A stretch of DNA of 64,000 nt from Roseateles koreensis. Its GTDB lineage: Bacteria > Pseudomonadota > Gammaproteobacteria > Burkholderiales > Burkholderiaceae_C. Below, one piece after another: positions 1-64,000 of the stretch; position 1 is the stretch's first letter, and every line of letters begins with the position of its first letter. The position numbers and the translations under genes were made by a program. Under the pieces are notes generated by a model. The model did no database searches and had not been told where the DNA came from. It was given only the letters and a program-made list of their open reading frames with translations. The DNA is taken from the NCBI RefSeq assembly GCF_028595305.1, contig NZ_JAQQXS010000006.1, forward strand, positions 1-64,000. The letters are read 5' to 3'.

Positions 1-2
1 TG

Positions 3-113
3 AGCCTGGCCAACCGCGGCTACGTGATGGAGTCCGGCGAAGTGACCATGACCGGCGACGGCCAATCACTGCTCAACGACCCCAAGGTCAGGGCGGCTTA
101 TCTGGGGGAGTGA
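3..113 (+). CDS. livF: LivF-type branched-chain amino acid ABC transporter ATPase, C-terminal end (partial)
   Basis: Only the last 36 residues are in the window; the gene enters from the left edge. They read SLANRGYVMESGEV and end in RAAYLGE before a TGA. This is the usual C-terminus of the LivF ATPase: the conserved 'RGYV-E-G' beta strand after the H-loop and the closing 'V-AYLG' motif. LivF powers import of leucine, isoleucine and valine with LivG, LivH, LivM and a periplasmic binding protein. The other subunits would lie to the left. The next gene, on the opposite strand, is a leucine-dehydrogenase-family enzyme. Family assignment is fairly firm; the exact substrate is not. Confidence 0.8.
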   Translation, partial: SLANRGYVMESGEVTMTGDGQSLLNDPKVRAAYLGE

Positions 114-156
114 CGGGTCGGGGTGGCTTCACCAGCTTCCACCTCCAACGCAACAA

Positions 157-180
157 AAAGGCAGCCACTTGGCTGCCTTT
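157..180. terminator. Bidirectional intrinsic terminator between livF and the leucine dehydrogenase gene
   Basis: A perfect 10-bp stem (AAAGGCAGCC at 157-166, GGCTGCCTTT at 171-180) with a 4-nt ACTT loop lies between two convergent genes. The flanking A and T runs serve both directions. Confidence 0.8.
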
Positions 181-218
181 GTTCTAACGAGAGACCTGAA
201 CGGACTCGCCGTTTAAGC

Positions 219-1325
219 TTAAGCGGGTTTGACCAGCTTGGCGCGTGCCCAGGCATCGGCCACGCGAGCCGGCGTGCTGTCTTCTCGCTTGACGCGGTCC
301 AGCAACTCCGCCACGCGGTCGCCGATGCGGCTGACTTCGGCCATCACGGCAGACTCTTCGCCTTCGTTGCGATATTCACGCGCGACGCTGATGATGCCGC
401 CTGCGTTCACGAGATAGTCAGGCAGGTAGCAGATGCCGCGCCGTTGCAGGGTATCGCCGTCTTCGGTGGTTGCGAGTTGGTTGTTTGCCGCGCCAGCGAC
501 CAATTGGGCCCGCAGGGTTGGAATGGTCTGCGCGTTCAGCGAAGCGCCCAGGGCGCAAGGCGCCAAGACGTCAACATCGGCGCTGAGGATGTCCAGCACG
601 CCCAGTGCCTGCGCGCCCAGTTCTGCCTGCGCACGGGCAACCTTGGCGGCATCCACATCGGCCACCACGAGTTGGGCACCCGCCTTGTGCAGGAACTCAG
701 CCAGATGCCAGCCCACCGCCCCCAGGCCCTGCAGGGCCACCCGAACGCCTTGAAGTGATTCGCGGCCCAGATGCAGGCGTACCCCTGCCTGAATGCTCAC
801 AAACACGCCCCAGGCTGTTTTGGGGCTGGGGTCGCCGCCAAATGCACCTTCGCGGGGGATGCCGCTGACGTAACGCGTTTGGGCTTGCATGCCGCGCATG
901 TCAGCGGTGGTTGTGCCGACATCTTCAGCGGTGATGTAGGCGCCTTGCAAGGATTCAACGGCACGGCCAAACGCGGCGAACAGAGCCGGGCGGTCGAATG
1001 TGCCTGCGGGTTTGATGATGACGGCCTTGCCACCGCCAAAGGGCAGGTCAGCCAGCGCGTTTTTCAGGCTCATGCCTTGGGACAAGCGAAGGGCGTCGTT
1101 CAGCGCCGCCAATTCGTTGTCGTAAGCCCAAACTCTGCAGCCGCCGAATGCGGGGCCACGAGCGGTGCTGTGGACGGCCAGAATGGCCTTCAAACCGGTT
1201 TGTTCGTCGGTGGCGAGCAGCACGCGTTCGTGCGCTTCCTGGCCCGGCAGGCCGAACAGCGAAGAGGGGATGGAGGAGGCCGGTGCCGCGGCGATGACGC
1301 GGGCAAGATCGGTGTGAGCGTTCAT
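219..1325 (-). CDS. Glu/Leu/Phe/Val dehydrogenase family protein (leucine-dehydrogenase-like)
   Basis: Predicted NAD-dependent oxidative deaminase that turns branched-chain amino acids into 2-oxo acids. With the start at 1325 the protein has 368 residues, close to the roughly 360 usual for leucine dehydrogenase and shorter than glutamate dehydrogenases. Visible motifs are GPAFGG (57-62), K88 in MSLKNA, the LPFGGGK active-site loop with K100, the AEDVGTT segment near 135, and the nucleotide-binding GLGAVG (about 200-205). The reading frame is open to 1367, but the extra 14 residues look unlike the family, so the internal ATG was chosen. It converges on livF, so uptake and catabolism of branched-chain amino acids are probably linked. 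Substrate preference (Leu, Val or Phe) cannot be read from the sequence. Confidence 0.85.
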   Translation of the reverse strand: MNAHTDLARVIAAAPASSIPSSLFGLPGQEAHERVLLATDEQTGLKAILAVHSTARGPAFGGCRVWAYDNELAALNDALRLSQGMSLKNALADLPFGGGKAVIIKPAGTFDRPALFAAFGRAVESLQGAYITAEDVGTTTADMRGMQAQTRYVSGIPREGAFGGDPSPKTAWGVFVSIQAGVRLHLGRESLQGVRVALQGLGAVGWHLAEFLHKAGAQLVVADVDAAKVARAQAELGAQALGVLDILSADVDVLAPCALGASLNAQTIPTLRAQLVAGAANNQLATTEDGDTLQRRGICYLPDYLVNAGGIISVAREYRNEGEESAVMAEVSRIGDRVAELLDRVKREDSTPARVADAWARAKLVKPA

Positions 1326-1457
1326 GGGTTCAGCGGGGCACTTGTGGTGCCGTGATGCGAAGGACATGGGCGGTTTGCCCGGCGGCTGAGGCGCTTTTGG
1401 CGCTTCAGGGCCTCAAGTGTAAGGGCGGTTTTGACGCACAGAACGGTGCGCTGAATC

Positions 1458-2207
1458 TCAGCTGGATTGGAACCCGCTTGAACGCAGCGTGATGACCAGG
1501 GTGTCCCGGTAACCGTAATCGCCCACGGGTTGAATGGGCGTGGACTCGTGGATCACTTGCTCATCGTCCAAGAGCAACAGGGTCCAGGGTGCGGTCATGG
1601 TGAAGCGTTGCCCCTGCGGCCCTTGGGCTTCAAAAACACGCGACTCGCCGCCCTTGATGCCCTGACGATCAACCAGAAACACGGCCACCAGCTCAACGCC
1701 GTCACGGTGCGCGCCTTCGGGGGTGGGGCGGCCGATGCCGTCCGTGGTGTCGATGCGGAATTGGTGCGCCTCGATGTACCAGGGGTGGTCTGCTGGCTTG
1801 CTCTTGAGCGCAGAGGTGATGCGGCTCAAGCCCAGCAACAGGGTGCCCCAGGCGGGTTGATTCACCATCGCAGGGTCCAGGGGCTCGAACCAGCGCTCGA
1901 TACCGCCGTGCAGTGCGTTGTAGTCCAGCGGCTGCCAGTGGGCGCGGTGGGGTGCCTGCGTCAATTGGCCGTTTTGGGCGATGAAGCAGGCGTGCCGGCG
2001 AAAGCGGTAGCGGCCGCCATCGCGCAGGTAGGCGTCAGGCGGCAGGTCTTGCCAAAAGGGCTGCAGAGGTGCGAGTTCTTGCGGGTTGCAGCCCAATAGG
2101 GCTTGGAGGCTGGACGGTGCAAGCACCGTATGCCCCTCGGCCTTCAACTGTGTTTCGCAGGCGTCAGCGCTGGCGTAGGGGGGGCTGAACATCAGGGACT
2201 TGGCCAT
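1458..2207 (-). CDS. 2OG-Fe dioxygenase family protein (PF10014-like)
   Basis: Predicted non-haem Fe(II)/2-oxoglutarate-dependent dioxygenase of 249 residues. The iron triad is visible as H167-x-D169 (in GAHRDGVEL) and distal H220 (in EQVIHEST); R234 in GYRDTLV is placed to bind the 2-oxoglutarate carboxylate. The family includes bacterial enzymes that hydroxylate free L-isoleucine and related amino acids, but the substrate here is unknown. The open frame extends to 2345 but runs into the upstream reductase. Starting at 2207 places it 13 nt after the reductase stop, a typical operon spacing. Two nearby genes concern branched-chain amino acids (livF end, leucine dehydrogenase), which is suggestive only. 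Confidence 0.8.
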   Translation of the reverse strand: MAKSLMFSPPYASADACETQLKAEGHTVLAPSSLQALLGCNPQELAPLQPFWQDLPPDAYLRDGGRYRFRRHACFIAQNGQLTQAPHRAHWQPLDYNALHGGIERWFEPLDPAMVNQPAWGTLLLGLSRITSALKSKPADHPWYIEAHQFRIDTTDGIGRPTPEGAHRDGVELVAVFLVDRQGIKGGESRVFEAQGPQGQRFTMTAPWTLLLLDDEQVIHESTPIQPVGDYGYRDTLVITLRSSGFQSS

Positions 2208-2220
2208 GGGCGGTGCGGGA

Positions 2221-3258
2221 TCAGGCGGGGTGTTTGTCGGCTTCGGAGGTGAAGGAGTCCGCGTAGAACTCGTCCGCTGGCAGACCGCACTGAGCGGAGA
2301 AATCGCGTTGGGCAGATTCCACCACGATCGGGGCGCCGCAGGCATAGACCTGATGCCCAGAGAGATCGGGGAAGTCTGTCATCACTGCCTGATGGACAAA
2401 CCCGGTGCGGCCCGTCCATGCGTCTTCAGGTTTGGCATCTGACAGCACTGGCACATAACGCAGATTTGGCATGGACTCTGCAGCGCTCGAAACCCATTCG
2501 TGCAGATACAGATCGGCCTTGCTGCGGCAACCCCAGTACAGCGTGATCGGGCGGGTTTGTTCGAGATGCTGAATGCGTTCAATGATGGCTTTGATCGGCG
2601 CAAAACCGGTACCGCTGGCCAGCAGGATGATGGGTTTGGCAGAGTCCTCACGCAGGAAGAAACTACCGAACGGGCCTTCCATGCGCAGGATGTCTTTCTC
2701 CTTCAGCGCACTGAATACATGGTCGGTGAACTTGCCGCCAGGCATGTGGCGAATGTGCAGTTCAATTGCCGCGGGGCTGCCCAAATTGTGCGGTGCATTG
2801 GCCATGCTGTAGCTGCGGCGTGCGCCGTCGCGCAGAATGAATTCCACATACTGGCCCGCGTGGAACTGGAAGTTCTGGGTGGCGGGGAGTTGAAGTTTCA
2901 AGACGGCGACGTCAACGCTGGGTTTTTCTAGGCTCAAGACGCGGCTGGGCAATTTCAGCACCGGGAATTCTCCGGCGCCCGGCACCGTGCGGGCTTCGAT
3001 GACGCAGTCGGTTTGTGGGGTGGCGCAGCAGGTCAGGATCATGCCTTGCGCTTCTTCGGCCTCGGTGAGCGTCTTGGCTTGATGGGCGCCGTGGATCACA
3101 CGGCCCTCGACCAAGCGGCTTTTGCAGGAACCACAAGCGCCGTCACGGCAGCCGTAAGGCAGGCCAATGCCGCCACGAATGGCTGCGCCCAGAATTGTTT
3201 CATCGCGCTCGACGTCGAAGGCACGTCCGCTGGGCTGCACAGTGATTTGAAAATTCAT
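2221..3258 (-). CDS. 2Fe-2S/FAD/NAD(P)H oxidoreductase (CDP-6-deoxy-glucoseen reductase-like)
   Basis: A 345-residue electron-transfer reductase. An N-terminal plant-type 2Fe-2S domain has C37, C42, C45 and C77. It is followed by an FAD-binding barrel with RRSYSMAN and an NAD-binding domain with GTGFAPIKA and a C-terminal YACGAP. This is the layout of AscD/RfbI-type reductases and of reductase components of phenol and methane monooxygenases. Start 3258 was preferred to 3414 because family homology begins at MNFQITV. It is transcribed just before the 2OG dioxygenase gene and divergently from the SDR gene. No partner dehydratase for deoxysugar synthesis is nearby, so the CDP-sugar name is probably only a family label. 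Confidence 0.85.
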   Translation of the reverse strand: MNFQITVQPSGRAFDVERDETILGAAIRGGIGLPYGCRDGACGSCKSRLVEGRVIHGAHQAKTLTEAEEAQGMILTCCATPQTDCVIEARTVPGAGEFPVLKLPSRVLSLEKPSVDVAVLKLQLPATQNFQFHAGQYVEFILRDGARRSYSMANAPHNLGSPAAIELHIRHMPGGKFTDHVFSALKEKDILRMEGPFGSFFLREDSAKPIILLASGTGFAPIKAIIERIQHLEQTRPITLYWGCRSKADLYLHEWVSSAAESMPNLRYVPVLSDAKPEDAWTGRTGFVHQAVMTDFPDLSGHQVYACGAPIVVESAQRDFSAQCGLPADEFYADSFTSEADKHPA

Positions 3259-3368
3259 GAGTGGGATCGAGGAGCGGTGACCTGCAGGCAGGCAAACAAA
3301 TCGGTCCGGCTGAATCTGCAAGGCAGGCCGGACCGTAAACTGATGCGATATTTTGCCTGAGTGCTGCG

Positions 3369-4331
3369 ATGTCACTTTGCCGTCTTCACAATTCTTCCCC
3401 CTGGACCCAGTCACCTGACCGGGCAGCCTCCGCGCGCGGGCGTTCTTGCGCCCGCGCCACCCGATTGCTCATTGTGGGTTGCGGTGATATCGGCATGCGT
3501 GTGCTGGGGCTGGTGCCGAAGTCGTGGCAGGTCACGGCTTTGATCCGCAGCGCGGATCAAGACAGGCTCACTGGCTTGAGCGCAGCCGGTGCGACGCCAT
3601 TCATTGGCGACTTGGATGCTCCCGATTCCATACGGCGATTGGCGGGTTGGGCTGATCGGGTTTTGCACCTGGCACCACCGCCCACGTATGGCGAGCAAGA
3701 CCCCCGCACGCGGCATCTCTTGCAGGTTTTGTCGCGTGCAACTGCGCCGTGTCGATTGGTCTATATGAGCACAAGCGGCGTGTACGGTGATTGCCAAGGC
3801 GAACGGTTCGACGAGACGCGCGCAACGGCTGCAAGCACCGACCGGGCACGGCGCCGTGTGGATGCGGAGCAGCAAGTGCGTCGCTTCGGGCGGCTGTTTG
3901 GCACGCAAGTTACCTTGTTGCGTGTACCTGGCATTTATGCGGTGAACCGGCTCGGCGGGCATCCTCGTGAACGTTTGGCCCGAGAGACGCCCGTGTTGGT
4001 GCGGGAGGACGATGTTTTCACCAACCACATCCAAGCGGATGATTTGGCGCGCGCCTGCTTGCTTGCACTCATGCGCGGGCGGCCACAGCGAATCCTGCAT
4101 GTCTGCGATGACAGCGAATTGTTGATGGGGGACTACTTCGACCTGGCTGCTGATTTGTGCGGCATGCGTCGCCCGCCCCGCATCAGCCGCGAGCAGGCGC
4201 AGGTCCTGATGTCATCGCTACAGCTGAGCTTCATGAGCGAGTCCCGGCGCCTGATCAATCACCGATTGAAAAAAGAGTTAGGCCTGCGCCTACGCTACCC
4301 GCATCCGGTGGATGGACTGATGGCCGGTTGA
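3369..4331 (+). CDS. SDR-family NAD(P)-dependent epimerase/oxidoreductase
   Basis: A 320-residue extended short-chain dehydrogenase-like protein. The Rossmann fold begins LLIVGCGDIGMRV, with GCGDIG at 37-42, followed by GDLD, and VYMSTSGVYG marks the SDR active-site strand. It resembles the YeeZ-type atypical epimerase group, whose function is not established. The first 30 residues before the Rossmann fold are rich in Ser/Arg and may be over-called; the true start could be an internal TTG near 3463. It is divergent from the reductase and convergent with the rhomboid gene. Confidence 0.75.
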   Translation: MSLCRLHNSSPWTQSPDRAASARGRSCARATRLLIVGCGDIGMRVLGLVPKSWQVTALIRSADQDRLTGLSAAGATPFIGDLDAPDSIRRLAGWADRVLHLAPPPTYGEQDPRTRHLLQVLSRATAPCRLVYMSTSGVYGDCQGERFDETRATAASTDRARRRVDAEQQVRRFGRLFGTQVTLLRVPGIYAVNRLGGHPRERLARETPVLVREDDVFTNHIQADDLARACLLALMRGRPQRILHVCDDSELLMGDYFDLAADLCGMRRPPRISREQAQVLMSSLQLSFMSESRRLINHRLKKELGLRLRYPHPVDGLMAG

Positions 4332-4356
4332 AGGGATCGGCCCACCATGGGGCGGC

Positions 4357-4935
4357 TCAACGGCGACGTGGTGTGCGCCAGTAGCGAATCAACAGCCAGG
4401 CGCCCAACATTCCACCTAGGTGCGCGAAGTGCGCAACGCCGCTGTTGTTGTTCAAGCCCATGAGCAATTCCAGCACACCGAAGATTGCGACGAAGTATTT
4501 GGCCTTCATCGGGATCGGTGGGAACAAGGGCACGATGATGCGGTCAGGAAATAGCATGCCAAACGACAGCAGCAGGCCGAACAAGGCGCCTGACGCCCCC
4601 ACGGTTGGCGCCATGCTGCCCAGCAAAAAGGTGACGATCAGTTGCACCACTGCTGCCGCTAACGCGCTTGCCAGCAGAATGTGCGTGTAGCGCTTGGGAC
4701 CCCACACACGCTCCAACTCTGAGCCGAACATCCACAGGCCCAGCATATTGAAAAAGAGATGCCATTGGCTGCCATGCAAGAACGCATAGCTGAGCAATTG
4801 CCAGGGGAAGAAGTTGCCTGACATCAAGGGCCACAATTCAAACCACGGCTGAAGCCCGGGTACCAGATAGAACACGCAATAGAGGCCGACGCAGGCCAAC
4901 ATGAAAGCTTTGGTGACCGAGGGAATCGGAGGCAT
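4357..4935 (-). CDS. Rhomboid family intramembrane serine protease
   Basis: A 192-residue inner-membrane protease with six predicted transmembrane segments. The serine nucleophile S115 lies in VGASGALFG (GxSG) and the catalytic His in HFAHLGG (H172). The oxyanion residues sit in the HLFFNMLGLW segment near 60-68. Rhomboids cut single-pass membrane substrates inside or near the bilayer. This is the compact form without a cytoplasmic or ankyrin extension. It is transcribed away from the tRNA-Leu/terminator region. Its substrate cannot be inferred. Confidence 0.93.
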   Translation of the reverse strand: MPPIPSVTKAFMLACVGLYCVFYLVPGLQPWFELWPLMSGNFFPWQLLSYAFLHGSQWHLFFNMLGLWMFGSELERVWGPKRYTHILLASALAAAVVQLIVTFLLGSMAPTVGASGALFGLLLSFGMLFPDRIIVPLFPPIPMKAKYFVAIFGVLELLMGLNNNSGVAHFAHLGGMLGAWLLIRYWRTPRRR

Positions 4936-5117
4936 GAAGTCGGGTCTCTTGCTGCCCGCAGGTCGAAGGACCCTGGTGGCGTCGTTGGGATGTGCGTGAG
5001 TGTAAGCGCAAGATTCAGGGGGACAAATCCGGCGCTTGTGATTTGCTCATTCAGATATTGTGAGATGCGTCACAGGGAATTCATCGGGGTGTCCCGTCAA
5101 CCTGTTTCAGGCGAAAG

Positions 5118-5158
5118 CGCAAACAAAAAAACCACCTCAGGGGGTGGTTTTGTTTGCG
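5118..5158 (-). terminator. Intrinsic terminator downstream of tRNA-Leu(CAA)
   Basis: A long stem pairs CGCAAAC (5118-5124) with GTTTGCG (5152-5158), then an A run with TTTT, then CCACC with GGTGG, around a TCAGGG loop. It follows the minus-strand tRNA-Leu gene and precedes the rhomboid gene, so it most likely ends the tRNA transcript. The A run opposite gives a U tract on the minus-strand RNA. Confidence 0.75.
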
Positions 5159-5212
5159 AAACGTCTTCAGTAGCAGGCATCTAACCGACACGCTAAGTCA
5201 TTAATTTGACTG

Positions 5213-5297
5213 TGGTGCCCGAGGCCGGACTCGAACCGGCACACCTTGCGGCGGGGGATTTTGAGTCCCCTGCGTCTACCAATTCCGCCACCCGGGC
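5213..5297 (-). tRNA. tRNA-Leu (anticodon CAA)
   Basis: The 85-nt minus-strand sequence starts GCCCGGG and ends in an encoded CCA. The anticodon stem GGGGA/TCCCC encloses loop CTCAAAA, giving anticodon CAA. A long class II variable arm and the T-arm GCCGG-TTCGAGT-CCGGC are present, as required for leucine tRNA. It reads UUG codons, which are common in this genome. Confidence 0.97.
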
Positions 5298-5388
5298 AAA
5301 TCGGTCAGAGCGTCGCTGCTGAAGCCATCTATTATGGCATGCTTTTCGGAGTCCTTGCAAAGGTTTTTGAAACTATTTGACTGCCACA

Positions 5389-6333
5389 ATGCTGCCCATG
5401 AGAAAGCACAGCACCCAACAGGCCGCTCCACGGCACTATCAGACCCTGGAAGACGTCATTGGCAACACGCCACTTATTCGATTGCAACGCATGATTGCAC
5501 CGGAAATCGCCGCGCGCGGCAATGTGGTGTTGGCCAAACTTGAAGGGAACAATCCGGCTGGTTCGGTGAAAGATCGTCCAGCGATCAGCATGATCCGGCG
5601 CGCCGAGGAGCGTGGCGACGTCCAGCCTGGCGATACCTTGATTGAAGCCACCTCGGGCAATACCGGGATCGCCCTGGCGATGGCTGCGGCCATCCGTGGC
5701 TACCGTATGGTTTTGATCATGCCTGAGGATCTGTCCATTGAACGGGCGCAGACCATGAAGGCGTTTGGGGCTGAATTGATTCTGACCCCACGGTCCGGTG
5801 GCATGGAATACGCCCGGGATCTGGCCGAACAAATGCAGCGGGACGGTAAGGGCCGGGTGCTGGACCAATTTGCCAACGCAGACAACCCACGCGCGCACTA
5901 TGAAACCACCGGCCCCGAGCTGTGGCGCGACACGGGTGGCGAGATCACGCACTTTGTCAGTGCCATGGGTACGACAGGCACGATCACCGGAACTTCGCGC
6001 TATTTGAAGGAGCAAAACCCGGCCGTGCGCATCGTTGGCGCCCAGCCTTCGGAAGGCTCGCGCATTCCTGGCATTCGCAAATGGCCTGAGGCCTACCAGC
6101 CGAAGATCTATCAGCCCCAGGCGGTCGATGAGTTGGTGCTGGTGAGCCAGTCGGATGCGGAAGACATGGCCCGTCAATTGGCGCGCGAAGAGGGCCTGTT
6201 TGCCGGCATTTCGGCGGCGGGTGCGTGCTGGGTGGCCTTGCAATTGGCGCGCACGGTGGAGCGGGCCACGATTGTGTTTGTGGTCTGCGACCGGGGCGAT
6301 CGATATTTGTCGACGGGTGTATTCCCCGCCTGA
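5389..6333 (+). CDS. cysM: Cysteine synthase B (O-acetylserine sulfhydrylase)
   Basis: PLP enzyme that makes cysteine from O-acetylserine with sulfide or thiosulfate. The PLP lysine is in NPAGSVKDRPA (K61 with this start) and the phosphate-binding loop is SGNTG. The segment GSRIPGIRKWPEAYQPKIY is typical of CysM rather than CysK. Length is about 314 residues. ATGs at 5389 and 5398 and a TTG at 5377 are all possible; no clear Shine-Dalgarno decides. A TATTAT at 5331-5336 could be its -10 box. The substrate-producing cysE gene lies elsewhere in the window (21130). The NUDIX gene follows after 8 nt. Confidence 0.93.
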   Translation: MLPMRKHSTQQAAPRHYQTLEDVIGNTPLIRLQRMIAPEIAARGNVVLAKLEGNNPAGSVKDRPAISMIRRAEERGDVQPGDTLIEATSGNTGIALAMAAAIRGYRMVLIMPEDLSIERAQTMKAFGAELILTPRSGGMEYARDLAEQMQRDGKGRVLDQFANADNPRAHYETTGPELWRDTGGEITHFVSAMGTTGTITGTSRYLKEQNPAVRIVGAQPSEGSRIPGIRKWPEAYQPKIYQPQAVDELVLVSQSDAEDMARQLAREEGLFAGISAAGACWVALQLARTVERATIVFVVCDRGDRYLSTGVFPA

Positions 6334-6341
6334 GGCCTGCC

Positions 6342-6878
6342 ATGGATGAAGCGGCGGTTTATCGTTTTTGTCCGCAGTGCGCGGCAGCGCTTTCTTGGCT
6401 AAGCCGAGAAGAAGATGGCGGCCCCAAGTCACGGCTTCGCTGTGAGCGCTGTGAATTCACGCACTGGAACAACCCAACGCCGGTGTTGGCTGCGGTGATC
6501 GAGTGCGTGGACCGCGACGGGCAGGTTTTGCTGGCCCGCAACGCCGCCTGGCCTGGCCGTTTTTTTGGGCTGATCACGGGGTTCATGGAGGCCGCTGAAA
6601 CACCCGAGGCGGGCATTCAGCGGGAGATCGCCGAGGAAACAGCCCTGCAGGTGGAGGCCTTGAATTTGTTGGGCGTATGGGACTTTCAGCGCAAGAATCA
6701 AATCATCATCGCCTACCATGCCCAGGCCCGCGGAGAGATTCAGTTATCACCTGAGTTGGCCGAGTACAAGCTCATTGCGCCTGAAATGGTGCGCTGCTGG
6801 CCGCAGGGTACGGGGCAGGCCTTGGCCACTTGGCTGCGCCTGAAGGGGATTGAGCCGAAATGGCTGGAGCCTGTTTGA
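6342..6878 (+). CDS. NUDIX hydrolase with N-terminal zinc ribbon
   Basis: A 178-residue pyrophosphohydrolase. An N-terminal zinc ribbon uses two CxxC pairs (FCPQC near 8-12 and LRCERC near 32-37). The Nudix box GFMEAAETPEAGIQREIAEE follows; the final conserved Gly of the box is replaced by Thr. The zinc ribbon plus Nudix layout is that of NudC-like NADH/NAD-cap hydrolases, but the protein is shorter, so substrate is open. The start at 6342 lies 8 nt after cysM, and the longer frame from 6225 would overlap cysM deeply, so co-transcription with cysM is likely. Confidence 0.85.
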   Translation: MDEAAVYRFCPQCAAALSWLSREEDGGPKSRLRCERCEFTHWNNPTPVLAAVIECVDRDGQVLLARNAAWPGRFFGLITGFMEAAETPEAGIQREIAEETALQVEALNLLGVWDFQRKNQIIIAYHAQARGEIQLSPELAEYKLIAPEMVRCWPQGTGQALATWLRLKGIEPKWLEPV

Positions 6879-6959
6879 GTGTGAGCGCAAAGCGCCCTGC
6901 CGGTGCTGGTGTGATTCCCTAGGCTTTGTCGCGCTGGCATGGCCTCTAGAATGTGGCCC

Positions 6960-7187
6960 ATGGACGTACACAAAGAACTTGATACCCGCGGCTTGAACTG
7001 CCCCTTGCCCATCTTGAAGGCCAAGAAAGCCCTGGCCGAGATGGAAAGCGGCCAGTTGTTGAAGGTGATTGCCACAGACCCCGGCTCTATGCGGGACTTC
7101 AAGGCCTTTGCGCGCCAAACCGGCAATGAATTGGTCGATCAATCCAGCCAAGACGACGAATTCATCCACGTGCTCAAGCGGCGCTGA
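6960..7187 (+). CDS. TusA-family sulfurtransferase
   Basis: A 75-residue small sulfur carrier. It shows the signature LDTRGLNCPLPILKAKKAL with the sulfur-accepting Cys at residue 14 in CPxP. TusA proteins relay persulfide sulfur from a cysteine desulfurase to tRNA 2-thiouridine synthesis or other acceptors. The start at ATG 6960 gives the standard family length; a longer frame from 6939 adds seven residues with no homology. It sits downstream of cysM-NUDIX, a loose sulfur-metabolism neighbourhood, and converges on the DMT transporter. Confidence 0.88.
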   Translation: MDVHKELDTRGLNCPLPILKAKKALAEMESGQLLKVIATDPGSMRDFKAFARQTGNELVDQSSQDDEFIHVLKRR

Positions 7188-7217
7188 GGCCTGTATTAAG
7201 GGCGCGAAGGGCCTGTC

Positions 7218-8132
7218 TCAGCGTTCGCGCGGGGCGTTCCAGTTGCTGCGCATGGTGTTCAGGGAGGGCAAAACCTGCACGGCCACCATGCTGACAAAAA
7301 TCAGCGCGCAACCCGCCAGGCCGGATGAGTTCAGGCGGTCGCCCATCAACACAAAGCCAAAGCCGGCGGCAAACAAGGTTTCAGACGAGAGAATGATGGC
7401 GGCATCCGCCGCGTGGGCATAACGCTGCGCCACAACTTGCGCGGTGAACGCGACACCTACCGACATCACACCGGTGTAGACCAAGGGCCAAGCGGCGGCA
7501 CGTACTGCCTCCCTGTTGGCGGGCTCAAACATCAGCCCCCATGCCAGCGCCACCAGGCCGCACACTAGAAATTGGCCCAGCGCCACCGCGAAGGGGGCGG
7601 CCATGCGGTCGGCAAAGCGCCCGACCAGCAAGACATGAATCGCCCAGGGCAGCGCTGACGTCATCACCCAGAGGTCACCCACCCCGATCTGCAGGGTTCG
7701 CGCGCCTGACAACAAAAATGCCCCGACCAAGCAGGCCAGGGCGCCCGGCCATACCGACCAATGCGGCAACTGGCGCAGCAGCAGGTAGCCCAGCACGGGC
7801 ACCAAGGGCACATACAGCGCAGTGAGAAAACCCGCATTGGTGACCGTGGTGTTGATGATGCCGATCTGCTGCATGGCGGCACCCAGCAGCAGCAGGCCGC
7901 CGAGCCCGCCAATTTTCGCCAGGTCCCTGCGGGTTAGCGCATGACCTTTTGCCGATTGCCGACGCCACTCCGCTGCGGCAAATGGCAGCACCACCAAGGC
8001 TCCAATCAGAAAGCGCAGCCCCGTAAACATCATGGGCCCGATATGCGCCATCGCCTGGCTTTGCGCCACAAAGGCCGAGCCCCAGATTAAGGCGATGACG
8101 ACGAGCAAAAGATTGGCTTGGATACGGTTCAT
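7218..8132 (-). CDS. DMT (EamA) family transporter
   Basis: A 304-residue inner-membrane protein with about ten predicted transmembrane helices in two EamA repeats. Clear motifs include LLVVIALIWGSAFV at the N-terminus, GLRFLIGALVVLPFA and ALYVPLVPVLGYLLL. Members export amino acids or other metabolites, and nothing here fixes the substrate. The start at 8132 (MNRIQANLL) was chosen because the 16 upstream residues are hydrophilic and precede the first helix abnormally. Confidence 0.85.
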   Translation of the reverse strand: MNRIQANLLLVVIALIWGSAFVAQSQAMAHIGPMMFTGLRFLIGALVVLPFAAAEWRRQSAKGHALTRRDLAKIGGLGGLLLLGAAMQQIGIINTTVTNAGFLTALYVPLVPVLGYLLLRQLPHWSVWPGALACLVGAFLLSGARTLQIGVGDLWVMTSALPWAIHVLLVGRFADRMAAPFAVALGQFLVCGLVALAWGLMFEPANREAVRAAAWPLVYTGVMSVGVAFTAQVVAQRYAHAADAAIILSSETLFAAGFGFVLMGDRLNSSGLAGCALIFVSMVAVQVLPSLNTMRSNWNAPRER

Positions 8133-8253
8133 GGGGCGGGGTCGAGTGCGGCCTGGCGACTCGCCGGCAAAGCCTTCCATTATCGCTTTTTCGGAATTTG
8201 AAGCTACCTGCGCCGGCCATCAATCGTCAATCGCGTCACCTCAAACAAGCGCG

Positions 8254-9045
8254 TCAGCCTCGCAAGTAGGCAAGCTCTTCTTCGCTGAACCCTGCAGCCT
8301 CGCGGGCGGGCAGGTTGAATGGCGGGCGCAATTTGGGTGCCTCATAACGGGCTACCAGATCGGGGTAGAGCGCGATCGGGTCCAACCCTCGTTCATGGCA
8401 CAAATGGCGATACCAATGGTTGCCAATGTGAACGTGGCCAATTTCGTCGCGAAGGATGACATCCAGAATTTCAACCGCACGGGTGTCCCCCGCCTTGCCC
8501 AATTTGGCTTGTAGCGGGGGCGTGGCGTCCAGTCCTCGCGCTTCAAGCGTGCGTGGCACCAGTGCCATGCGGGCCAGCACATCGCCGGCCGTGCGTTCAG
8601 CCATGGTCCACAAGCCATCATGCGCATCAAAGTCACCATAGACATGGCCAAGGGTTTGCAGATGTGCATGCAGCAAGGTGAAATGGTGCGATTCTTCGGC
8701 CGCAACTTTCAGCCAGTCCCAATAGAACTGCTCAGGCATGCCGGGAAAACGCCAAACGGCGTCAAGCCCGAGATTGATGGCATTGAACTCAATGTGCGCA
8801 ATGGCGTGAATCAGTGCGGCCCGCCCTTCGACAGTGAAGGGGGAACGATGCGGCACCTGCAAAGCCGACAGCAGGCGAGGGCGCTCAGGCCGGCCGGGCA
8901 GGCCTTGCGGGCGCTCCAGCACGGCGCTTGGGTCTAAAGGGCCTTGTGAGGCCAGCGCCTCCTGGTACAGCTGAGTGGCGGCCGTGGCTTTGGCGGCGGG
9001 CTCGGTGATGCGGAGTACTTGCAGGGCGTGGCGGCGAATTTCCAT
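8254..9045 (-). CDS. DUF455 ferritin-like domain protein
   Basis: A 263-residue protein with the metal-ligand pattern of ferritin-like four-helix bundles: [12 protein letters not shown], then [15 protein letters not shown], then [12 protein letters not shown]. These Glu/His clusters would hold a di-iron centre. The DUF455 family is widespread in Burkholderiales but has no confirmed reaction. It is divergent from the gamma-carbonic anhydrase gene across about 120 bp. Confidence 0.88.
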
Positions 9046-9166
9046 GGCGCAATTATCCCGTCACCGGCATGGGAGACGGCTGGCCGGTAAAATTGCTGGC
9101 TTTGCTTCCAGTAGGCTTTGCCTCTTGAGGCTGCCGCAAACTGACGGACCGTGTGAGGAAAAAACA

Positions 9167-9691
9167 ATGGCCCTTTACCAATTGAAAGACGATGCACCCG
9201 TGGTGGCCGAGTCGGCCTGGGTGGCCGACAGTGCCGAGGTGATGGGGCGCGTGTCGCTGGGCGAGGATGTCACTGTCTGGTTCAATGCCGTGTTGCGTGG
9301 CGATACGGAGAGCCTCACGATCGGCGCGCGAAGCAATATTCAAGATGCTTCAGTCTTGCATGCCGACCATGGTTTTCCTTTGGTGCTGGGCGAAGGGGTG
9401 ACCGTGGGGCACCGGGTCATGCTGCACGGTTGCACGGTGGGCGACTACTCGCTGATCGGCATTGGCGCCATCGTGCTCAACGGCGCCAAAATCGGCAAAC
9501 ACAGCCTGGTGGGTGCCGGCGCCTTGGTTACAGAGGGCAAGGAGTTTCCTGATGGCTCGTTGATCGTGGGCAGCCCGGCGCGAGTCATTCGCCCGTTGAC
9601 GCCAGAGCAGATCGAGGGATTGAAGCTCAGCGCGGCGCATTACGTTGAAAACGGCCGCGACTACGCGACTTCCCTGAAGAAAATCAAATGA
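9167..9691 (+). CDS. Gamma-class carbonic anhydrase-like protein (left-handed beta-helix)
   Basis: A 174-residue hexapeptide-repeat protein of the YrdA/CaiE group. The zinc-type histidines match H65 (in VLHADHG), H82 and H87 (GHRVMLHGC). Hexapeptide turns run from about 20 to 140, and a helical C-terminus packs back on the helix. The start ATG at 9167 is preceded by GAGGA; upstream in-frame codons would overlap the DUF455 promoter region. Its last codons overlap the hslO start (ATGA), so the two are translationally coupled. Carbonic anhydrase activity varies within the family and is not assured. Confidence 0.88.
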
Positions 9692-10647
9692 GCGAACTCC
9701 ACAAATTTCTGTTTGAAGGCTTGCCGGTGCGCGGCATGTTGGTGCGTTTGACCGAGAGTTGGCGTGAGGTGCTGAAGCGGCGTGAAGTCGTGGGCGCCCA
9801 TCCGCCCGAACTGCGCGCTTTGTTGGGCGAAATGGCCGCCGCTGGCGTGCTGATGCAAAGCAATATCAAGTTCAACGGCGCCTTGATTCTTCAGGTGTTT
9901 GGCGACGGCCCGGTCAAGTTGGCCGTGACGGAAGTGCAGCCGGACCTGAGTTTCAGAGCCACCGCCAAGTTGGTGGGTGACGTGCCTGCAGGCGCCCAGC
10001 TGGAGGCCATGCTCAACGTGCACGGGCAGGGGCGCTGTGCCATCACTCTGGACCCCAAAGACAAGTTTCCAGGCCAGCAACCCTATCAAGGCGTGGTGCC
10101 TTTGTATGGCGACCAGCGGGAGCCATTGCAAAAGTTGTCAGAGGTGTTGGAGCACTACATGCTTCAGTCTGAACAGCTGGACACGCGGCTGGTGTTGGCG
10201 GCCAACGATGAGATGGCTGCAGGCTTGCTGATTCAACGCCTTCCCGTGCAGGGTGAAAACAACCTGGAAGGCGCCAGCAATGAAGATGACATCGGCTTGT
10301 CTGACGCGTTCAATCGCATCAGCATGCTTGCGTCGACCTTGACGTCTGAAGAGTTGCTGACCTTGGATGCTGACACCGTGCTGCGCCGCCTGTTCTGGGA
10401 AGAAACTGTGCGCCGCTTTGAGCCTTTAACGCCCAAATTTGCCTGCAATTGCTCGCGGGAGCGGGTGGGCCAAATGCTCAAAGGCCTGGGCCGGGACGAG
10501 GTGGACGGCGTGCTGGCTGAACTCGGCCATGTTGAAGTGGGTTGCGAATTCTGCGGTTTGCAGTACCAATTTGATGCCGTCGATGTGGGCAGTTTGTTTG
10601 CCGGCCATGTCGTGCAGCAAGCAGGCCAGAGCGGCACAGTGCAGTGA
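9688..10647 (+). CDS. hslO: Redox-regulated chaperone Hsp33
   Basis: A 319-residue cytosolic holdase activated by oxidation. The four zinc cysteines are C253 and C255 (CNC), and C286 and C289 (CEFC), giving CxC-30-CxxC as in the family. Oxidation forms disulfides, releases zinc and unfolds the linker that then binds clients. The ATG lies within the ATGA overlap with the carbonic-anhydrase-like gene. It converges on the NadR-type kinase gene. Confidence 0.95.
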
Positions 10648-10729
10648 TTGCGCGGGGCGATCTCAATCGGGAGATTTTAGGTCGCCGTCAACCCGCTGCG
10701 GTGTGGCCTGCGCCAGCCCGCTAGCCGGG

Positions 10730-11434
10730 TTAAGGCCTGCGCGCTTGCAGACTCCGGTGCTCGCACTCAGGGTCGTCGCATTTTTCACAAGCCCAGGTCC
10801 AGTTGGGCAGCTGAGTCTGGCGTTCGTTCAAACGGGTGAACAGGCCGTGCCCAGGGGGCTGGCGTCGCTGCTTGGTCAGTACCGGCGTGACGGCGTTGAG
10901 CGCGCTGTCCAGTCGTGCGGCGCCGCTGCCTGACACCACGGACCATCCCAGGCCCGATTTGATCAAGGCTTGCCGAATAGCGTTGTCGACAGGTGCTTGC
11001 ACCTGCGGGCCGTCACGTTGGATGCCGTCGGCCACCCAGGGCAGATCAAGCGCCGTCAAAAGGGTGAGCGCACAGCGGCGTTGAAAGGCCAAAGCCATCG
11101 GCCAAAGGCTGTTGTCCTGAAACAAAATCTGGCTGTAGGTGGCAGTCATCAGCGGCGTGGTGTCGCAGATCACCAGATCGTGTGCCAGCGCTGCTGTGTC
11201 GATCTTTTGTGCCTGGGCTTCGGCAATGGCGCCTTGCTCTTCTGGGCGCGGTGTTCGTCCCTGGGCTTGGCACCAGTCGCGCAGGGTTTCAGGCACGACC
11301 GTGCTGCGCAGCCCGGTGGCTTGGGCGAGCGCCTCGCTCAAAGAATGCGCCAACTGAGACTTACCCGTGCTTTCGGCACCGATCAGTGCGATCAGCAAGC
11401 CCCTGTTGCTGCCGCGCTCGGAGTCTTGCGTCAT
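10730..11434 (-). CDS. NadR-type nicotinamide riboside kinase (AAA/P-loop) with C-terminal Cys cluster
   Basis: A 234-residue P-loop kinase. Walker A is GAESTGKS (19-26), followed by VVPETLRDW and VICDTTPLMTATYS, the pattern of the C-terminal ribosylnicotinamide kinase domain of NadR. The DNA-binding and adenylyltransferase domains of full NadR are absent. It overlaps pnuC by ATGA, which strongly supports phosphorylation of imported nicotinamide riboside to NMN. Unusual is a C-terminal C216-x2-C219-x4-C224-x-H226 cluster that could hold a metal. The start at 11434 is set by the overlap; the longer frame to 11623 lies inside pnuC. Confidence 0.82.
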   Translation of the reverse strand: MTQDSERGSNRGLLIALIGAESTGKSQLAHSLSEALAQATGLRSTVVPETLRDWCQAQGRTPRPEEQGAIAEAQAQKIDTAALAHDLVICDTTPLMTATYSQILFQDNSLWPMALAFQRRCALTLLTALDLPWVADGIQRDGPQVQAPVDNAIRQALIKSGLGWSVVSGSGAARLDSALNAVTPVLTKQRRQPPGHGLFTRLNERQTQLPNWTWACEKCDDPECEHRSLQARRP

Positions 11435-12075
11435 GCTGGCTTTGTGTTCATGGGCGTGAGTTGCTGTTGCCAGGCACGCCAACCCGCTACGGAGAGTGGA
11501 ATGAATACCGCGTACAAGACGACGGTCAACCAATAGCCTTTGTAGGCGAACAGGCTGACGCTGACGATGTTGACCAGCACCCAGACGGTCCAGTTCTCCT
11601 GGTATTTGCGACCCAACAGCCACTGGCCCAGCAGGCTGGCAACGGTAGGCAGCGCATCCCAGAACGGAACGGGTGAGTCAGTTTGATGCCGCAAAAACAA
11701 GCCCAGCGCAGGCCAGGCCAAAGCGGTGAGCAACACGGCAAGGCCCAGGCCGCGGGGGCTCAGTCGACGTACTCGCAAGGGGGGGCCATCCACGCCTTGG
11801 CCGCGTCGCCACTGCCACCAGCCCCACAAAGCCAGGCTGGCAAACATCAGCTGCAGGGCGGCTTCACCGTAGAGCTTGCCATTCCAGAACAACAAAAAGT
11901 AAAGCAAAGAGCTGAGCAGCGCCAGGGGCCAACCTAGCACGTGGACCCGCATATTGCAGATCACCATCCAGATGGCCATCAGGAATGCCAGCACTTCAGC
12001 CCAGGTGATGGGGCTGCCCAGCAGGGTGAAAGCAGGCTGAAGCAGCGGTTGCAACAGGTGCAGCAGAGCGTCCAT
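11431..12075 (-). CDS. pnuC: Nicotinamide riboside transporter PnuC
   Basis: A 214-residue inner-membrane transporter with about seven transmembrane helices. The family's aromatic signature is WGWWQWRRG near residues 83-91, with LLYFLLFWNGKLYGEAALQ just before. PnuC facilitates diffusion of nicotinamide riboside, and trapping depends on phosphorylation by the coupled kinase gene. The stop codon overlaps the kinase start, and it begins 13 nt after ftsB. No thiamine riboswitch or other leader is visible upstream, which favours nicotinamide riboside over thiamine (PnuT). Confidence 0.88.
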   Translation of the reverse strand: MDALLHLLQPLLQPAFTLLGSPITWAEVLAFLMAIWMVICNMRVHVLGWPLALLSSLLYFLLFWNGKLYGEAALQLMFASLALWGWWQWRRGQGVDGPPLRVRRLSPRGLGLAVLLTALAWPALGLFLRHQTDSPVPFWDALPTVASLLGQWLLGRKYQENWTVWVLVNIVSVSLFAYKGYWLTVVLYAVFIPLSVAGWRAWQQQLTPMNTKPA

Positions 12076-12088
12076 GCAAGGGCGGGTT

Positions 12089-12358
12089 TCAGTGATGGAC
12101 CTGGACGTAGATTTCGTCGGGTTTGATCATGCCCAGCTCGTTGCGCGCCTTTTCTTCCACCATTTCAAGGCCTTCGCGCAGGTCGCGCAGTTCGGCCTCG
12201 ATCTGTGCATTGCGCACACGGGCCTGCTCATTGGCGGCTTGGGCTTTGGCCAGTTCTTCGCGCAGTTGCGCACTGCGCGGCAAACTCCCCTTGCCCAGCC
12301 AGAGTTGTGCCTGGATGACGAGCAGGAAAACGGCAAGAAGAATGCTGATGAATTTCAC
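12089..12358 (-). CDS. ftsB: Cell division protein FtsB
   Basis: An 89-residue bitopic divisome protein. It has a short cytoplasmic N-terminus, one transmembrane helix (about residues 4-21, ISILLAVFLLVIQAQLW), and a periplasmic coiled coil rich in Glu/Ala/Arg (about 28-75). FtsB bridges FtsL and FtsQ and activates septal peptidoglycan synthesis. The position after eno is the conserved proteobacterial location. Confidence 0.95.
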   Translation of the reverse strand: MKFISILLAVFLLVIQAQLWLGKGSLPRSAQLREELAKAQAANEQARVRNAQIEAELRDLREGLEMVEEKARNELGMIKPDEIYVQVHH

Positions 12359-12505
12359 GCGGGCAGTGTAAACAACAACGCCAAGTACGAGAACGCCGCA
12401 GAGGGCGTTTGCACGACATCCCCTGCGGCGATCCCCAGGCTGAAACGGGTTGAACCGGTGCTGACTTGACGCCAGCGCAGGGTCAACCCGAACCCTGCTG
12501 CAGAA

Positions 12506-13792
<1,287 letters not shown>

Positions 13793-13878
13793 TCAGTCTC
13801 CAAAAAGTCAAAATGTCTAGGGAAGCGGGGCGCATGGTGCCAGTTTTACGTTACGAACGCAGAACAAGCGAGGGGCGC

Positions 13879-13916
13879 CGTTGTGATGCCGCCAGCAGCG
13901 GGCGGCCTGCACAACG
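13879..13916 (-). other. Stem-loop between pyrG and eno
   Basis: CGTTGTG (13879-13885) pairs with CACAACG (13910-13916), and inside it GCCGCC (13888-13893) pairs with GGCGGC (13901-13906). It lies between the pyrG stop and the eno start. It lacks a U tract, so it is more likely an mRNA processing or stability element than an intrinsic terminator. Confidence 0.5.
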
Positions 13917-13939
13917 CCGCCCGCGCAGCACAGTCCGCA

Positions 13940-15637
<1,698 letters not shown>

Positions 15638-15663
15638 TCAAGCGGGTCACTGGAATTGGGCCG

Positions 15664-16518
15664 TCACGTGGCGCCCGTCTGCAGGGTTTCCAGCATTGTC
15701 AGCACCAGGGCTGCCGTGTCGTCGGGCCGCTCGAAAGGGAAGAGGTGGCTGCCTTCCATCCAATGAAAATTGGACCGGGCAATGGCCTTGGAGGGGCCTG
15801 CACCCGCCTGACGCAGTTCTTCCGACTGGGTGCCCGCAATAAATCCGACTGGGCATTGCGGCGGGTGGCGTTTCAGCAGCGGTCCCAGATGGTGCGGCAG
15901 GGTGTTGTAGATGCGGGTCTCCACCTCGCGGTGGAACACCATGTGCGTTTTGCCACCGCGTTCTTCAAAGCCGGTGTCGACATAGTCTTGCAGCACCCGC
16001 GGGTCCCAACGGGCAAACTTGTGTTTGGAGGCGAAGTGCGCCATGACGTCGGCCCGCGAGGGCCATTCGTGGCGGCGCAGCCGGGAGACTTTTCCCGGAG
16101 AAAACCGGTGCATCAAGCGCGCCTTTTTCATCATCTGAACGCTGTGTGCACGCCAGCCCGTGAACACCGGCGAATCTAGCATCAGCAGCCCCTGTGCCAG
16201 ATCGGGCCGCCGGCAGGCCGCCAGCAGGCTCAGCATGCCGCCCAGGGAGTGGCCAAGCAACATCACCGGGCCGGTTTGCCCGGTTCGTTGCCGCTCGGCA
16301 ACTTGCACAGTGTGCTCGATGAAATCGATCAACTGGTCACGCAGATGCGGCCAGTTGCTGTTGACCGGAAACCTGGGGTCGTGGCCGAACTGGGGCAGGG
16401 CGTAGACCTGCCAGCCCGCCGCGCGCCAGGTGTCGAACAAGACGCGGTAGCACCCCGCACCAAACCCGTTGGCATGCGAGAAAACCAGTGTCTTTGCGAG
16501 GAGCGGTGTAGCAGTCAT
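15664..16518 (-). CDS. Alpha/beta hydrolase
   Basis: A 284-residue alpha/beta-hydrolase fold protein. The nucleophile elbow is LLGHSLGGM and the oxyanion segment is [12 protein letters not shown]. The C-terminal [13 protein letters not shown] supplies a likely catalytic His (EGSHLFPF). It is of the esterase/lipase type with unknown substrate. The start overlaps the mutS stop (ATGA), so it is co-translated with mutS. The association is common in this order but no functional tie to mismatch repair is known. Confidence 0.85.
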
Positions 16519-19097
16519 GCGTGGTTGAGTTTTTTGAGCTTGTACAGGAGATCAAGCGCCTCGCGGGGGCTCAAGGCGTCGGGATCGATATCATTCAATG
16601 CATCGAGTACAGGGCTGTGTAATTCAGCGCTGGATGTCGCGGGTTCAGGGGGCGTAGCAAACAAATCGATCTGGGCTTCACGGGTGCTGGCCTTGGCTTC
16701 TAGTGCTTCCAGTGTGGCGCGAGCCTGACGCACCAGGCTGGCCGGCATGCCGGCCAGGCGCGCCACTTGCACGCCATAGCTGCGGCTGGCTGGCCCGGGT
16801 TGGATCTCATGCAAAAACACGATGTTGTCCCCACTCTCAACCGCGCCAACATGGCAATTGATTGCCTGCGGGTGCTGAGTCGGGAATTCAGTGAGTTCGA
16901 AATAGTGAGTGGCAAACAGCGTGAAGGCGCGTGTCTTGTCGTGCAGATGGCTGGCAATGGCGCCGGCCAGGGCCAGGCCATCGAAGGTGGAGGTGCCCCG
17001 GCCAATTTCGTCCATCAACACCAGCGAATGCTCGGTGGCGCTGTGCAGAATGGCCGCCCCTTCGGTCATCTCCAGCATGAAGGTGGATTGCGCGTTGGCC
17101 AGATCGTCCGCGGCGCCAATGCGGGTGTGGATGGCGTCCATGGGGCCCAGGCGGCAACGCGCCGCGGGCACGAATGCCCCCATTGCCGCCAACAAGCTGA
17201 TCAGGGCCACTTGACGCATGAAGGTACTTTTGCCGCCCATATTGGGGCCGGTGATGACTGCAAAACGGGTGCGAGCGTCGAGTCGGCAATCGTTGGCCAT
17301 GAATTCGCCCACGCCGGTTTCACGCAAGCGAGCCTCCACCACGGGGTGGCGCCCCGCGCTGATGTCGATGCACGGCAGGTTGATAAATTCGGGGCGGCAC
17401 CAGTTCAGGCAAGCCGCGCGCTCGGCCAATGCGGCCAGCGCGTCCAAGCTGGCCAGTGCGCGGCCCAATTGCGTCAGCGGCTGCAGCGCGTCAATCAACT
17501 GGTCGAGCACGTTTTCATAAAGCATCTTCTCGCGTGCCAGCGAGCGTTCTTGCGCCGACAAAGCCTTGTCTTCGAAGGCCTTCAATTCGGGCGTGATATA
17601 GCGCTCCGCATTCTTGAGGGTTTGGCGGCGCTGGTAGTCCAGCGGCACTTTGTCGACCTGGCCTTGCGTGACCTCGATGTAGAAACCGTGCACCCGGTTG
17701 AACTGCACCCGCAGATTGGGGATGCCGGTGCGGGCGCGTTCACGCGTTTCTAGATCCAGTAAAAAAGCGTCGCAGTTCTGGCTGATGGCGCGCAGCTCAT
17801 CCAACTCGGCGTCGAAGCCGGTTGCAATCACGCCACCGTCGCGCACCAGCACGGCGGGCTCGTCGGCAATCGCGCTGACCAGCAGGGTTTCAATCTGCGG
17901 TGATGCGCACAGCCCCTCGGCCAGCGCTGTGATCAACTCGCTGCCGGCCGGCAAGGTGCTTTGCAGCGCGGGCAGGGCCTTCAGCGTGGCACGCAGGCCC
18001 GCCAACTCGCGCGGGCGCACCTGGCGCAACGCCACACGGGCGGCGATGCGTTCGACATCCGAGACGTGGCGCAAGCTCTCTCGCAGGGGCTCGAAGCCAT
18101 GGCGGAGAAAGGCGTCGATGGCGTCGTGCCGGAGCAAGGCTTCGCTGCGGTCCCGCTTGGGATTCAGCAGCCAGTGGCGCAATGCGCGGCTGCCCATGCC
18201 GGTGCGGCAACTGTCCAGCAACGACAGCAGGGTTGGTGAGGTTTCGCCGCGCAGTGTCAGTACAAGTTCGAGGTTGCGTTGCGTCGCCGGCGGCATGTCG
18301 ATCAAGTCACCGCTGCGTTGCACCGTCAGGGTTTTGACGTGCGCCAAGGCTCGGCCCTGGGTGTGTTCGGCATAGCTGAGCAAGGCCGCGGCGGCTGCAT
18401 GTGCAGTTTTGAGCTCTTGCGCATTGAAGCCAGCCAGGCTGGCAACGCCTAATTGCTCGCACAATTTGCGCTGGCCTAGTGTGGTGTCAAACTGCCAGCT
18501 TGGCCGGTTGGTGATGGGTGCGCGGGCCGCGAGCACCGCGCTGGGCTGATGTTCACGGTCCACCAGCACCTCGGCCGGGTTCAGGCGGGCGAGCCATGAG
18601 GGCACTTCTTTGTCCGCGCATTCGGCCAACCCAAGCCGGCCTTGCGTGAGCGACAGCCATGCCAGGCCATAGGTTTTACCGTGCGCAACAACGGCCATCA
18701 GCACGGCGTCTTGCTTGTCTGCCAGCAATTCTGTGTCAGTCACGGTGCCGGGAGTCACCACACGCACCACTTTGCGCTCGACCGGGCCCTTGGCCGTGGC
18801 GACATCGCCAACCTGCTCGGCAATCGCCACCGGCACGCCCAGCTTGATCAGCTTGGCCAGGTAGGACTCCAGTGCGCTGACCGGCACGCCGGCCATCACC
18901 ACCGGTTGGCCAGCGCTTTGGCCGCGCGAGGTCAGGGTGACGTCCAGCAGGGCGTTGGCCTTGCGGGCGTCATCAAAGAAGACTTCGTAAAAATCCCCCA
19001 TCCGGAAAAAGACCAAATCGTCGGGATGCTCGGCCTTGATGCGCAAGTACTGCTGCATGACGGGCGTGTGGGCGGAGAAGTCCTGGGCTTGGCTCAT
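16515..19097 (-). CDS. mutS: DNA mismatch repair protein MutS
   Basis: An 860-residue mismatch-recognition ATPase. The mismatch-reading motif is F36-Y-E38 in RMGDFYEVF. The clamp and lever domains follow, and the ATPase has Walker [11 protein letters not shown], then [16 protein letters not shown] and the [12 protein letters not shown] Walker B region. The C-terminal segment [15 protein letters not shown] is the tetramer/dimer helix of gamma/beta-proteobacterial MutS. The start at 19097 (MSQAQDF) was chosen; the frame extends 71 residues upstream into the suhB terminator with unrelated sequence. Confidence 0.97.
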
Positions 19098-19122
19098 CTT
19101 GAAATAGGGCTGCGGGAAATGA

Positions 19123-19148
19123 GCAAAGCCCTCATCGGAGGGCTTTGC
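19123..19148 (-). terminator. Hairpin terminator downstream of suhB
   Basis: A perfect 11-bp stem (GCAAAGCCCTC at 19123-19133 with GAGGGCTTTGC at 19138-19148) and a 4-nt loop follow the suhB stop. The U tract on the minus transcript is weak, so read-through into mutS is possible. Confidence 0.6.
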
Positions 19149-19179
19149 TTTGGTTTTGCAATGAAGCTTGGGGTCGAGT

Positions 19180-20127
19180 TTAGTGGGTCTCGTCGCCGTC
19201 GGACTTCTTGATGCGCACAGCGGCACGCTTCTTAGGGGCAGTTGCTGCTGCAGCCACCACGGCAGCGCCGTCCTTGCCTTCGGCGGATGCCTCGGCGGCC
19301 ACGTCTTCATCTTTGATCACGCGGGTATAGGGCGCCAGCAATTGCACCAATTGACCGTAGATCTTGGGGCTGCCCGCCACCACTTCACGCTGCATCAGGA
19401 AATCGGACTCGCCGGTGAAGTTGCCCACTAGGCCACCCGCCTCGGTGATGATCAAGGAGCCGGCAGCGACGTCCCAAGGATGCAGGCCGGTCTCAAAAAA
19501 GGCGTCGTAGTAGCCGGCAGCCACGTAGCAGAGGTCCAGCGCGGCAGCGCCAGGTCGGCGCAGGCCGGCGCACTCAGTCATCACGGTTTCGAACATCTTC
19601 AAATAGCGCTTGAAGTTGTCGCCACGGCGGAAGGGGAAGCCAGTACCGATCAAGGCGTCGCTCATGCGGGTGCGCTTGGAAACACGCAGGCGGCGGTCGT
19701 TCATGAAGGCGCCACGGCCCTTGGTGGCGTAGAACAGGTCGTTGCGGGTGGGGTCGTAGACGACGGCTTGTTGCACCACGCCACGGTGCGACAGGGCGAT
19801 GGACACGCAGTACATCGGCAGGCCGTGGATGAAGTTGGTGGTGCCATCGAGCGGATCGATGATCCAGACGAATTCTGAGGTTTTGTTGCCATGCTCGCGG
19901 CCCGACTCTTCGGCGAGGATGCCGTGGTCGGGATAGGCTTGCAGCAGGGTTTCGATGATGATCTGTTCAGCGGCTTGGTCCACCTCGGTCACGAAGTCAT
20001 TGGGCGACTTGGTGTTGATGCGCAGGATGTCGAGATCCATAGAGGCCCGGTTGATGATGGCACCGGCTGCGCGCGCCGCCTTGATGGCGACATTGAGCAT
20101 GGGATGAAGAGCGGCTTGTTGCGTCAT
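19180..20127 (-). CDS. suhB: Inositol monophosphatase family protein (SuhB) with long C-terminal tail
   Basis: A 315-residue Mg-dependent phosphatase. Metal motifs are ILAEESG and [12 protein letters not shown], followed by the second metal site [11 protein letters not shown]. SuhB proteins also act in rRNA transcription antitermination. The core ends near residue 268, and a tail of about 45 residues follows, rich in Ala, then basic ([11 protein letters not shown]), then acidic. E. coli SuhB (267 aa) lacks it. The start at 20127 is preceded by GAGG at suitable distance. Divergent to trmJ, a conserved arrangement. Confidence 0.9.
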
Positions 20128-20321
20128 TCGGAAAAACCTCAAAATTGGACCTGCGACTCGGTCTTGAGTCTGCGGGAGGGAGACTGGCGAAAATAAAGAA
20201 CGGATCCGTGGCGAGCTCAGGCACTGAAACAGTCAAGCCAGTGGCAAAGCTGCGGATAATCCGCCATTTTAGCTGACTTCAGTGAAAAGTGCGCGTTGAT
20301 TTCCGAAACGGCCCCGTAGAT

Positions 20322-21080
20322 ATGACACGATTTGTACTGATTCAAACCAGCCACCCCGGCAATGTGGGGGCCACGGCGCGGGCCATGAAGGTGATGGGTT
20401 TTTCGGAGTTGGTGCTGGTGCGCCCGCGCTTTTCGGACGTGCTGTGCCAGGAGGAAACCGTTGCCATGGCCAGTGGCGCGGCTGATATTTTGGCCCGAGC
20501 CCGCATCGTCGATACCTTGGACGAGGCGCTGGACGGCTGCACCTATGCCTGCGCCACGGCCATGACGCCGCGCGACTTTGGCCCGCCGTTGCGTGCGCCG
20601 CGCGATCTGTTTGCCGAGTTGGCTGCAGGTGGTGCTATGGGTGCGCACAAGGTCGCCTTGGTGTTCGGCTCCGAGCGCTACGGCATGAGCAATGAGGACG
20701 TCTATCGCTGCCACGCGGTGTTGTCGATCCCGACGCATCCCGACTATGGTTCGCTGAATCTGGCTCAGGCGGTTCAACTGCTGGCCTACGACTGGCGTCA
20801 GGCCCTGGGAGGCTTCGCGGTGGAGGCCCGCACCGCTGACCCGCAACTGGCTGACATGCCTGCGGTTTCGGGCCTGTTGAAGCACTTGCAGGAGGCGCTT
20901 GAGGCGGTGGAATATCTGGACCCCGCTGCCCCTAAAAAGTTGATTCCCCGCCTCAATCAGTTGTTCAACCGTGCGCAGCTCACCGTGGAAGAGGTGCATA
21001 TCTGGCGTGGTGTTGCACGTGCCATGTTGAAGACCGCCGCCTTGGCGAAGGTCAAAAACGGCGAGCCGGGCGCCGACTGA
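20322..21080 (+). CDS. trmJ: tRNA (cytidine/uridine-32-2'-O-)-methyltransferase
   Basis: A 252-residue SPOUT methyltransferase that 2'-O-methylates position 32 of tRNAs. The N-terminus RFVLIQTSHPGNVGATARAM and the knot motifs VALVFGSERYGMSNEDV and IPTHPDYGSLNLAQAVQLL are characteristic. A C-terminal helical extension matches TrmJ. The start at ATG 20322 avoids an 11-residue unmatched leader. It is divergent from suhB and 49 nt upstream of cysE. Confidence 0.93.
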   Translation: MTRFVLIQTSHPGNVGATARAMKVMGFSELVLVRPRFSDVLCQEETVAMASGAADILARARIVDTLDEALDGCTYACATAMTPRDFGPPLRAPRDLFAELAAGGAMGAHKVALVFGSERYGMSNEDVYRCHAVLSIPTHPDYGSLNLAQAVQLLAYDWRQALGGFAVEARTADPQLADMPAVSGLLKHLQEALEAVEYLDPAAPKKLIPRLNQLFNRAQLTVEEVHIWRGVARAMLKTAALAKVKNGEPGAD

Positions 21081-21129
21081 GGCGGGCCGCTAAACTGGTG
21101 GTCGTACCAATTCCCACCCCCCCCACTTC

Positions 21130-21921
21130 ATGTTGCAGTTTCAGCCATTCCGGCGCTTGCGCGAAGACATCGCTTGCATTCTTGAACGTGACCCTGCTGC
21201 GCGTTCCGCCTGGGAGGTCTTGACCTGTTATCCGGGCTTGCATGCTTTGATCTTCCATCGCCGGGCGCATTGGTGCTGGACCCATGGCTTGAAATGGCTG
21301 GGGCGATTTGTCTCGCATCTGGGGCGTTTCTTCACCGGCATTGAAATTCACCCGGGCGCACAGATTGCCCGCCGCGTCTTCATCGACCATGGCATGGGCG
21401 TGGTGATCGGCGAGATGGCTGAAATTGGCGAAGGCTGCACCATTTATCAAGGCGTGACGCTTGGCGGCACGGCGCTGGTGAAAGGCGCCAAACGGCACCC
21501 CACGCTGGAGGCGGGTGTCATCGTAGGTGCGCATGCCTGCGTGTTGGGCGGCTTCACGGTGGGGGCCGGGGCCCGCGTGGGCTCGGGCGCCGTGGTGACC
21601 AAGCCGGTGCCGCCAGGGGCCACTGCGGTGGGCAATCCGGCGCGCATCATCGAAGCCAAGGCCGATGCCAAGCGCGAAGAGGTGGCCGCACGCATGGGCT
21701 TCTCCGCCTATGGTGTGTCGCAAGGCGACGACCCCATTGCGCAGGCCATGCGTGGGCTCATCGACAGTGCTGCTGGGCAAGACCACCAAATTGCGCTGCT
21801 GTGGCAGGCGGTGTGCAAGCTGTCCGCCGCTTCGGGCGAAAAAATGGGCGATTGCGTGCCGGCCGATGCGCAGCAAGACGAACAGTTCGACGCAGCGTCA
21901 TTGAACCGGTTGGTCAAGTAA
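21130..21921 (+). CDS. cysE: Serine O-acetyltransferase
   Basis: A 263-residue enzyme acetylating serine for cysteine synthesis. It has the N-terminal helical domain and left-handed beta-helix with [21 protein letters not shown], where the catalytic His sits in DHGMG, plus [22 protein letters not shown]. The C-terminus continues about 75 residues past the helix and lacks the classic terminal Ile used to dock CysK; the last residues are RLVK. It follows trmJ in a probable operon. Its product feeds cysM at 5389. Confidence 0.95.
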
Positions 21922-21958
21922 CGCCAGGGGCGCCAAGAGCACCCTCTGACGCATCTGC

Positions 21959-22552
21959 TCAGGGGCTGGACTGGGGGCGTTGTGCCGACTTGGGGCGGAA
22001 GGCTTTGACCATCTCTTCCCGGGTTTCCAGGTAGGGCCCGCCGATCAGGTCCACGCAGTAGGGTACGGCAGCGAAGATGCCGGGCACCAGCGTTTCGCCG
22101 TCCGAGCTTTTCAGGCCTTCCAGCGTTTCTGCAATGGCCTTGGGCTGGCCCGGCAGGTTGATGATCAGCGCCTTTGCCCGAATCACCGCCACCTGGCGCG
22201 AGAGAATCGCCGTGGGAACAAATCGAAGCGAGATCTGCCGCATCTGTTCGCCGAAACCTGGCATTTCTTTGTCCGCCACGTCCAGGGTGGCTTCGGGCGT
22301 CACATCTCGCAGCGCCGGGCCGGTGCCGCCGGTGGTGAGCACCAGGTCGCAGTTCAGCGTGTCGACCAACTCGCGCAGGGTTTGTGCGATCAAGGGCCGC
22401 TCATCCGGAATGAGTCGGGCCTCGAATTGGATGGGGTTGCGCAATGCGCGGCCCAGCCAGTCCTGTAGGGCGGGCAAGCCCTTGTCTTCATAGACGCCTG
22501 ACGAGGCACGGTCGCTGATCGACACGATGCCGATGCGAACCAGCTCATTCAT
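21959..22552 (-). CDS. mog: Molybdenum cofactor biosynthesis protein (MogA/MoaB family)
   Basis: A 197-residue MPT adenylyltransferase-type protein. It shows IGIVSISDRASSGVYEDKG, LVLTTGGTGPALRDVTPE and LINLPGQPKAI, the molybdopterin-binding signature. It activates molybdopterin with ATP before molybdate insertion. The ATG at 22552 overlaps the darP gene end by 8 nt, a coupled pair. The frame runs open to 22777 but that part is the darP reading shadow. Confidence 0.9.
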   Translation of the reverse strand: MNELVRIGIVSISDRASSGVYEDKGLPALQDWLGRALRNPIQFEARLIPDERPLIAQTLRELVDTLNCDLVLTTGGTGPALRDVTPEATLDVADKEMPGFGEQMRQISLRFVPTAILSRQVAVIRAKALIINLPGQPKAIAETLEGLKSSDGETLVPGIFAAVPYCVDLIGGPYLETREEMVKAFRPKSAQRPQSSP

Positions 22553-23114
22553 CAGCATCGTCGGTTTCCGCGGCATTTTCTGTGGGGTTGACGCGCAGCT
22601 GCTCCGCCTTGATGAACTGGAACAAGTCACGGTAGGCCCGGCCGCTGCGCTGCTCCGGCGCGGCGGTTGCATCCTTGCGGGCGGCGCGCAGGAGGCTGCG
22701 CAGTTGCTGCACATCGATGCCGTTATGGTCTTGGATGAACTCTTGCAGGGCGGCGTCGTCTTTGAGCAGGCGTTCACGCCAGGCTTCGCTTTGGTGCAAG
22801 GCGAGGCTGTCTTTCGCGTGGCCGAGCTTGTAGGCCGCCACTGCTTGGCGCAGGGGCTCGGGATCGACCCGGCGCATCAGCTTGCCGATGTATTGGATCT
22901 GGCGCCGGCGCCCTTCGTGGGCGGTGATCTTTTTGGCTTCCTTGATGGCATCGGCCAAAATCTCGGGCAAATTCAGCGGTGCGATGCGACTGGCGGGCAA
23001 GGTCATCAAATCCAAACCCAAAGCCTGCAAGTCGTGCATCTCGCGTTTGAGTTGGCTTTTGCTGGGACGATCATCAAAATCGTCTTCGTCGGTGAATTCT
23101 TCTTGTGTTCTCAT
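22545..23114 (-). CDS. darP: Ribosome biogenesis factor DarP (YjgA)
   Basis: A 189-residue 50S assembly factor (DUF615). It has an acidic N-terminus (EEFTDEDDFDDRPSKSQLKRE), then LDLMTLPASRI, and RRRQIQYIGKLMRRVDPEPL, all hallmark segments of YjgA. It is divergent from pmbA, as in many proteobacteria, and its 3' end overlaps mog. Confidence 0.95.
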   Translation of the reverse strand: MRTQEEFTDEDDFDDRPSKSQLKREMHDLQALGLDLMTLPASRIAPLNLPEILADAIKEAKKITAHEGRRRQIQYIGKLMRRVDPEPLRQAVAAYKLGHAKDSLALHQSEAWRERLLKDDAALQEFIQDHNGIDVQQLRSLLRAARKDATAAPEQRSGRAYRDLFQFIKAEQLRVNPTENAAETDDADE

Positions 23115-23293
23115 GATGGGCGGCGCTGCGGGTTGGGGCTCGCTCTGACAAAAGCGGCTGCGGATGCTCGGTGATGGCTCCGCGACCTTATGATTGTCCC
23201 CCAGTTCTGACCTTTGTCGCCTTGCCCGCTGCGCGTGCCCCTCCCGGGGACTTGCAAGTGCTGGCGCCAGCCCTCATTCCAAAGCCCATTTTC

Positions 23294-24706
23294 ATGCCCA
23301 AGTCTGTTGTGACAACTTCATCTTCACCCGCGTCCATGGCCACCGCATCGGGCAGCGGCTTTGCCTATCAGGGCGAGCAGTTCCAGCAATTGATCGAGGA
23401 CGTTCTGGCGGAAGCCAAACGAATCGGCGCCAGCGACGCTGGTGCTGAGGTGTCGGAAGGCTGTGGCCTGTCGGTCTCTACCCGCATGGGTGAGTTGGAG
23501 AATGTGGAGCGCAACCGCGACAAATCGCTGGGCATCTCGGTGTATGTTGGTCAGCGTCGCGGCAACGCCAGCACCTCTGACTTTTCGCCCAAGGCCCTGC
23601 GCGACACCGTGCGTGCGGCCTTCGACATCGCCCGCTTCACCGCAGAAGACCCGGTGGCGGGTTTGCCGGACGCTGACGATCTCTCTTTGGACCCGGCCAG
23701 CCGGCCTGAGTTGGATTTGTTCCATCCTTGGGGGATTGACGCCCATGAGGCCGCCGAATTGGCCTTGCGCTGCGAAGCTGCCGCATTCGCCACAGACAAG
23801 CGCGTTGCCAACAGCGAGGGCGCAGCGGTGTCAGCGCAGACCTCGCACTTTTTCATGGGCAATAGCCGAGGCTTTCGGGGCGGCTATGCGAGCTCGCGCC
23901 ACTCCATTTCGGTGGCACCGATTGCTGGCCGTGGTGCGGCCATGCAGCGGGACGCTTGGTACAGCTCGATGCGGGACGCCAACGATCTGGCCTCTCCCGA
24001 GGCAGTGGGCCGTTATGCCGCCGAGCGCGCGCTGTCGCGCCTGAAGTCGCGCCGTGTGCCGACCGGCGAGGTGCCGGTGTTGTTTGAAAACTCCGCCGCG
24101 GCCGGCTTGCTGGGCGCCTTGGTGCAGGCCACCAGCGGTGGAGCGTTGTACCGTCGTGCCAGCTTTTTGCTGGAAAGCCTGGGCAAGCCTGTGCTCGCCT
24201 CGCACATTGACATCGACGAGAACCCGCATGAGCGCAAAGGCAAGGGCAGCTCGCCCTTCGACGATGAAGGCGTGACGACGCGTGCGCGCAAAGTGGTGGA
24301 TGCCGGTGTGTTGCAAGGTTATTTCCTGTCCACCTATACCGCTCGTAAATTGGGCATGCGTACGACGGGTAACGCCGGCGGTTCGCACAACCTGCGCATG
24401 AGCAGCCGCCTGACGGCGCCCGGAGATGATTTGCCCACCATGTTGCGGCGTCTGGGCACGGGCTTCTTTGTCACCGAGCTGATGGGGCAGGGCGTCAATT
24501 ACGTGACGGGAGACTATTCGCGTGGTGCCAGTGGCTACTGGGTGGAAAACGGCGTTATCGCTTACCCGGTGCATGAGGTGACCATTGCCGGCAACTTGCC
24601 AGAGATGTTCCTGAACATCATCGGCATCGGCCGCGATACCTACACCATGGGCGGCAAGACCATTGGTTCGGTGCTGATCAGCCGCATGAAGCTGGCGGGC
24701 AGCTGA
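23294..24706 (+). CDS. pmbA: Metalloprotease PmbA (TldE)
   Basis: About 470 residues with the start at ATG 23294; a later start at MATASGSG is also possible. It is the TldE/PmbA subunit, which pairs with TldD to degrade or mature small peptides. Motifs include DAGAEVSEGCGLSVSTRMGE, VPTGEVPVLFENSAAAGLLG, HIDIDENPHERKGKGSSPFDDEG and the C-terminal GNLPEMFLNIIGIG. The catalytic zinc HExxxH motif lives in TldD and is absent here, as expected for TldE. It is divergent from darP. Confidence 0.93.
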   Translation: MPKSVVTTSSSPASMATASGSGFAYQGEQFQQLIEDVLAEAKRIGASDAGAEVSEGCGLSVSTRMGELENVERNRDKSLGISVYVGQRRGNASTSDFSPKALRDTVRAAFDIARFTAEDPVAGLPDADDLSLDPASRPELDLFHPWGIDAHEAAELALRCEAAAFATDKRVANSEGAAVSAQTSHFFMGNSRGFRGGYASSRHSISVAPIAGRGAAMQRDAWYSSMRDANDLASPEAVGRYAAERALSRLKSRRVPTGEVPVLFENSAAAGLLGALVQATSGGALYRRASFLLESLGKPVLASHIDIDENPHERKGKGSSPFDDEGVTTRARKVVDAGVLQGYFLSTYTARKLGMRTTGNAGGSHNLRMSSRLTAPGDDLPTMLRRLGTGFFVTELMGQGVNYVTGDYSRGASGYWVENGVIAYPVHEVTIAGNLPEMFLNIIGIGRDTYTMGGKTIGSVLISRMKLAGS

Positions 24707-24825
24707 GGCGGTTTGTGGGGGTTTGCGCGGGTTTGCCCGTGCCGGGCAGGCCGTGGGCTGTCCCTAGAATTGTTGTGTTGATCCGTCATTGATGGGTCCG
24801 CTGCCGATCATTTCAGGAGACCCAG

Positions 24826-25917
24826 ATGACCCAGATGGAACGTCGTTCCTTTGTTCGCCAAGCCGGTTTGGCCGGTGTGCTTGCCGCAGGTGCTGCGCCT
24901 GCGGTGGTGCATGCCCAGTCGGTGATTCGCTGGCGCCTGGCGTCCAGCTTTCCGAAATCGCTGGACACGCTGTTTGGTGCCTCTGAGTTGTTCGCCAAGA
25001 AAGTCAGCGAGCTGAGTGGGGGTAAATTCCAGATCTCGACCCATGCGGCTGGCGAATTGATGCCGCCGGGTCAGGTGGTTGATGGCGTGCAGAGCGGCGC
25101 GGTCGAAATCGCCCATACGGCGCCGTATTACTTCTTCGGCAAAGATGAAACCTTTGCCTTGGGCTGCGCCATCCCCTTTGGGCTTAACAGCCGGCAAATG
25201 ACGGCTTGGATGCTGGAAGGCAATGGCCTGAAGTTGATGCGCGATTTCTACCGCCAGTACAACATCATCAACTTTCTCGGCGGCAACACGGGCGCGCAGA
25301 TGGGCGGCTGGTTCCGCAAAGAGATCAAGTCGGTGGCGGACATGAAGGGGCTGAAGATGCGCATCGGCGGCTTTGCTGGGCGGATCATTGAGCGCATGGG
25401 TTCTGTCCCTTTGAATTTGCCGGGGGGCGAGATTTATTCGGCCCTTGAAAAGGGCACCGTGGACGCGGCCGAATGGGTGGGCCCCTACGACGACCAGAAG
25501 CTGGGCTTCAACAAGGTGGCGCCGTTTTATGCCTATCCGGCCTGGTGGGAAGGCGGTCCGCAGGTCGACTTCTTCATCAATACCAAGGCGTATGACGGTT
25601 TGTCGTCTGAATACAAGGCCATCATCGAATGTGCCTCAGCAGTGGCGCACGTGGACATGCAGGCCAAGTACGACGCCAAAAATCCGCAGGCCTTGAAGCA
25701 ACTGGTGGGCTCGGGCACCAAACTATTCCGATTCCCGAAGGATGTGATGGACATCGCCTTCAAAGAGTCGCTGGCGGTTTACAGCGACTTGTCGGCCAAG
25801 AACCCGCATTGGAAAAAGGTTTACGAAGATTTTGCGGTCTTCCGCCGCGACCAGAACCTGTGGTTCCGTTTCACTGAAGCCGGTTTTGACGACTTCATGC
25901 AATCCCAAAAACTGTAG
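24826..25917 (+). CDS. TRAP transporter solute-binding protein, DctP/TakP type, with Tat-like signal
   Basis: A 363-residue periplasmic binding protein. The signal peptide has a twin-arginine pattern (ERRSFVRQAG), a hydrophobic stretch, and a VHAQ cleavage site near residue 30. The segment AEWVGPYDDQKLGF and YPAWWEGGP match TakP-like proteins, which bind 2-oxo acids (pyruvate, 2-oxobutyrate and similar). AGGAGACCC just before the ATG is a good ribosome site. The membrane subunits are on the opposite strand, facing it across the terminator, which is unusual for TRAP loci. Confidence 0.9.
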   Translation: MTQMERRSFVRQAGLAGVLAAGAAPAVVHAQSVIRWRLASSFPKSLDTLFGASELFAKKVSELSGGKFQISTHAAGELMPPGQVVDGVQSGAVEIAHTAPYYFFGKDETFALGCAIPFGLNSRQMTAWMLEGNGLKLMRDFYRQYNIINFLGGNTGAQMGGWFRKEIKSVADMKGLKMRIGGFAGRIIERMGSVPLNLPGGEIYSALEKGTVDAAEWVGPYDDQKLGFNKVAPFYAYPAWWEGGPQVDFFINTKAYDGLSSEYKAIIECASAVAHVDMQAKYDAKNPQALKQLVGSGTKLFRFPKDVMDIAFKESLAVYSDLSAKNPHWKKVYEDFAVFRRDQNLWFRFTEAGFDDFMQSQKL

Positions 25918-25934
25918 TCGGCTAAGCAAGACAA

Positions 25935-25973
25935 AAGGCCCCGCTGCGATGCAGACGGGGCCTTGGTTTTTTT
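25935..25973. terminator. Strong shared terminator between convergent TRAP genes
   Basis: AAGGCCCCG (25935-25943) pairs with CGGGGCCTT (25956-25964), extended inward by CTGC/GCAG with one bulged A and a GAT loop. A T tract follows at 25967-25973. It serves the dctP-like transcript, and a weaker T run on the other strand may serve the permease genes. Confidence 0.9.
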
Positions 25974-25992
25974 AGGGGAGATCGCGGAATGG

Positions 25993-27597
25993 TCAGGGCT
26001 TGGCCTTGGCGGCGTCTTCTTGCAGTGCGCGCTGCATGGCGGCCATCGGATCCTCTGCGGGGGCTTCGCTGCTTTTACCGGCAGCGGCGGATGCGGCGTT
26101 GGAGGCCGGTGATGCCATCTGCCGCATGGCTTCATCGGCATTGCGTTGGCCGTTGTCCTTGCTGTCAGCGCCGTGATGCATGCCTTGCAGCAACTCGGTC
26201 GCTTGGTTGAGGTCAACCGCCTTTTCTTTGTCGAGGAACATCGTGACGGATTGCGGAAAGAAAATCACCACAGCCACCAGAATCAGTTGCATCAGCACCC
26301 AGGGAATGGCGCCCATATAGATGTCTGAGGACTCCACCTTGCGTGGAATGGCCCCCGTCTTGAACAGCGTGTCGGCAATGCCGCGCAGGTAGAACAGGGC
26401 AAAGCCGAAGGGCGGATGCATGAAGCTGGTTTGCATGTTCACGCAAAGCATGACGCCGAACCAGACCAGGTCGATGCCCATTTTTTCGGCAACTGGCCCG
26501 AGCAGGGGCAAGATGATGAACGCAATCTCGAAGAAGTCGAGAAAGAAGGCCAGGAAGAAAATGAAGACGTTGACGACGATGAGAAAGCCGATCTGACCGC
26601 CCGGAAGATGGCTCAGCAGGTGCTCGATCCACGTGCCGCCCTCAACGCCCTGGAATACCAACGAGAAGGTGCGTGAGCCAATCAAAATAAAGACAACCAT
26701 GGCCGTGATGCGCATGGTGCCCGCCATGGCTTCTTTTACCAAGGGCCAATTCAGGCGGCCATGCAGCGCGGCCAGGATGAAGGCGCCCACGGCGCCCATG
26801 GCACCGGCTTCCGTGGGGGTGCACACCGCCGTATCGATGCCCGGTAAGCCGCCCATGCTGCCCAGCACGGCAAAGATCAACACGGCGGATGGGATGATGC
26901 CACGCAGGCATTTGGCCCACAGCGCCCAGCCTTGTAGGCTGCGTGCCGTTTTGGGCACGCCGGGCAGGGCGTCGGGTTTGAGACGTGTCAGCACATAGGT
27001 GTACAGCGCGAAGATCAGCACCTGCAGAATCGACGGCCCCCAGGCCGCCTTGTACATATCGCCCACCGAGCGCCCGAGTTGGTCCGCCAGGACCACCAGC
27101 ACCAGCGACGGAGGCACTAGCTGCGTGATGGTGCCCGAGGCCGCGAGCACCCCCGTGGCATAGCGCATGTCGTAGCCGTAGCGCATCATCACCGGCAGCG
27201 AAATCATGGCCATGGCGATCACCTGGCCGGCCACGGTGCCCGTGATCGCGCCGAGAATGAAGCCCACGATGATGACGGAGTAGCCCAAGCCGCCCCGCGC
27301 CGGGCCAAACAACTGACCCATGGAGTCCAGCATGTCTTCGGCCAAGCCGCAGCGCTCCAGCAGCGCGCCCATCAAGGTGAAGAAGGGGATGGCCAGCAAG
27401 AGGTCATTCGACAAGATGCCGAAGACGTTCTGCGGCAGAGTACTCATGAACTCAGGCGGAAACCAGCCTTGAGAAATGGCAAAAAATCCGCACGCCAGCC
27501 CCAGGGTGGCCAATGAGAAGGCAACCGGGAAGCCGATCAATAAAACGAGGATCAAGCCGGCAAACATCAGCGGCGGGAAGTTCTCCATCGCCATCAT
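25993..27597 (-). CDS. TRAP transporter large permease (DctM) with long C-terminal tail
   Basis: A 534-residue inner-membrane permease with about 12-13 transmembrane helices. Typical DctM segments include FGILSNDLLLAIPFFTLMG, GAITGTVAGQVIAMAM and VNMQTSFMHPPFGFALFYL. Typical DctM proteins have about 425-440 residues. Here extra loop sequence and a hydrophilic C-terminal tail of about 80 residues (Ala/Ser/Asp/Gln-rich, ending AAKAKP) follow the last helix. The start at 27597 overlaps the small subunit stop (ATGA); the frame open to 27738 is a shadow. Confidence 0.9.
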   Translation of the reverse strand: MMAMENFPPLMFAGLILVLLIGFPVAFSLATLGLACGFFAISQGWFPPEFMSTLPQNVFGILSNDLLLAIPFFTLMGALLERCGLAEDMLDSMGQLFGPARGGLGYSVIIVGFILGAITGTVAGQVIAMAMISLPVMMRYGYDMRYATGVLAASGTITQLVPPSLVLVVLADQLGRSVGDMYKAAWGPSILQVLIFALYTYVLTRLKPDALPGVPKTARSLQGWALWAKCLRGIIPSAVLIFAVLGSMGGLPGIDTAVCTPTEAGAMGAVGAFILAALHGRLNWPLVKEAMAGTMRITAMVVFILIGSRTFSLVFQGVEGGTWIEHLLSHLPGGQIGFLIVVNVFIFFLAFFLDFFEIAFIILPLLGPVAEKMGIDLVWFGVMLCVNMQTSFMHPPFGFALFYLRGIADTLFKTGAIPRKVESSDIYMGAIPWVLMQLILVAVVIFFPQSVTMFLDKEKAVDLNQATELLQGMHHGADSKDNGQRNADEAMRQMASPASNAASAAAGKSSEAPAEDPMAAMQRALQEDAAKAKP

Positions 27598-28211
27598 TGC
27601 AGCGGCCTTTCGTAATCCACATCCAATTTCATGGCGCCCAAGACGTGATTGAGCCAGGCGATTCGTTTGACCACTTCGCCCACGCCCTGCAGAAAGACGA
27701 GGCCAAATCCCAAGGGCAGCATCAACGCTGCTGGCCACCGGATCAGGCCGCCGGCGTTGGCAGAGACTTCACCGCTGCTCAGTAATTTCCACGCATACGG
27801 CCAAAATCCGAGGCTGGCCACGCTGTCGCCTGGCGACATGCCGGTGTTCAACTTGAGCAAAAAAAGGTCGGCTGACAGCCAAGTGAAATACGCCATGGCC
27901 GGGAGCAGAAGAATCAACAAACCCAGCAGATCGAGCCAAACCTTGCCGCGCCCGCTCAAACGGCTGTAGAGCAGGTCGACCCGCACGTGCTCGTTCATCT
28001 TGAGCACCTGGGCGGCGCCCAGCATCACGCAGGCGGAGAACAAATACCACTGGATTTCAGTGAAAGCGTTGGAGCTGTAGTCGAAGGCGTAGCGCACCAC
28101 TGCGTTGGCCGCGCTGATCAGGCAGGAGAGCAAGACGGCCCAGTTGGCGAGGCGACCAAAGCGGGCACTGAGGTGATCCAGCCCCGCAACGAGGGCGAGA
28201 AGGGCTTTCAT
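27594..28211 (-). CDS. TRAP transporter small permease (DctQ)
   Basis: A 205-residue protein with four predicted transmembrane helices. EIQWYLFSACVMLGAAQVL and EHVRVDLLYSRL are the conserved DctQ segments. It is longer than minimal DctQ because of an extended loop between helices 3 and 4 (near residues 120-150). It forms the membrane complex with DctM, with which it overlaps by 4 nt. The ATG at 28211 was chosen over an upstream TTG at 28235. Confidence 0.87.
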   Translation of the reverse strand: MKALLALVAGLDHLSARFGRLANWAVLLSCLISAANAVVRYAFDYSSNAFTEIQWYLFSACVMLGAAQVLKMNEHVRVDLLYSRLSGRGKVWLDLLGLLILLLPAMAYFTWLSADLFLLKLNTGMSPGDSVASLGFWPYAWKLLSSGEVSANAGGLIRWPAALMLPLGFGLVFLQGVGEVVKRIAWLNHVLGAMKLDVDYERPLQ

Positions 28212-28342
28212 GAGGGGTCTCTGAGATGCAGTCAATGTTCAGTCAATGAATACGGGCGCGTGGCGCCCGGCGCCTCACTGTAACGAGGCCACAGAGGCCA
28301 GCACCCACAAAGAGCGAAGCTTCAGGGAAAGCCCTGATGAAT

Positions 28343-28684
28343 TCAAAGTGCAGTCGCGGCGGCGTACAGCCGGGCAGCGCGTGCACCCGAGCGGCAAAAC
28401 GCCAAAATAGGTTTGGGCAAGCTGTCCAGCAAGTCGCGGAAGGCCTGGATTTCTTCGGGCGACTGGTAGGCGCCTTGCACCGGCAGGTGGCGGTAGACCA
28501 AACCTGCAGTTTCAGCGGCGTGGGCGATCAGGGCGCTGGTCGGCTGATCAGCACCGCCCTCGAAATCAGGGCGGTTGTTGATCACGCTCTTGAAGCCCGC
28601 GGCTTGGGCTTGTTGTATGTCTTCCGGCAGCAACTGCGGCGCTACGCTGAAGTCTGGGGTCAGGGCTTGGAAGGGCAGGCTCAT
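28343..28684 (-). CDS. TIGR01244/DUF442 phosphatase-like (BLH N-terminal domain) protein
   Basis: A 113-residue protein of the 'beta-lactamase hydrolase-like' N-terminal family, related to dual-specificity phosphatases. It has FSVAPQLLPEDI, SVINNRPDFEGG and the active-site loop FCRSGARA, where Cys is the presumed nucleophile. In some bacteria this domain is fused to a sulfur dioxygenase that detoxifies H2S; here it stands alone. The start at 28684 was chosen over a 13-residue extension. Confidence 0.83.
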   Translation of the reverse strand: MSLPFQALTPDFSVAPQLLPEDIQQAQAAGFKSVINNRPDFEGGADQPTSALIAHAAETAGLVYRHLPVQGAYQSPEEIQAFRDLLDSLPKPILAFCRSGARAARLYAAATAL

Positions 28685-28759
28685 GGTGCGCTCCTTGTCA
28701 ATGCGGCCGGGGCGGCGCATCGGGGGGGTAGGGATGGGCGATGGATGAGGGAGGGGCGC

Positions 28760-29206
28760 TTATTGCGCCAAAGCTAGTTTGACCGCGCCGGAGACCAGGC
28801 CCATATCGGCCTTGCCCGCCAATTGCGCCTTGACGGCGGCCATCACGCGGCCCATGTCGGCGGGGCCTTTGGCGCCCAGTTCGGTGACGATGGCGCGCAC
28901 CGCGGCGTTGATCTCGTCGGCCGACATGCGCTGGGGCAGATAGGCTTCCAGAATGATCAACTCAGCCGCTTCCTTGTCGGCCAGGTCCTGACGGGCGCCT
29001 GCAATGAATTGGGCGATCGAATCCTTGCGCTGCTTGACCAGCTTGTCGACGATGGCAATCAGGGCCACGTCGTCAACAACCACGCGCTCGTCCACTTCCT
29101 TTTGCTTCACCGCAGCCAGCAGGCCACGGATGGTGGTCAACTTGTCGGCCTCTTTGGCGCGCATGGCGTTTTTCATGTCTTCGGTGATGCGGTCTTTCAA
29201 GCTCAT
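28760..29206 (-). CDS. GatB/YqeY domain protein
   Basis: A 148-residue helical protein homologous to the C-terminal tRNA-binding tail of GatB. It starts SLKDRITEDMKNAMRAKEADKL and has LPQRMSADEINAAVRAIV and the GRVMAAVKAQLAGKAD motif. The exact role is unknown. It follows rpsU on the same strand, a conserved pair, but dnaG and rpoD, which often come next, are absent. Confidence 0.93.
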   Translation of the reverse strand: MSLKDRITEDMKNAMRAKEADKLTTIRGLLAAVKQKEVDERVVVDDVALIAIVDKLVKQRKDSIAQFIAGARQDLADKEAAELIILEAYLPQRMSADEINAAVRAIVTELGAKGPADMGRVMAAVKAQLAGKADMGLVSGAVKLALAQ

Positions 29207-29253
29207 GGCGTGTCCTGGAGAGTTCGGTGAATGGAATTGGAAGGATGAAAAAG

Positions 29254-29288
29254 CAAAAGCCCGCGACAGCGTCCTGTGCGGGCTTTTG
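29254..29288 (-). terminator. Intrinsic terminator downstream of rpsU
   Basis: CAAAAGCCCGC (29254-29264) pairs with GCGGGCTTTTG (29278-29288), with an inner ACAG/CTGT helix. On the minus strand it is followed by CTTTTTCAT. It lies between the rpsU stop and yqeY start. Confidence 0.88.
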
Positions 29289-29358
29289 ATCGGAGCTCAC
29301 TGAAAGCCCACTGTCGGCAAAGAGGGTCTCGCAACCTTCTTTGCGCGCTGTGCTGAGA

Positions 29359-29571
29359 TCAGTACAGCTTCTTGGGCAGTTGCATGCTGCGCACGCGCTT
29401 GTAGTGACGCTTGACGGCGGCAGCCTTCTTGCGTTTACGCTCAGCCGTGGGCTTCTCGTAAAACTCGCGGGCGCGCAGGTCGGTCAGCAGACCCAGTTTT
29501 TCGATAGTGCGCTTGAAACGGCGCAGAGCCACATCAAACGGCTCGTTCTCTTTGACGCGAATCGTGGTCAT
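29359..29571 (-). CDS. rpsU: 30S ribosomal protein bS21
   Basis: A 70-residue basic ribosomal protein beginning [20 protein letters not shown] and ending in a Lys/Arg-rich tail ([18 protein letters not shown]). It binds the 30S platform near the 3' end of 16S rRNA. The Shine-Dalgarno AAGGA lies about 13 nt before the ATG, partly facing a CCTT that could mask it. An 8-bp inverted repeat lies 50 nt further upstream. Confidence 0.98.
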
Positions 29572-29619
29572 GAAAAGGTAGTTCCTTCAAGTTGCGCTCG
29601 GTGTTCGCCAGTCACTTTT

Positions 29620-29641
29620 CGAAACATTGAACTATGTTTCG
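29620..29641 (-). promoter_or_regulatory. Inverted repeat in rpsU upstream region
   Basis: CGAAACAT (29620-29627) and ATGTTTCG (29634-29641) form a perfect 8-bp dyad with a 6-nt centre, about 50 nt before the rpsU start. It could be a leader hairpin or a protein operator; no known motif was recognised. Confidence 0.45.
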
Positions 29642-29783
29642 ATGCAGTGTCTGAAACGGCTTATCCGGAAATCCGCCTCAGCACCGATGGTGAAATGAAA
29701 TTCATTCACTCAGTCAACGGTGGCGAATCGACGCGCAGGGTTTGCCAGCAAAGACGAAGATTATAGCCCGATTTTTCACCAAT

Positions 29784-30995
29784 TCATAACTTTGCTTCAA
29801 TCGACCGCGCGCAGGCGGCAGCGCTGGCCCATGCCCACTGGAAGTTGTAGCCCCCCAGCCAGCCTGTGACGTCCATCACCTCGCCAATGAAATGCAGGCC
29901 AGGGATGCGTTTGCTCTCCATGTTTTGCGAGTTGAGTTCGCGGGTGTCCACACCGCCCCGCATGACCTCGGCCTTGCGCCAACCTTCGCTGCCATTGGGC
30001 GTCAGTTGCCACGCCTGCAACTGCTGGGCGAGTTGCTGCAAGTCCTTGTCTTTGCACTCCGGCATGGGGCGCTGGCTGGGCAAACCCAATCGTTCCAGCC
30101 AGGCCTGCGCCAGGCGTTGCGGGAACAAGCCGCCCAACACATTGCCCAATTGCCGTTTGGAGTCGCTCTTCGCGGCTTGAAGCATGGTTGCCAGATCGGC
30201 GTCTGGCGAGAGGTTGATCTGCAAAGGCTGGCCGTCTTGCCAGTAGCTTGAAATCTGCAGAATGGCCGGGCCACTCAGGCCGCGATGCGTGAACAAGAGA
30301 TCTTCGACAAATCGACCTTGCGTCTTGCCTTTGCCTGTGCTGACGATGACCGGCAGTGACAAGCCCGACAGCGTAGCAAAAGGTGCCCAGTCCTGGGCAT
30401 CAAAAGTCAGTGGAACCAATGCGGCACGGGGCGTGACGATCTTGTGCCCAAACCGCTGCGCAAGCCGAAGGCCCCAATCGCTGGCCCCGATCTTGGGAAT
30501 TGACAAGCCACCCGTGGCCACCACAAGGCGGCTGCATTGAAGCGGGCCGCGGGAGGTCTCGACAGTAAAGCCGCCGCCATCCCGCTCGGGTTGTTGAATG
30601 TCGGTCACGGTACAGGGCTGCCAGTGTTGCACACCGCCCTGTGCGCATTCGTCCAGCAGCATGCGGATGATCTGCTCGGCGGAGTCGTCGCAAAACAACT
30701 GGCCTTTGTGTTTTTCGTGGAAGCTGATGCCGTGCTTTTGCACCAGGGCGATGAAGTCCTGAGGCGTGTAACGGGCCAATGCGGATCGGCAAAAATTGGG
30801 GTTGTCCGACAGAAAGTTGGTGGGGCCTGCATCTCGGTTGGTGAAGTTGCAGCGCCCCCCGCCGGAAATCCGGATTTTCTCCGCCACTTTGTCGGCATGG
30901 TCGATGACAAGAACGCGAAGGCCGCGCTGTCCGGCCATACCTGCGCACAACAAGCCGGCCGCACCGGCGCCGACGACGATCAAATCAAATTGCAT
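29784..30995 (-). CDS. BaiN/HI0933-family NAD(P)/FAD-dependent oxidoreductase
   Basis: A 403-residue flavoprotein. The FAD-binding start is DLIVVGAGAAGLLCAGMAG, then KIRISGGGRCNFTNRD, the family signature. The C-terminus has GEVMDVTGWLGGYNFQWAWASA. Members resemble E. coli YhiN and the clostridial bile-acid enzyme BaiN, but a physiological substrate is not established. It stands alone between rpsU and a 434-bp spacer. Confidence 0.9.
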   Translation of the reverse strand: MQFDLIVVGAGAAGLLCAGMAGQRGLRVLVIDHADKVAEKIRISGGGRCNFTNRDAGPTNFLSDNPNFCRSALARYTPQDFIALVQKHGISFHEKHKGQLFCDDSAEQIIRMLLDECAQGGVQHWQPCTVTDIQQPERDGGGFTVETSRGPLQCSRLVVATGGLSIPKIGASDWGLRLAQRFGHKIVTPRAALVPLTFDAQDWAPFATLSGLSLPVIVSTGKGKTQGRFVEDLLFTHRGLSGPAILQISSYWQDGQPLQINLSPDADLATMLQAAKSDSKRQLGNVLGGLFPQRLAQAWLERLGLPSQRPMPECKDKDLQQLAQQLQAWQLTPNGSEGWRKAEVMRGGVDTRELNSQNMESKRIPGLHFIGEVMDVTGWLGGYNFQWAWASAAACARSIEAKL

Positions 30996-31429
30996 GGAGG
31001 AGATGTACTTTGGAATTGGGTTTGCACTGCCCGCGGGACCGGGACGGGTCGAAGGAATTGGTACACACCCGTGCAGATTGCACGTTAGCTGGCTTGGCAG
31101 CGGATGGCTGCGTGGGGTGAATTGTGGTTCAGGTGCTGCCGGAATCGAGTCTCTTCGAAAGTTTTTGTATTCCCAGGGGAAACGAGAGGCTCGGTTCGAT
31201 CATGTTGATACCAATCTAGGGGGAAAATAGGCTTAGCTGTCCTTGTCCTCTTGATTTGACGAGGAGATGCCATCTACATTCGCGTCAGCGCAGTGAGATT
31301 CTGGCAAGTGGGCCTGTAATGATCCGTGGTTCGGCCTTGCAAAGGTTGAGTTGTCCGCGGGACCACTCGGTGAAGGACTTGAGAGGCTGCGTCAGGGATT
31401 CAGGCTTGACATGGTTTTAATGAGGATTC
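30996..31429. other. Intergenic spacer of 434 bp, no gene recognised
   Basis: The spacer separates two divergent genes and has lower GC than its flanks in the part from about 31140 to 31260. Short open frames here lack homology or a ribosome site. A TTGACA at 31404-31409 lies only 21 bp before the GGDEF gene start, with no -10 at proper spacing. It probably holds the promoters of both neighbours. Confidence 0.5.
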
Positions 31430-32452
31430 ATGGACATTTCTGTCACTCCGCACGACGAAAAAATACCTCAGCCTGGAGACTTGCCGGACTGGTTGCTTGG
31501 GCACGCTGATCAGGTGCCTGCGCTTGCCACTCAGTGGATGAGCCTGATTGAGCCTTTGAACAGTTTTGTGGCGATCAAGTCACTTGCAACTGGGCGTTAT
31601 GTTTTTGCCAGTGCGGGTCTGCGGGCGATATTTTCCAGGCCATCTTTGGTGGGCTGTCTCGACAATGATTTGATGCGCGCCGAGGATGTGGTGGCGCTGC
31701 GCCGTGTCGAGCAATCTGTCATGGCGCAGCAGGCTGTTGTAGTCAGCGAGCATCGCTTGGAGTTGGCCGGGCGCCGGCGTGAATTCACGGTGGTTCGCGC
31801 TGCGTTGGGTAAAGATTTTTTGCTCTCAGCTTGGCACGAGCGGACCGAAGAGCGACATCGTGAGTCTCATTTGCAGCGCGCCTTGCAGCAAATTGAGCAG
31901 CAACAAAAAAACATTGAGCAAATGCGCCGTGAGTTGCAGCAGGGCAGCGGGCGTGATGAGGTGTCGGGCCTTTATTTGCGTGCACAGTTTGATGACCAGT
32001 TGCTGCGGGAAATTGACTTGTCGACGCGAGAGCACCGCGAATTTGCGCTGGTTTATATTTCCCTGGACCCCTTGCCGGTCAGTGCACAGCAGTTGGGGGC
32101 TCAAGCTACCGAGCGTCTGTTGGAAGGGATGGGGCGCATGTTGCGTGCCAATACCCGGGCGATGGACGCCGCATGTCGTATCGGGGAAACGCAGTTCGCT
32201 GTCCTGCTGTCGGGCGTGGGGCTGGCCACGGCTCACGCACGCATGGAGCAACTGCGGCGCCAATGCGCAACGCAGATCATCGTCATGAACGGCTATGACA
32301 TGGGGCTGTCTCTCTCGATGGGCGTGTCGAGTTTTCCTCACACAGCCACCAACCAAGAGGAGCTTCAGCGGGCCAGTGACGCAGCAGTGCTAGAGGCGCG
32401 GCGGCGCGGTGGTAATCAGGTCGTGCTCGCGTCAATTCCTTTTGTTGTCTGA
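31430..32452 (+). CDS. PAS-like/degenerate GGDEF protein (probably no cyclase activity)
   Basis: A 340-residue cytosolic protein. Residues about 36-140 look like a PAS-type sensor, 141-173 form a Gln/Glu/Arg-rich coiled coil, and 176-335 form a GGDEF fold (DEVSGLYLRAQFDDQL through LSMGVSSFPH and ARRRGGNQVV). The catalytic GGDEF motif is replaced by GETQF (252-256), so the catalytic acidic pair is lost. An RxxD inhibitory-site motif, RAMD (243-246), stands exactly five residues before it, as in active cyclases. It may therefore bind c-di-GMP as a receptor. No EAL domain or transmembrane helix is present. No adjacent partner gene is obvious. Confidence 0.85.
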   Translation: MDISVTPHDEKIPQPGDLPDWLLGHADQVPALATQWMSLIEPLNSFVAIKSLATGRYVFASAGLRAIFSRPSLVGCLDNDLMRAEDVVALRRVEQSVMAQQAVVVSEHRLELAGRRREFTVVRAALGKDFLLSAWHERTEERHRESHLQRALQQIEQQQKNIEQMRRELQQGSGRDEVSGLYLRAQFDDQLLREIDLSTREHREFALVYISLDPLPVSAQQLGAQATERLLEGMGRMLRANTRAMDAACRIGETQFAVLLSGVGLATAHARMEQLRRQCATQIIVMNGYDMGLSLSMGVSSFPHTATNQEELQRASDAAVLEARRRGGNQVVLASIPFVV

Positions 32453-32497
32453 GCGGGGACTTGCCGCTATAAGTGCAGATGCAACTGCACCCGAACT

Positions 32498-32986
32498 TTA
32501 TCCGGGCGTGTCCGGCGCGGCAGTCGGCAACTGAAGAATCTCCAGCACGGCAGCCCATTCTTCCTCGGTCACGGGCGTGATTGAAAGCCGGTTGCCGGCT
32601 TGGAGCACCCGCATGCCAGTTAGCGCAGGTGCGGTGCGCATTTCAGCCAAATTCAATAAACGCGTTTTGCGCAAGAAGCGCACATCGACATGCAGCCATC
32701 TCGGATTCTCGGGGCTGGATTTAGGGTCGAAGTAGGGGCTTTGTGCGTTGAATTGCGTGGCATCGACATAGGCGGCGCTGGCCACCTCGGCCAGACCTGC
32801 AATCCCAGGTTGCGGACAGGACGAATGGTAGAAAAGCACGCCGTCGCCTGGGTGCATGGCGTCGCGCATGAAATTTCGAGCCTGGTAGTTGCGCACGCCA
32901 ATCCAAGGCACGGTCTGCATTGGGGCTTGCGCCAAATCGTCAATCGAGCACTCACTGGGCTCGGATTTCATCAACCAGAGTTTCAA
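32498..32986 (-). CDS. EVE domain-containing protein
   Basis: A 162-residue PUA-like EVE domain with the start KLWLMKSEPSECSIDDL, then WIGVRNYQARNFMRDAM and GDGVLFYHSSCPQPGIAGLAEV. EVE domains bind modified bases in nucleic acids; the target here is unknown. The family begins at this point, and the codon is TTG (32984-32986), so a TTG start is likely. It lies just downstream of the 6S RNA gene on the same strand. Confidence 0.9.
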   Translation of the reverse strand: MKLWLMKSEPSECSIDDLAQAPMQTVPWIGVRNYQARNFMRDAMHPGDGVLFYHSSCPQPGIAGLAEVASAAYVDATQFNAQSPYFDPKSSPENPRWLHVDVRFLRKTRLLNLAEMRTAPALTGMRVLQAGNRLSITPVTEEEWAAVLEILQLPTAAPDTPG

Positions 32987-33014
32987 TGCGTTCGAGGTTG
33001 GCGTTGAAGGAATG

Positions 33015-33198
33015 AGGTGTCCACCGCGAGGTCGTGAACCGCATTCCTGAACCGGGGGTTCAGGGGGGCGAGGTCAGCCAAGCTTCGGGTTCATCTGACG
33101 CGAGATGATCACACCTGCAGAGGCTATGTTCCAAGCCCGAGCTCAATGAGCATTGGTTCAAGGAAATAATAAGCTCACGCAAAATGCGGTGGACAGGG
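33015..33198 (-). ncRNA. ssrS: 6S RNA
   Basis: About 184 nt between zapA and the EVE gene, the conserved location for 6S RNA. The minus-strand transcript has a closing helix TGTCCACCGC (complement of 33186-33195) with GCGGTGGACA (complement of 33018-33027). A second helix CGTGAGC/GTTCACG follows, then a large open bubble containing CCTTGAACC on the 5' side. The 3' bubble strand carries a small hairpin CCTGAACC-CCC-GGTTCAGG, as in E. coli 6S. 6S RNA mimics an open promoter and sequesters sigma70 RNA polymerase in stationary phase. The ends are approximate. Confidence 0.85.
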
Positions 33199-33235
33199 CA
33201 GATTCTAAGGCCTGCCGAGCCCACTGTTTGAAGAT

Positions 33236-33577
33236 TCAGAGCAAATGCCCATCATGTCCGAGGGCTTCATCAAGCCGTTGCATGAGCCCTGCGAGATCGG
33301 GGAGATCGGCGGTCTGTGATGCGGCCAACACATCATTCGCCTTTGCGACGGGTGCTGGCACTGCCGCAGCTAGGGTCGAACCCTCGGCCAACTGATAAGC
33401 CAGGTTCAGGGCAGCCAGCACTGCAATGCGCTCACGGGCTTTAACGCGCCCGCCATCGCGGATGGCACACATTTCTTTGTCCACTTGGCTGACCGCTTGG
33501 CCCAGCGCCGCTTCACCGCCTTCTGGGCAGCCCAGCAAATAGCTTTGTCCCATGATGGTGACTTCCATTTGCTTCAT
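33236..33577 (-). CDS. zapA: Cell division protein ZapA
   Basis: A 113-residue FtsZ-ring stabiliser. The N-terminus MKQMEVTIMGQSYLLGCPEG and ARERIAVLAALNLAYQL match ZapA; a C-terminal helix forms the dimer/tetramer coiled coil. It begins 2 nt after the ZapB-like gene and ends 38 nt before 6S RNA. Confidence 0.93.
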   Translation of the reverse strand: MKQMEVTIMGQSYLLGCPEGGEAALGQAVSQVDKEMCAIRDGGRVKARERIAVLAALNLAYQLAEGSTLAAAVPAPVAKANDVLAASQTADLPDLAGLMQRLDEALGHDGHLL

Positions 33578-33579
33578 GT

Positions 33580-33792
33580 TCAGGGATTCTTTCCGGATTC
33601 GTTATCGACGGGCAAGCGCTCCAGCAGTGCGTCAATGCGCGCGCGCGCCGCGTTCAAGCGCGAACGCAGGCTGTCCCGCTCCTGCCCCAGTTGTTGCACC
33701 TGTTCTTGCAGCAGGGCATTGGTGCGTTTGAGTTCATCGTGTCGCAGCAGCAAACGCTCAACGCGTTCCAATAAATCGGTCAGGCTTGGCAT
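33580..33792 (-). CDS. ZapB-like coiled-coil protein (TIGR02449 family)
   Basis: A 70-residue protein that is nearly all coiled coil, from LTDLLERVERLLLRHDELK onward. It resembles the small proteins always found beside zapA and probably acts in the division ring. The start at 33792 (MPSLTDLL) replaces a longer frame to 33909 that overlaps nth. Confidence 0.8.
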   Translation of the reverse strand: MPSLTDLLERVERLLLRHDELKRTNALLQEQVQQLGQERDSLRSRLNAARARIDALLERLPVDNESGKNP

Positions 33793-33808
33793 GGCGTCCC
33801 GGAGCTTT

Positions 33809-34453
33809 CTAGTCAATTGCCGATTGTAGGCGGCGGCCGTGGTCGCAGTCGTTGGCCACGTTGCAGACGCTGCACAAGGGCTGCCTCGCCTTGCAGACAT
33901 AGCGGCCATGGAGAATCAGCCAATGGTGGGCGTCAACCATGAATTCAGGCGGAATGCGCTTCAGCAAGCCCATCTCGACCGCCAGAGGCGTTTTGCCCGG
34001 GGCCAAACCTGTACGGTTGCTGACTCTGAACAGATGGGTGTCCACCGCCATCGTGGGCTCGCCGAATGCTACGTTGAGCACCACATTGGCGGTCTTGCGG
34101 CCCACCCCCGGCAAGGCCTCCAGCGCGGCTCTGCTGCGTGGAACCTGGCCTTGATGCTGGTCGATCAAAATCTGGCAGGTCGCCAAAAGATGCCTGGCCT
34201 TGCTGTGGTAGAGGCCGATGGTGCGAATCTGCTCGCTCAAGCCCGCCAAGCCCAGCGCAAGAATTTTTTGAGGAGTGTTGGCGATGGGGAACAAGCGCCG
34301 CGTGGCCTTGTTGACGCCCACGTCGGTGGCTTGCGCGGACAAGAGCACGGCCGTCAACAATTCGAAAACGCTGGCATATTCCAACTCTGTCTGCGGGCTC
34401 GGATTGGCTGCGCGCAGGATTTCAAAAAAGTTTTGGATCTGCAAGCTGTTCAT
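33809..34453 (-). CDS. nth: Endonuclease III
   Basis: A 214-residue DNA glycosylase/AP lyase removing oxidised pyrimidines. The catalytic K120 (LPGVGRKTANVV) and D138 (VDTHLFRV) fall at the same positions as in E. coli. The 4Fe-4S cluster cysteines are C187, C194, C197 and C203. It is divergent from the lipid A operon. Elsewhere it often neighbours rnfB, which here is 4 kb away. Confidence 0.97.
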   Translation of the reverse strand: MNSLQIQNFFEILRAANPSPQTELEYASVFELLTAVLLSAQATDVGVNKATRRLFPIANTPQKILALGLAGLSEQIRTIGLYHSKARHLLATCQILIDQHQGQVPRSRAALEALPGVGRKTANVVLNVAFGEPTMAVDTHLFRVSNRTGLAPGKTPLAVEMGLLKRIPPEFMVDAHHWLILHGRYVCKARQPLCSVCNVANDCDHGRRLQSAID

Positions 34454-34678
34454 GGTTCAGCATTCTCCACTGCCTTGGCGTGGCAAAAGCTCAGGCATGA
34501 TGACGCCCGTTGCGCAGCGGCTTCACGCGAGTGCAATTTTTGTGATCGACGGTGGCCAATAGATCGCCAACGTCGGTCAGCCAGGGACTTTTTCCAAAGC
34601 CAGCAGCTTTGTTGTTGTCTACGGCTCAAACGCGGCGTTCAACCCAATCCAGCATCTGACCCAATCAAGTAATTAGTT

Positions 34679-36124
34679 ATGAATACGCCCCACAAGACGC
34701 ATCTGACGGCAAAGCACTGGCTTGGGTTGCTGGGCCTGCTCCTGGTTTTGCGTCTGCTGTCATTGGGTGCCATGCCACTGACGGACCACACAGAAGCGCG
34801 TTACGCTGAAATTGCACGCCTGATGGTGGTGCAGGGCGACTGGATCAGTCCGCACATCACGCCCGATGAGGTGTTCTGGGCGAAACCTCCCTTGTCTACC
34901 TGGACGCAGGCTGCGGCCATGGCAGCCCTGGGCGTCAGCGAGTGGGCGGCTCGTTTGCCTGCGGTGGCGTGGAGTCTGTTGAGTCTGTGGGCTTTGGCGT
35001 GGATGTTGCGCGTGAGTTTGTCGGCCTTGCAGGTGTCTGTGGCCTTGGTGGCTTTGGTGTTGAGCCCCTTGTTTTTCATCAGCGCCGGTGCGGTGATGAC
35101 CGACGCCACCTTGGGGGCCTGTGTGATGCTGGTGCAGGCGGCGTGGTGGCGGGTCTTGCAAAGCGAGGGGGCGGCGCGCACCAAATACGCCCGTGTTCTG
35201 GCACTTGGCATGGCCTTGGCGCTCTTGACCAAGGGACCCGCGGCGGCCGTGCTGGCCTTGTTGCCGATCTTGCTGCACGCGGGTTGGCGGCGGCACTGGC
35301 CGGTGGTGCTCAGCGTATTGCGCGACCCGTCCGTCTGGTTGATTTGCCTGGGCTTGTCTCTGCCTTGGTATGTGGTGGCTGAAATCAAGACGCCAGGGTT
35401 TTTGCAGTATTTCGTGCTGGGCGAACATGTGATGCGTTTCCTGCAGCCCGGCTGGACGGGCGACCGCTACGGGTTTGCGCACGCCCAACCGCGCGGCATT
35501 ATTTGGGCGTTTACGGTGGTGGCGGCCTTGCCGGCGGTGGTGGTCATGCTGCTGCGTTTGGCAGGCTTGCGCTGGGGGCAGGGACGAGGCGCGGTGCAAC
35601 GGCAGTTGGTGGCCTCGGGTGGCACTGAGTTGGCCAGTTATGCGGTGTGCATCGTGCTGGCGCCCTTGCTCTTGTTCAGCTTTGCCCGCAATCTCATTTT
35701 TACCTATGCCATGACAGCCTTGCCGGGCTTGGCCATTCTGGCGGTCCAAGTATTTTCTGAGCGCACGTTTGAGCACATCAAGGCCGGGGCCATCGCGGGT
35801 GTGCTGGGCTTGGTTTTTGCGTGGGCCTTCTTGATCAAGCTGCCTGAAATCGGGCGCCAGCACTCCGATCTGCCACTGATTCAGGCCTACGAGGCGGCGT
35901 GCCCTGCGCAAGATTGCCGCCTGAGCTATGTCAGAAAGCCGCCGTACTCTGCGTATTTCTACACCGCCGGGCGTCTGTATGCTGGCATGCCCGGTCAGCC
36001 CGGTGCGCCGGCCTTTGTCGTGCAGCCCTTTGCCAAAAATTCTTCGCCACCCATTGCTGCGCTGGCTTGCAACAAGGAACAATGTCTGCTGCGCGACGAA
36101 AGCGCTGCGACTAACTCACGCTGA
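34679..36124 (+). CDS. ArnT-like glycosyltransferase family 39 protein
   Basis: A 481-residue inner-membrane protein with about 11-12 transmembrane helices. The first periplasmic loop carries the acidic motif TDHTEARYAEIARLM (near 35-49) and VFWAKPPLSTW, as in ArnT/PMT-type lipid A glycosyltransferases that use undecaprenyl-phosphate sugar donors. It is the first gene of a four-gene coupled operon with GT2, GtrA-like and deacetylase genes. The sugar is predicted to be an amino-hexose rather than 4-amino-arabinose, because no arnA/B-type genes are present. Confidence 0.87.
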   Translation: MNTPHKTHLTAKHWLGLLGLLLVLRLLSLGAMPLTDHTEARYAEIARLMVVQGDWISPHITPDEVFWAKPPLSTWTQAAAMAALGVSEWAARLPAVAWSLLSLWALAWMLRVSLSALQVSVALVALVLSPLFFISAGAVMTDATLGACVMLVQAAWWRVLQSEGAARTKYARVLALGMALALLTKGPAAAVLALLPILLHAGWRRHWPVVLSVLRDPSVWLICLGLSLPWYVVAEIKTPGFLQYFVLGEHVMRFLQPGWTGDRYGFAHAQPRGIIWAFTVVAALPAVVVMLLRLAGLRWGQGRGAVQRQLVASGGTELASYAVCIVLAPLLLFSFARNLIFTYAMTALPGLAILAVQVFSERTFEHIKAGAIAGVLGLVFAWAFLIKLPEIGRQHSDLPLIQAYEAACPAQDCRLSYVRKPPYSAYFYTAGRLYAGMPGQPGAPAFVVQPFAKNSSPPIAALACNKEQCLLRDESAATNSR

Positions 36125-37176
36125 TGCCGATGCATTCGACTTATACGCCCCCACTCCATAGCACCCGTTCTCATGCGATGGCCTTGCCACCCATGCCTGC
36201 GTTTTCGCCCGAGGAGCGCGCGCAGCCAGGTTTGTTGTCAGTCGTGCTGCCGGCCTTCAATGAAGCCGCCAATCTGGCCTGGCTGTTGCCTGAGCTGACT
36301 CGGCAGTTGGCCGGTGTGGCGAGGCAGCTCGAACTGCTGGTCGTGGACGACGGCAGCAAAGATGACACCGTGCTGTTGGTTCACAGCTTGATTCAGCAAG
36401 GCCTGCCGGTGCGGCTTTTGCGCCTGTCCCGCAACTTCGGCAAAGAAGCTGCGCTGACGGCCGGGTTGGATGCCGCAGAGGGTGACGTCGTGTTGACGAT
36501 GGACTCTGACGGGCAACACCCTATCGCCACGGTGATGCAAATGCTGCCCGCCTGGCGAGAAGGCTTTGACGTGGTGTACGGCGTGCAAACCGGGCGGCGT
36601 GAGTCGCAGTCGGCGGCCCGGCGCGGGTATACCAAGTTTTTCTATTGGCTGATGCAACGCGATTCGCGCTTTGAATTGCCATCGGATGCCGGCGATTTCA
36701 GACTGCTCGACCGCCGCGTCGTGCTGGCCTTGCGCAGTTTGCCCGAGCGTGCCCGCTACATGAAGGGCTTGTTCGCTTGGGTGGGTTTCAAGTCGAAGGC
36801 CATTGAATTTGTGCCTGACGCGCGGGCACATGGCGAGACCACGTTCGACTTCATGCGCCTGATGTCGCTGGCCGTGGTGGGGCTGACGGCGTTCAGCAAA
36901 GTGCCGCTGCGCATGGTGTCGATGCTGGGCTTTGTGGTGTCGATCGCCTCGGGCGTTTTCGGTTGTTGGATCATTTTGGAGAAGGCGCTGTTCGGCAATC
37001 CGATCTCTGGTTTCGCCACCTTGGCGGCGTCGATCACCTTCCTGGCAGGTGTGCAGTTATTGTGTCTGGGCATCATTGCTGAATACCTTGGCCGGGTATT
37101 TGACGAGGTGAAACAGCGCCCCCTGTATCTCGTGCAGGAATTGACTCCCCCGTTGGACGCACCGGAGGAAGTTTGA
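36124..37176 (+). CDS. DPM/ArnC-type glycosyltransferase family 2 protein
   Basis: A 350-residue GT2 enzyme. The N-terminal catalytic domain has VVLPAFNEAANL, VVDDGSKDDT (about 73-82) and the divalent-cation motif DSDG (127-130). Two C-terminal transmembrane helices (about 260-285 and 300-325) anchor it. It would charge undecaprenyl phosphate with an N-acetylhexosamine. The ATG shares one base with the GT39 stop (TGATG). The first 20-odd residues before the GT2 fold are weakly supported, so the start may be at a later Met (about 36178). Confidence 0.88.
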   Translation: MPMHSTYTPPLHSTRSHAMALPPMPAFSPEERAQPGLLSVVLPAFNEAANLAWLLPELTRQLAGVARQLELLVVDDGSKDDTVLLVHSLIQQGLPVRLLRLSRNFGKEAALTAGLDAAEGDVVLTMDSDGQHPIATVMQMLPAWREGFDVVYGVQTGRRESQSAARRGYTKFFYWLMQRDSRFELPSDAGDFRLLDRRVVLALRSLPERARYMKGLFAWVGFKSKAIEFVPDARAHGETTFDFMRLMSLAVVGLTAFSKVPLRMVSMLGFVVSIASGVFGCWIILEKALFGNPISGFATLAASITFLAGVQLLCLGIIAEYLGRVFDEVKQRPLYLVQELTPPLDAPEEV

Positions 37177-37556
37177 ACTCCTTGCTTTGGTTTGGCCTGG
37201 TGGGCGCCAGCGCTGCGGCGGTCCACTTTATGGTTGTTTGGTTGCTGGTATCGCAATGGCAGGTGGCAGCGTTGGCGGCCAATGTGCTTGGATTTTTGCT
37301 CGCGTTCTGGGTGAGCTTTGTGGGGCATCACCGTTTGAGCTTCGCGGCGCAGCAGGCCACTGTGCGGACCTCTTTGCCGCGGTTTGCCTTGGTGGCAAGT
37401 CTTGGCTTTGTCAGCAATGAGTTGCTCTACGCACTCTTGCTGAGTTGGGGAATGGAATATCGTTTGGCCTTGTTCGCGGTGCTGGTGGCGGTTGCGGTGA
37501 TGACGTTTGTGTTGAGCCGGTTCTGGGCCTTTCGAGCCCGGTCGTCGCTGCCGTGA
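37173..37556 (+). CDS. GtrA-family membrane protein (candidate lipid-linked sugar flippase)
   Basis: A 127-residue protein with four predicted transmembrane helices, beginning LLWFGLVGASAAAVHFMVVW and containing ANVLGFLLAFWVSFVGHHRL. GtrA proteins are thought to move undecaprenyl-phosphate-linked sugars across the membrane. The start is TTG (37173-37175), overlapping the GT2 stop (TTGA), with GGAGGA 6 nt upstream as a strong ribosome site. Confidence 0.85.
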   Translation: MNSLLWFGLVGASAAAVHFMVVWLLVSQWQVAALAANVLGFLLAFWVSFVGHHRLSFAAQQATVRTSLPRFALVASLGFVSNELLYALLLSWGMEYRLALFAVLVAVAVMTFVLSRFWAFRARSSLP

Positions 37557-38353
37557 AACGCATTCAGATTTGCGCCGACGACTACGGCTTCGACGATGCG
37601 GTCAGCCGGGGCATTCTCGATTGCATCGATGCCGGGCGCATCAGCGCGACCAGTTGCATGGTGCTGTCACCCGTTTGGGCCGATTGGGCGGGCGCCCTGC
37701 GCGAGCGCAGCGGTGCGGCAGACTATGGCTTGCATCTCGATATCAACGAGTTTGCCGACTATGCGCCGGGGCAAGGCTTGTCCGCATGGATCCGCCAGGG
37801 CTATTTCAGACAGTTGGATCGATCGCAACTGCGCAGTTGGATCGCGACGCAACTGGATGCTTTTGAAGCACAAATGAAGCGTGCACCCGACTACGTTGAC
37901 GGCCACCAGCACGTGCATCAACTGCCACAGTTGAGAGAAGAATTATTGCGCGCGGTGACTCAGCGTTATGGGCCGCGTTGTGCGGTTCGGTCGACGCAAA
38001 CCCGGGTTTGGCGTGGCAGCAAGGCGGCTGTGATTGCGGCCTTGGGCTCCGCGGCATTGCGACGGGGTGCGCGCAAGGCAGGTTTGCGTGCCAACCGTGA
38101 CTTTGCAGGTGTTTATGGTTTTGAGGCGACAGCCTCCTTCAGTGAACTGGCTGCTGGCTGGCTGGCGTCACTGCCAGATGGTGGCTTGATGATGACGCAC
38201 CCCGGCCAAAACGGTGCCACGCAAACCCGCCATGATCCGATTCGAGCTGCACGGGTGCGTGAGTGGCAATTCTGGATGGGCGAAGAGGCTGGCGAGCTGC
38301 TGGCCAGCCTGGGTGTGCAGTTGGGCATGAGCGAGGACTGGCCGCTGGCTTGA
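37553..38353 (+). CDS. ChbG/HpnK (YdjC) family carbohydrate deacetylase, NaxD-like
   Basis: A 266-residue metal-dependent deacetylase. ICADDYGFDDAVSRG gives D9 and D10, GLHLDIN gives H61, and DGHQHVHQLP (116-125) supplies further His ligands; MTHPGQ is near the end. YdjC proteins remove N- or O-acetyl groups from sugars. In Francisella NaxD this acts on undecaprenyl-phosphate GalNAc. The GTG start (37553) overlaps the gtrA-like stop (GTGA). The frame open to 37445 is a shadow of the preceding gene. Confidence 0.87.
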   Translation: MKRIQICADDYGFDDAVSRGILDCIDAGRISATSCMVLSPVWADWAGALRERSGAADYGLHLDINEFADYAPGQGLSAWIRQGYFRQLDRSQLRSWIATQLDAFEAQMKRAPDYVDGHQHVHQLPQLREELLRAVTQRYGPRCAVRSTQTRVWRGSKAAVIAALGSAALRRGARKAGLRANRDFAGVYGFEATASFSELAAGWLASLPDGGLMMTHPGQNGATQTRHDPIRAARVREWQFWMGEEAGELLASLGVQLGMSEDWPLA

Positions 38354-38467
38354 TTGGAGCCGCCTGCGTCGTGGTGATTTGCGTTGGTAGGCCGCTCACT
38401 GCAGGCTCAGCCAGGGGAAATCGTCCCAATTGATCAGCGCGCGTCTTTAGGGATTGCCTGCCCGGTC

Positions 38468-39172
38468 CTACCGCCCCTGCGGACTACTTTGCGCGCGGGC
38501 GCGGGCGCGGGCCAATGCGGCTTCGATGATGGCGCGTTTGCGGTCCAGTTCAGTAGGTTCAGTGATCTTGGATGCAGCGGCCAAGTCAGCCAGCTTGGCT
38601 TCGGCCTTGGCTTGCAGGCGTGCATTGTTTTCAGACCTTGCGCGGGTGTCACGCAGTTTGTGAAAGGCGTAGCGCTCGCGTGCTTGATCCGCTTGCTCGG
38701 GACTCCAGGCGGCCCATGCGCTGCGGTCTTCCGTGACATTGATCAGGGCAATGCAATCGACTGGGCAGGCCGGCACACACAACTCACAGCCTGTGCATTG
38801 GTCCGCCACAACCAAATGCATAGCCTTTGGCGCGCCCACGATGCAGTCGACCGGGCAGGCTTTGATGCACAGCGTGCAGCCGATGCACCAAGCTTCATCG
38901 ATCACCGCCAGGGTGCGCGGGCCTTCAACGCCGTGTTCCGCGCTGAGGGGCAGGCGCGGCTGCCCCATCAGGGCGGCCAGGCGAGCGACCCCTTCATCAC
39001 CGCCTGGCGGGCATTGGTTGATGCCCGCCAAGCCTTGAGCCACGGCCTGCGCATAGCTGTGGCAGTCCGGGTAGCCGCACCGGGTGCACTGCGTTTGGGG
39101 CAGGGCAGCGTCGATGCGGGCTGTCAGGCTTTCGGTGGCGCTGTCAGTATTGAGTGAGCAGGATGGGATCAA
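38468..39172 (-). CDS. rsxB: RnfB/RsxB-like ferredoxin (soluble form)
   Basis: A 234-residue iron-sulfur protein. A C29-x2-C32-x4-C37-x16-C54 site resembles the RnfB 4Fe-4S domain. Two bacterial ferredoxin sites follow, [15 protein letters not shown] and [15 protein letters not shown]. The membrane helix of canonical RnfB is missing and no other rnf gene is nearby, so it probably acts as a soluble electron carrier. A long charged C-terminal helix (Ala/Arg/Lys/Glu) follows. The TTG start overlaps the phaZ stop (TTGA), suggesting translational coupling. Confidence 0.82.
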
Positions 39173-40551
39173 GCGGGTTTCTTGCTGCGGCTGGTTCGCG
39201 AGGGTGTGGGTGCCTGGGCTGCTTTGGTTGCTGGCACCGCGGACACCTTGGGTCCCACAGGGGTCTCCGCTGCGGCTCGTACGGCAGGCTCTGCCGCTTG
39301 CACGGCGTTAGGCTTGTCGTAGGAAAGGATGAAGCTCTTCACTTCGGGATAAACATTCTCGCGCCAGCGACGGCCCGAGAAAATCCCGTAATGGCCCGCG
39401 CCAACGGCGTCGTAGTGGAACTGGTGCTCTTTGGGTACGCTGGCACACAGCTCATGGGCCGCGCGCGTTTGGCCTGCACCGGAGATATCGTCCAACTCGC
39501 CTTCAATGGTCAGCAAGGCGGTGCCGGTGATGTCCTGCGGGCGAACCTGCTGGCCATTGACGAACCAAGTCCCGTTGACCAAGGAGAAATCCTGGAATAC
39601 GACCCGGATGGTGTCGAGGTAATACTCGGCCGGCATGTCCAGCACGGCGTTGTATTCGTCGTAGAACTGGCGATGCGAGTCGGCGCTGTCGTCATCACCT
39701 CGAACCAGATCGAGGAAGTAGTCGTAGTGGGAGGTGACATGCCGGTCGGGGTTCATTGCCACGAAGCCGGTGTGCTGCAAGAAGCCGGGATAGACGGCTC
39801 GCCCAGCGCCCGGGAAATTGGTCGGGACGCGGTAGATGACATTGTTCTCGAACCAGCTGTAGCTGCGGTTCATGGCCAGATTGTTGACTGCAGTCGGGCT
39901 GCGGCGGGCATCAATGGGGCCACCCATCATGGTCATACTGCGGGGCGTTTGCTCGCCTGCCGACGCCATCAAGGAGATGGCGGCCAGCACCGGCACTGTG
40001 GGCTGACACACCGAAATCACATGGCAGTCGGGCCCGACGTGGCGGATGAAATCCTGGACATACGCGATGTAGTCGTCCAGATGGAAGGCGCCCACTTCTA
40101 GCGGCACCATACGGGCGTCGGTCCAGTCGGTGATGAACACCTTGTGGTCCTTCAACAACTGCCGAACCGTGTCGCGCAGCAAGGTACTGTGGTGACCCGA
40201 CAGCGGCGCCACGACCAACACGGTGGGCTGGTCTTTCATCTTCTGCAGCACGGCCGGGTCGTCTGTGTAGCGCTTGAAACGCAACAGGCGGCAGAAGGGT
40301 TTGGTGACAGGAATCAACTCCTGCACCGCCACCTCGACACCGTCTACCTCCACGCCCCGAATGCCAAACTCAGGCTTTTCGTAGTCTTTGGCCAGCCGGT
40401 GCATCAAATCCAGACCTGCCGACACCCGCTGGGACAATGGCGAATGCGAGAACGGCGACAGGGGGTGGCTGTAAAGTTTGGCCGATGCGCTGGCGAACTC
40501 CGAGAAGGGGCTCATCAAGGCGCGCTGAGTTTCAAAGAGTTGATACAGCAT
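39169..40551 (-). CDS. phaZ: Intracellular polyhydroxyalkanoate depolymerase
   Basis: A 460-residue alpha/beta-hydrolase that breaks down stored PHB. It matches Ralstonia PhaZ1-type enzymes: [19 protein letters not shown] at the N-terminus and the nucleophile Cys in ISVCQPTVP (C182, near C183 of PhaZ1). The catalytic Asp and His lie in [12 protein letters not shown] and [12 protein letters not shown]-terminal tail of about 45 residues rich in Ala, Pro and Lys goes beyond the 419-residue reference and may bind granules or phasins. Its stop overlaps the RsxB-like gene. Confidence 0.94.
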
Positions 40552-40857
40552 GGGATGGACTCGGGTTGGCGGAAAGGTGAATTCTGGTCATCATGCCAGA
40601 ATTTGTGCGCTGCAGCATTTTAACAAAAGAATGAAAACAGGCCAGATCTGCTTTTACGTCGCCTGGCTTGTAAGAAACTTACACAAGATTTTGAGCCTCC
40701 CCTTGGCGACCGCCAAGCACCCGGCTGAGTTTGAAGCTCTCGCCTGAGGGAGTAATGCGCATTTGGATTCGACTTTTGCGGCCGCAAAGCACTGCGGGCC
40801 ACCTCTTGCAAGGTGACCCGCAGTGAGTGGGCGAGTTGGTGCCGGCAGTTTGACGAG
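40552..40857. other. Spacer of 306 bp between aminotransferase and phaZ
   Basis: No gene recognised. It contains a strong hairpin near the aminotransferase end (listed separately), a palindrome TTTTGCGGCCGCAAA at about 40774-40788, and GTAAG-AAA-CTTAC near 40670. The A/T-rich part (40600-40640) may hold the phaZ promoter. Confidence 0.5.
40790..40825 (-). terminator. Hairpin downstream of aminotransferase gene
   Basis: CACTGCGGG (40790-40798) pairs with CCCGCAGTG (40817-40825), extended by CACCT/AGGTG (40800-40804, 40811-40815). A 14-bp stem follows the aminotransferase stop on the minus strand. The U tract is weak (GCTTTGC). Confidence 0.6.
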
Positions 40858-42060
40858 TTAGGCCTGCATGACTGCTGCCATAGCCTGAGCCACAGCGGGC
40901 AGGTTTTTGGTGTTCAACGCGGCCACGCAAATGCGGCCAGAGTCAACACCATAAATGCCAAACTCACTGCGCAGGCGCTGCATTTGCGCGGCATTCAGGC
41001 CTGAGTAGCTGAACATGCCCTTTTGGCGCGTCACGAAACTCAGGTCGGTGGTCACACCCGCGGTATTCAGGGCCTCAACGAGCGCTGAGCGCATCGCGCG
41101 GATGCGCAGACGCATGCCAGCCAGTTCCTCCTCCCACAGCGCGCGAAGCGCCGGCGTGCCCAGCACCATAGCCACAACTTGCGCGCCATGCGTGGGAGGG
41201 TTGGAGTAGTTGGTGCGAATCACGATTTTCAGCTGACTCAGGACGCGGGTGCATTCTTCGGCCGAAGCGCAAACCACGCTCAGGGCGCCAACGCGCTCGC
41301 CGTACAGCGAGAAGCTCTTGGAGAAGCTGGTGGAGACAAAGAAGTCCAGGCCGGCGGCCAGAAATTGCTGGATCACGGCGCCGTCTTCGGCGATGCCTTC
41401 GCCAAAGCCTTGGTAGGCCATGTCGAGAAAGGCCACCAGGTTGCGGGCTTTGACGGCTGCCACCACTTGCGCCCATTGGGCGGGGCTGAGGTCATAGCCG
41501 GTCGGGTTGTGGCAGCAGGCGTGCAGCACGACCACGGTGCCCTCGGCTGCGGCATTCAAGGCGGCTAGCATGCCGTCGAAGTTGATGCCCAGTTGATCGG
41601 CGTCGTAGTACGGATAGCTGCCGACTTGAAACCCAGCGTTGGTGAACAGCGCGCGGTGGTTTTCCCAGCTGGGGTCGGAAATCAGCACTTGTGCGCCCGG
41701 GTTCAGGCGCTTGAGAAAGTCGGCGCCGATCTTCAGGCCGCCGGTGCCCCCAATGGCCTGCACGGTGGCGACGCGATGGTCCTGAACCACGGCGCTGTCG
41801 GCGCCAAACACGAGGCCCTGCACGGCTTTGTCATAGGCGGCAATGCCGTCGATCGGCAGATAGCCGCGAGCCTTCGGGTCGGCCTGCATGGCGGCTTCAG
41901 CTTGGGCGACGCACTTCAACAGAGGCAATTTGCCGTTTTCGTCGAAGTAGACGCCCACGCCCAAGTTGACCTTGGCGGGGTTGGTGTCAGCGTTGAATTG
42001 CTCATTGAGACCCAGGATGGGGTCGCGGGGGGCCATTTCGACGGCGGCAAACAAAGACAT
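40858..42060 (-). CDS. Aromatic/aspartate aminotransferase
   Basis: A 400-residue class I PLP aminotransferase of the TyrB/AspC group. It starts SLFAAVEMAPRDPILGLNEQ, has VNLGVGVYFDENG, HACCHNPTGYDLS, and the PLP lysine in STSFSKSFSLYGERVG. This order of motifs matches beta-proteobacterial aromatic aminotransferases, which also accept aspartate. The start at 42060 was chosen; the 25 upstream residues do not match. It is divergent from uvrB. Confidence 0.93.
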   Translation of the reverse strand: MSLFAAVEMAPRDPILGLNEQFNADTNPAKVNLGVGVYFDENGKLPLLKCVAQAEAAMQADPKARGYLPIDGIAAYDKAVQGLVFGADSAVVQDHRVATVQAIGGTGGLKIGADFLKRLNPGAQVLISDPSWENHRALFTNAGFQVGSYPYYDADQLGINFDGMLAALNAAAEGTVVVLHACCHNPTGYDLSPAQWAQVVAAVKARNLVAFLDMAYQGFGEGIAEDGAVIQQFLAAGLDFFVSTSFSKSFSLYGERVGALSVVCASAEECTRVLSQLKIVIRTNYSNPPTHGAQVVAMVLGTPALRALWEEELAGMRLRIRAMRSALVEALNTAGVTTDLSFVTRQKGMFSYSGLNAAQMQRLRSEFGIYGVDSGRICVAALNTKNLPAVAQAMAAVMQA

Positions 42061-42249
42061 GGGGATTCCTGACGGGACGTTGGCGGTATCAAGGGAAAAG
42101 TGGAGCTTGACAGGACTTGCGCGCGGCTCCCGCACGAAACGGGGCCGACTGCGCTAATCTGTCAGGTTGCGCAGCGGTCCCGATTTTAGGGGCTGCCACG
42201 TCGGCTTTTGCCGGTTTTCCGGTTGCCGCCATGATTCAGGAACCCCAGC

Positions 42250-44364
42250 ATGCAAGATTCATCGTCCGTCAGTCTCATTGACGAAGCCAACGAGCAGGCA
42301 GATCGGCCGAAGGGCGAGTTCGTCTCTTTCGAAGGCTCGCCGTTTGAGCTGTTTCAGCCTTTTCCGCCTGCGGGTGACCAGCCCACGGCCATTGCGCAAC
42401 TGTGCGAGGGCATCAACGACGGCCTGAGTTTTCAGACGCTGCTGGGTGTGACCGGGTCGGGCAAAACCTTCACCATGGCCAATGTGATTGCCCGTCTAGG
42501 GCGCCCGGCCATCATCTTTGCGCCCAACAAGACGCTGGCGGCGCAGTTGTACAGCGAGTTCCGCGATTTCTTTCCCAACAATGCGGTGGAGTACTTCGTT
42601 AGTTACTACGACTACTACCAGCCCGAGGCCTATGTGCCGCAGCGCGATCTCTTCATTGAGAAGGACAGCGCCATCAACGAACACATTGAGCAGTTGCGGC
42701 TGTCGGCCACCAAGAGCCTGATGGAGAGGCGCGACGTGGTGATCGTGGCCTCGGTCTCGGCCATCTACGGTATCGGCAATCCGGCGGACTATCACCAGAT
42801 GGTGATGACACTGCGCATCGGCGACAAGATGGGGCAGCGCGACGTGATTGCGCAGCTGATTCGCATGCAATACACCCGCAACGAGGTGGAGTTCAGCCGC
42901 GGCGCGTTTCGGGTGCGCGGCGACACCATTGATGTCTTTCCTGCTGAGCATTCTGAGTTGGCCTTGCGCATCGAGCTGTTCGACGATGAGATCGAAACCC
43001 TGCAACTCTTCGACCCGCTCACGGGCAAGGTTAGGCAGAAGATTGTGCGCTTCACCGTATACCCCAGCAGTCATTACGTGACGCCGCGAGAACGCGTGCT
43101 GGCCGCGATGGACGGCATCAAGGAGGAATTGCGGGTACGGCTTGGCGAGTTCGTGCGTGATGGCAAGTTGGTGGAGGCGCAGCGGCTGGAGCAGCGCACC
43201 CGGTTCGACCTGGAAATGCTGCAAGAAGTGGGGCATTGCAAGGGGATTGAGAACTACACCCGGCATCTGTCGGGGGCGCAGCCTGGTGAGGCACCGCCTA
43301 CGTTGATCGACTATCTGCCGCCCGACGCTTTGATGTTTTTGGACGAGAGTCACGTGCTGATCGGCCAGTTCGGCGGTATGTACAACGGCGACCGGGCGCG
43401 CAAGACGACGCTCGTGGAATATGGCTTTCGGCTGCCTTCGGCGTTGGACAATCGGCCGCTCAAATTCGATGAGTTCGAGCGCAAGATGCGGCAGGCGGTG
43501 TTTGTGACAGCAACACCGGCGGTCTACGAAAAAGACAATTCCGGCCAAATTGTTGAGCAGGTGGTGCGTCCCACAGGTCTGGTGGACCCGGTGGTGGAGG
43601 TGCGCCCAGCCACGCACCAGGTCGACGACGTGCTGCAGGAGATTCGCGAACGCGTGGACGTCAGCGAGCGTGTGTTGATCACGACCTTGACCAAACGCAT
43701 GGCTGAGCAACTGACGGATTACCTCAGCGACAACGGCGTTAAGGTGCGTTATTTGCACTCTGACATCGACACCGTGGAGCGGGTGGAAATTCTGCGCGAT
43801 CTGCGGCTTGGCGCCTTTGATGTGCTGGTGGGCATCAACCTGCTGCGGGAGGGGCTCGACATTCCAGAGGTGTCGCTCGTCGCCATTTTGGATGCCGACA
43901 AAGAGGGCTTCTTGCGATCCGAGCGCAGCTTGATTCAGACCATTGGGCGGTCGGCCCGTAATCTGCGGGGTAAGGCGATTCTTTATGCCGATCGCATCAC
44001 CGATTCAATGCGCCGCGCCATGGATGAAACCGAGCGTCGCCGGACCAAGCAGCTGGCGTTCAACGAGGCCAATGGCATCACGCCACGCTCCATTGTCAAG
44101 CGCATCAAGGACATGATTGACGGCGTGTATTCGGAAAAGTCCGGGCGCGATGATCAAAAGCTGCTGCAGGCAGCTGCCGTTGAAGAGTTGTCCGAGAAAG
44201 ACCTCAGCAAGCGCATGGCCTTGCTGGAGAAGCAAATGCTGGAGCACGCACGCAATCTGGAGTTTGAAAAAGCGGCGCGGGTCCGTGACCAATTGGCGGC
44301 GCTTCGCGAGCAGGCCTTTGGCGCCGTGGTGCATGACCACATTCAGCCCAACGCCTCGTCCTAA
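42250..44364 (+). CDS. uvrB: Excinuclease ABC subunit B
   Basis: A 704-residue helicase of nucleotide excision repair. Walker A is [13 protein letters not shown] and the beta-hairpin carries [12 protein letters not shown]. The helicase motifs include FLDESHV and [10 protein letters not shown], and the C-terminal UVR/UvrC-binding domain follows. Its length is slightly above the E. coli 673 residues because of a longer N-terminus and linker. It loads after UvrA and recruits UvrC. No LexA box of the E. coli type was seen in the 189-bp divergent region. It is upstream of iscR in the same direction. Confidence 0.98.
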
Positions 44365-44421
44365 TCCGTCCAAAAGGCCTGGATATTGGGTGGTGCAACG
44401 AAGTCGGCTGCAAGGTTTGCA

Positions 44422-44446
44422 GTAATTGAGTAAAATGGTCGGAAAT
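44422..44446 (+). promoter_or_regulatory. Probable type 1 IscR-binding site upstream of iscR
   Basis: The 25-bp dyad GTAATTGAGTAAAATGGTCG (first 20 bases) followed by GAAAT fits the type 1 IscR pattern (GACT-N5-AGTC-like core with an A/T-rich centre). Two core bases differ. It sits about 100 nt before the iscR start, with TATACC downstream (44456-44461), where it could cause autorepression by 2Fe-2S IscR. Confidence 0.6.
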
Positions 44447-44546
44447 AGGCCAGGGTATACCCGCGAAGACCATTTCGCTGAGGTTCCTGCCCGGCATTTC
44501 GCGCGTTTGCGAGGTGTCTCGGCTTTGTTGCGCGAAGGAGTGTTTG

Positions 44547-45080
44547 ATGCGTCTCACCACCAAAGGTCGTTTTGCCGTTACCGCGATGATTGATCTGGCC
44601 CTGCGAGAAAACAGCGGGCCGGTGGCACTTGCGGCAATCAGCCAACGCCAGCAAATTTCGCTGTCCTACCTGGAGCAGTTGTTCGGCAAGCTGCGCCGCC
44701 ATGAACTCGTGGAAAGCACGCGGGGCCCGGGCGGCGGCTATTCGTTGGGCCGCAAATCCAGTGAAATCACCGTGGCCGACATCATTGTGGCGGTGGATGA
44801 ACCCATCGACGCCACCGGGTGCGGTGGCCATGAAAACTGCATGGGCGAGAACACAGGCAAGTGCATCACGCACGAACTGTGGACCAGCCTGAATGCGAAA
44901 ATGATCGAATACCTGGACTCGGTCTCTCTGCGCAAGTTGGTGGAAGACCAAGTGGCCAAGGGCGTAACGATTGAGGAAGCCTCGATCAAACGTGCCATTT
45001 CCAGCCAACCCGTGGTCAAACCGATTCGGGTGACCGCCCCCAATTCCGTGTTCGCCCTGGGCAACGCTTTCAACAAGTAA
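44547..45080 (+). CDS. iscR: Fe-S cluster assembly transcriptional regulator IscR
   Basis: A 177-residue Rrf2-family regulator. It has the winged helix starting [19 protein letters not shown] and recognition segment [13 protein letters not shown]. The 2Fe-2S ligands are C92, C98, C106 and H109; the loop between the last two Cys is two residues longer than in E. coli (C104, H107). The start at 44547 is preceded by GAAGGAG. Holo-IscR is expected to repress its own operon. Confidence 0.96.
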
Positions 45081-45121
45081 GCCAGGCCGCGCCTTATTCA
45101 ATTTTTCTGCCACTCATCAAA

Positions 45122-46336
45122 ATGACACCGCATTTCCCCATCTATATGGACTACGGCGCGACCACGCCGGTCGACCCCCGTGTTGTGAGCGCCATGGTGC
45201 CTTGGCTCGGCGAGCATTTTGGCAACCCTTCCTCGCGCAGCCATGCCTGGGGCTGGGAGGCTGAGGCGATTGTTGAAAAGTCTCGCGAGCAGGTGGCAGC
45301 CTTGATCGGGGCTGATCCGCGTGAAATTGTCTGGACATCGGGCGCAACCGAGTCGATCAACCTCGCCATCAAGGGCGCGGCGAACTTTTACAAGAGCCGT
45401 GGCAAGCACATCATCACCCTGAAGACGGAACACAAGGCGGTGTTGGACACCTGCCGCGAGTTGGAGCGTCAGGGTTTCGAGGTGAGCTATCTCGACGTTG
45501 AAGAAAACGGGCTGCTTGATCTTGATAAATTCAAGGCGGCGATCCGGCCCGACACCATTCTGGTTTCGGTGCTGTTCGTTAACAATGAAATTGGGGTCAT
45601 TCAAGACATCGTTGCGATTGGCAACCTGTGCCGCGAGCGTGGCATCATTTTTCACGTTGACGCGGCGCAAGCCACCGGCAAGGTCGAGATCAATGTGGCC
45701 GAGTTGCCGGTTGACCTGATGAGCCTGGCTTCGCACAAGACCTACGGCCCCAAGGGCATCGGCGCCTTGTTCGTGCGCCGCAAGCCGCGTGTGCGCTTGG
45801 AAGCACAAATGCACGGTGGCGGTCATGAGCGTGGCATGCGCTCGGGCACCCTGGCCACCCACCAGATCGTGGGCATGGGTGAGGCTTTCCGCATTGCGCG
45901 TGAAGAAATGGCCGAGGACAACGCACGTATCGGCGCCTTGCACAAGCGCCTGTTGGCTGGCTTGCAAGACATCGAGCAGGTGTTTGTCAACGGCGATCTC
46001 GAGCGCCGTGTGCCGCACAACCTGAACATCTCCTTCAACTATGTGGAGGGCGAGTCGCTGATCATGGGCGTGAAGGGCTTGGCCGTGTCGTCGGGCTCGG
46101 CGTGTACCTCCGCGAGTCTGGAGCCCAGCTATGTACTGCGCGCACTGGGCCGCAGCGACGAGTTGGCGCACTCCAGCCTGCGCATGACGATTGGCCGCTT
46201 CACCACCGAAGAAGAAATCGACTACGCCATCGCCACGTTGAAAGACCGTGTGGCCAAGCTGCGTGAGCTATCGCCTTTGTGGGATATGTACAAAGACGGC
46301 ATCGACATCAGCGCGATCCAGTGGGCCGCCCACTGA
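45122..46336 (+). CDS. iscS: Cysteine desulfurase IscS
   Basis: A 404-residue PLP enzyme delivering persulfide sulfur to IscU, TusA and ThiI. It has [15 protein letters not shown], the PLP lysine in [12 protein letters not shown], and the persulfide Cys loop [17 protein letters not shown]. The length and NifS/IscS group I loop are standard. It lies 41 nt after iscR. Confidence 0.98.
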
Positions 46337-46377
46337 CGACGAATTTGGGGCTGCGTTGTGTCGCAGCCGTTTCCACA

Positions 46378-46401
46378 GGCCCGGCCCCTTTGGGGCGGGC
46401 C
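46378..46401 (+). other. GC-rich stem-loop between iscS and iscU
   Basis: GGCCC-G-GCCCC pairs with GGGGC-GGGCC around a TTT loop, one bulged G. No strong U tract follows, so it may be an mRNA processing or partial termination element that tunes iscU relative to iscS. Confidence 0.55.
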
Positions 46402-46438
46402 TTGTGGATGTGTAAAGACTGCAAGATTGGAGAACATC

Positions 46439-46834
46439 ATGGCTTACAGCGAAAAGGTCGTAGACCACTATGAAAACCCACGTAATGTGGGCGCCTTCGA
46501 AAAGGGCGATGACTCCGTGGGTACCGGCATGGTGGGCGCGCCCGCCTGCGGCGATGTGATGAAGTTGCAGATCAAGGTCAATCCGGTCACGGGTTTGATT
46601 GAGGACGCCAAGTTCAAAACCTATGGCTGCGGCTCGGCCATTGCGTCGAGCTCCTTGGTGACGGAGTGGGTCAAGGGCAAATCCTTGGATCAGGCGCTGG
46701 ACATCAAGAACACCGAGATTGCCGAAGAGCTGGCGTTGCCGCCCGTGAAGATCCACTGCTCCATCCTGGCTGAAGATGCCATCAAGGCCGCAGTGGACGA
46801 CTACCGTGCCAAGCATGGCACTGTCGCCCAGTAA
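46439..46834 (+). CDS. iscU: Fe-S cluster assembly scaffold IscU
   Basis: A 131-residue scaffold where IscS builds 2Fe-2S clusters. The three cysteines are in GAPACGDVMKLQ, TYGCGSAI and IHCSILAEDA. The LPPVK motif recognised by HscA is present (ALPPVKIHCS). The start ATG 46439 is preceded by TTGGAGAA. Confidence 0.98.
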   Translation: MAYSEKVVDHYENPRNVGAFEKGDDSVGTGMVGAPACGDVMKLQIKVNPVTGLIEDAKFKTYGCGSAIASSSLVTEWVKGKSLDQALDIKNTEIAEELALPPVKIHCSILAEDAIKAAVDDYRAKHGTVAQ

Positions 46835-46867
46835 ATTGACATATTTGGAAAAAGAGAAGGATTGCGC

Positions 46868-47191
46868 ATGTCAGTGACCTTGACTGAGGCGGCTGCACGC
46901 CACGTGACGCGCTATATCGCCAAGCGTGGGCGTGGCGTCGGCGTGCGTTTGGGTGTGAAGACCACCGGCTGTTCAGGCTTGGCCTACAAGCTGGAATATG
47001 CCGACGAAGTGGCCGCTGAAGACGTGGTGTTCGAAGGCCATGGCGTGAAAATCCTGATCGATCCTAAAAGCCTGCCTTATCTGGATGGGACGGAGTTGGA
47101 CTTTGTTCGCGAGGGCTTGAATGAAGGTTTCAAGTTCCGCAACCCCCGCGAGAAGGATCGCTGCGGTTGTGGTGAGTCCTTCCGCGTGTAA
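46868..47191 (+). CDS. iscA: Iron-sulfur cluster assembly protein IscA
   Basis: A 107-residue A-type carrier. The conserved cysteines are in [16 protein letters not shown] and [11 protein letters not shown]. It passes clusters to apo-targets, likely 4Fe-4S proteins. The ATG 46868 is preceded by AGAAGGA. Confidence 0.97.
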
Positions 47192-47227
47192 AGTATTGCG
47201 CCCGCGGTTGGACGGTCGGTGCACACA

Positions 47228-47252
47228 GCGCGGCGCAGTGCCGCGCTTTTTT
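47228..47252 (+). terminator. Intrinsic terminator between iscA and hscB
   Basis: GCGCGGC (47228-47234) and GCCGCGC (47240-47246) form a perfect 7-bp stem with loop GCAGT, followed by six T's. It lies in the 102-bp gap after iscA, so part of the transcripts should end here. Confidence 0.85.
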
Positions 47253-47293
47253 CTGGCCTCCAATATCTATAGAAACCTTGGCAGTCAATCACC

Positions 47294-47812
47294 ATGAACC
47301 TCAGTGACGACGATTTCAGTCTGTTTGGGCTCCCCCATCGGCAGGCTCAGGATCGGGCCGAAATTGACGCGCGCTGGAAGGCCTTGCAGGCCAAGGTGCA
47401 TCCGGATCGATTCGTTGCCGAAGGCGCTGCGGCGCAACGCCTGGCCATGCAATGGGCCATGCGGGTGAATGAAGCGCAGCAGCGTTTGAGGGATCCACTC
47501 AAGCGCGCCGCCTATTTGTGCGAGTTGCGCGGCGCGGCACTGCAGGCTGAGAGCAATACGCGCATGCCTGCGGCTTTCTTGATGGAGCAGATGGCTTGGC
47601 GAGAGGGTCTGGATGAGGCGCGCGGCGCTGCTGAGGTTCAGGCGATAGACGATGAGGTGGCCGCGCGCGAGCAGGCGCTGCTGGCGCGTGTGCAGCAATT
47701 GCTCGATGAGGAGAATGACGCAGTGGCGGCCGCCGAACAAGTGCGCGCCTTGATGTTCATTCACCGTTTCCGTGCCGATATCGATCGGCGTCTGGACGCC
47801 CTCGGGCAATAA
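47294..47812 (+). CDS. hscB: Fe-S assembly co-chaperone HscB
   Basis: A 172-residue J-protein. The J domain has the HPD motif (36-38) in KVHPDRF, and the C-terminal three-helix bundle binds IscU (AAYLCELRG and onward). It stimulates HscA ATPase. Confidence 0.96.
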
Positions 47813-47850
47813 ATTTCGACGGGCGTTTGGGCGCCCTGATTAAAAAGAAC

Positions 47851-49707
47851 ATGGCACTCCTGCAAATTTCAGAACCGGGTCAATCGCCCAATCCCCACGA
47901 GCGGCGGGTCGCTGTCGGCATTGACTTGGGCACCACCCATTCTTTGGTGGCCGCGGTGCGCCACGGTGTGTCGGAGTGCCTGGTGGACGAACACGGGCGG
48001 GTGATTTTGCCGTCGGCGGTTCGCTATCTGGACGAGGGCCGCCGGCAAATTGGCGCGGAGGCACTGGCCGCGCAGGCCGAGGACCCCGAAAACACGGTGG
48101 TCTCGGTCAAGCGTTTCATGGGTCGTCGCCTGCAAGACATCGGGGAGTCGCGGCAGTTGCCGTACCGGTTTGAAGACACCCCGGGCATGTTGTCCTTGCA
48201 CACGCGGCATGGCCTGAAATCTCCGGTTGAAATTTCAGCCGAGATATTGGCAACCTTGCGTTTCCGCGCTGAAGACACCTTTGCCGACGACGTGTTTGGC
48301 GCGGTGATCACGGTGCCGGCCTACTTTGACGACGCACAGCGCCAGGCGACCAAAGATGCCGCTCAAATGGCGGGTTTGAACGTGCTGCGCCTGATCAACG
48401 AGCCCACCGCGGCGGCCATCGCCTACGGGCTGGACAATGCCAGCGAAGGTTTGTATGCGGTCTACGACTTGGGGGGCGGCACCTTCGATATTTCATTGCT
48501 GCGCTTGAGCCGTGGTGTGTTCGAAGTGGTTGCCACCGGTGGCGACGCGGCCTTGGGTGGAGATGACTTTGACAGTGTGCTGGCGCAGTGGGCGTTGGCG
48601 CAGGCCGGGCTAACGCCGGAGACGGCTCACGACAAACGGGCGGTGCTGGTGGCGGCACGCGTGGCCAAAGAGCAACTGTCGAGCCAGGATGCGGTTCAGT
48701 TGCAAGCCGTGCTCGATGTGGGGTCTTTGAATGTGACCATCAGCCGCGCGCAATTCGAGGCACTGGCCGAGCCGCTGCTGACCAAAACCCTGACGGCAGT
48801 GCGCCGCGTTTTGCGCGACGCCAAGGTGAAGGCGGACGAAGTGCAGGGCACCGTGATGGTGGGCGGATCAACCCGCATGCCGTGTGTGCGTACGGCGGTC
48901 AGTGCGCTGTTTGGGCGCGAGGTGCTGGTCAATCTGAATCCGGACGAAGTGGTTGCCCAAGGCGCGGCGATTCAGGCGAATCAATTGGCTGGGAATGCCG
49001 CGGACGGCGACATCTTGTTGCTGGACGTGATTCCGCTGTCTCTTGGCTTAGAGACCATGGGGGGGCTGGTTGAGCGCATCATCGAGCGCAATGCCACCAT
49101 TCCCGTGGCCAAGGCGCAGGACTTCACCACCTTCAAAGACGGTCAAACGGCCTTGGCGGTGCACGTGTTGCAAGGCGAGCGGGAATTGGTGAGCGAATGC
49201 CGCTCGCTTGCACGCTTTGAGCTGCGCGGCATTCCGCCCATGGTGGCCGGCGCTGCGCGCATTCGCGTCACCTTTCAGGTCGATGCCGACGGCTTGCTGA
49301 GCGTCTCCGCCAAGGAGATGGTGTCCGGCGTTGAGGCGGCGGTGCAGGTCAAGCCCAGTTACGGTTTGTCTGACGAACAAATTGCCAGCATGCTGAAAGA
49401 CGGTTTCTCTAGTGCCGAAACCGATATGGCCGCACGCAAGTTGCGAGAGGCCCGGGTTGAGGCTGAGCGCATGTTGCTGGCCACCCAGTCGGCCTTGGCT
49501 GCAGACGGTGACCTGCTGAACGCCGCTGAACTGGCGGTGCTTGCCACATTGCAGCAAGGCTTGGCCGACGCAGCGCTAACGGAGGATGCCAACGCCATCG
49601 ACGTGGCGGTCAAGGCGCTGGCCGATGGCACCGAAGGCTTTGCCGCCGCCCGCATGAATCGCGGAATTCACAAGGCCCTGACCGGCCGAAGCATCGAACA
49701 AATCTAG
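47851..49707 (+). CDS. hscA: Fe-S assembly chaperone HscA
   Basis: A 618-residue Hsp70 specialised for IscU. It has [20 protein letters not shown], the phosphate loops [16 protein letters not shown] and [10 protein letters not shown], and the substrate-binding domain beginning [17 protein letters not shown]. It recognises the LPPVK of IscU and helps release the cluster. The start at 47851 replaces an upstream TTG. Confidence 0.97.
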
Positions 49708-49733
49708 CCCGATCAGATCAAGGACGGCTCGCC

Positions 49734-50072
49734 ATGCCCATCATTAAAATTTTGCCGCACCCTGAGTATTGCCCTGAAGGCACGTCGGTCAGCGCACCGG
49801 CCGGAACCTCCATCTGCGAGGCGCTGTTGGACAACCACATCGCCATCGAGCATGCTTGCGACATGGTGTGCGCCTGCACCACCTGTCACGTGGTTGTGCG
49901 TGTCGGGCAGCGTTCGCTCTCGGAAATGGAAGAGGGTGAAGAAGACATGCTGGACCGCGCTTGGGGCCTGGAGCCCGATTCGCGCCTCAGTTGCCAGGCC
50001 ATTCTGGGCCTGGCGGACGTGACCATCGAGATCCCCAAGTACTCGATCAATCACGCCAAAGAAAATCACTGA
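49734..50072 (+). CDS. fdx: ISC-type 2Fe-2S ferredoxin
   Basis: A 112-residue adrenodoxin-like ferredoxin supplying electrons for cluster assembly. The cluster cysteines are C42, C48, C51 and a later Cys in RLSCQAIL, within [17 protein letters not shown]46 is an extra cysteine common in this group. No iscX follows, as often in betaproteobacteria. Confidence 0.96.
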
Positions 50073-50092
50073 GCGAACAGGCGGCCACCATC

Positions 50093-51142
50093 ATGCTGGT
50101 TCTGGGGTTTGAGTCTTCCTGCGACGAAACAGGGGTTGCACTGGTCAAGGTGCCAGAGCAGGGCGCGCCGCAATTGCTGGCGCAGGCGCTGCACAGCCAG
50201 ATCAGCATGCATCAGGCTTATGGTGGTGTGGTGCCGGAATTGGCCTCGCGCGACCATATCCGCCGCGTCTTGCCTTTGACCCGTGAGGTCTTGTCGCAAG
50301 CCCAGGTGAGCCTGCAGGATGTCGACGTGATCGCCTACACGCAAGGCCCTGGTCTGGCCGGTGCCTTGTTGGTGGGGGCGGGTGTGGCGGTGGCCTTGGC
50401 TGCGGCATTGGAGAAGCCGACGCTGGGCATCCATCACCTGGAAGGGCATTTGCTGTCGCCCTTCTTGTCGGCTGACGCGCCGGAGTTTCCCTTTGTCGCC
50501 TTGCTGGTTTCAGGCGGCCATACCCAACTGATGCGTGTCACGGAGGTGGGGCATTACGAAATTTTGGGCGAAACCATTGATGACGCCGCAGGCGAGGCAT
50601 TCGACAAGAGCGCCAAACTGCTGGGCTTGCCCTATCCCGGTGGCCCCCACCTCGCCAAGCTGGCCTTGAGTGGCGATGCGCTGGCATTCACGTTGCCGCG
50701 TCCCTTGTTGCACAGCGGCAAACCTGATTTCAGTTTTGCCGGCTTGAAAACCGCGGTGTTGACCCAGGTCAAGCGCTTGGGTGACAGCCCGAGCGATCAG
50801 CAAAAGGCCGACCTCGCTGCTGCCACGCAGGCCGCAATCGTCGAGGTGCTGGTAAAAAAATCAATGCTCGCGCTGAAGCAAACAGGCCTCAAACGCCTGG
50901 TGGTTGCCGGTGGCGTGGGTGCCAACAGCCTGTTGCGTGAACAACTCAATGCAGCTTGCGCCAAACGCGGCGTGCGCGTGCATTACCCTGAGCTGAGTCT
51001 GTGCACCGACAACGGAGCCATGATTGCCATGGCTGCGGCCATGCGGCTGCAGCGGGGCGTCGCGACGCTGCAGCCCGGCCAAGCCGGTGCAGGTGGGTTT
51101 GAAGTGCGCCCCCGGTGGCCTTTGGATATGCGAGTCGCATAG
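50093..51142 (+). CDS. tsaD: tRNA N6-threonylcarbamoyladenosine synthase subunit TsaD
   Basis: A 349-residue ASKHA-fold enzyme transferring the threonylcarbamoyl group to A37 of ANN-decoding tRNAs with TsaB and TsaE. The N-terminus [16 protein letters not shown] and metal-binding [12 protein letters not shown] are diagnostic. The start ATG 50093 is preceded by the fdx stop. In many genomes tsaD neighbours rpsU; here it has moved to the ISC cluster. Confidence 0.97.
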
Positions 51143-51189
51143 CCGCTTGCCGGGAGAGGGGGGGCGACGCCGGCTGCGTTCTCCGAGGT

Positions 51190-51630
51190 TCAGCTGACCG
51201 TCAGATGGCTGGGGCCGCTGGCTTCGCGCTTGAGCAGGGTCAAGGTCAATACACCGTTTTCCAGGCGTGCGGTAGAGCCCGTCTGATTCAACTCTTGTGG
51301 CAAGGTCACTTTGCGGGAAAAGCGGGTAACGGCACGCTCCCGGTGAAGGGCGCGGGGCGCGTTTTCTGCAGCAGGCTCAGGCTTACTTTGTTCGCCGTCG
51401 ATGCTGACGTGGCGGCCGTCGATGGCGATTTTCACCGCCTCCTTGGTGACGCCGGGCATGTCGAGTTGCAGGATATAAGCGAGATCGGTTTCGGCTGCAT
51501 CCAGCGCCGGGCTGCGCAGCGCGACGGCGCCTTCGTCCTGGCCATTGAACATGCGTTCAATTTGTGCCGAGAGCTCGCTGGCTTGACGATGGCGCAGGGT
51601 GGGGCGGCTGGTGACTGGAAAAACAAACAT
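51190..51630 (-). CDS. Hsp20/alpha-crystallin family small heat shock protein
   Basis: A 146-residue chaperone. The alpha-crystallin domain runs from about residue 45 to 135 (AETDLAYILQLDMPGVTKE through the beta-strand ARLENGVLTLTLLK). The usual C-terminal IxI anchor is not clear. AGGAGT precedes the ATG. A candidate sigma-32 promoter lies about 75 nt upstream. It converges on tsaD. Confidence 0.9.
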   Translation of the reverse strand: MFVFPVTSRPTLRHRQASELSAQIERMFNGQDEGAVALRSPALDAAETDLAYILQLDMPGVTKEAVKIAIDGRHVSIDGEQSKPEPAAENAPRALHRERAVTRFSRKVTLPQELNQTGSTARLENGVLTLTLLKREASGPSHLTVS

Positions 51631-51713
51631 GCTGGACTCCTGTGATGACTGAGGTTGCAGGGGTGCGGCATGGATTCCGCCGTAAAGGCGCTGGTTGGCA
51701 TCCCCTTGCTGGA

Positions 51714-51743
51714 CTACATGGGCCTGCCAAAAACCGAATCAAG
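51714..51743 (-). promoter_or_regulatory. Candidate sigma-32 promoter of the Hsp20 gene
   Basis: On the minus strand CTTGATT (complement of 51737-51743) is followed after 14 nt by CCCATGTAG (complement of 51714-51722), near the heat-shock consensus CTTGAAA...CCCATnT. The predicted leader is about 75 nt. Confidence 0.5.
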
Positions 51744-51841
51744 GGTGATAAAAATATTCTCAAACCCTAGCTTGGAAGCGCTGGACTTGTCCCGACATGG
51801 GCGGGCTGCTCAAATGTGAAGGGGCGCTCATGGCCCAAAGC

Positions 51842-51870
51842 TTGGGGGTGTTTGCGTTCTGGTCTATAAT
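51842..51870 (+). promoter_or_regulatory. Sigma-70 promoter for rpsO
   Basis: TTGGGG (51842-51847), 17-bp spacer, perfect TATAAT (51865-51870). The start near 51877 gives a leader of about 210 nt before rpsO, long enough for S15 autoregulation. Confidence 0.75.
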
Positions 51871-51940
51871 CGACAGGTTTTGTTGTTAGGCTTTCCTGTG
51901 CCCTTCGTTTTTGGGGTGCGGTAGCCGGGCAGCAGATCAA

Positions 51941-51972
51941 GATCGAAAGATCGAAAGATCGAAAGATCGAAG
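51941..51972 (+). repeat. Four tandem copies of an 8-bp repeat in the rpsO leader
   Basis: GATCGAAA is repeated four times (the last ends in AAG), preceded by a partial GATCAA at 51935. Two neighbouring copies can fold as GATC-GAAA-GATC, a stem capped by a GNRA-type tetraloop. The number could vary by slippage. Confidence 0.9.
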
Positions 51973-52089
51973 AAGAGAGCACGGCTCGGGTTGGTTTCAC
52001 CCGTGTCCGCAAGTCAAACCAATGGAAACCGTTTGTGTGTCGCGATTTTGTTGCGGCCCGGCGGCTTCCGACATTCAAGGAACGCAAAC

Positions 52090-52359
52090 ATGTCAGTCGC
52101 CGATCTGAACAAGGCAGAAATCGTCAAGGCAAACGCTCGCAGCGCCAACGACACCGGCTCGCCGGAAGTCCAAGTGGCTCTGCTGACCGCTCGCATCAAC
52201 GGTCTGATGCCTCACTTCAAGGCCAATATGAAGGACCACCACAGCCGTCGTGGTTTGCTGAAGATGGTCAACACGCGTAAGAGCTTGTTGTCCTACCTGA
52301 AGTCCAAAGACGCCACACGTTATACCGAACTGATCCAGAAGCTGGGTCTGCGCAAGTAA
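52090..52359 (+). CDS. rpsO: 30S ribosomal protein uS15
   Basis: An 89-residue protein binding the central domain of 16S rRNA. It has the full S15 pattern, ending [13 protein letters not shown], with [18 protein letters not shown] near the middle. The start at 52090 is preceded by AAGGAA; the earlier frame is leader. It usually autoregulates its mRNA. The pair rpsO-pnp is conserved. Confidence 0.98.
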
Positions 52360-52376
52360 TTTCCGTGTGAAACAAG

Positions 52377-52420
52377 AGAGCCTGTCTGGGTATTTCGCCT
52401 GCACAGGCTCTTTGTTTTTT
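52377..52420 (+). terminator. Intrinsic terminator of rpsO
   Basis: AGAGCCTGT (52377-52385) pairs with ACAGGCTCT (52403-52411), and a T-rich tract follows to 52420. It separates rpsO from pnp, as in other proteobacteria with partial read-through. Confidence 0.88.
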
Positions 52421-52677
52421 GAGCGACTCGCGTGAGTGGCGCAAAGATCGACGTTGTTGTTGATCTGTCGTAAGTACGAAGTTTGTTTCGGAGTTGAGCT
52501 GACGTGGCGCTGCTGTGTCATTCCAAAGCTTCTGCAGTCATCGGGCTGATCAGACGCACTGGAATGGCATCCCGCCAAACCCAGACTCACTCCCGGTCAT
52601 GGGGCGGGCCGCCAAGCCGCCCCGTAACAGCCTAGGGCGCCGCGCAATGCAGGCCCCAGGCCAAGAGGAGAGACACG

Positions 52678-54834
52678 ATGGGTTTGTTCAATAAAGTCAC
52701 CAAGACCTTCCAATGGGGTAACCATGCCGTGACGATGGAAACGGGCGAGATTGCCCGCCAATCCAGCGGCGCCGTGGTTGTGGACATTGAAGGCACCGTG
52801 GTGCTGGCCACCGTGGTCGCCAAGACTGAGGCCAAGGCCGGGCAAGATTTCTTCCCGTTGACCGTGGACTATCTGGAAAAGACCTACGCCGCCGGCAAGA
52901 TCCCCGGCAGCTTCTTCAAACGTGAAGGCCGCCCCAGCGAGCTGGAAACGTTGACCAGCCGCCTGATCGACCGCCCGATTCGTCCGCTGTTCCCTGAAGG
53001 TTTCTACAACGAAGTTCAGGTGGTTGTTCACGTGCTGTCGCTGAACCCTGAGGTGCAGGCCGACATCGCCGCCCTTATCGCTTCCAGCGCCGCGTTGGCT
53101 GTGTCCGGCATTCCGTTCAATGGCCCAATCGGCGCTGCGCGCGTGGGCTATGTCAATGGCGAGTACATCCTCAACCCCGGCAAGACCGAGCTGGTGAACA
53201 GCAAGATGGACCTGGTTGTCGCCGGTACGCAAGCTGCCGTGCTGATGGTGGAATCGGAAGCCGACGCCTTGAGCGAAGAAGTCATGCTGGGCGCTGTGGT
53301 GTTCGGTCATGAGCAAGGCAATGTCGCCATCGCCGCCATCAACGAGTTGGTGCGTGAAGCCGGCAAGCCGGTTTGGGATTGGCAAGCTCCGGCCAAGAAC
53401 GAGCCGCTGATCGCCAAGGTTGGCGCCCTGGCCGACGAGGCCCTGGCCGCTGCCTACCAAATCCGCAACAAGCAAGCCCGCACGCAAGCTTGCCGCGCCG
53501 TGACTGCTAACGTCTTCGCTGCACTGAAGGCGGATGGCGTTGAGTTTGACAAGGTGGAAGTGGAAAGCCTGCTGTTCGAGATCGAAGCCCGCATCGTGCG
53601 CGGCCAGATCCTAGCCGGTGAGCCCCGCATCGACGGCCGCGACACCCGCACCGTGCGCCCCATCGAGATCCGTAACTCCATCCTGCCCCGCACTCACGGC
53701 TCGGCCCTGTTCACGCGTGGCGAGACCCAGGCCCTGGTGGTTGCCACGCTGGGTACCGATCGCGACGCCCAGCGCATCGACGCGCTGGCTGGCGAGTTTG
53801 AAGACCGCTTCATGCTGCACTACAACATGCCTCCCTTCGCTACGGGCGAAACGGGTCGCGTGGGCAGCCCCAAGCGCCGCGAAATCGGCCACGGCCGTCT
53901 GGCCAAGCGTGCACTGATTGCCGCTTTGCCGAACAAAGAAGACTTCCCCTACACCATGCGCGTGGTGTCGGAAATCACCGAGTCCAACGGTTCCTCGTCC
54001 ATGGCCTCGGTCTGCGGCGGCTGCCTGGCTTTGATGGACGCCGGCGTGCCGATGAAGGCGCACGTGGCGGGTATCGCCATGGGCTTGATCAAGGACGGTA
54101 ACCGCTTCGCCGTGCTGACCGACATCCTGGGTGACGAAGATCATCTGGGCGATATGGACTTCAAGGTGGCCGGCACCACGGGCGGCATCACCGCCTTGCA
54201 GATGGACATCAAGATCCAGGGCATCACCAAGGAGATCATGCAGGTCGCGCTGGCGCAAGCCAAGGAAGCCCGTCTGCACATCCTGGGCAAGATGGTGGAA
54301 GCCATGGGCACGGCCAATACGGAAGTAAGCCAGTTCGCGCCGCGTCTGTACACCATGAAGATCAACCCCGAGAAGATCCGTGACGTGATCGGCAAGGGTG
54401 GCGCGACCATCCGTGCGCTGACCGAAGAAACCGGCACCACCATCGATATCGGCGAAGACGGCACTATCACCATCGCCTCCACCGATGCCGACAAAGCCGA
54501 GCACGCCAAGAAGCGCATCCAGGAGATCACGGCCGAAGTCGAAATCGGCAAGATCTACGAAGGCCCGATCACCAAGATCCTGGACTTCGGTGCCCTGGTC
54601 AATCTGCTGCCAGGTAAGGACGGTCTGCTGCACATCAGTCAGATCGCCCACCAGCGCGTCGAGAAGGTGACTGACTTCCTCAAGGAAGGCCAGATCGTCA
54701 AGGTCAAGGTCATGGAGACCGACGAAAAGGGTCGCATCAAGCTGTCGATGAAGGCCCTGATCGACCGTGACGCTGCGCCCGCTGCCGCGCCTGCTGCACC
54801 CGCAACACCGGCCGCTGAAGAAGCACAGCAGTAA
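52678..54834 (+). CDS. pnp: Polyribonucleotide nucleotidyltransferase (PNPase)
   Basis: A 718-residue phosphorolytic 3'-5' exoribonuclease. Two RNase PH domains (about 10-150 and 320-460) carry [18 protein letters not shown] and [20 protein letters not shown]. The KH domain (near 553-615, [20 protein letters not shown]) and S1 domain (near 622-690, [15 protein letters not shown]) follow. The last 25 residues are an Ala/Pro tail. Confidence 0.98.
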
Positions 54835-54861
54835 TCGCCGCGCCGTTCAGCGGAACCCTGC

Positions 54862-55848
54862 ATGAAAGCCATCGCCATCAACCGCCCCGGCGGCCCTGAC
54901 GTGTTGCAACTGATCGAGCGCCCCGATCCCCAGCCAGGGGCAGGGGAGTGCTTGATCGCGGTGGAAGCCTATGGCATCAACCGCCCAGACGTTTTGCAGC
55001 GCAAGGGGGCGTACCCACCACCGCCCGGTGCCAGCGATTTGCCTGGTCTGGAAGTGGCCGGCCGTATCAAAGCGGGTGACGCTGCGGCCTTGGCTGAAGC
55101 TGGATTCAAGCTGGGCGATGCCGTTTGCGCCCTGGTGCCTGGCGGCGGTTATGCTGAGCTTTGCGTGACGCCGGTGGGGCAATGCCTGCCGGTCCCTGCG
55201 GGCTGGTCCATGGCCGAGGCGGCCAGCTTGCCGGAAACTTTTTTCACCGTTTGGTCAAATGTGTTTGAGCGGGCGGGCTTGACGGCCGGTGAGTCCTTGC
55301 TGGTGCACGGTGGCAGCAGCGGCATCGGGGTGGCGGCGATTCAGATGGCCAAAGCCCTGGGCTCGCGGGTCATCGTGACGGTCGGCAGTGCTGACAAAGC
55401 CGCCGCTTGTTTGGCCTTGGGGGCTGAGCTTGCCGTCAACTACAAGTCGCAGGACTTTGTTGAGGCGGTCAAGTCTGCGACCGACGGCCGGGGTGTTGAT
55501 GTGATCCTGGACATGGTGGCAGGCAGTTATGTCGAGCGCAATGTCCAGTGCTTGGCGGAGGATGGCCGCATGGTCATCATTGCAGTTCAGGGCGGCGTTG
55601 ACGCTAAGTTTGATGCGGGTGCGGTACTGCGTCGGCGGTTGACGATCAGTGGGTCGACATTGCGCCCGAGGTCGCTGGCGTTCAAGGCGGGCATTGCCCG
55701 TGCGTTGCGGGATCGGGTCTGGCCTTTGCTGGAGGCGCGCAAGATTCAGCCGGTGATTTATCGCAGCATGAAAGGCGATCAAGCGGCGGAGGCGCACGCC
55801 TTGATGGAAGCCGGCGAACATGTCGGCAAGATTGTTCTGAGCTGGTGA
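54862..55848 (+). CDS. NAD(P)H-quinone oxidoreductase (zinc-independent MDR, PIG3-like)
   Basis: A 328-residue quinone oxidoreductase of the medium-chain family without zinc ligands. It has [20 protein letters not shown] and the cofactor site [20 protein letters not shown]. It is downstream of pnp and upstream of tpiA in a conserved Burkholderiales order. The physiological quinone is unknown. Confidence 0.9.
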
Positions 55849-55870
55849 TTGGCAAGATAAGGTGATGAAT

Positions 55871-56611
55871 ATGCGTAAGAAGCTGGTCGTCGGCAATTGG
55901 AAGATGCATGGCAATCGTGCCAGCAATGCGGCCCTGCTTGCAGGGCTGCGAGAGGCGGGCCCCTGGAGCGCCGATGTGGCTGTTTGCGTGCCGTTTCCTT
56001 ACATTGCTGAAACGGCTTTGGCCTTGACGGGCCAAGCTGTTTTGTTTGGCGCGCAGGACTGTTCCGCGCATGAGCAGGGGGCCTATACCGGTGAAGTGTC
56101 ATCGGCGATGTTGGCCGATCTGGGCTGCCGTTATGTGATCGTCGGCCATTCGGAGCGACGCGCCTACCATGCGGAAAACGATCAACTCGTGGCGGACAAA
56201 GCCAAGGCGGCCTTGGCTCACGGTGTGACGCCGATTGTTTGTGTGGGTGAGACTCTGGCTGAGCGTGATGCAGGCCAGACTGAAAGCGTGGTCAAGCGTC
56301 AACTCGCTGCGGTGATTCACACCTTGACCCATTGCATTGGTGAAATCGTACTGGCCTATGAGCCTGTGTGGGCGATTGGTACGGGCCTGACTGCCAGCCC
56401 CGAGCAGGCGCAGGCTGTGCACGCGGTGCTGCGCAAGCAGTTGCAGGCGGCCACGCAAAAGGCGGATTCGATGCGCATTCTGTATGGCGGCAGCGTCAAG
56501 CCTGACAACGCTGTGCAGTTGTTTGGCATGCCGGATATTGACGGCGGGCTCATTGGCGGCGCGGCTTTGAAGGCGGCGGACTTCGGCGCCATTTGTCGCG
56601 CGGCGAATTAA
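55871..56611 (+). CDS. tpiA: Triosephosphate isomerase
   Basis: A 246-residue TIM barrel interconverting dihydroxyacetone phosphate and glyceraldehyde 3-phosphate. The catalytic Lys is in VVGNWKMHG, the His in VIVGHSERR, the Glu in [12 protein letters not shown], and the phosphate loop [11 protein letters not shown]. Three starts (GTG 55862, ATG 55865, ATG 55871) are possible; AAGG spacing favours 55871. Confidence 0.97.
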
Positions 56612-56660
56612 GACGGCTGATTGAAACGACGAATTTTTTGAGATTTTTGGAGCTTTTGAG

Positions 56661-57041
56661 ATGCAATTCTGGATGAATTTGGTGTTGGTGCTGCAACTGC
56701 TGAGCGCGCTGGTCATGATTGGCTTGGTGTTGGTTCAGCACGGCAAGGGTGCCGATATGGGGGCCTCGTTTGGTAGCGGTGCCTCGGGTAGCCTGTTCGG
56801 TGCCACGGGCAGTGCCAACTTTTTGTCGCGCAGCACGGCGATTTGCGCCACCTTGTTCTTCATCTGCACGCTGACGCTGGCTTATTTGTCAAACGGCCGG
56901 TCTGCTGGTGTCGCGAGCGATTCGATTCTTGATAAGGCGGCTCCCGCTGCAGTGGCTGCCTCTGGCGCCGCTGCAATCCCGGGTGCCGCACCTGCAGCCA
57001 TCACTGTGGCACCTGCTGCGGCCTCTGCGGTTTCGAAGTAA
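56661..57041 (+). CDS. secG: Preprotein translocase subunit SecG
   Basis: A 126-residue membrane protein with two transmembrane helices (LVLVLQLLSALVMIGLVLVQ near 5-24 and STAICATLFFICTLTLAYL near 55-75). The signature GADMGASFGSGASGSLFG lies between them. The C-terminus is an Ala-rich tail. It aids SecYEG translocation. It precedes tRNA-Leu, a conserved order. Confidence 0.95.
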   Translation: MQFWMNLVLVLQLLSALVMIGLVLVQHGKGADMGASFGSGASGSLFGATGSANFLSRSTAICATLFFICTLTLAYLSNGRSAGVASDSILDKAAPAAVAASGAAAIPGAAPAAITVAPAAASAVSK

Positions 57042-57184
57042 CTATTTTTGAGTGCACCCTGGGCGTCGTGCTGAAACCGACTGCACAGCTGGGTGTGCAG
57101 GGGCGGGGCACTTGGGGCCGCTGCCGCAGTTGTTGTGGTGGCGTCAAGAAATCAAGGCCGGATTTCAAGAAATTGTTCTGAACT

Positions 57185-57215
57185 TACCGAAAGTGCATTT
57201 TTTTCGGTATAGAAT
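57185..57215 (+). promoter_or_regulatory. Promoter region and dyad upstream of tRNA-Leu(GAG)
   Basis: TATAGAAT (57208-57215) looks like a -10 box about 55 nt before the tRNA. A perfect inverted repeat TACCGAAA (57185-57192) / TTTCGGTA (57202-57209) overlaps the -35 to -10 region and could be an operator or hairpin. Confidence 0.45.
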
Positions 57216-57269
57216 CCAAGGCTGACTAGAGAGCAATTCCTCACGCAAACCTAGTCGAAGAAGTATCAA

Positions 57270-57354
57270 GCCGTCGTGGTGAAATTGGTAGACACGCTAT
57301 CTTGAGGGGGTAGTGGCGAAAGCTGTGCGAGTTCGAGTCTCGCCGACGGCACCA
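57270..57354 (+). tRNA. tRNA-Leu (anticodon GAG)
   Basis: An 85-nt sequence with acceptor GCCGTCG/CGACGGC, encoded CCA, and anticodon stem CTATC/GGTAG with loop TTGAGGG, giving GAG. A long variable arm is present, and the T arm is GCGAG-TTCGAGT-CTCGC. It reads CUU/CUC codons. Confidence 0.97.
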
Positions 57355-57569
57355 GATCATCGGTTAGTATTCAAGGGTTGGAGCCCGCAGAATATTGGCC
57401 AGGAGCGCCTCGTTGCGGATTTGTGAATGAATTTCATAAATGCCGCAGGGGACCAGGCGGGCGCAGTCCGTAAGCGAATGAAGAATTTGCTGGCGGGGCG
57501 CCCGTTTCTTTTGTGGATATCACTACGCAGGGTCAGGAGACCCTTTGCAGTTTTGAGAGAGCGTCACCC

Positions 57570-57929
57570 ATGAACTTGGATCAGTACCTACCCGTCATCC
57601 TCTTCATCCTGGTCGGCGCCGGCGTCGGCGTGGCGCCGCAACTGCTCGGCGCCCTCTTGGGTCCCCATCGGCCGGATCAGGCCAAAAACTCCCCTTATGA
57701 ATGCGGCTTTGAGGCCTTTGAAGATGCACGAATGAAATTCGACGTGCGTTATTACCTCGTTGCCATTTTGTTTATTTTGTTTGATCTGGAAATTGCGTTT
57801 CTCTTTCCCTGGGCGGTCACGCTGAAGGAAATTGGTTCGACAGGCTTCTGGGCGATGATGATTTTCCTGGGCATTCTGGTCGTAGGTTTTGTCTACGAGT
57901 GGAAAAAGGGCGCCCTGGACTGGGAGTAA
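57570..57929 (+). CDS. nuoA: NADH-quinone oxidoreductase subunit A
   Basis: A 119-residue membrane subunit with three transmembrane helices. Key segments are [12 protein letters not shown] and [11 protein letters not shown]. It is first in the nuo operon; start 57570 was chosen over an upstream frame of 19 residues. A 136-bp gap with hairpins follows. Confidence 0.97.
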
Positions 57930-57941
57930 TTGTTGGCCTCT

Positions 57942-58037
57942 CGCCCAAGGGCTTTCTTGGGCGGCCCCTCACTGAGGGGCGCCAGCCTGAAGGCTGGCAT
58001 GACGGGCCGGCTTGGGAGCGGCTCGGCGCTCGGCCCG
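57942..58037 (+). repeat. Cluster of four stem-loops between nuoA and nuoB
   Basis: Stem 1: CGCCCAAG (57942-57949)/CTTGGGCG (57956-57963). Stem 2: GCCCCTC (57964-57970)/GAGGGGC (57974-57980). Stem 3: GCCAGCCT (57981-57988)/AGGCTGGC (57991-57998). Stem 4: CGGGCCG (58003-58009)/CGGCCCG (58031-58037). They are adjacent with no T tracts. Confidence 0.85.
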
Positions 58038-58065
58038 CAAGGGCTAGTCAGAATGGAAGCTCGAT

Positions 58066-58542
58066 ATGGGTATCGAAGGCGTTTTGAAGGAAGGCTTTGT
58101 CACCACCTCGGTTGACAAGCTCATCAACTGGTCCAAGACCGGTTCTCTGTGGCCCATGACCTTTGGTCTGGCCTGCTGCGCGGTGGAGATGATGCACGCA
58201 GGTGCGGCGCGTTATGACATCGACCGTTTTGGCATGTTGTTCCGCCCCAGTCCGCGTCAGAGTGACCTGATGATCGTGGCCGGCACCTTGTGTAACAAGA
58301 TGGCACCGGCCCTGCGCAAGGTGTATGACCAAATGGCCGAACCGCGCTGGGTCTTGTCCATGGGCTCGTGCGCGAACGGTGGCGGTTACTACCACTACAG
58401 CTACTCCGTCGTGCGCGGCTGTGACCGCATCGTGCCGGTCGATGTGTATGTGCCTGGCTGCCCGCCCACGGCGGAGGCCTTGTTGTACGGCATCTTGCAG
58501 TTGCAAGCCAAGATCCGCCGCGAAAACACCATCGCACGCTGA
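58066..58542 (+). CDS. nuoB: NADH-quinone oxidoreductase subunit B
   Basis: A 158-residue peripheral subunit carrying the N2 4Fe-4S cluster. Ligand cysteines are in [21 protein letters not shown] and [14 protein letters not shown]. Passes electrons to quinone. Confidence 0.98.
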
Positions 58543-58562
58543 GACGCAGGGGTTCCAACACG

Positions 58563-59156
58563 ATGAGCAAACTCGACACCCTGAAGCTGGCCCTGGAAAC
58601 GGCGCTTGGCGGGAAGATTCAAAACATCAAGACGGCCTTGGGTGAAGTCACCCTGCAAGTTGCCGCTGCCGACTATCTGGCCGTTGCCAAGATTTTGCGT
58701 GATCACTCGGAGTTGCGCTTCGAGCAGTTGATCGACCTGTGCGGCCTGGACTACAGCACCTACTGCGATGGCGCCCATGAAGGTGCGCGCTATGCCGTGG
58801 TCAGCCACTTGCTGTCGGTCAATAAGAATTGGCGCTTGCGTTTGAAGGTCTTCTGCCCGGACGACGCTTTTCCCTGCGTCGCTGCGTTGACCCCGGTCTG
58901 GAATTCGGCCAACTGGTTCGAGCGCGAAGCTTTCGACCTCTTTGGCATCATTTTCGATGGCCACGAAGACCTGCGTCGCATCCTGACCGACTACGGTTTC
59001 ATCGGCCACCCGATGCGCAAGGACTTCCCGACCTCCGGGCATGTCGAAATGCGCTACGACGCTGAAGCCAAACGCGTGATCTATCAACCCGTGACGATCG
59101 AGCCGCGTGACATCACGCCGCGCATCATCCGCGAAGACAATTACGGCGGACTCTGA
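58563..59156 (+). CDS. nuoC: NADH-quinone oxidoreductase subunit C
   Basis: A 197-residue subunit at the Q-module arm. It has [12 protein letters not shown]-like [20 protein letters not shown] and [16 protein letters not shown]. It is separate from NuoD, unlike the fused NuoCD of E. coli. Confidence 0.97.
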
Positions 59157-59158
59157 AC

Positions 59159-60412
59159 ATGGCTGACATCAAGAATTACACCCTCAACTTCGGGCCTCAG
59201 CACCCGGCCGCCCACGGCGTGTTGCGCCTGGTCCTGGAGTTGGACGGCGAAGTCATCCAGCGCGCTGATCCGCACATTGGTCTGCTGCACCGCGCCACCG
59301 AAAAACTGGCCGAGAGCAAGACCTACATCCAGTCGCTGCCGTACATGGATCGATTGGACTATGTGTCCATGATGTCCAACGAGCAGGCGTACTGCATGGC
59401 CATCGAAAAGATGCTGGGCATTGAGGTGCCCCTGCGTGCGCAGTACATCCGCGTGATGTTTGCTGAAATCACACGCTTGCTGAATCACCTGATGTGGATT
59501 GGCGCTCACGGCCTGGACTGTGGCGCCATGAACGTGCTGATTTACGCGTTCCGGGAGCGTGAAGACCTGTTCGATATGTATGAGGCCGTCTCTGGCGCGC
59601 GCATGCATGCGGCGTATTTCCGTCCGGGCGGTGTGTACCGCGATCTGCCGGACTCCATGTCGCAGTACACGGTGTCGAAGATCAAGAACGCCAAGGCGAT
59701 TGCTCGTTTGAATGAAAACCGGTCGGGCAGCTTGCTGGACTTCATCGAAGACTTCTGCAAGCGTTTTCCGAAGAACGTTGATGACTACGAAACACTGCTG
59801 ACTGATAACCGCATCTGGAAGCAGCGTACCGTGGGTATCGGCGTCGTGTCGCCTGAGCGGGCGTTGAATATGGGCTTCACCGGCCCGATGCTGCGGGGTT
59901 CCGGCGTGGCCTGGGACTTGCGTAAGACGCAGCCTTACGACGCCTATGCGGCGCTGGACTTTGATGTTCCGGTGGGTACCAACGGTGACACCTATGACCG
60001 CTATGTGGTGCGTGTCGAGGAAATGCGTCAGAGCAATCGCATCATTCAGCAGTGCGTGGCTTGGCTGCGTGCCAATCCTGGCCCGGTGATTACCGACAAC
60101 CACAAGGTGGCGCCACCGGCGCGTGTCGACATGAAGTCGAACATGGAAGAGTTGATCCACCACTTCAAGCTCTTCACCGAGGGCTTCCATGTGCCCGAAG
60201 GCGAGGCCTATGCGGCTGTGGAGCACCCGAAGGGCGAGTTCGGCATCTATATGGTGAGCGATGGCGCCAACAAGCCGTATCGACTGAAGATCCGCGCACC
60301 GGGCTTTGCGCATTTGGCCGCACTCGATGAGATGTCTCGCGGCCACATGATTGCGGATGCGGTGGCCATCATCGGCACCATGGACATTGTGTTCGGCGAG
60401 ATTGATCGCTGA
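59159..60412 (+). CDS. nuoD: NADH-quinone oxidoreductase subunit D
   Basis: A 417-residue 49-kDa-type subunit near the quinone site. It begins [20 protein letters not shown] and has [16 protein letters not shown]. It starts 2 nt after nuoC. Confidence 0.98.
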
Positions 60413-60430
60413 GAAAGACCGGGAACAGCG

Positions 60431-60970
60431 ATGAGCACCCCTGAGACCTATCAATTGAGCGAGGCGACTGCCGCGCGGTTTGCCCGCGAAGTTGCCAAAT
60501 ATCCTGCCGATCAAAAGCAGTCGGCCGTGATGGCCTGCCTGGCCATCGTGCAACAAGAGCTTGGCCACGTGTCGCGCGCTAGCGAGGACGCCATTGCGGC
60601 CTACCTCGGCATGCCCGCCATCGCGGTGTACGAGGTCACCACTTTCTACAACATGTACAACCAGCGCAAGCTGGGTCAGTTCAAGCTGAACGTTTGCACG
60701 AATCTGCCTTGCCAGTTGCGTGACGGTCAGAAGGCGCTGAACCATTTGTGCGAAAAGCTGGGTGTGGAAGAGGGCGGCACCACGGTCGATGGCCTGTTCA
60801 CGGTACAGAAGAGCGAGTGCCTGGGCGCTTGCGCCGACTCGCCGGTGATGCTGGTGAACGATCGTCAGATGTGCAGCTTCATGAGCCCCCAGCGTTTGGA
60901 CGAGCTGGTCGATGCGCTCAAGGCACACGCTGCCGCCCATCCAATCGCCGCCACGGCCGCCACGAACTGA
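60431..60970 (+). CDS. nuoE: NADH-quinone oxidoreductase subunit E
   Basis: A 179-residue thioredoxin-like 2Fe-2S subunit. Cysteine ligands are in VCTNLPCQLRDG and SECLGACADSPVM. The C-terminus is Ala-rich. Confidence 0.97.
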   Translation: MSTPETYQLSEATAARFAREVAKYPADQKQSAVMACLAIVQQELGHVSRASEDAIAAYLGMPAIAVYEVTTFYNMYNQRKLGQFKLNVCTNLPCQLRDGQKALNHLCEKLGVEEGGTTVDGLFTVQKSECLGACADSPVMLVNDRQMCSFMSPQRLDELVDALKAHAAAHPIAATAATN

Positions 60971-60985
60971 GGGATGGAAGGAACT

Positions 60986-62338
60986 ATGCTGGATCTCTCC
61001 AAATTTCAGTCCACCGGCCAGGAAACCTGTTTCCATGATCGCCATATCGGTGCCCAGATTTACGACGGTCTGAATGGCAAGAACTGGGGCCTGCAAGACT
61101 ACATCGCGCGTGGCGGTTATGCCGCTTTGCGCAAGATCCTGAAAGGCGAGGGCGCACCTGAAGGCACGCCCCTGACGCAGGATCAAGTTATTGCCGAAGT
61201 GAAGGCCTCGGGCCTGCGCGGGCGCGGTGGCGCGGGCTTTCCCACGGGCTTGAAGTGGAGCTTCATGCCGCGCCAATTCCCGGGTGACAAGTACCTGGTG
61301 TGCAATTCCGACGAAGGTGAGCCGGGGACCTGCAAAGACCGCGACATCTTGATGTTCAACCCACACATCGTCATCGAAGGCATGGCCATTGCCGCCTTCG
61401 CGATGGGCATCAAGGTGGGCTACAACTACATCCACGGCGAAATTTTCGAGGTGTATGAACGCTTCGAAGCCGCGCTGGAAGAAGCGCGTGCCGCCGGTCT
61501 GTTGGGTGACAACATCCTGGGCTCGGGCTTCAGCTTCCAGCTGCATGGCCACCACGGGTTTGGTGCCTACATCTGCGGTGAAGAAACGGCCCTGCTGGAG
61601 TCGCTGGAAGGCAAAAAGGGCCAACCGCGCTTCAAGCCGCCGTTCCCCGCCAGCTTCGGCCTGTATGGTCGTCCGACGACGATCAACAACACCGAGACGT
61701 TTGCTGCGGTGCCCTGGATCATCCGCAACGGTGGTCAGCCTTATCTGGAAATCGGTAAACCTAACAACGGTGGCACCAAGATCTTCTCGATCTCGGGCGA
61801 TGTGGAGCGTCCGGGCAATTACGAAATTCCGCTGGGCACGCCGTTCTCCAAGCTCCTGGAGCTTGCTGGCGGGGTTCGCAAGGGCCGTCAACTGAAGGCG
61901 GTGATCCCTGGTGGATCGTCGTCGCCCGTGCTGCCGGCCGAAGTGATGATGGCCTGCACCATGGACTATGACTCGATCGCCAAGGCCGGCTCCATGCTGG
62001 GCTCTGGCGCGGTCATCGTGATGGACGACAGCCGTTGCATGGTGAAGAGCCTGCTGCGCCTGAGCTACTTCTACGCCCACGAAAGCTGCGGCCAATGCAC
62101 CCCTTGCCGCGAAGGCACGGGTTGGATGCACCGGGTGGTGGAGCGCATCGCCACGGGCCACGGCAAGCCGGAAGACATTGATCTGCTCAATTCGGTGGCC
62201 GACAACATCCAAGGCCGCACTATTTGCGCCTTGGGTGATGCGGCGGCCATGCCGGTGCGCGCCATGATCAAGCACTTTAAACATGAGTTCGTTCATTTGA
62301 TCGAACACAAGAAGCCTCTCGTGCCGGCCGCGGTCTGA
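60986..62338 (+). CDS. nuoF: NADH-quinone oxidoreductase subunit F
   Basis: A 450-residue subunit holding FMN, the NADH site and the N3 4Fe-4S cluster. [15 protein letters not shown] marks the NADH/FMN site and [12 protein letters not shown] the cluster. GGAAGGA before 60986 favours this ATG over one at 60974. Confidence 0.97.
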
Positions 62339-62359
62339 AGCAGCAGGACAGGACAAGCA

Positions 62360-64000
62360 ATGATTGAAATCGAACTCGACGGTCAGAAGGTAGAGGTTCT
62401 GGAAGGCAGCATGGTCATGCATGCAGCTGAAAAGGCCGGCACCTACATCCCGCATTTCTGCTATCACAAAAAGCTCTCCATCGCCGCCAATTGCCGCATG
62501 TGCTTGGTGGACGTTGAGAAGGCGCCCAAGCCCATGCCTGCCTGCGCCACACCGGTCACGCAAGGCATGATTGTGCGCACCAAGAGCGACAAGGCCCTCA
62601 AGGCCCAGCAAGGCGTGATGGAGTTTTTGCTCATCAACCACCCGCTGGACTGCCCCATCTGCGACCAGGGCGGTGAGTGTCAGTTGCAGGATCTGGCGGT
62701 GGGCTATGGCGCCGGCAAGTCGCGCTATACCGAAGAAAAGCGCGTGGTCTTCCACAAGAATGTCGGCCCGCTGATTTCCATGCAGGAAATGAGCCGCTGC
62801 ATCCATTGCACCCGCTGCGTGCGCTTTGGCCAAGAGATCGGCGGCGTGATGGAACTCGGAATGGCCCATCGCGGCGAGCACTCCGAGATCCAGACCTTCG
62901 TTGGCCGCTCGGTGGACTCTGAGCTCTCCGGCAACATGATCGACATCTGCCCGGTCGGCGCCTTGACCAGCAAGCCTTTCCGCTACCAGGCTCGCACCTG
63001 GGAGTTGTCGCGCCGCAAGAGTGTTAGCCCGCACGACAGCACTGGTGCCAATCTGGTGGTGCAGGTCAAGAACAATCAAGTCTTGCGTGTGGTACCGCTA
63101 GAGAACGACGATGTCAATGAATGCTGGATCGCAGACCGCGACCGCTTCTCTTATGAGGCGCTGAATAGCGACGCACGCCTGACCCAGCCCATGATCAAGC
63201 AGGGTGGGGCCTGGAAGACCGTCGACTGGACCGCTGCGCTTGAGTACATCGCCAACGGGCTGAAGGTCATCAAGGCCGAGCACGGCGCCGCCGGAATCGG
63301 CGCGCTGGGCTCTGCGCACAGCACGGTTGAAGAGCTGCATCTGCTTGCCGCCCTGGTGCGTGGCCTGGGCAGCGACAACATCGACACCCGCTTGCGCCAT
63401 GCCGATTTTGGCAATGTGGCACCGGAAGGGCAGGCCCAATGGTTGGGTACCTCCATCGCTTCGCTGTCGACGCTGGACCGTGCGCTGGTCGTTGGCTCCT
63501 TCCTGCGCAAAGATCATCCTTTGTTTGCACAACGCCTGCGCCAAGCGGCCCGCCGCGGTGCGCAGATCAGCAGCATTCACGCCAGTGAAGACGATTGGCT
63601 GGTGCCTGTGGCCGCCCGTATCACCGTGGCGCCCAGTGCTTGGGTACAGGCCTTGGCTGATGTGGCTGCTGCGATTGCCGGCGCCAACGGCGTGCAAGCG
63701 CCCGTGGCAGGCCAGGTGACGGCAGAGGCACAAGCCATTGCGGCCTCCTTGTTGTCGGGCCAGCGCAAGGCGATTCTGCTCGGCAATGCGGCTGCGGAAC
63801 ATCCTCAAGCCACGAGCCTGCTGAGCCTGGCCAACTGGATCGCTGCTCAGACCGGCGCCAGCGTGGGGTACCTGACGGCTGCGGCCAATACCGTGGGTGC
63901 ACAGTTGGTAGGCGCTCTGCCCAAACAAGGTGGTTTGAACGCCGCCCAAATGCTGGGCGCTGCAGCGGGTTCGGCCGCGCTGAAGGGCTTGATTCTGTTG
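62360..64000 (+). CDS. nuoG: NADH-quinone oxidoreductase subunit G (partial, 3' end beyond the window)
   Basis: 547 codons are open to the window end. The N-terminus has the 2Fe-2S ligands (HFCYHKKLSIAANCRMC) and the His-Cys 4Fe-4S site HPLDCPICDQGGECQL. The next cluster is CIHCTRCVRF with CPVGAL. The molybdopterin-like domain follows from about residue 220. The remaining C-terminus lies outside. Confidence 0.97.
   Translation, partial: MIEIELDGQKVEVLEGSMVMHAAEKAGTYIPHFCYHKKLSIAANCRMCLVDVEKAPKPMPACATPVTQGMIVRTKSDKALKAQQGVMEFLLINHPLDCPICDQGGECQLQDLAVGYGAGKSRYTEEKRVVFHKNVGPLISMQEMSRCIHCTRCVRFGQEIGGVMELGMAHRGEHSEIQTFVGRSVDSELSGNMIDICPVGALTSKPFRYQARTWELSRRKSVSPHDSTGANLVVQVKNNQVLRVVPLENDDVNECWIADRDRFSYEALNSDARLTQPMIKQGGAWKTVDWTAALEYIANGLKVIKAEHGAAGIGALGSAHSTVEELHLLAALVRGLGSDNIDTRLRHADFGNVAPEGQAQWLGTSIASLSTLDRALVVGSFLRKDHPLFAQRLRQAARRGAQISSIHASEDDWLVPVAARITVAPSAWVQALADVAAAIAGANGVQAPVAGQVTAEAQAIAASLLSGQRKAILLGNAAAEHPQATSLLSLANWIAAQTGASVGYLTAAANTVGAQLVGALPKQGGLNAAQMLGAAAGSAALKGLILL

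Follow-up and report, generated by a model that had tools for sequence, protein, structure and literature searches.

Four overlapping genes in a 64,000-nucleotide stretch of Roseateles koreensis DNA (hereafter the window) raise the question of which sugar they attach outside the cytoplasm, and to what. An earlier note proposed that they add a deacetylated hexosamine to lipid A. On balance we think it probable that they encode a four-step extracytoplasmic glycosylation system of mosaic origin, comprising a GT2 glycosyltransferase, a YdjC deacetylase, a GtrA membrane protein and a type-I GT39 transferase, with lipid A phosphate as the most likely acceptor. Gene content, linkage, folds, conserved candidate metal ligands and a mosaic phylogeny were each established by computation.

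Layout and conservation of the operon

The four genes lie in tandem on the forward strand at positions 34679-38353. GT39 (34679-36124, ATG start, 481 amino acids) is an ArnT-like GT-C transferase of a subfamily that we call type I and is predicted to perform the last step. GT2 (36124-37176, ATG start, 350 amino acids) is a polyprenyl-phosphate sugar synthase of the ArnC/DPM type, GtrA (37173-37556, TTG start, 127 amino acids) a small membrane protein and predicted flippase, and YdjC (37553-38353, GTG start, 266 amino acids) a NaxD-like deacetylase of the YdjC/ChbG fold. The genes overlap by 1 nt at GT39/GT2 (TGATG), by 4 nt at GT2/GtrA (TTGA) and by 4 nt at GtrA/YdjC (GTGA). The mechanical ORF list also gives a longer YdjC from a TTG at 37445; we took the GTG at 37553 as the start since it lies directly ahead of where the family match begins. 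All four proteins score above their Pfam cut-offs (PMT 53.2, Glycos_transf_2 100.2 and GtrA_DPMS_TM 72.7 bits; YdjC, PF04794, 160.7 bits against a cut-off of 29.7). The overlapping operon and the gene families described in the earlier note are thus real, and the order and overlaps recur in relatives. As the 4.37 Mb genome holds a single YdjC, a single GtrA and two PF02366 genes, the grouping is not due to chance.

The operon is flanked by two conserved neighbours outside the system, both on the reverse strand, namely nth (endonuclease III, 33809-34453) on the left and rsxB (38468-39172) on the right. The region between the operon and the divergent nth (34454-34678) is the expected place of the operon promoter; no sigma-70 consensus was found in it, and a promoter/terminator scan gave 0 promoters and 5 terminators against 7.2 in shuffled sequence.

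The window's gene order between nth and rsxB/phaZ was found in seven of the eight loci of its GT39 subclade (L060, L066, L068, L079, L081, L086 and L088, the exception being L087), with L066 and L086 apparently representing one genome. Given this shared site, we rejected the idea that the operon reached the window's group recently on a mobile element. A possible start at -1 or -4 nt was present at 22/24 junctions in these eight loci and at 35/45 in all 15 loci examined, counts that lean towards short overlaps since the script picked the start nearest the stop.

Linkage and phylogeny of the donor genes

Linkage of YdjC to GT2, GtrA and GT39 was seen in two samples. Within 4.5 kb of 54 YdjC loci in a family sample we found GT2 in 48, GtrA in 43 and a GT39 in 36, in many gene orders. 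A count over 134 loci, including Achromobacter, Acinetobacter and Chromobacterium, gave 113 with both GT2 and GtrA close to YdjC, 115 with GtrA close to it, and 74 with GtrA together with a GT39. YdjC, GT2 and GtrA are therefore a cassette, and the suggestion that GtrA marks a distinct arrangement was not borne out. Where YdjC loci lack GT39, a PMT_2 GT-C protein was found in 8 of the 9 whose chosen neighbour was scanned; the neighbour proteins for such family scans were picked by eye, so we claim no rate. The 80 named loci are the best of 533 confirmed and hence lean towards close kin. L061, whose YdjC fell under the script threshold and which showed no partner, stands outside the linkage count; L085 is a fragment below the cut-off, and several loci are cut by contig ends.

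YdjC itself carries five residues, D9, D10, H61, H118 and H120, that are invariant in 36 aligned relatives and are candidate metal ligands. Its AlphaFold model (pLDDT 95.7) best matches ChbG (7vi8) and EF3048 (2i5i) in the PDB and, more weakly, ArnD (8t0j). The protein might in principle be a chance neighbour serving hopanoid or chitin-oligosaccharide metabolism (HpnK or ChbG), given weak NCBIfam matches to HpnK (52.8 bits) and chitin disaccharide deacetylase (36.2 bits) and the 5/54 family-sample loci, some cut by contig ends, in which YdjC has no partner nearby. We rejected this as very improbable: both scores fall far below their cut-offs of 232.6 and 227, the YdjC/GtrA overlap recurs in relatives and GT2 lies close to YdjC in most of the family sample. 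That its operon also holds genes for a polyprenyl-phosphate GT2 and an ArnT-like GT39 is as expected of NaxD/LgmC-type lipid-linked N-acetylhexosamine deacetylases.

The GT2, GtrA and YdjC trees were built from rows dereplicated at 85%, leaving out GT2 matches shorter than 750 bases, GtrA matches shorter than 250 and YdjC matches shorter than 600, and they carry SH-aLRT support only. YdjC-linked labels were set by distance (3.6 kb), and two rows so labelled, L107_4558 and L158_11332, may belong to a second pair. The window GT2 falls in a clade of 90 rows, 89 of them YdjC-linked, where operons carrying various kinds of GT-C enzyme are intermingled; of 20 GT2 rows from type-I systems without YdjC, 19 lie elsewhere. 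The window GtrA falls in a group of 67 rows, all YdjC-linked, on a weakly resolved tree of 118 columns. Since 10/99 YdjC-linked GT2 rows and 33/100 YdjC-linked GtrA rows lie outside these groups, strict inheritance of the donor cassette as a unit does not hold; six of the YdjC-linked GT2 rows cluster with GT2 from systems that lack YdjC.

The similar split of GtrA and GT2 by YdjC linkage would also be expected if GtrA were a membrane partner of GT2 and another protein flipped the donor, and the Pfam family GtrA/DPMS covers the membrane domain of DPM synthase. We consider this reading improbable. GT2 matches sll0501 at 9e-78 and ArnC structures at about 1e-40, aligning over nearly its whole length, and the C-terminal membrane part of such enzymes presumably requires no separate partner. 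In one relative (G333) the operon lies back-to-back with arnT-, arnE-, arnB- and arnC-like genes and a gene like the arnA formyltransferase domain; the arnE-like gene there keeps to its own arn set, which suggests one carrier per donor. GtrA is also the proposed flippase of many three-component systems. PMC4993483 reports lgmD of the Bordetella cluster as not essential, which would favour the partner role if lgmD is a GtrA. In the open-access literature we found no operon-describing title for GtrA with a flippase, ArnT or a deacetylase, and a viral fold search yielded nothing of use. 'NaxD' and 'GtrA' occur together in that literature in a single paper, on Drosophila blood cells.

The GT39 transferase

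The AlphaFold model of GT39 (pLDDT 93.6) is closest in the PDB to undecaprenyl-phosphate-bound ArnT (5f15, E 1.3e-15), in keeping with the ArnT-type enzyme proposed earlier, and ArnT ranks ahead of other GT-C folds in a list that holds no O-antigen Gtr structure. In the GT39 tree, from which three low-scoring rows were dropped and in which one long row (L100) was kept, the protein falls in an ArnT-like clade, type I (support 100/99), apart from a type-II clade that includes the GT39 of the Achromobacter and Acinetobacter operons.

The two clades differ in the first-loop motif. The window GT39 has D36-x-x-E39-x-R41-Y42 in place of the (P)DE(G/T)RY of ArnT, and the position of the Asp in the DE motif is T38. 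This position is D in 61/62 type-II rows and in E. coli ArnT; in 20 type-I rows it is T (17), S (2) or another residue (1), with a D two residues earlier. These type-I counts are partly circular as the rows were chosen by motif; the clade in the tree consists of exactly these 20 rows. E39, R41, Y42, K69, D142 and R253 are common to type I, type II and E. coli ArnT, with K69 and R253 presumably binding phosphate. In a 45-row alignment (A4, collected with a profile built from A3) the E39 position does not vary, and D36 is kept in at least 90% of rows.

YdjC is present in 7 of 20 type-I loci inside the organism's order and in none of the 18 sampled outside it, most of which have a gtrABM three-component look. 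Because the GT39 belongs to this clade, the operon is a mosaic, in which a GT2-GtrA-YdjC donor cassette is joined to a transferase of the gtrABM-like three-component family. Among the proteins compared, the nearest kin of GT39 are thus found in a gtrABM-like subfamily that mostly lacks a deacetylase, and not among the Achromobacter and Acinetobacter enzymes.

Acceptor and kinship with known systems

From these data we infer the sugar, the side of deacetylation, the flippase role, the acceptor and the phenotype as follows. GT2 would join UDP-HexNAc to Und-P to give Und-P-HexNAc (GlcNAc or GalNAc), the YdjC protein would deacetylate it while it still faces the cytoplasm, GtrA would flip the resulting Und-P-hexosamine across the inner membrane, and the type-I GT39 would attach the positively charged amino sugar to an acceptor in the envelope, most likely lipid A phosphate. 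The surface would become less negative, the sense in which the 'lower outer-membrane charge' foreseen earlier should be worded.

Lipid A is a plausible acceptor by analogy, and the likeliest, because ArnT is the nearest solved fold of GT39, systems known to be built from such parts modify lipid A and the operon stands beside an arn operon in G333. The same donor chemistry might instead serve the core of LPS, O-antigen, some different glycan or a protein in the periplasm, on the pattern of gtrABC-type three-component systems, an alternative that we regard as rather unlikely. The type-I clade also holds three-gene GtrA-GT2-GT39 systems without a deacetylase, and ArnA/ArnB-like genes lie near the operon in just 1/177 loci screened. 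PMC11127046 and PMC8035078 describe three-component systems elsewhere that modify O-antigen or cell-wall polymers, and GtrM is entered as 'protein o-glycosylation' in PMC3056050. Besides the ArnT fold, taken from a list without O-antigen Gtr structures, and the pairing with arn genes in G333, the scanned immediate neighbours (33809-34453 and 38468-42135) speak against this alternative, being nth, rsxB, phaZ and an aminotransferase rather than O-antigen genes.

Several of the closest known systems modify lipid A. Achromobacter, the sister genus of Bordetella, carries GT2, GT39, GtrA and YdjC in one locus (L110, L111, L121, L130, L131, L134 and L147), as does the window, although in the order GT2-GT39-GtrA(reverse)-YdjC and with a type-II GT39 bearing a PDEGRY motif. 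According to PMC4993483, B. pertussis needs lgmA-C of the Bordetella cluster to place GlcN on its lipid A. The naxD-type operons of Acinetobacter brisouii (L141) and A. calcoaceticus (L163) hold the four genes co-directionally, like the window, but with a type-II GT39 and another gene order. NaxD is tied to GalN on A. baumannii lipid A (PMC6635527 and PMC11279074), and according to PMC9431647 the transport and attachment enzymes had not been identified as of 2022; the GtrA and GT39 neighbours are candidates for them. In Francisella, lipid A galactosamine is made by the glycosyltransferases FlmF2 and FlmK and the YdjC-family deacetylase NaxD, which deacetylates Und-P-GalNAc (PMC11279074), a parts list like that of the window, likened here by description rather than sequence.

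The gtrABM systems of the P. putida czc cluster and C. metallidurans gtr1, together with the P. luteola and Paracoccus plasmid loci (L170 and L172) reached through a plasmid search that gave four records with short distant matches, contain GtrA and GT2. The two plasmid loci have a GT39 of the same type-I clade as the window's, and from their arrangement published gtrM genes are probably type I as well. With these systems the window shares GT2, GtrA and a GT-C protein in one operon, but it has more than their three components: no YdjC was found in the gtrABM-like loci, whereas that of the window overlaps GtrA at 37553. L170 adjoins a heavy-metal two-component system.

The arnBCADTEF system for L-Ara4N follows the same logic, with an ArnC-like GT2, the deformylase ArnD, the flippase ArnE/F and ArnT (E. 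coli annotation). In the window YdjC replaces ArnD, GtrA replaces ArnE/F and there is no two-domain ArnA; GT2 and GT39 are only distantly related to their arn counterparts. No two-domain ArnA was found in the genome, where the two halves of ArnA hit separate contigs, at 27-28% identity, and GT39 scores 103.1 bits against the cut-off of 567 for the ArnT equivalog (PRK13279). We therefore rejected an aminoarabinose system. The earlier statement that arnA/B-type genes are absent holds for two-domain ArnA, while a split ArnA as in G333 may yet be encoded. The lipid A of C. violaceum bears both GlcN and Ara4N; a search of the open-access literature on Chromobacterium lipid A gave nothing usable.

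Collectively, the folds, the gene linkage, the GT2 tree and, less clearly, the GtrA tree, together with the missing two-domain ArnA, support the earlier proposal that an N-acetylhexosamine is carried on a lipid, loses its acetyl group and is then passed on by an ArnT-type enzyme. The system type is known from other bacteria; the mixed variant found here is new. A broader reading, which we hold tentatively and think somewhat likelier to be wrong than right, is that GT2, GtrA and YdjC make up a portable cassette in which GtrA, as its own flippase, presents Und-P-hexosamine on the outer face, and that type-II GT39, type-I GT39 and PMT_2 enzymes plug into it. The window GT39 would then represent an ArnT-like subfamily of its own, in which the catalytic acid is displaced, drawn from stress- or metal-linked gtrABM systems, and would pass the amino sugar to an acceptor that receives a different sugar in those systems.

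The annotation 'ArnT-like' hides at least two clades that differ in their first-loop acidic motif. If the proposed pathway is true, it supplies candidate proteins for two steps still missing from the making of hexosamine-modified lipid A, namely transport and attachment, and makes the flippase question testable in environmental relatives. It would also suggest that the making of the donor and the choice of acceptor lie in separate parts that evolution has re-paired.

An inherited four-gene operon

The four ORFs that the earlier note had placed in tandem (34679-38353; GT39, GT2, GtrA and YdjC) are present as it stated, with overlaps of 1, 4 and 4 nt, and the Pfam domains PMT/GT39, Glycos_transf_2, GtrA_DPMS_TM and YdjC are each over cut-off. 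The operon is flanked by nth and rsxB-phaZ. Seven of the eight loci in the GT39 subclade that includes the window keep both this site and the gene order, and 22 of the 24 junctions across the eight loci could overlap by 1 or 4 nt, as counted by a script that chose the start closest to the stop codon. Given the recurring site, order and junctions, the arrangement is no accident of reading but an operon passed on by descent. By YdjC, the closest named relatives among the best 80 of 533 confirmed loci are Paucibacter and Roseateles strains, the former name being resolved by NCBI to the genus Roseateles. In the 4.37 Mb genome YdjC and GtrA each occur once and PF02366 genes twice. Its second GT39 gene (G000:C11:4750-6606, locus L214) is type-II-like, and a fetched stretch of 14 kb that surrounds it gave no GT2, GtrA or YdjC match.

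The AlphaFold model of YdjC (pLDDT 95.7, 36-row alignment) has ChbG (7vi8) and EF3048 (2i5i) as top structural matches, with ArnD (8t0j) ranking tenth, and D9, D10, H61, H118 and H120 are invariant across the 36 rows. NaxD, which shares a superfamily with YdjC, deacetylates GalNAc on undecaprenyl phosphate before GalN joins lipid A, according to the cited section of PMC11279074; deacetylation is located in the cytoplasm in that of PMC9431647.

Linkage of the deacetylase with GT2, GtrA and GT39

A PF04794 search of 150 genomes from the window's family gave matches over cut-off in 54, and 54 of the 55 loci of this family sample (the window and L031-L084) were over the script's YdjC threshold and were scored for linkage within 4.5 kb. 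Near these 54 YdjC genes we found GT2 in 48, GtrA in 43, GT39 in 36, all three in 32 and none in 5; the corresponding counts for the named loci (best 80 of 533 confirmed) were 78, 72 and 46, with all three in 40. GT2 and GtrA are both near YdjC in 113 of these 134 loci. More than ten orders and orientations of the four genes were seen, so their linkage does not come from inherited synteny alone. The window's order is found also in Chromobacterium piscinae (L109) and Aquitalea (L124), while Achromobacter has GT2-GT39-GtrA(reverse)-YdjC. Ten neighbour proteins were chosen by eye for a family scan, nine of them from GT39-less loci, and eight of these nine were PMT_2, another GT-C type.

Because the operon type is widespread among the sampled Betaproteobacteria, the proposal that a GtrA flippase makes this a distinct arrangement is not borne out; the chemistry and parts of the operon are also already known. 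Our searches of open-access literature turned up no description of the GT2-GtrA-YdjC cassette as a unit, of its exchanging GT-C partners, or of a type-I GT39 paired with a deacetylase.

At L139 (Herminiimonas contaminans, 6621-7509) the GT2 match is split into two pieces in different frames, with a broken or misassembled look. At L102 (Thiobacillus thioparus, 2793-4857) a GT2-GT39-GtrA-YdjC operon diverges from genes for a response regulator (TctD/PmrA/QseB-like) and a sensor kinase (QseC-like), all these matches falling below curated cut-offs; a gene from the PMT_2-holding cluster follows the two.

Two GT39 clades and their operons

A GT39 tree of 84 rows separates type I, a clade of 20 rows that includes the window (support 100/99), from type II, to which Achromobacter, Acinetobacter and most family-sample loci contribute their GT39; E. 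coli ArnT sits on a long branch and its placement is unsure. Window position 36 is D throughout the 20 type-I rows. Position 38 is T in 17 of them, S in 2 and some other residue in 1, against D in 61 of 62 type-II rows and in E. coli ArnT. A 7-residue insert at 261-267 occurs in type I only. E39, R41, Y42, K69, R92, D142, K185 and R253 are common to all GT39 groups, and in a wider type-I alignment (45 rows) E39 is invariant and D36 is present in at least 90%. The closest structural match of the GT39 AlphaFold model (pLDDT 93.6, 43-row alignment) is undecaprenyl-phosphate-bound ArnT (5f15, E 1.3e-15), and ALG12 (1.6e-6) ranks next behind two ArnT entries.

Of 300 genomes sampled from the order, 22, the window's among them, have a clear match to a type-I profile (228-520 bits, next 192). 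YdjC is present in 7 of the 20 fetched loci (L173-L177, L180, L184), and another seven (L182, L183, L186, L187, L190, L191, L192) have neither GT2 nor GtrA within the fetched stretch; a further type-I locus, L211, has no YdjC. Within about 6 kb of the GT39 gene neither GT2 nor GtrA has a full match at the first six of those seven and at L201. Outside the order, 18 type-I loci were found in the phylum sample of 398 genomes. YdjC occurred in 0/18, GT2 in 17/18 and a GtrA match in 17/18 of the fetched stretches, many of the GtrA matches being weak (24-61 bits) and two more than 3 kb away; hence GtrA-GT2-GT39 without a deacetylase is the common type-I system there.

Plasmid type-I copies of P. luteola and Paracoccus adjoin a heavy-metal and another two-component system, respectively. 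Seven of eight neighbours picked at YdjC-less type-I loci were OmpR-class response regulators (L181, L188, L194, L197, L202, L203, L204). Their best matches, each below the curated cut-off, were to cztR/silR/copR for five of them and to RppA for the other two; the neighbour picked at L178 had no match in the family scan, and neither of the two taken from L173, which has YdjC, was a regulator. Massilia (L158) has a response regulator above the cztR/silR/copR cut-off (298.3 vs 279.2) close to a type-I GT39-GT2 pair. The scanned immediate neighbours of the window operon include no response regulator of this kind. In the cited part of PMC11647585, the C. metallidurans gtr1 region is listed as one of those whose signals were up-regulated when cells met a mix of metals.

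The GT2 tree (122 rows) places the window in a 90-row clade (SH-aLRT 99) with 89 YdjC-linked rows, in which type-I, type-II and other operons are intermixed. Ten of 99 YdjC-linked GT2 rows fall outside this clade and one of 20 YdjC-less type-I rows (Paracoccus) inside it; in a separate 23-row group (SH-aLRT 82), YdjC is near 6 rows and lacking near the other 17. The GtrA tree (121 rows) is weakly resolved; there the window belongs to a group of 67 rows (SH-aLRT 89), every one of them YdjC-linked, with 33 of 100 YdjC-linked rows elsewhere, some grouping with YdjC-less rows. The 20 type-I-linked rows are scattered in the YdjC tree (128 rows), with 8 changes, 2 of them forced by well-supported branches. 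Our reading of these trees is that a GT2-GtrA-YdjC donor cassette would largely travel together, with the GT-C partner exchanged. In the type-I operons L034, L047 and L146, YdjC seems to have been joined to the other GT2 type. The co-travel supports a place for GtrA in the deacetylated-sugar route, and would fit a flippase and a GT2 partner alike.

On a Paracoccus seriniphilus plasmid (L172), ORFs at 8360-9145 directly after GtrA resemble a transposase remnant by eye and occupy the place held by YdjC in other operons; no YdjC was found at this locus, yet its GT2 groups in the YdjC-linked clade.

The predicted acceptor and candidate genes in Acinetobacter

A search covering two-domain ArnA found none in the window's genome, and when 177 loci were screened with the Arn proteins of E. 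coli, a single one, L180 of the order-level relative G333, had ArnA/ArnB-like genes. Here (L215 = G333:C20:86000-100000, 6328-11910) the arn-like genes are divergent from a type-I GT39-GT2-GtrA-YdjC operon and comprise a type-II-like arnT-like gene, an arnE-like gene abutting an arnB-like gene, an arnC-like gene (52% identity to E. coli ArnC) and one like the formyltransferase half of ArnA; neither ArnD nor ArnF was matched at 1e-5. In this single case the operon adjoins lipid A genes and a different dedicated flippase. Systems built from the same parts modify lipid A, according to the cited sections of PMC4993483 and PMC11279074. Set against kinship with the GtrA-GT2-GT-C (gtrABM) systems, this action and the G333 case lead us to favour lipid A, by a modest degree, as the predicted acceptor.

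In Acinetobacter, L141 (A. brisouii) and L163 (A. calcoaceticus) have the order YdjC-GT2-GtrA-GT39, all in one direction. A LysR-type regulator lies directly upstream of the operon at L141. For Acinetobacter GalN the transport and attachment enzymes are stated as not identified in the cited part of PMC9431647, and the neighbours of YdjC at L141 and L163 are candidates for these two steps in the NaxD-type modification of lipid A with GalN.
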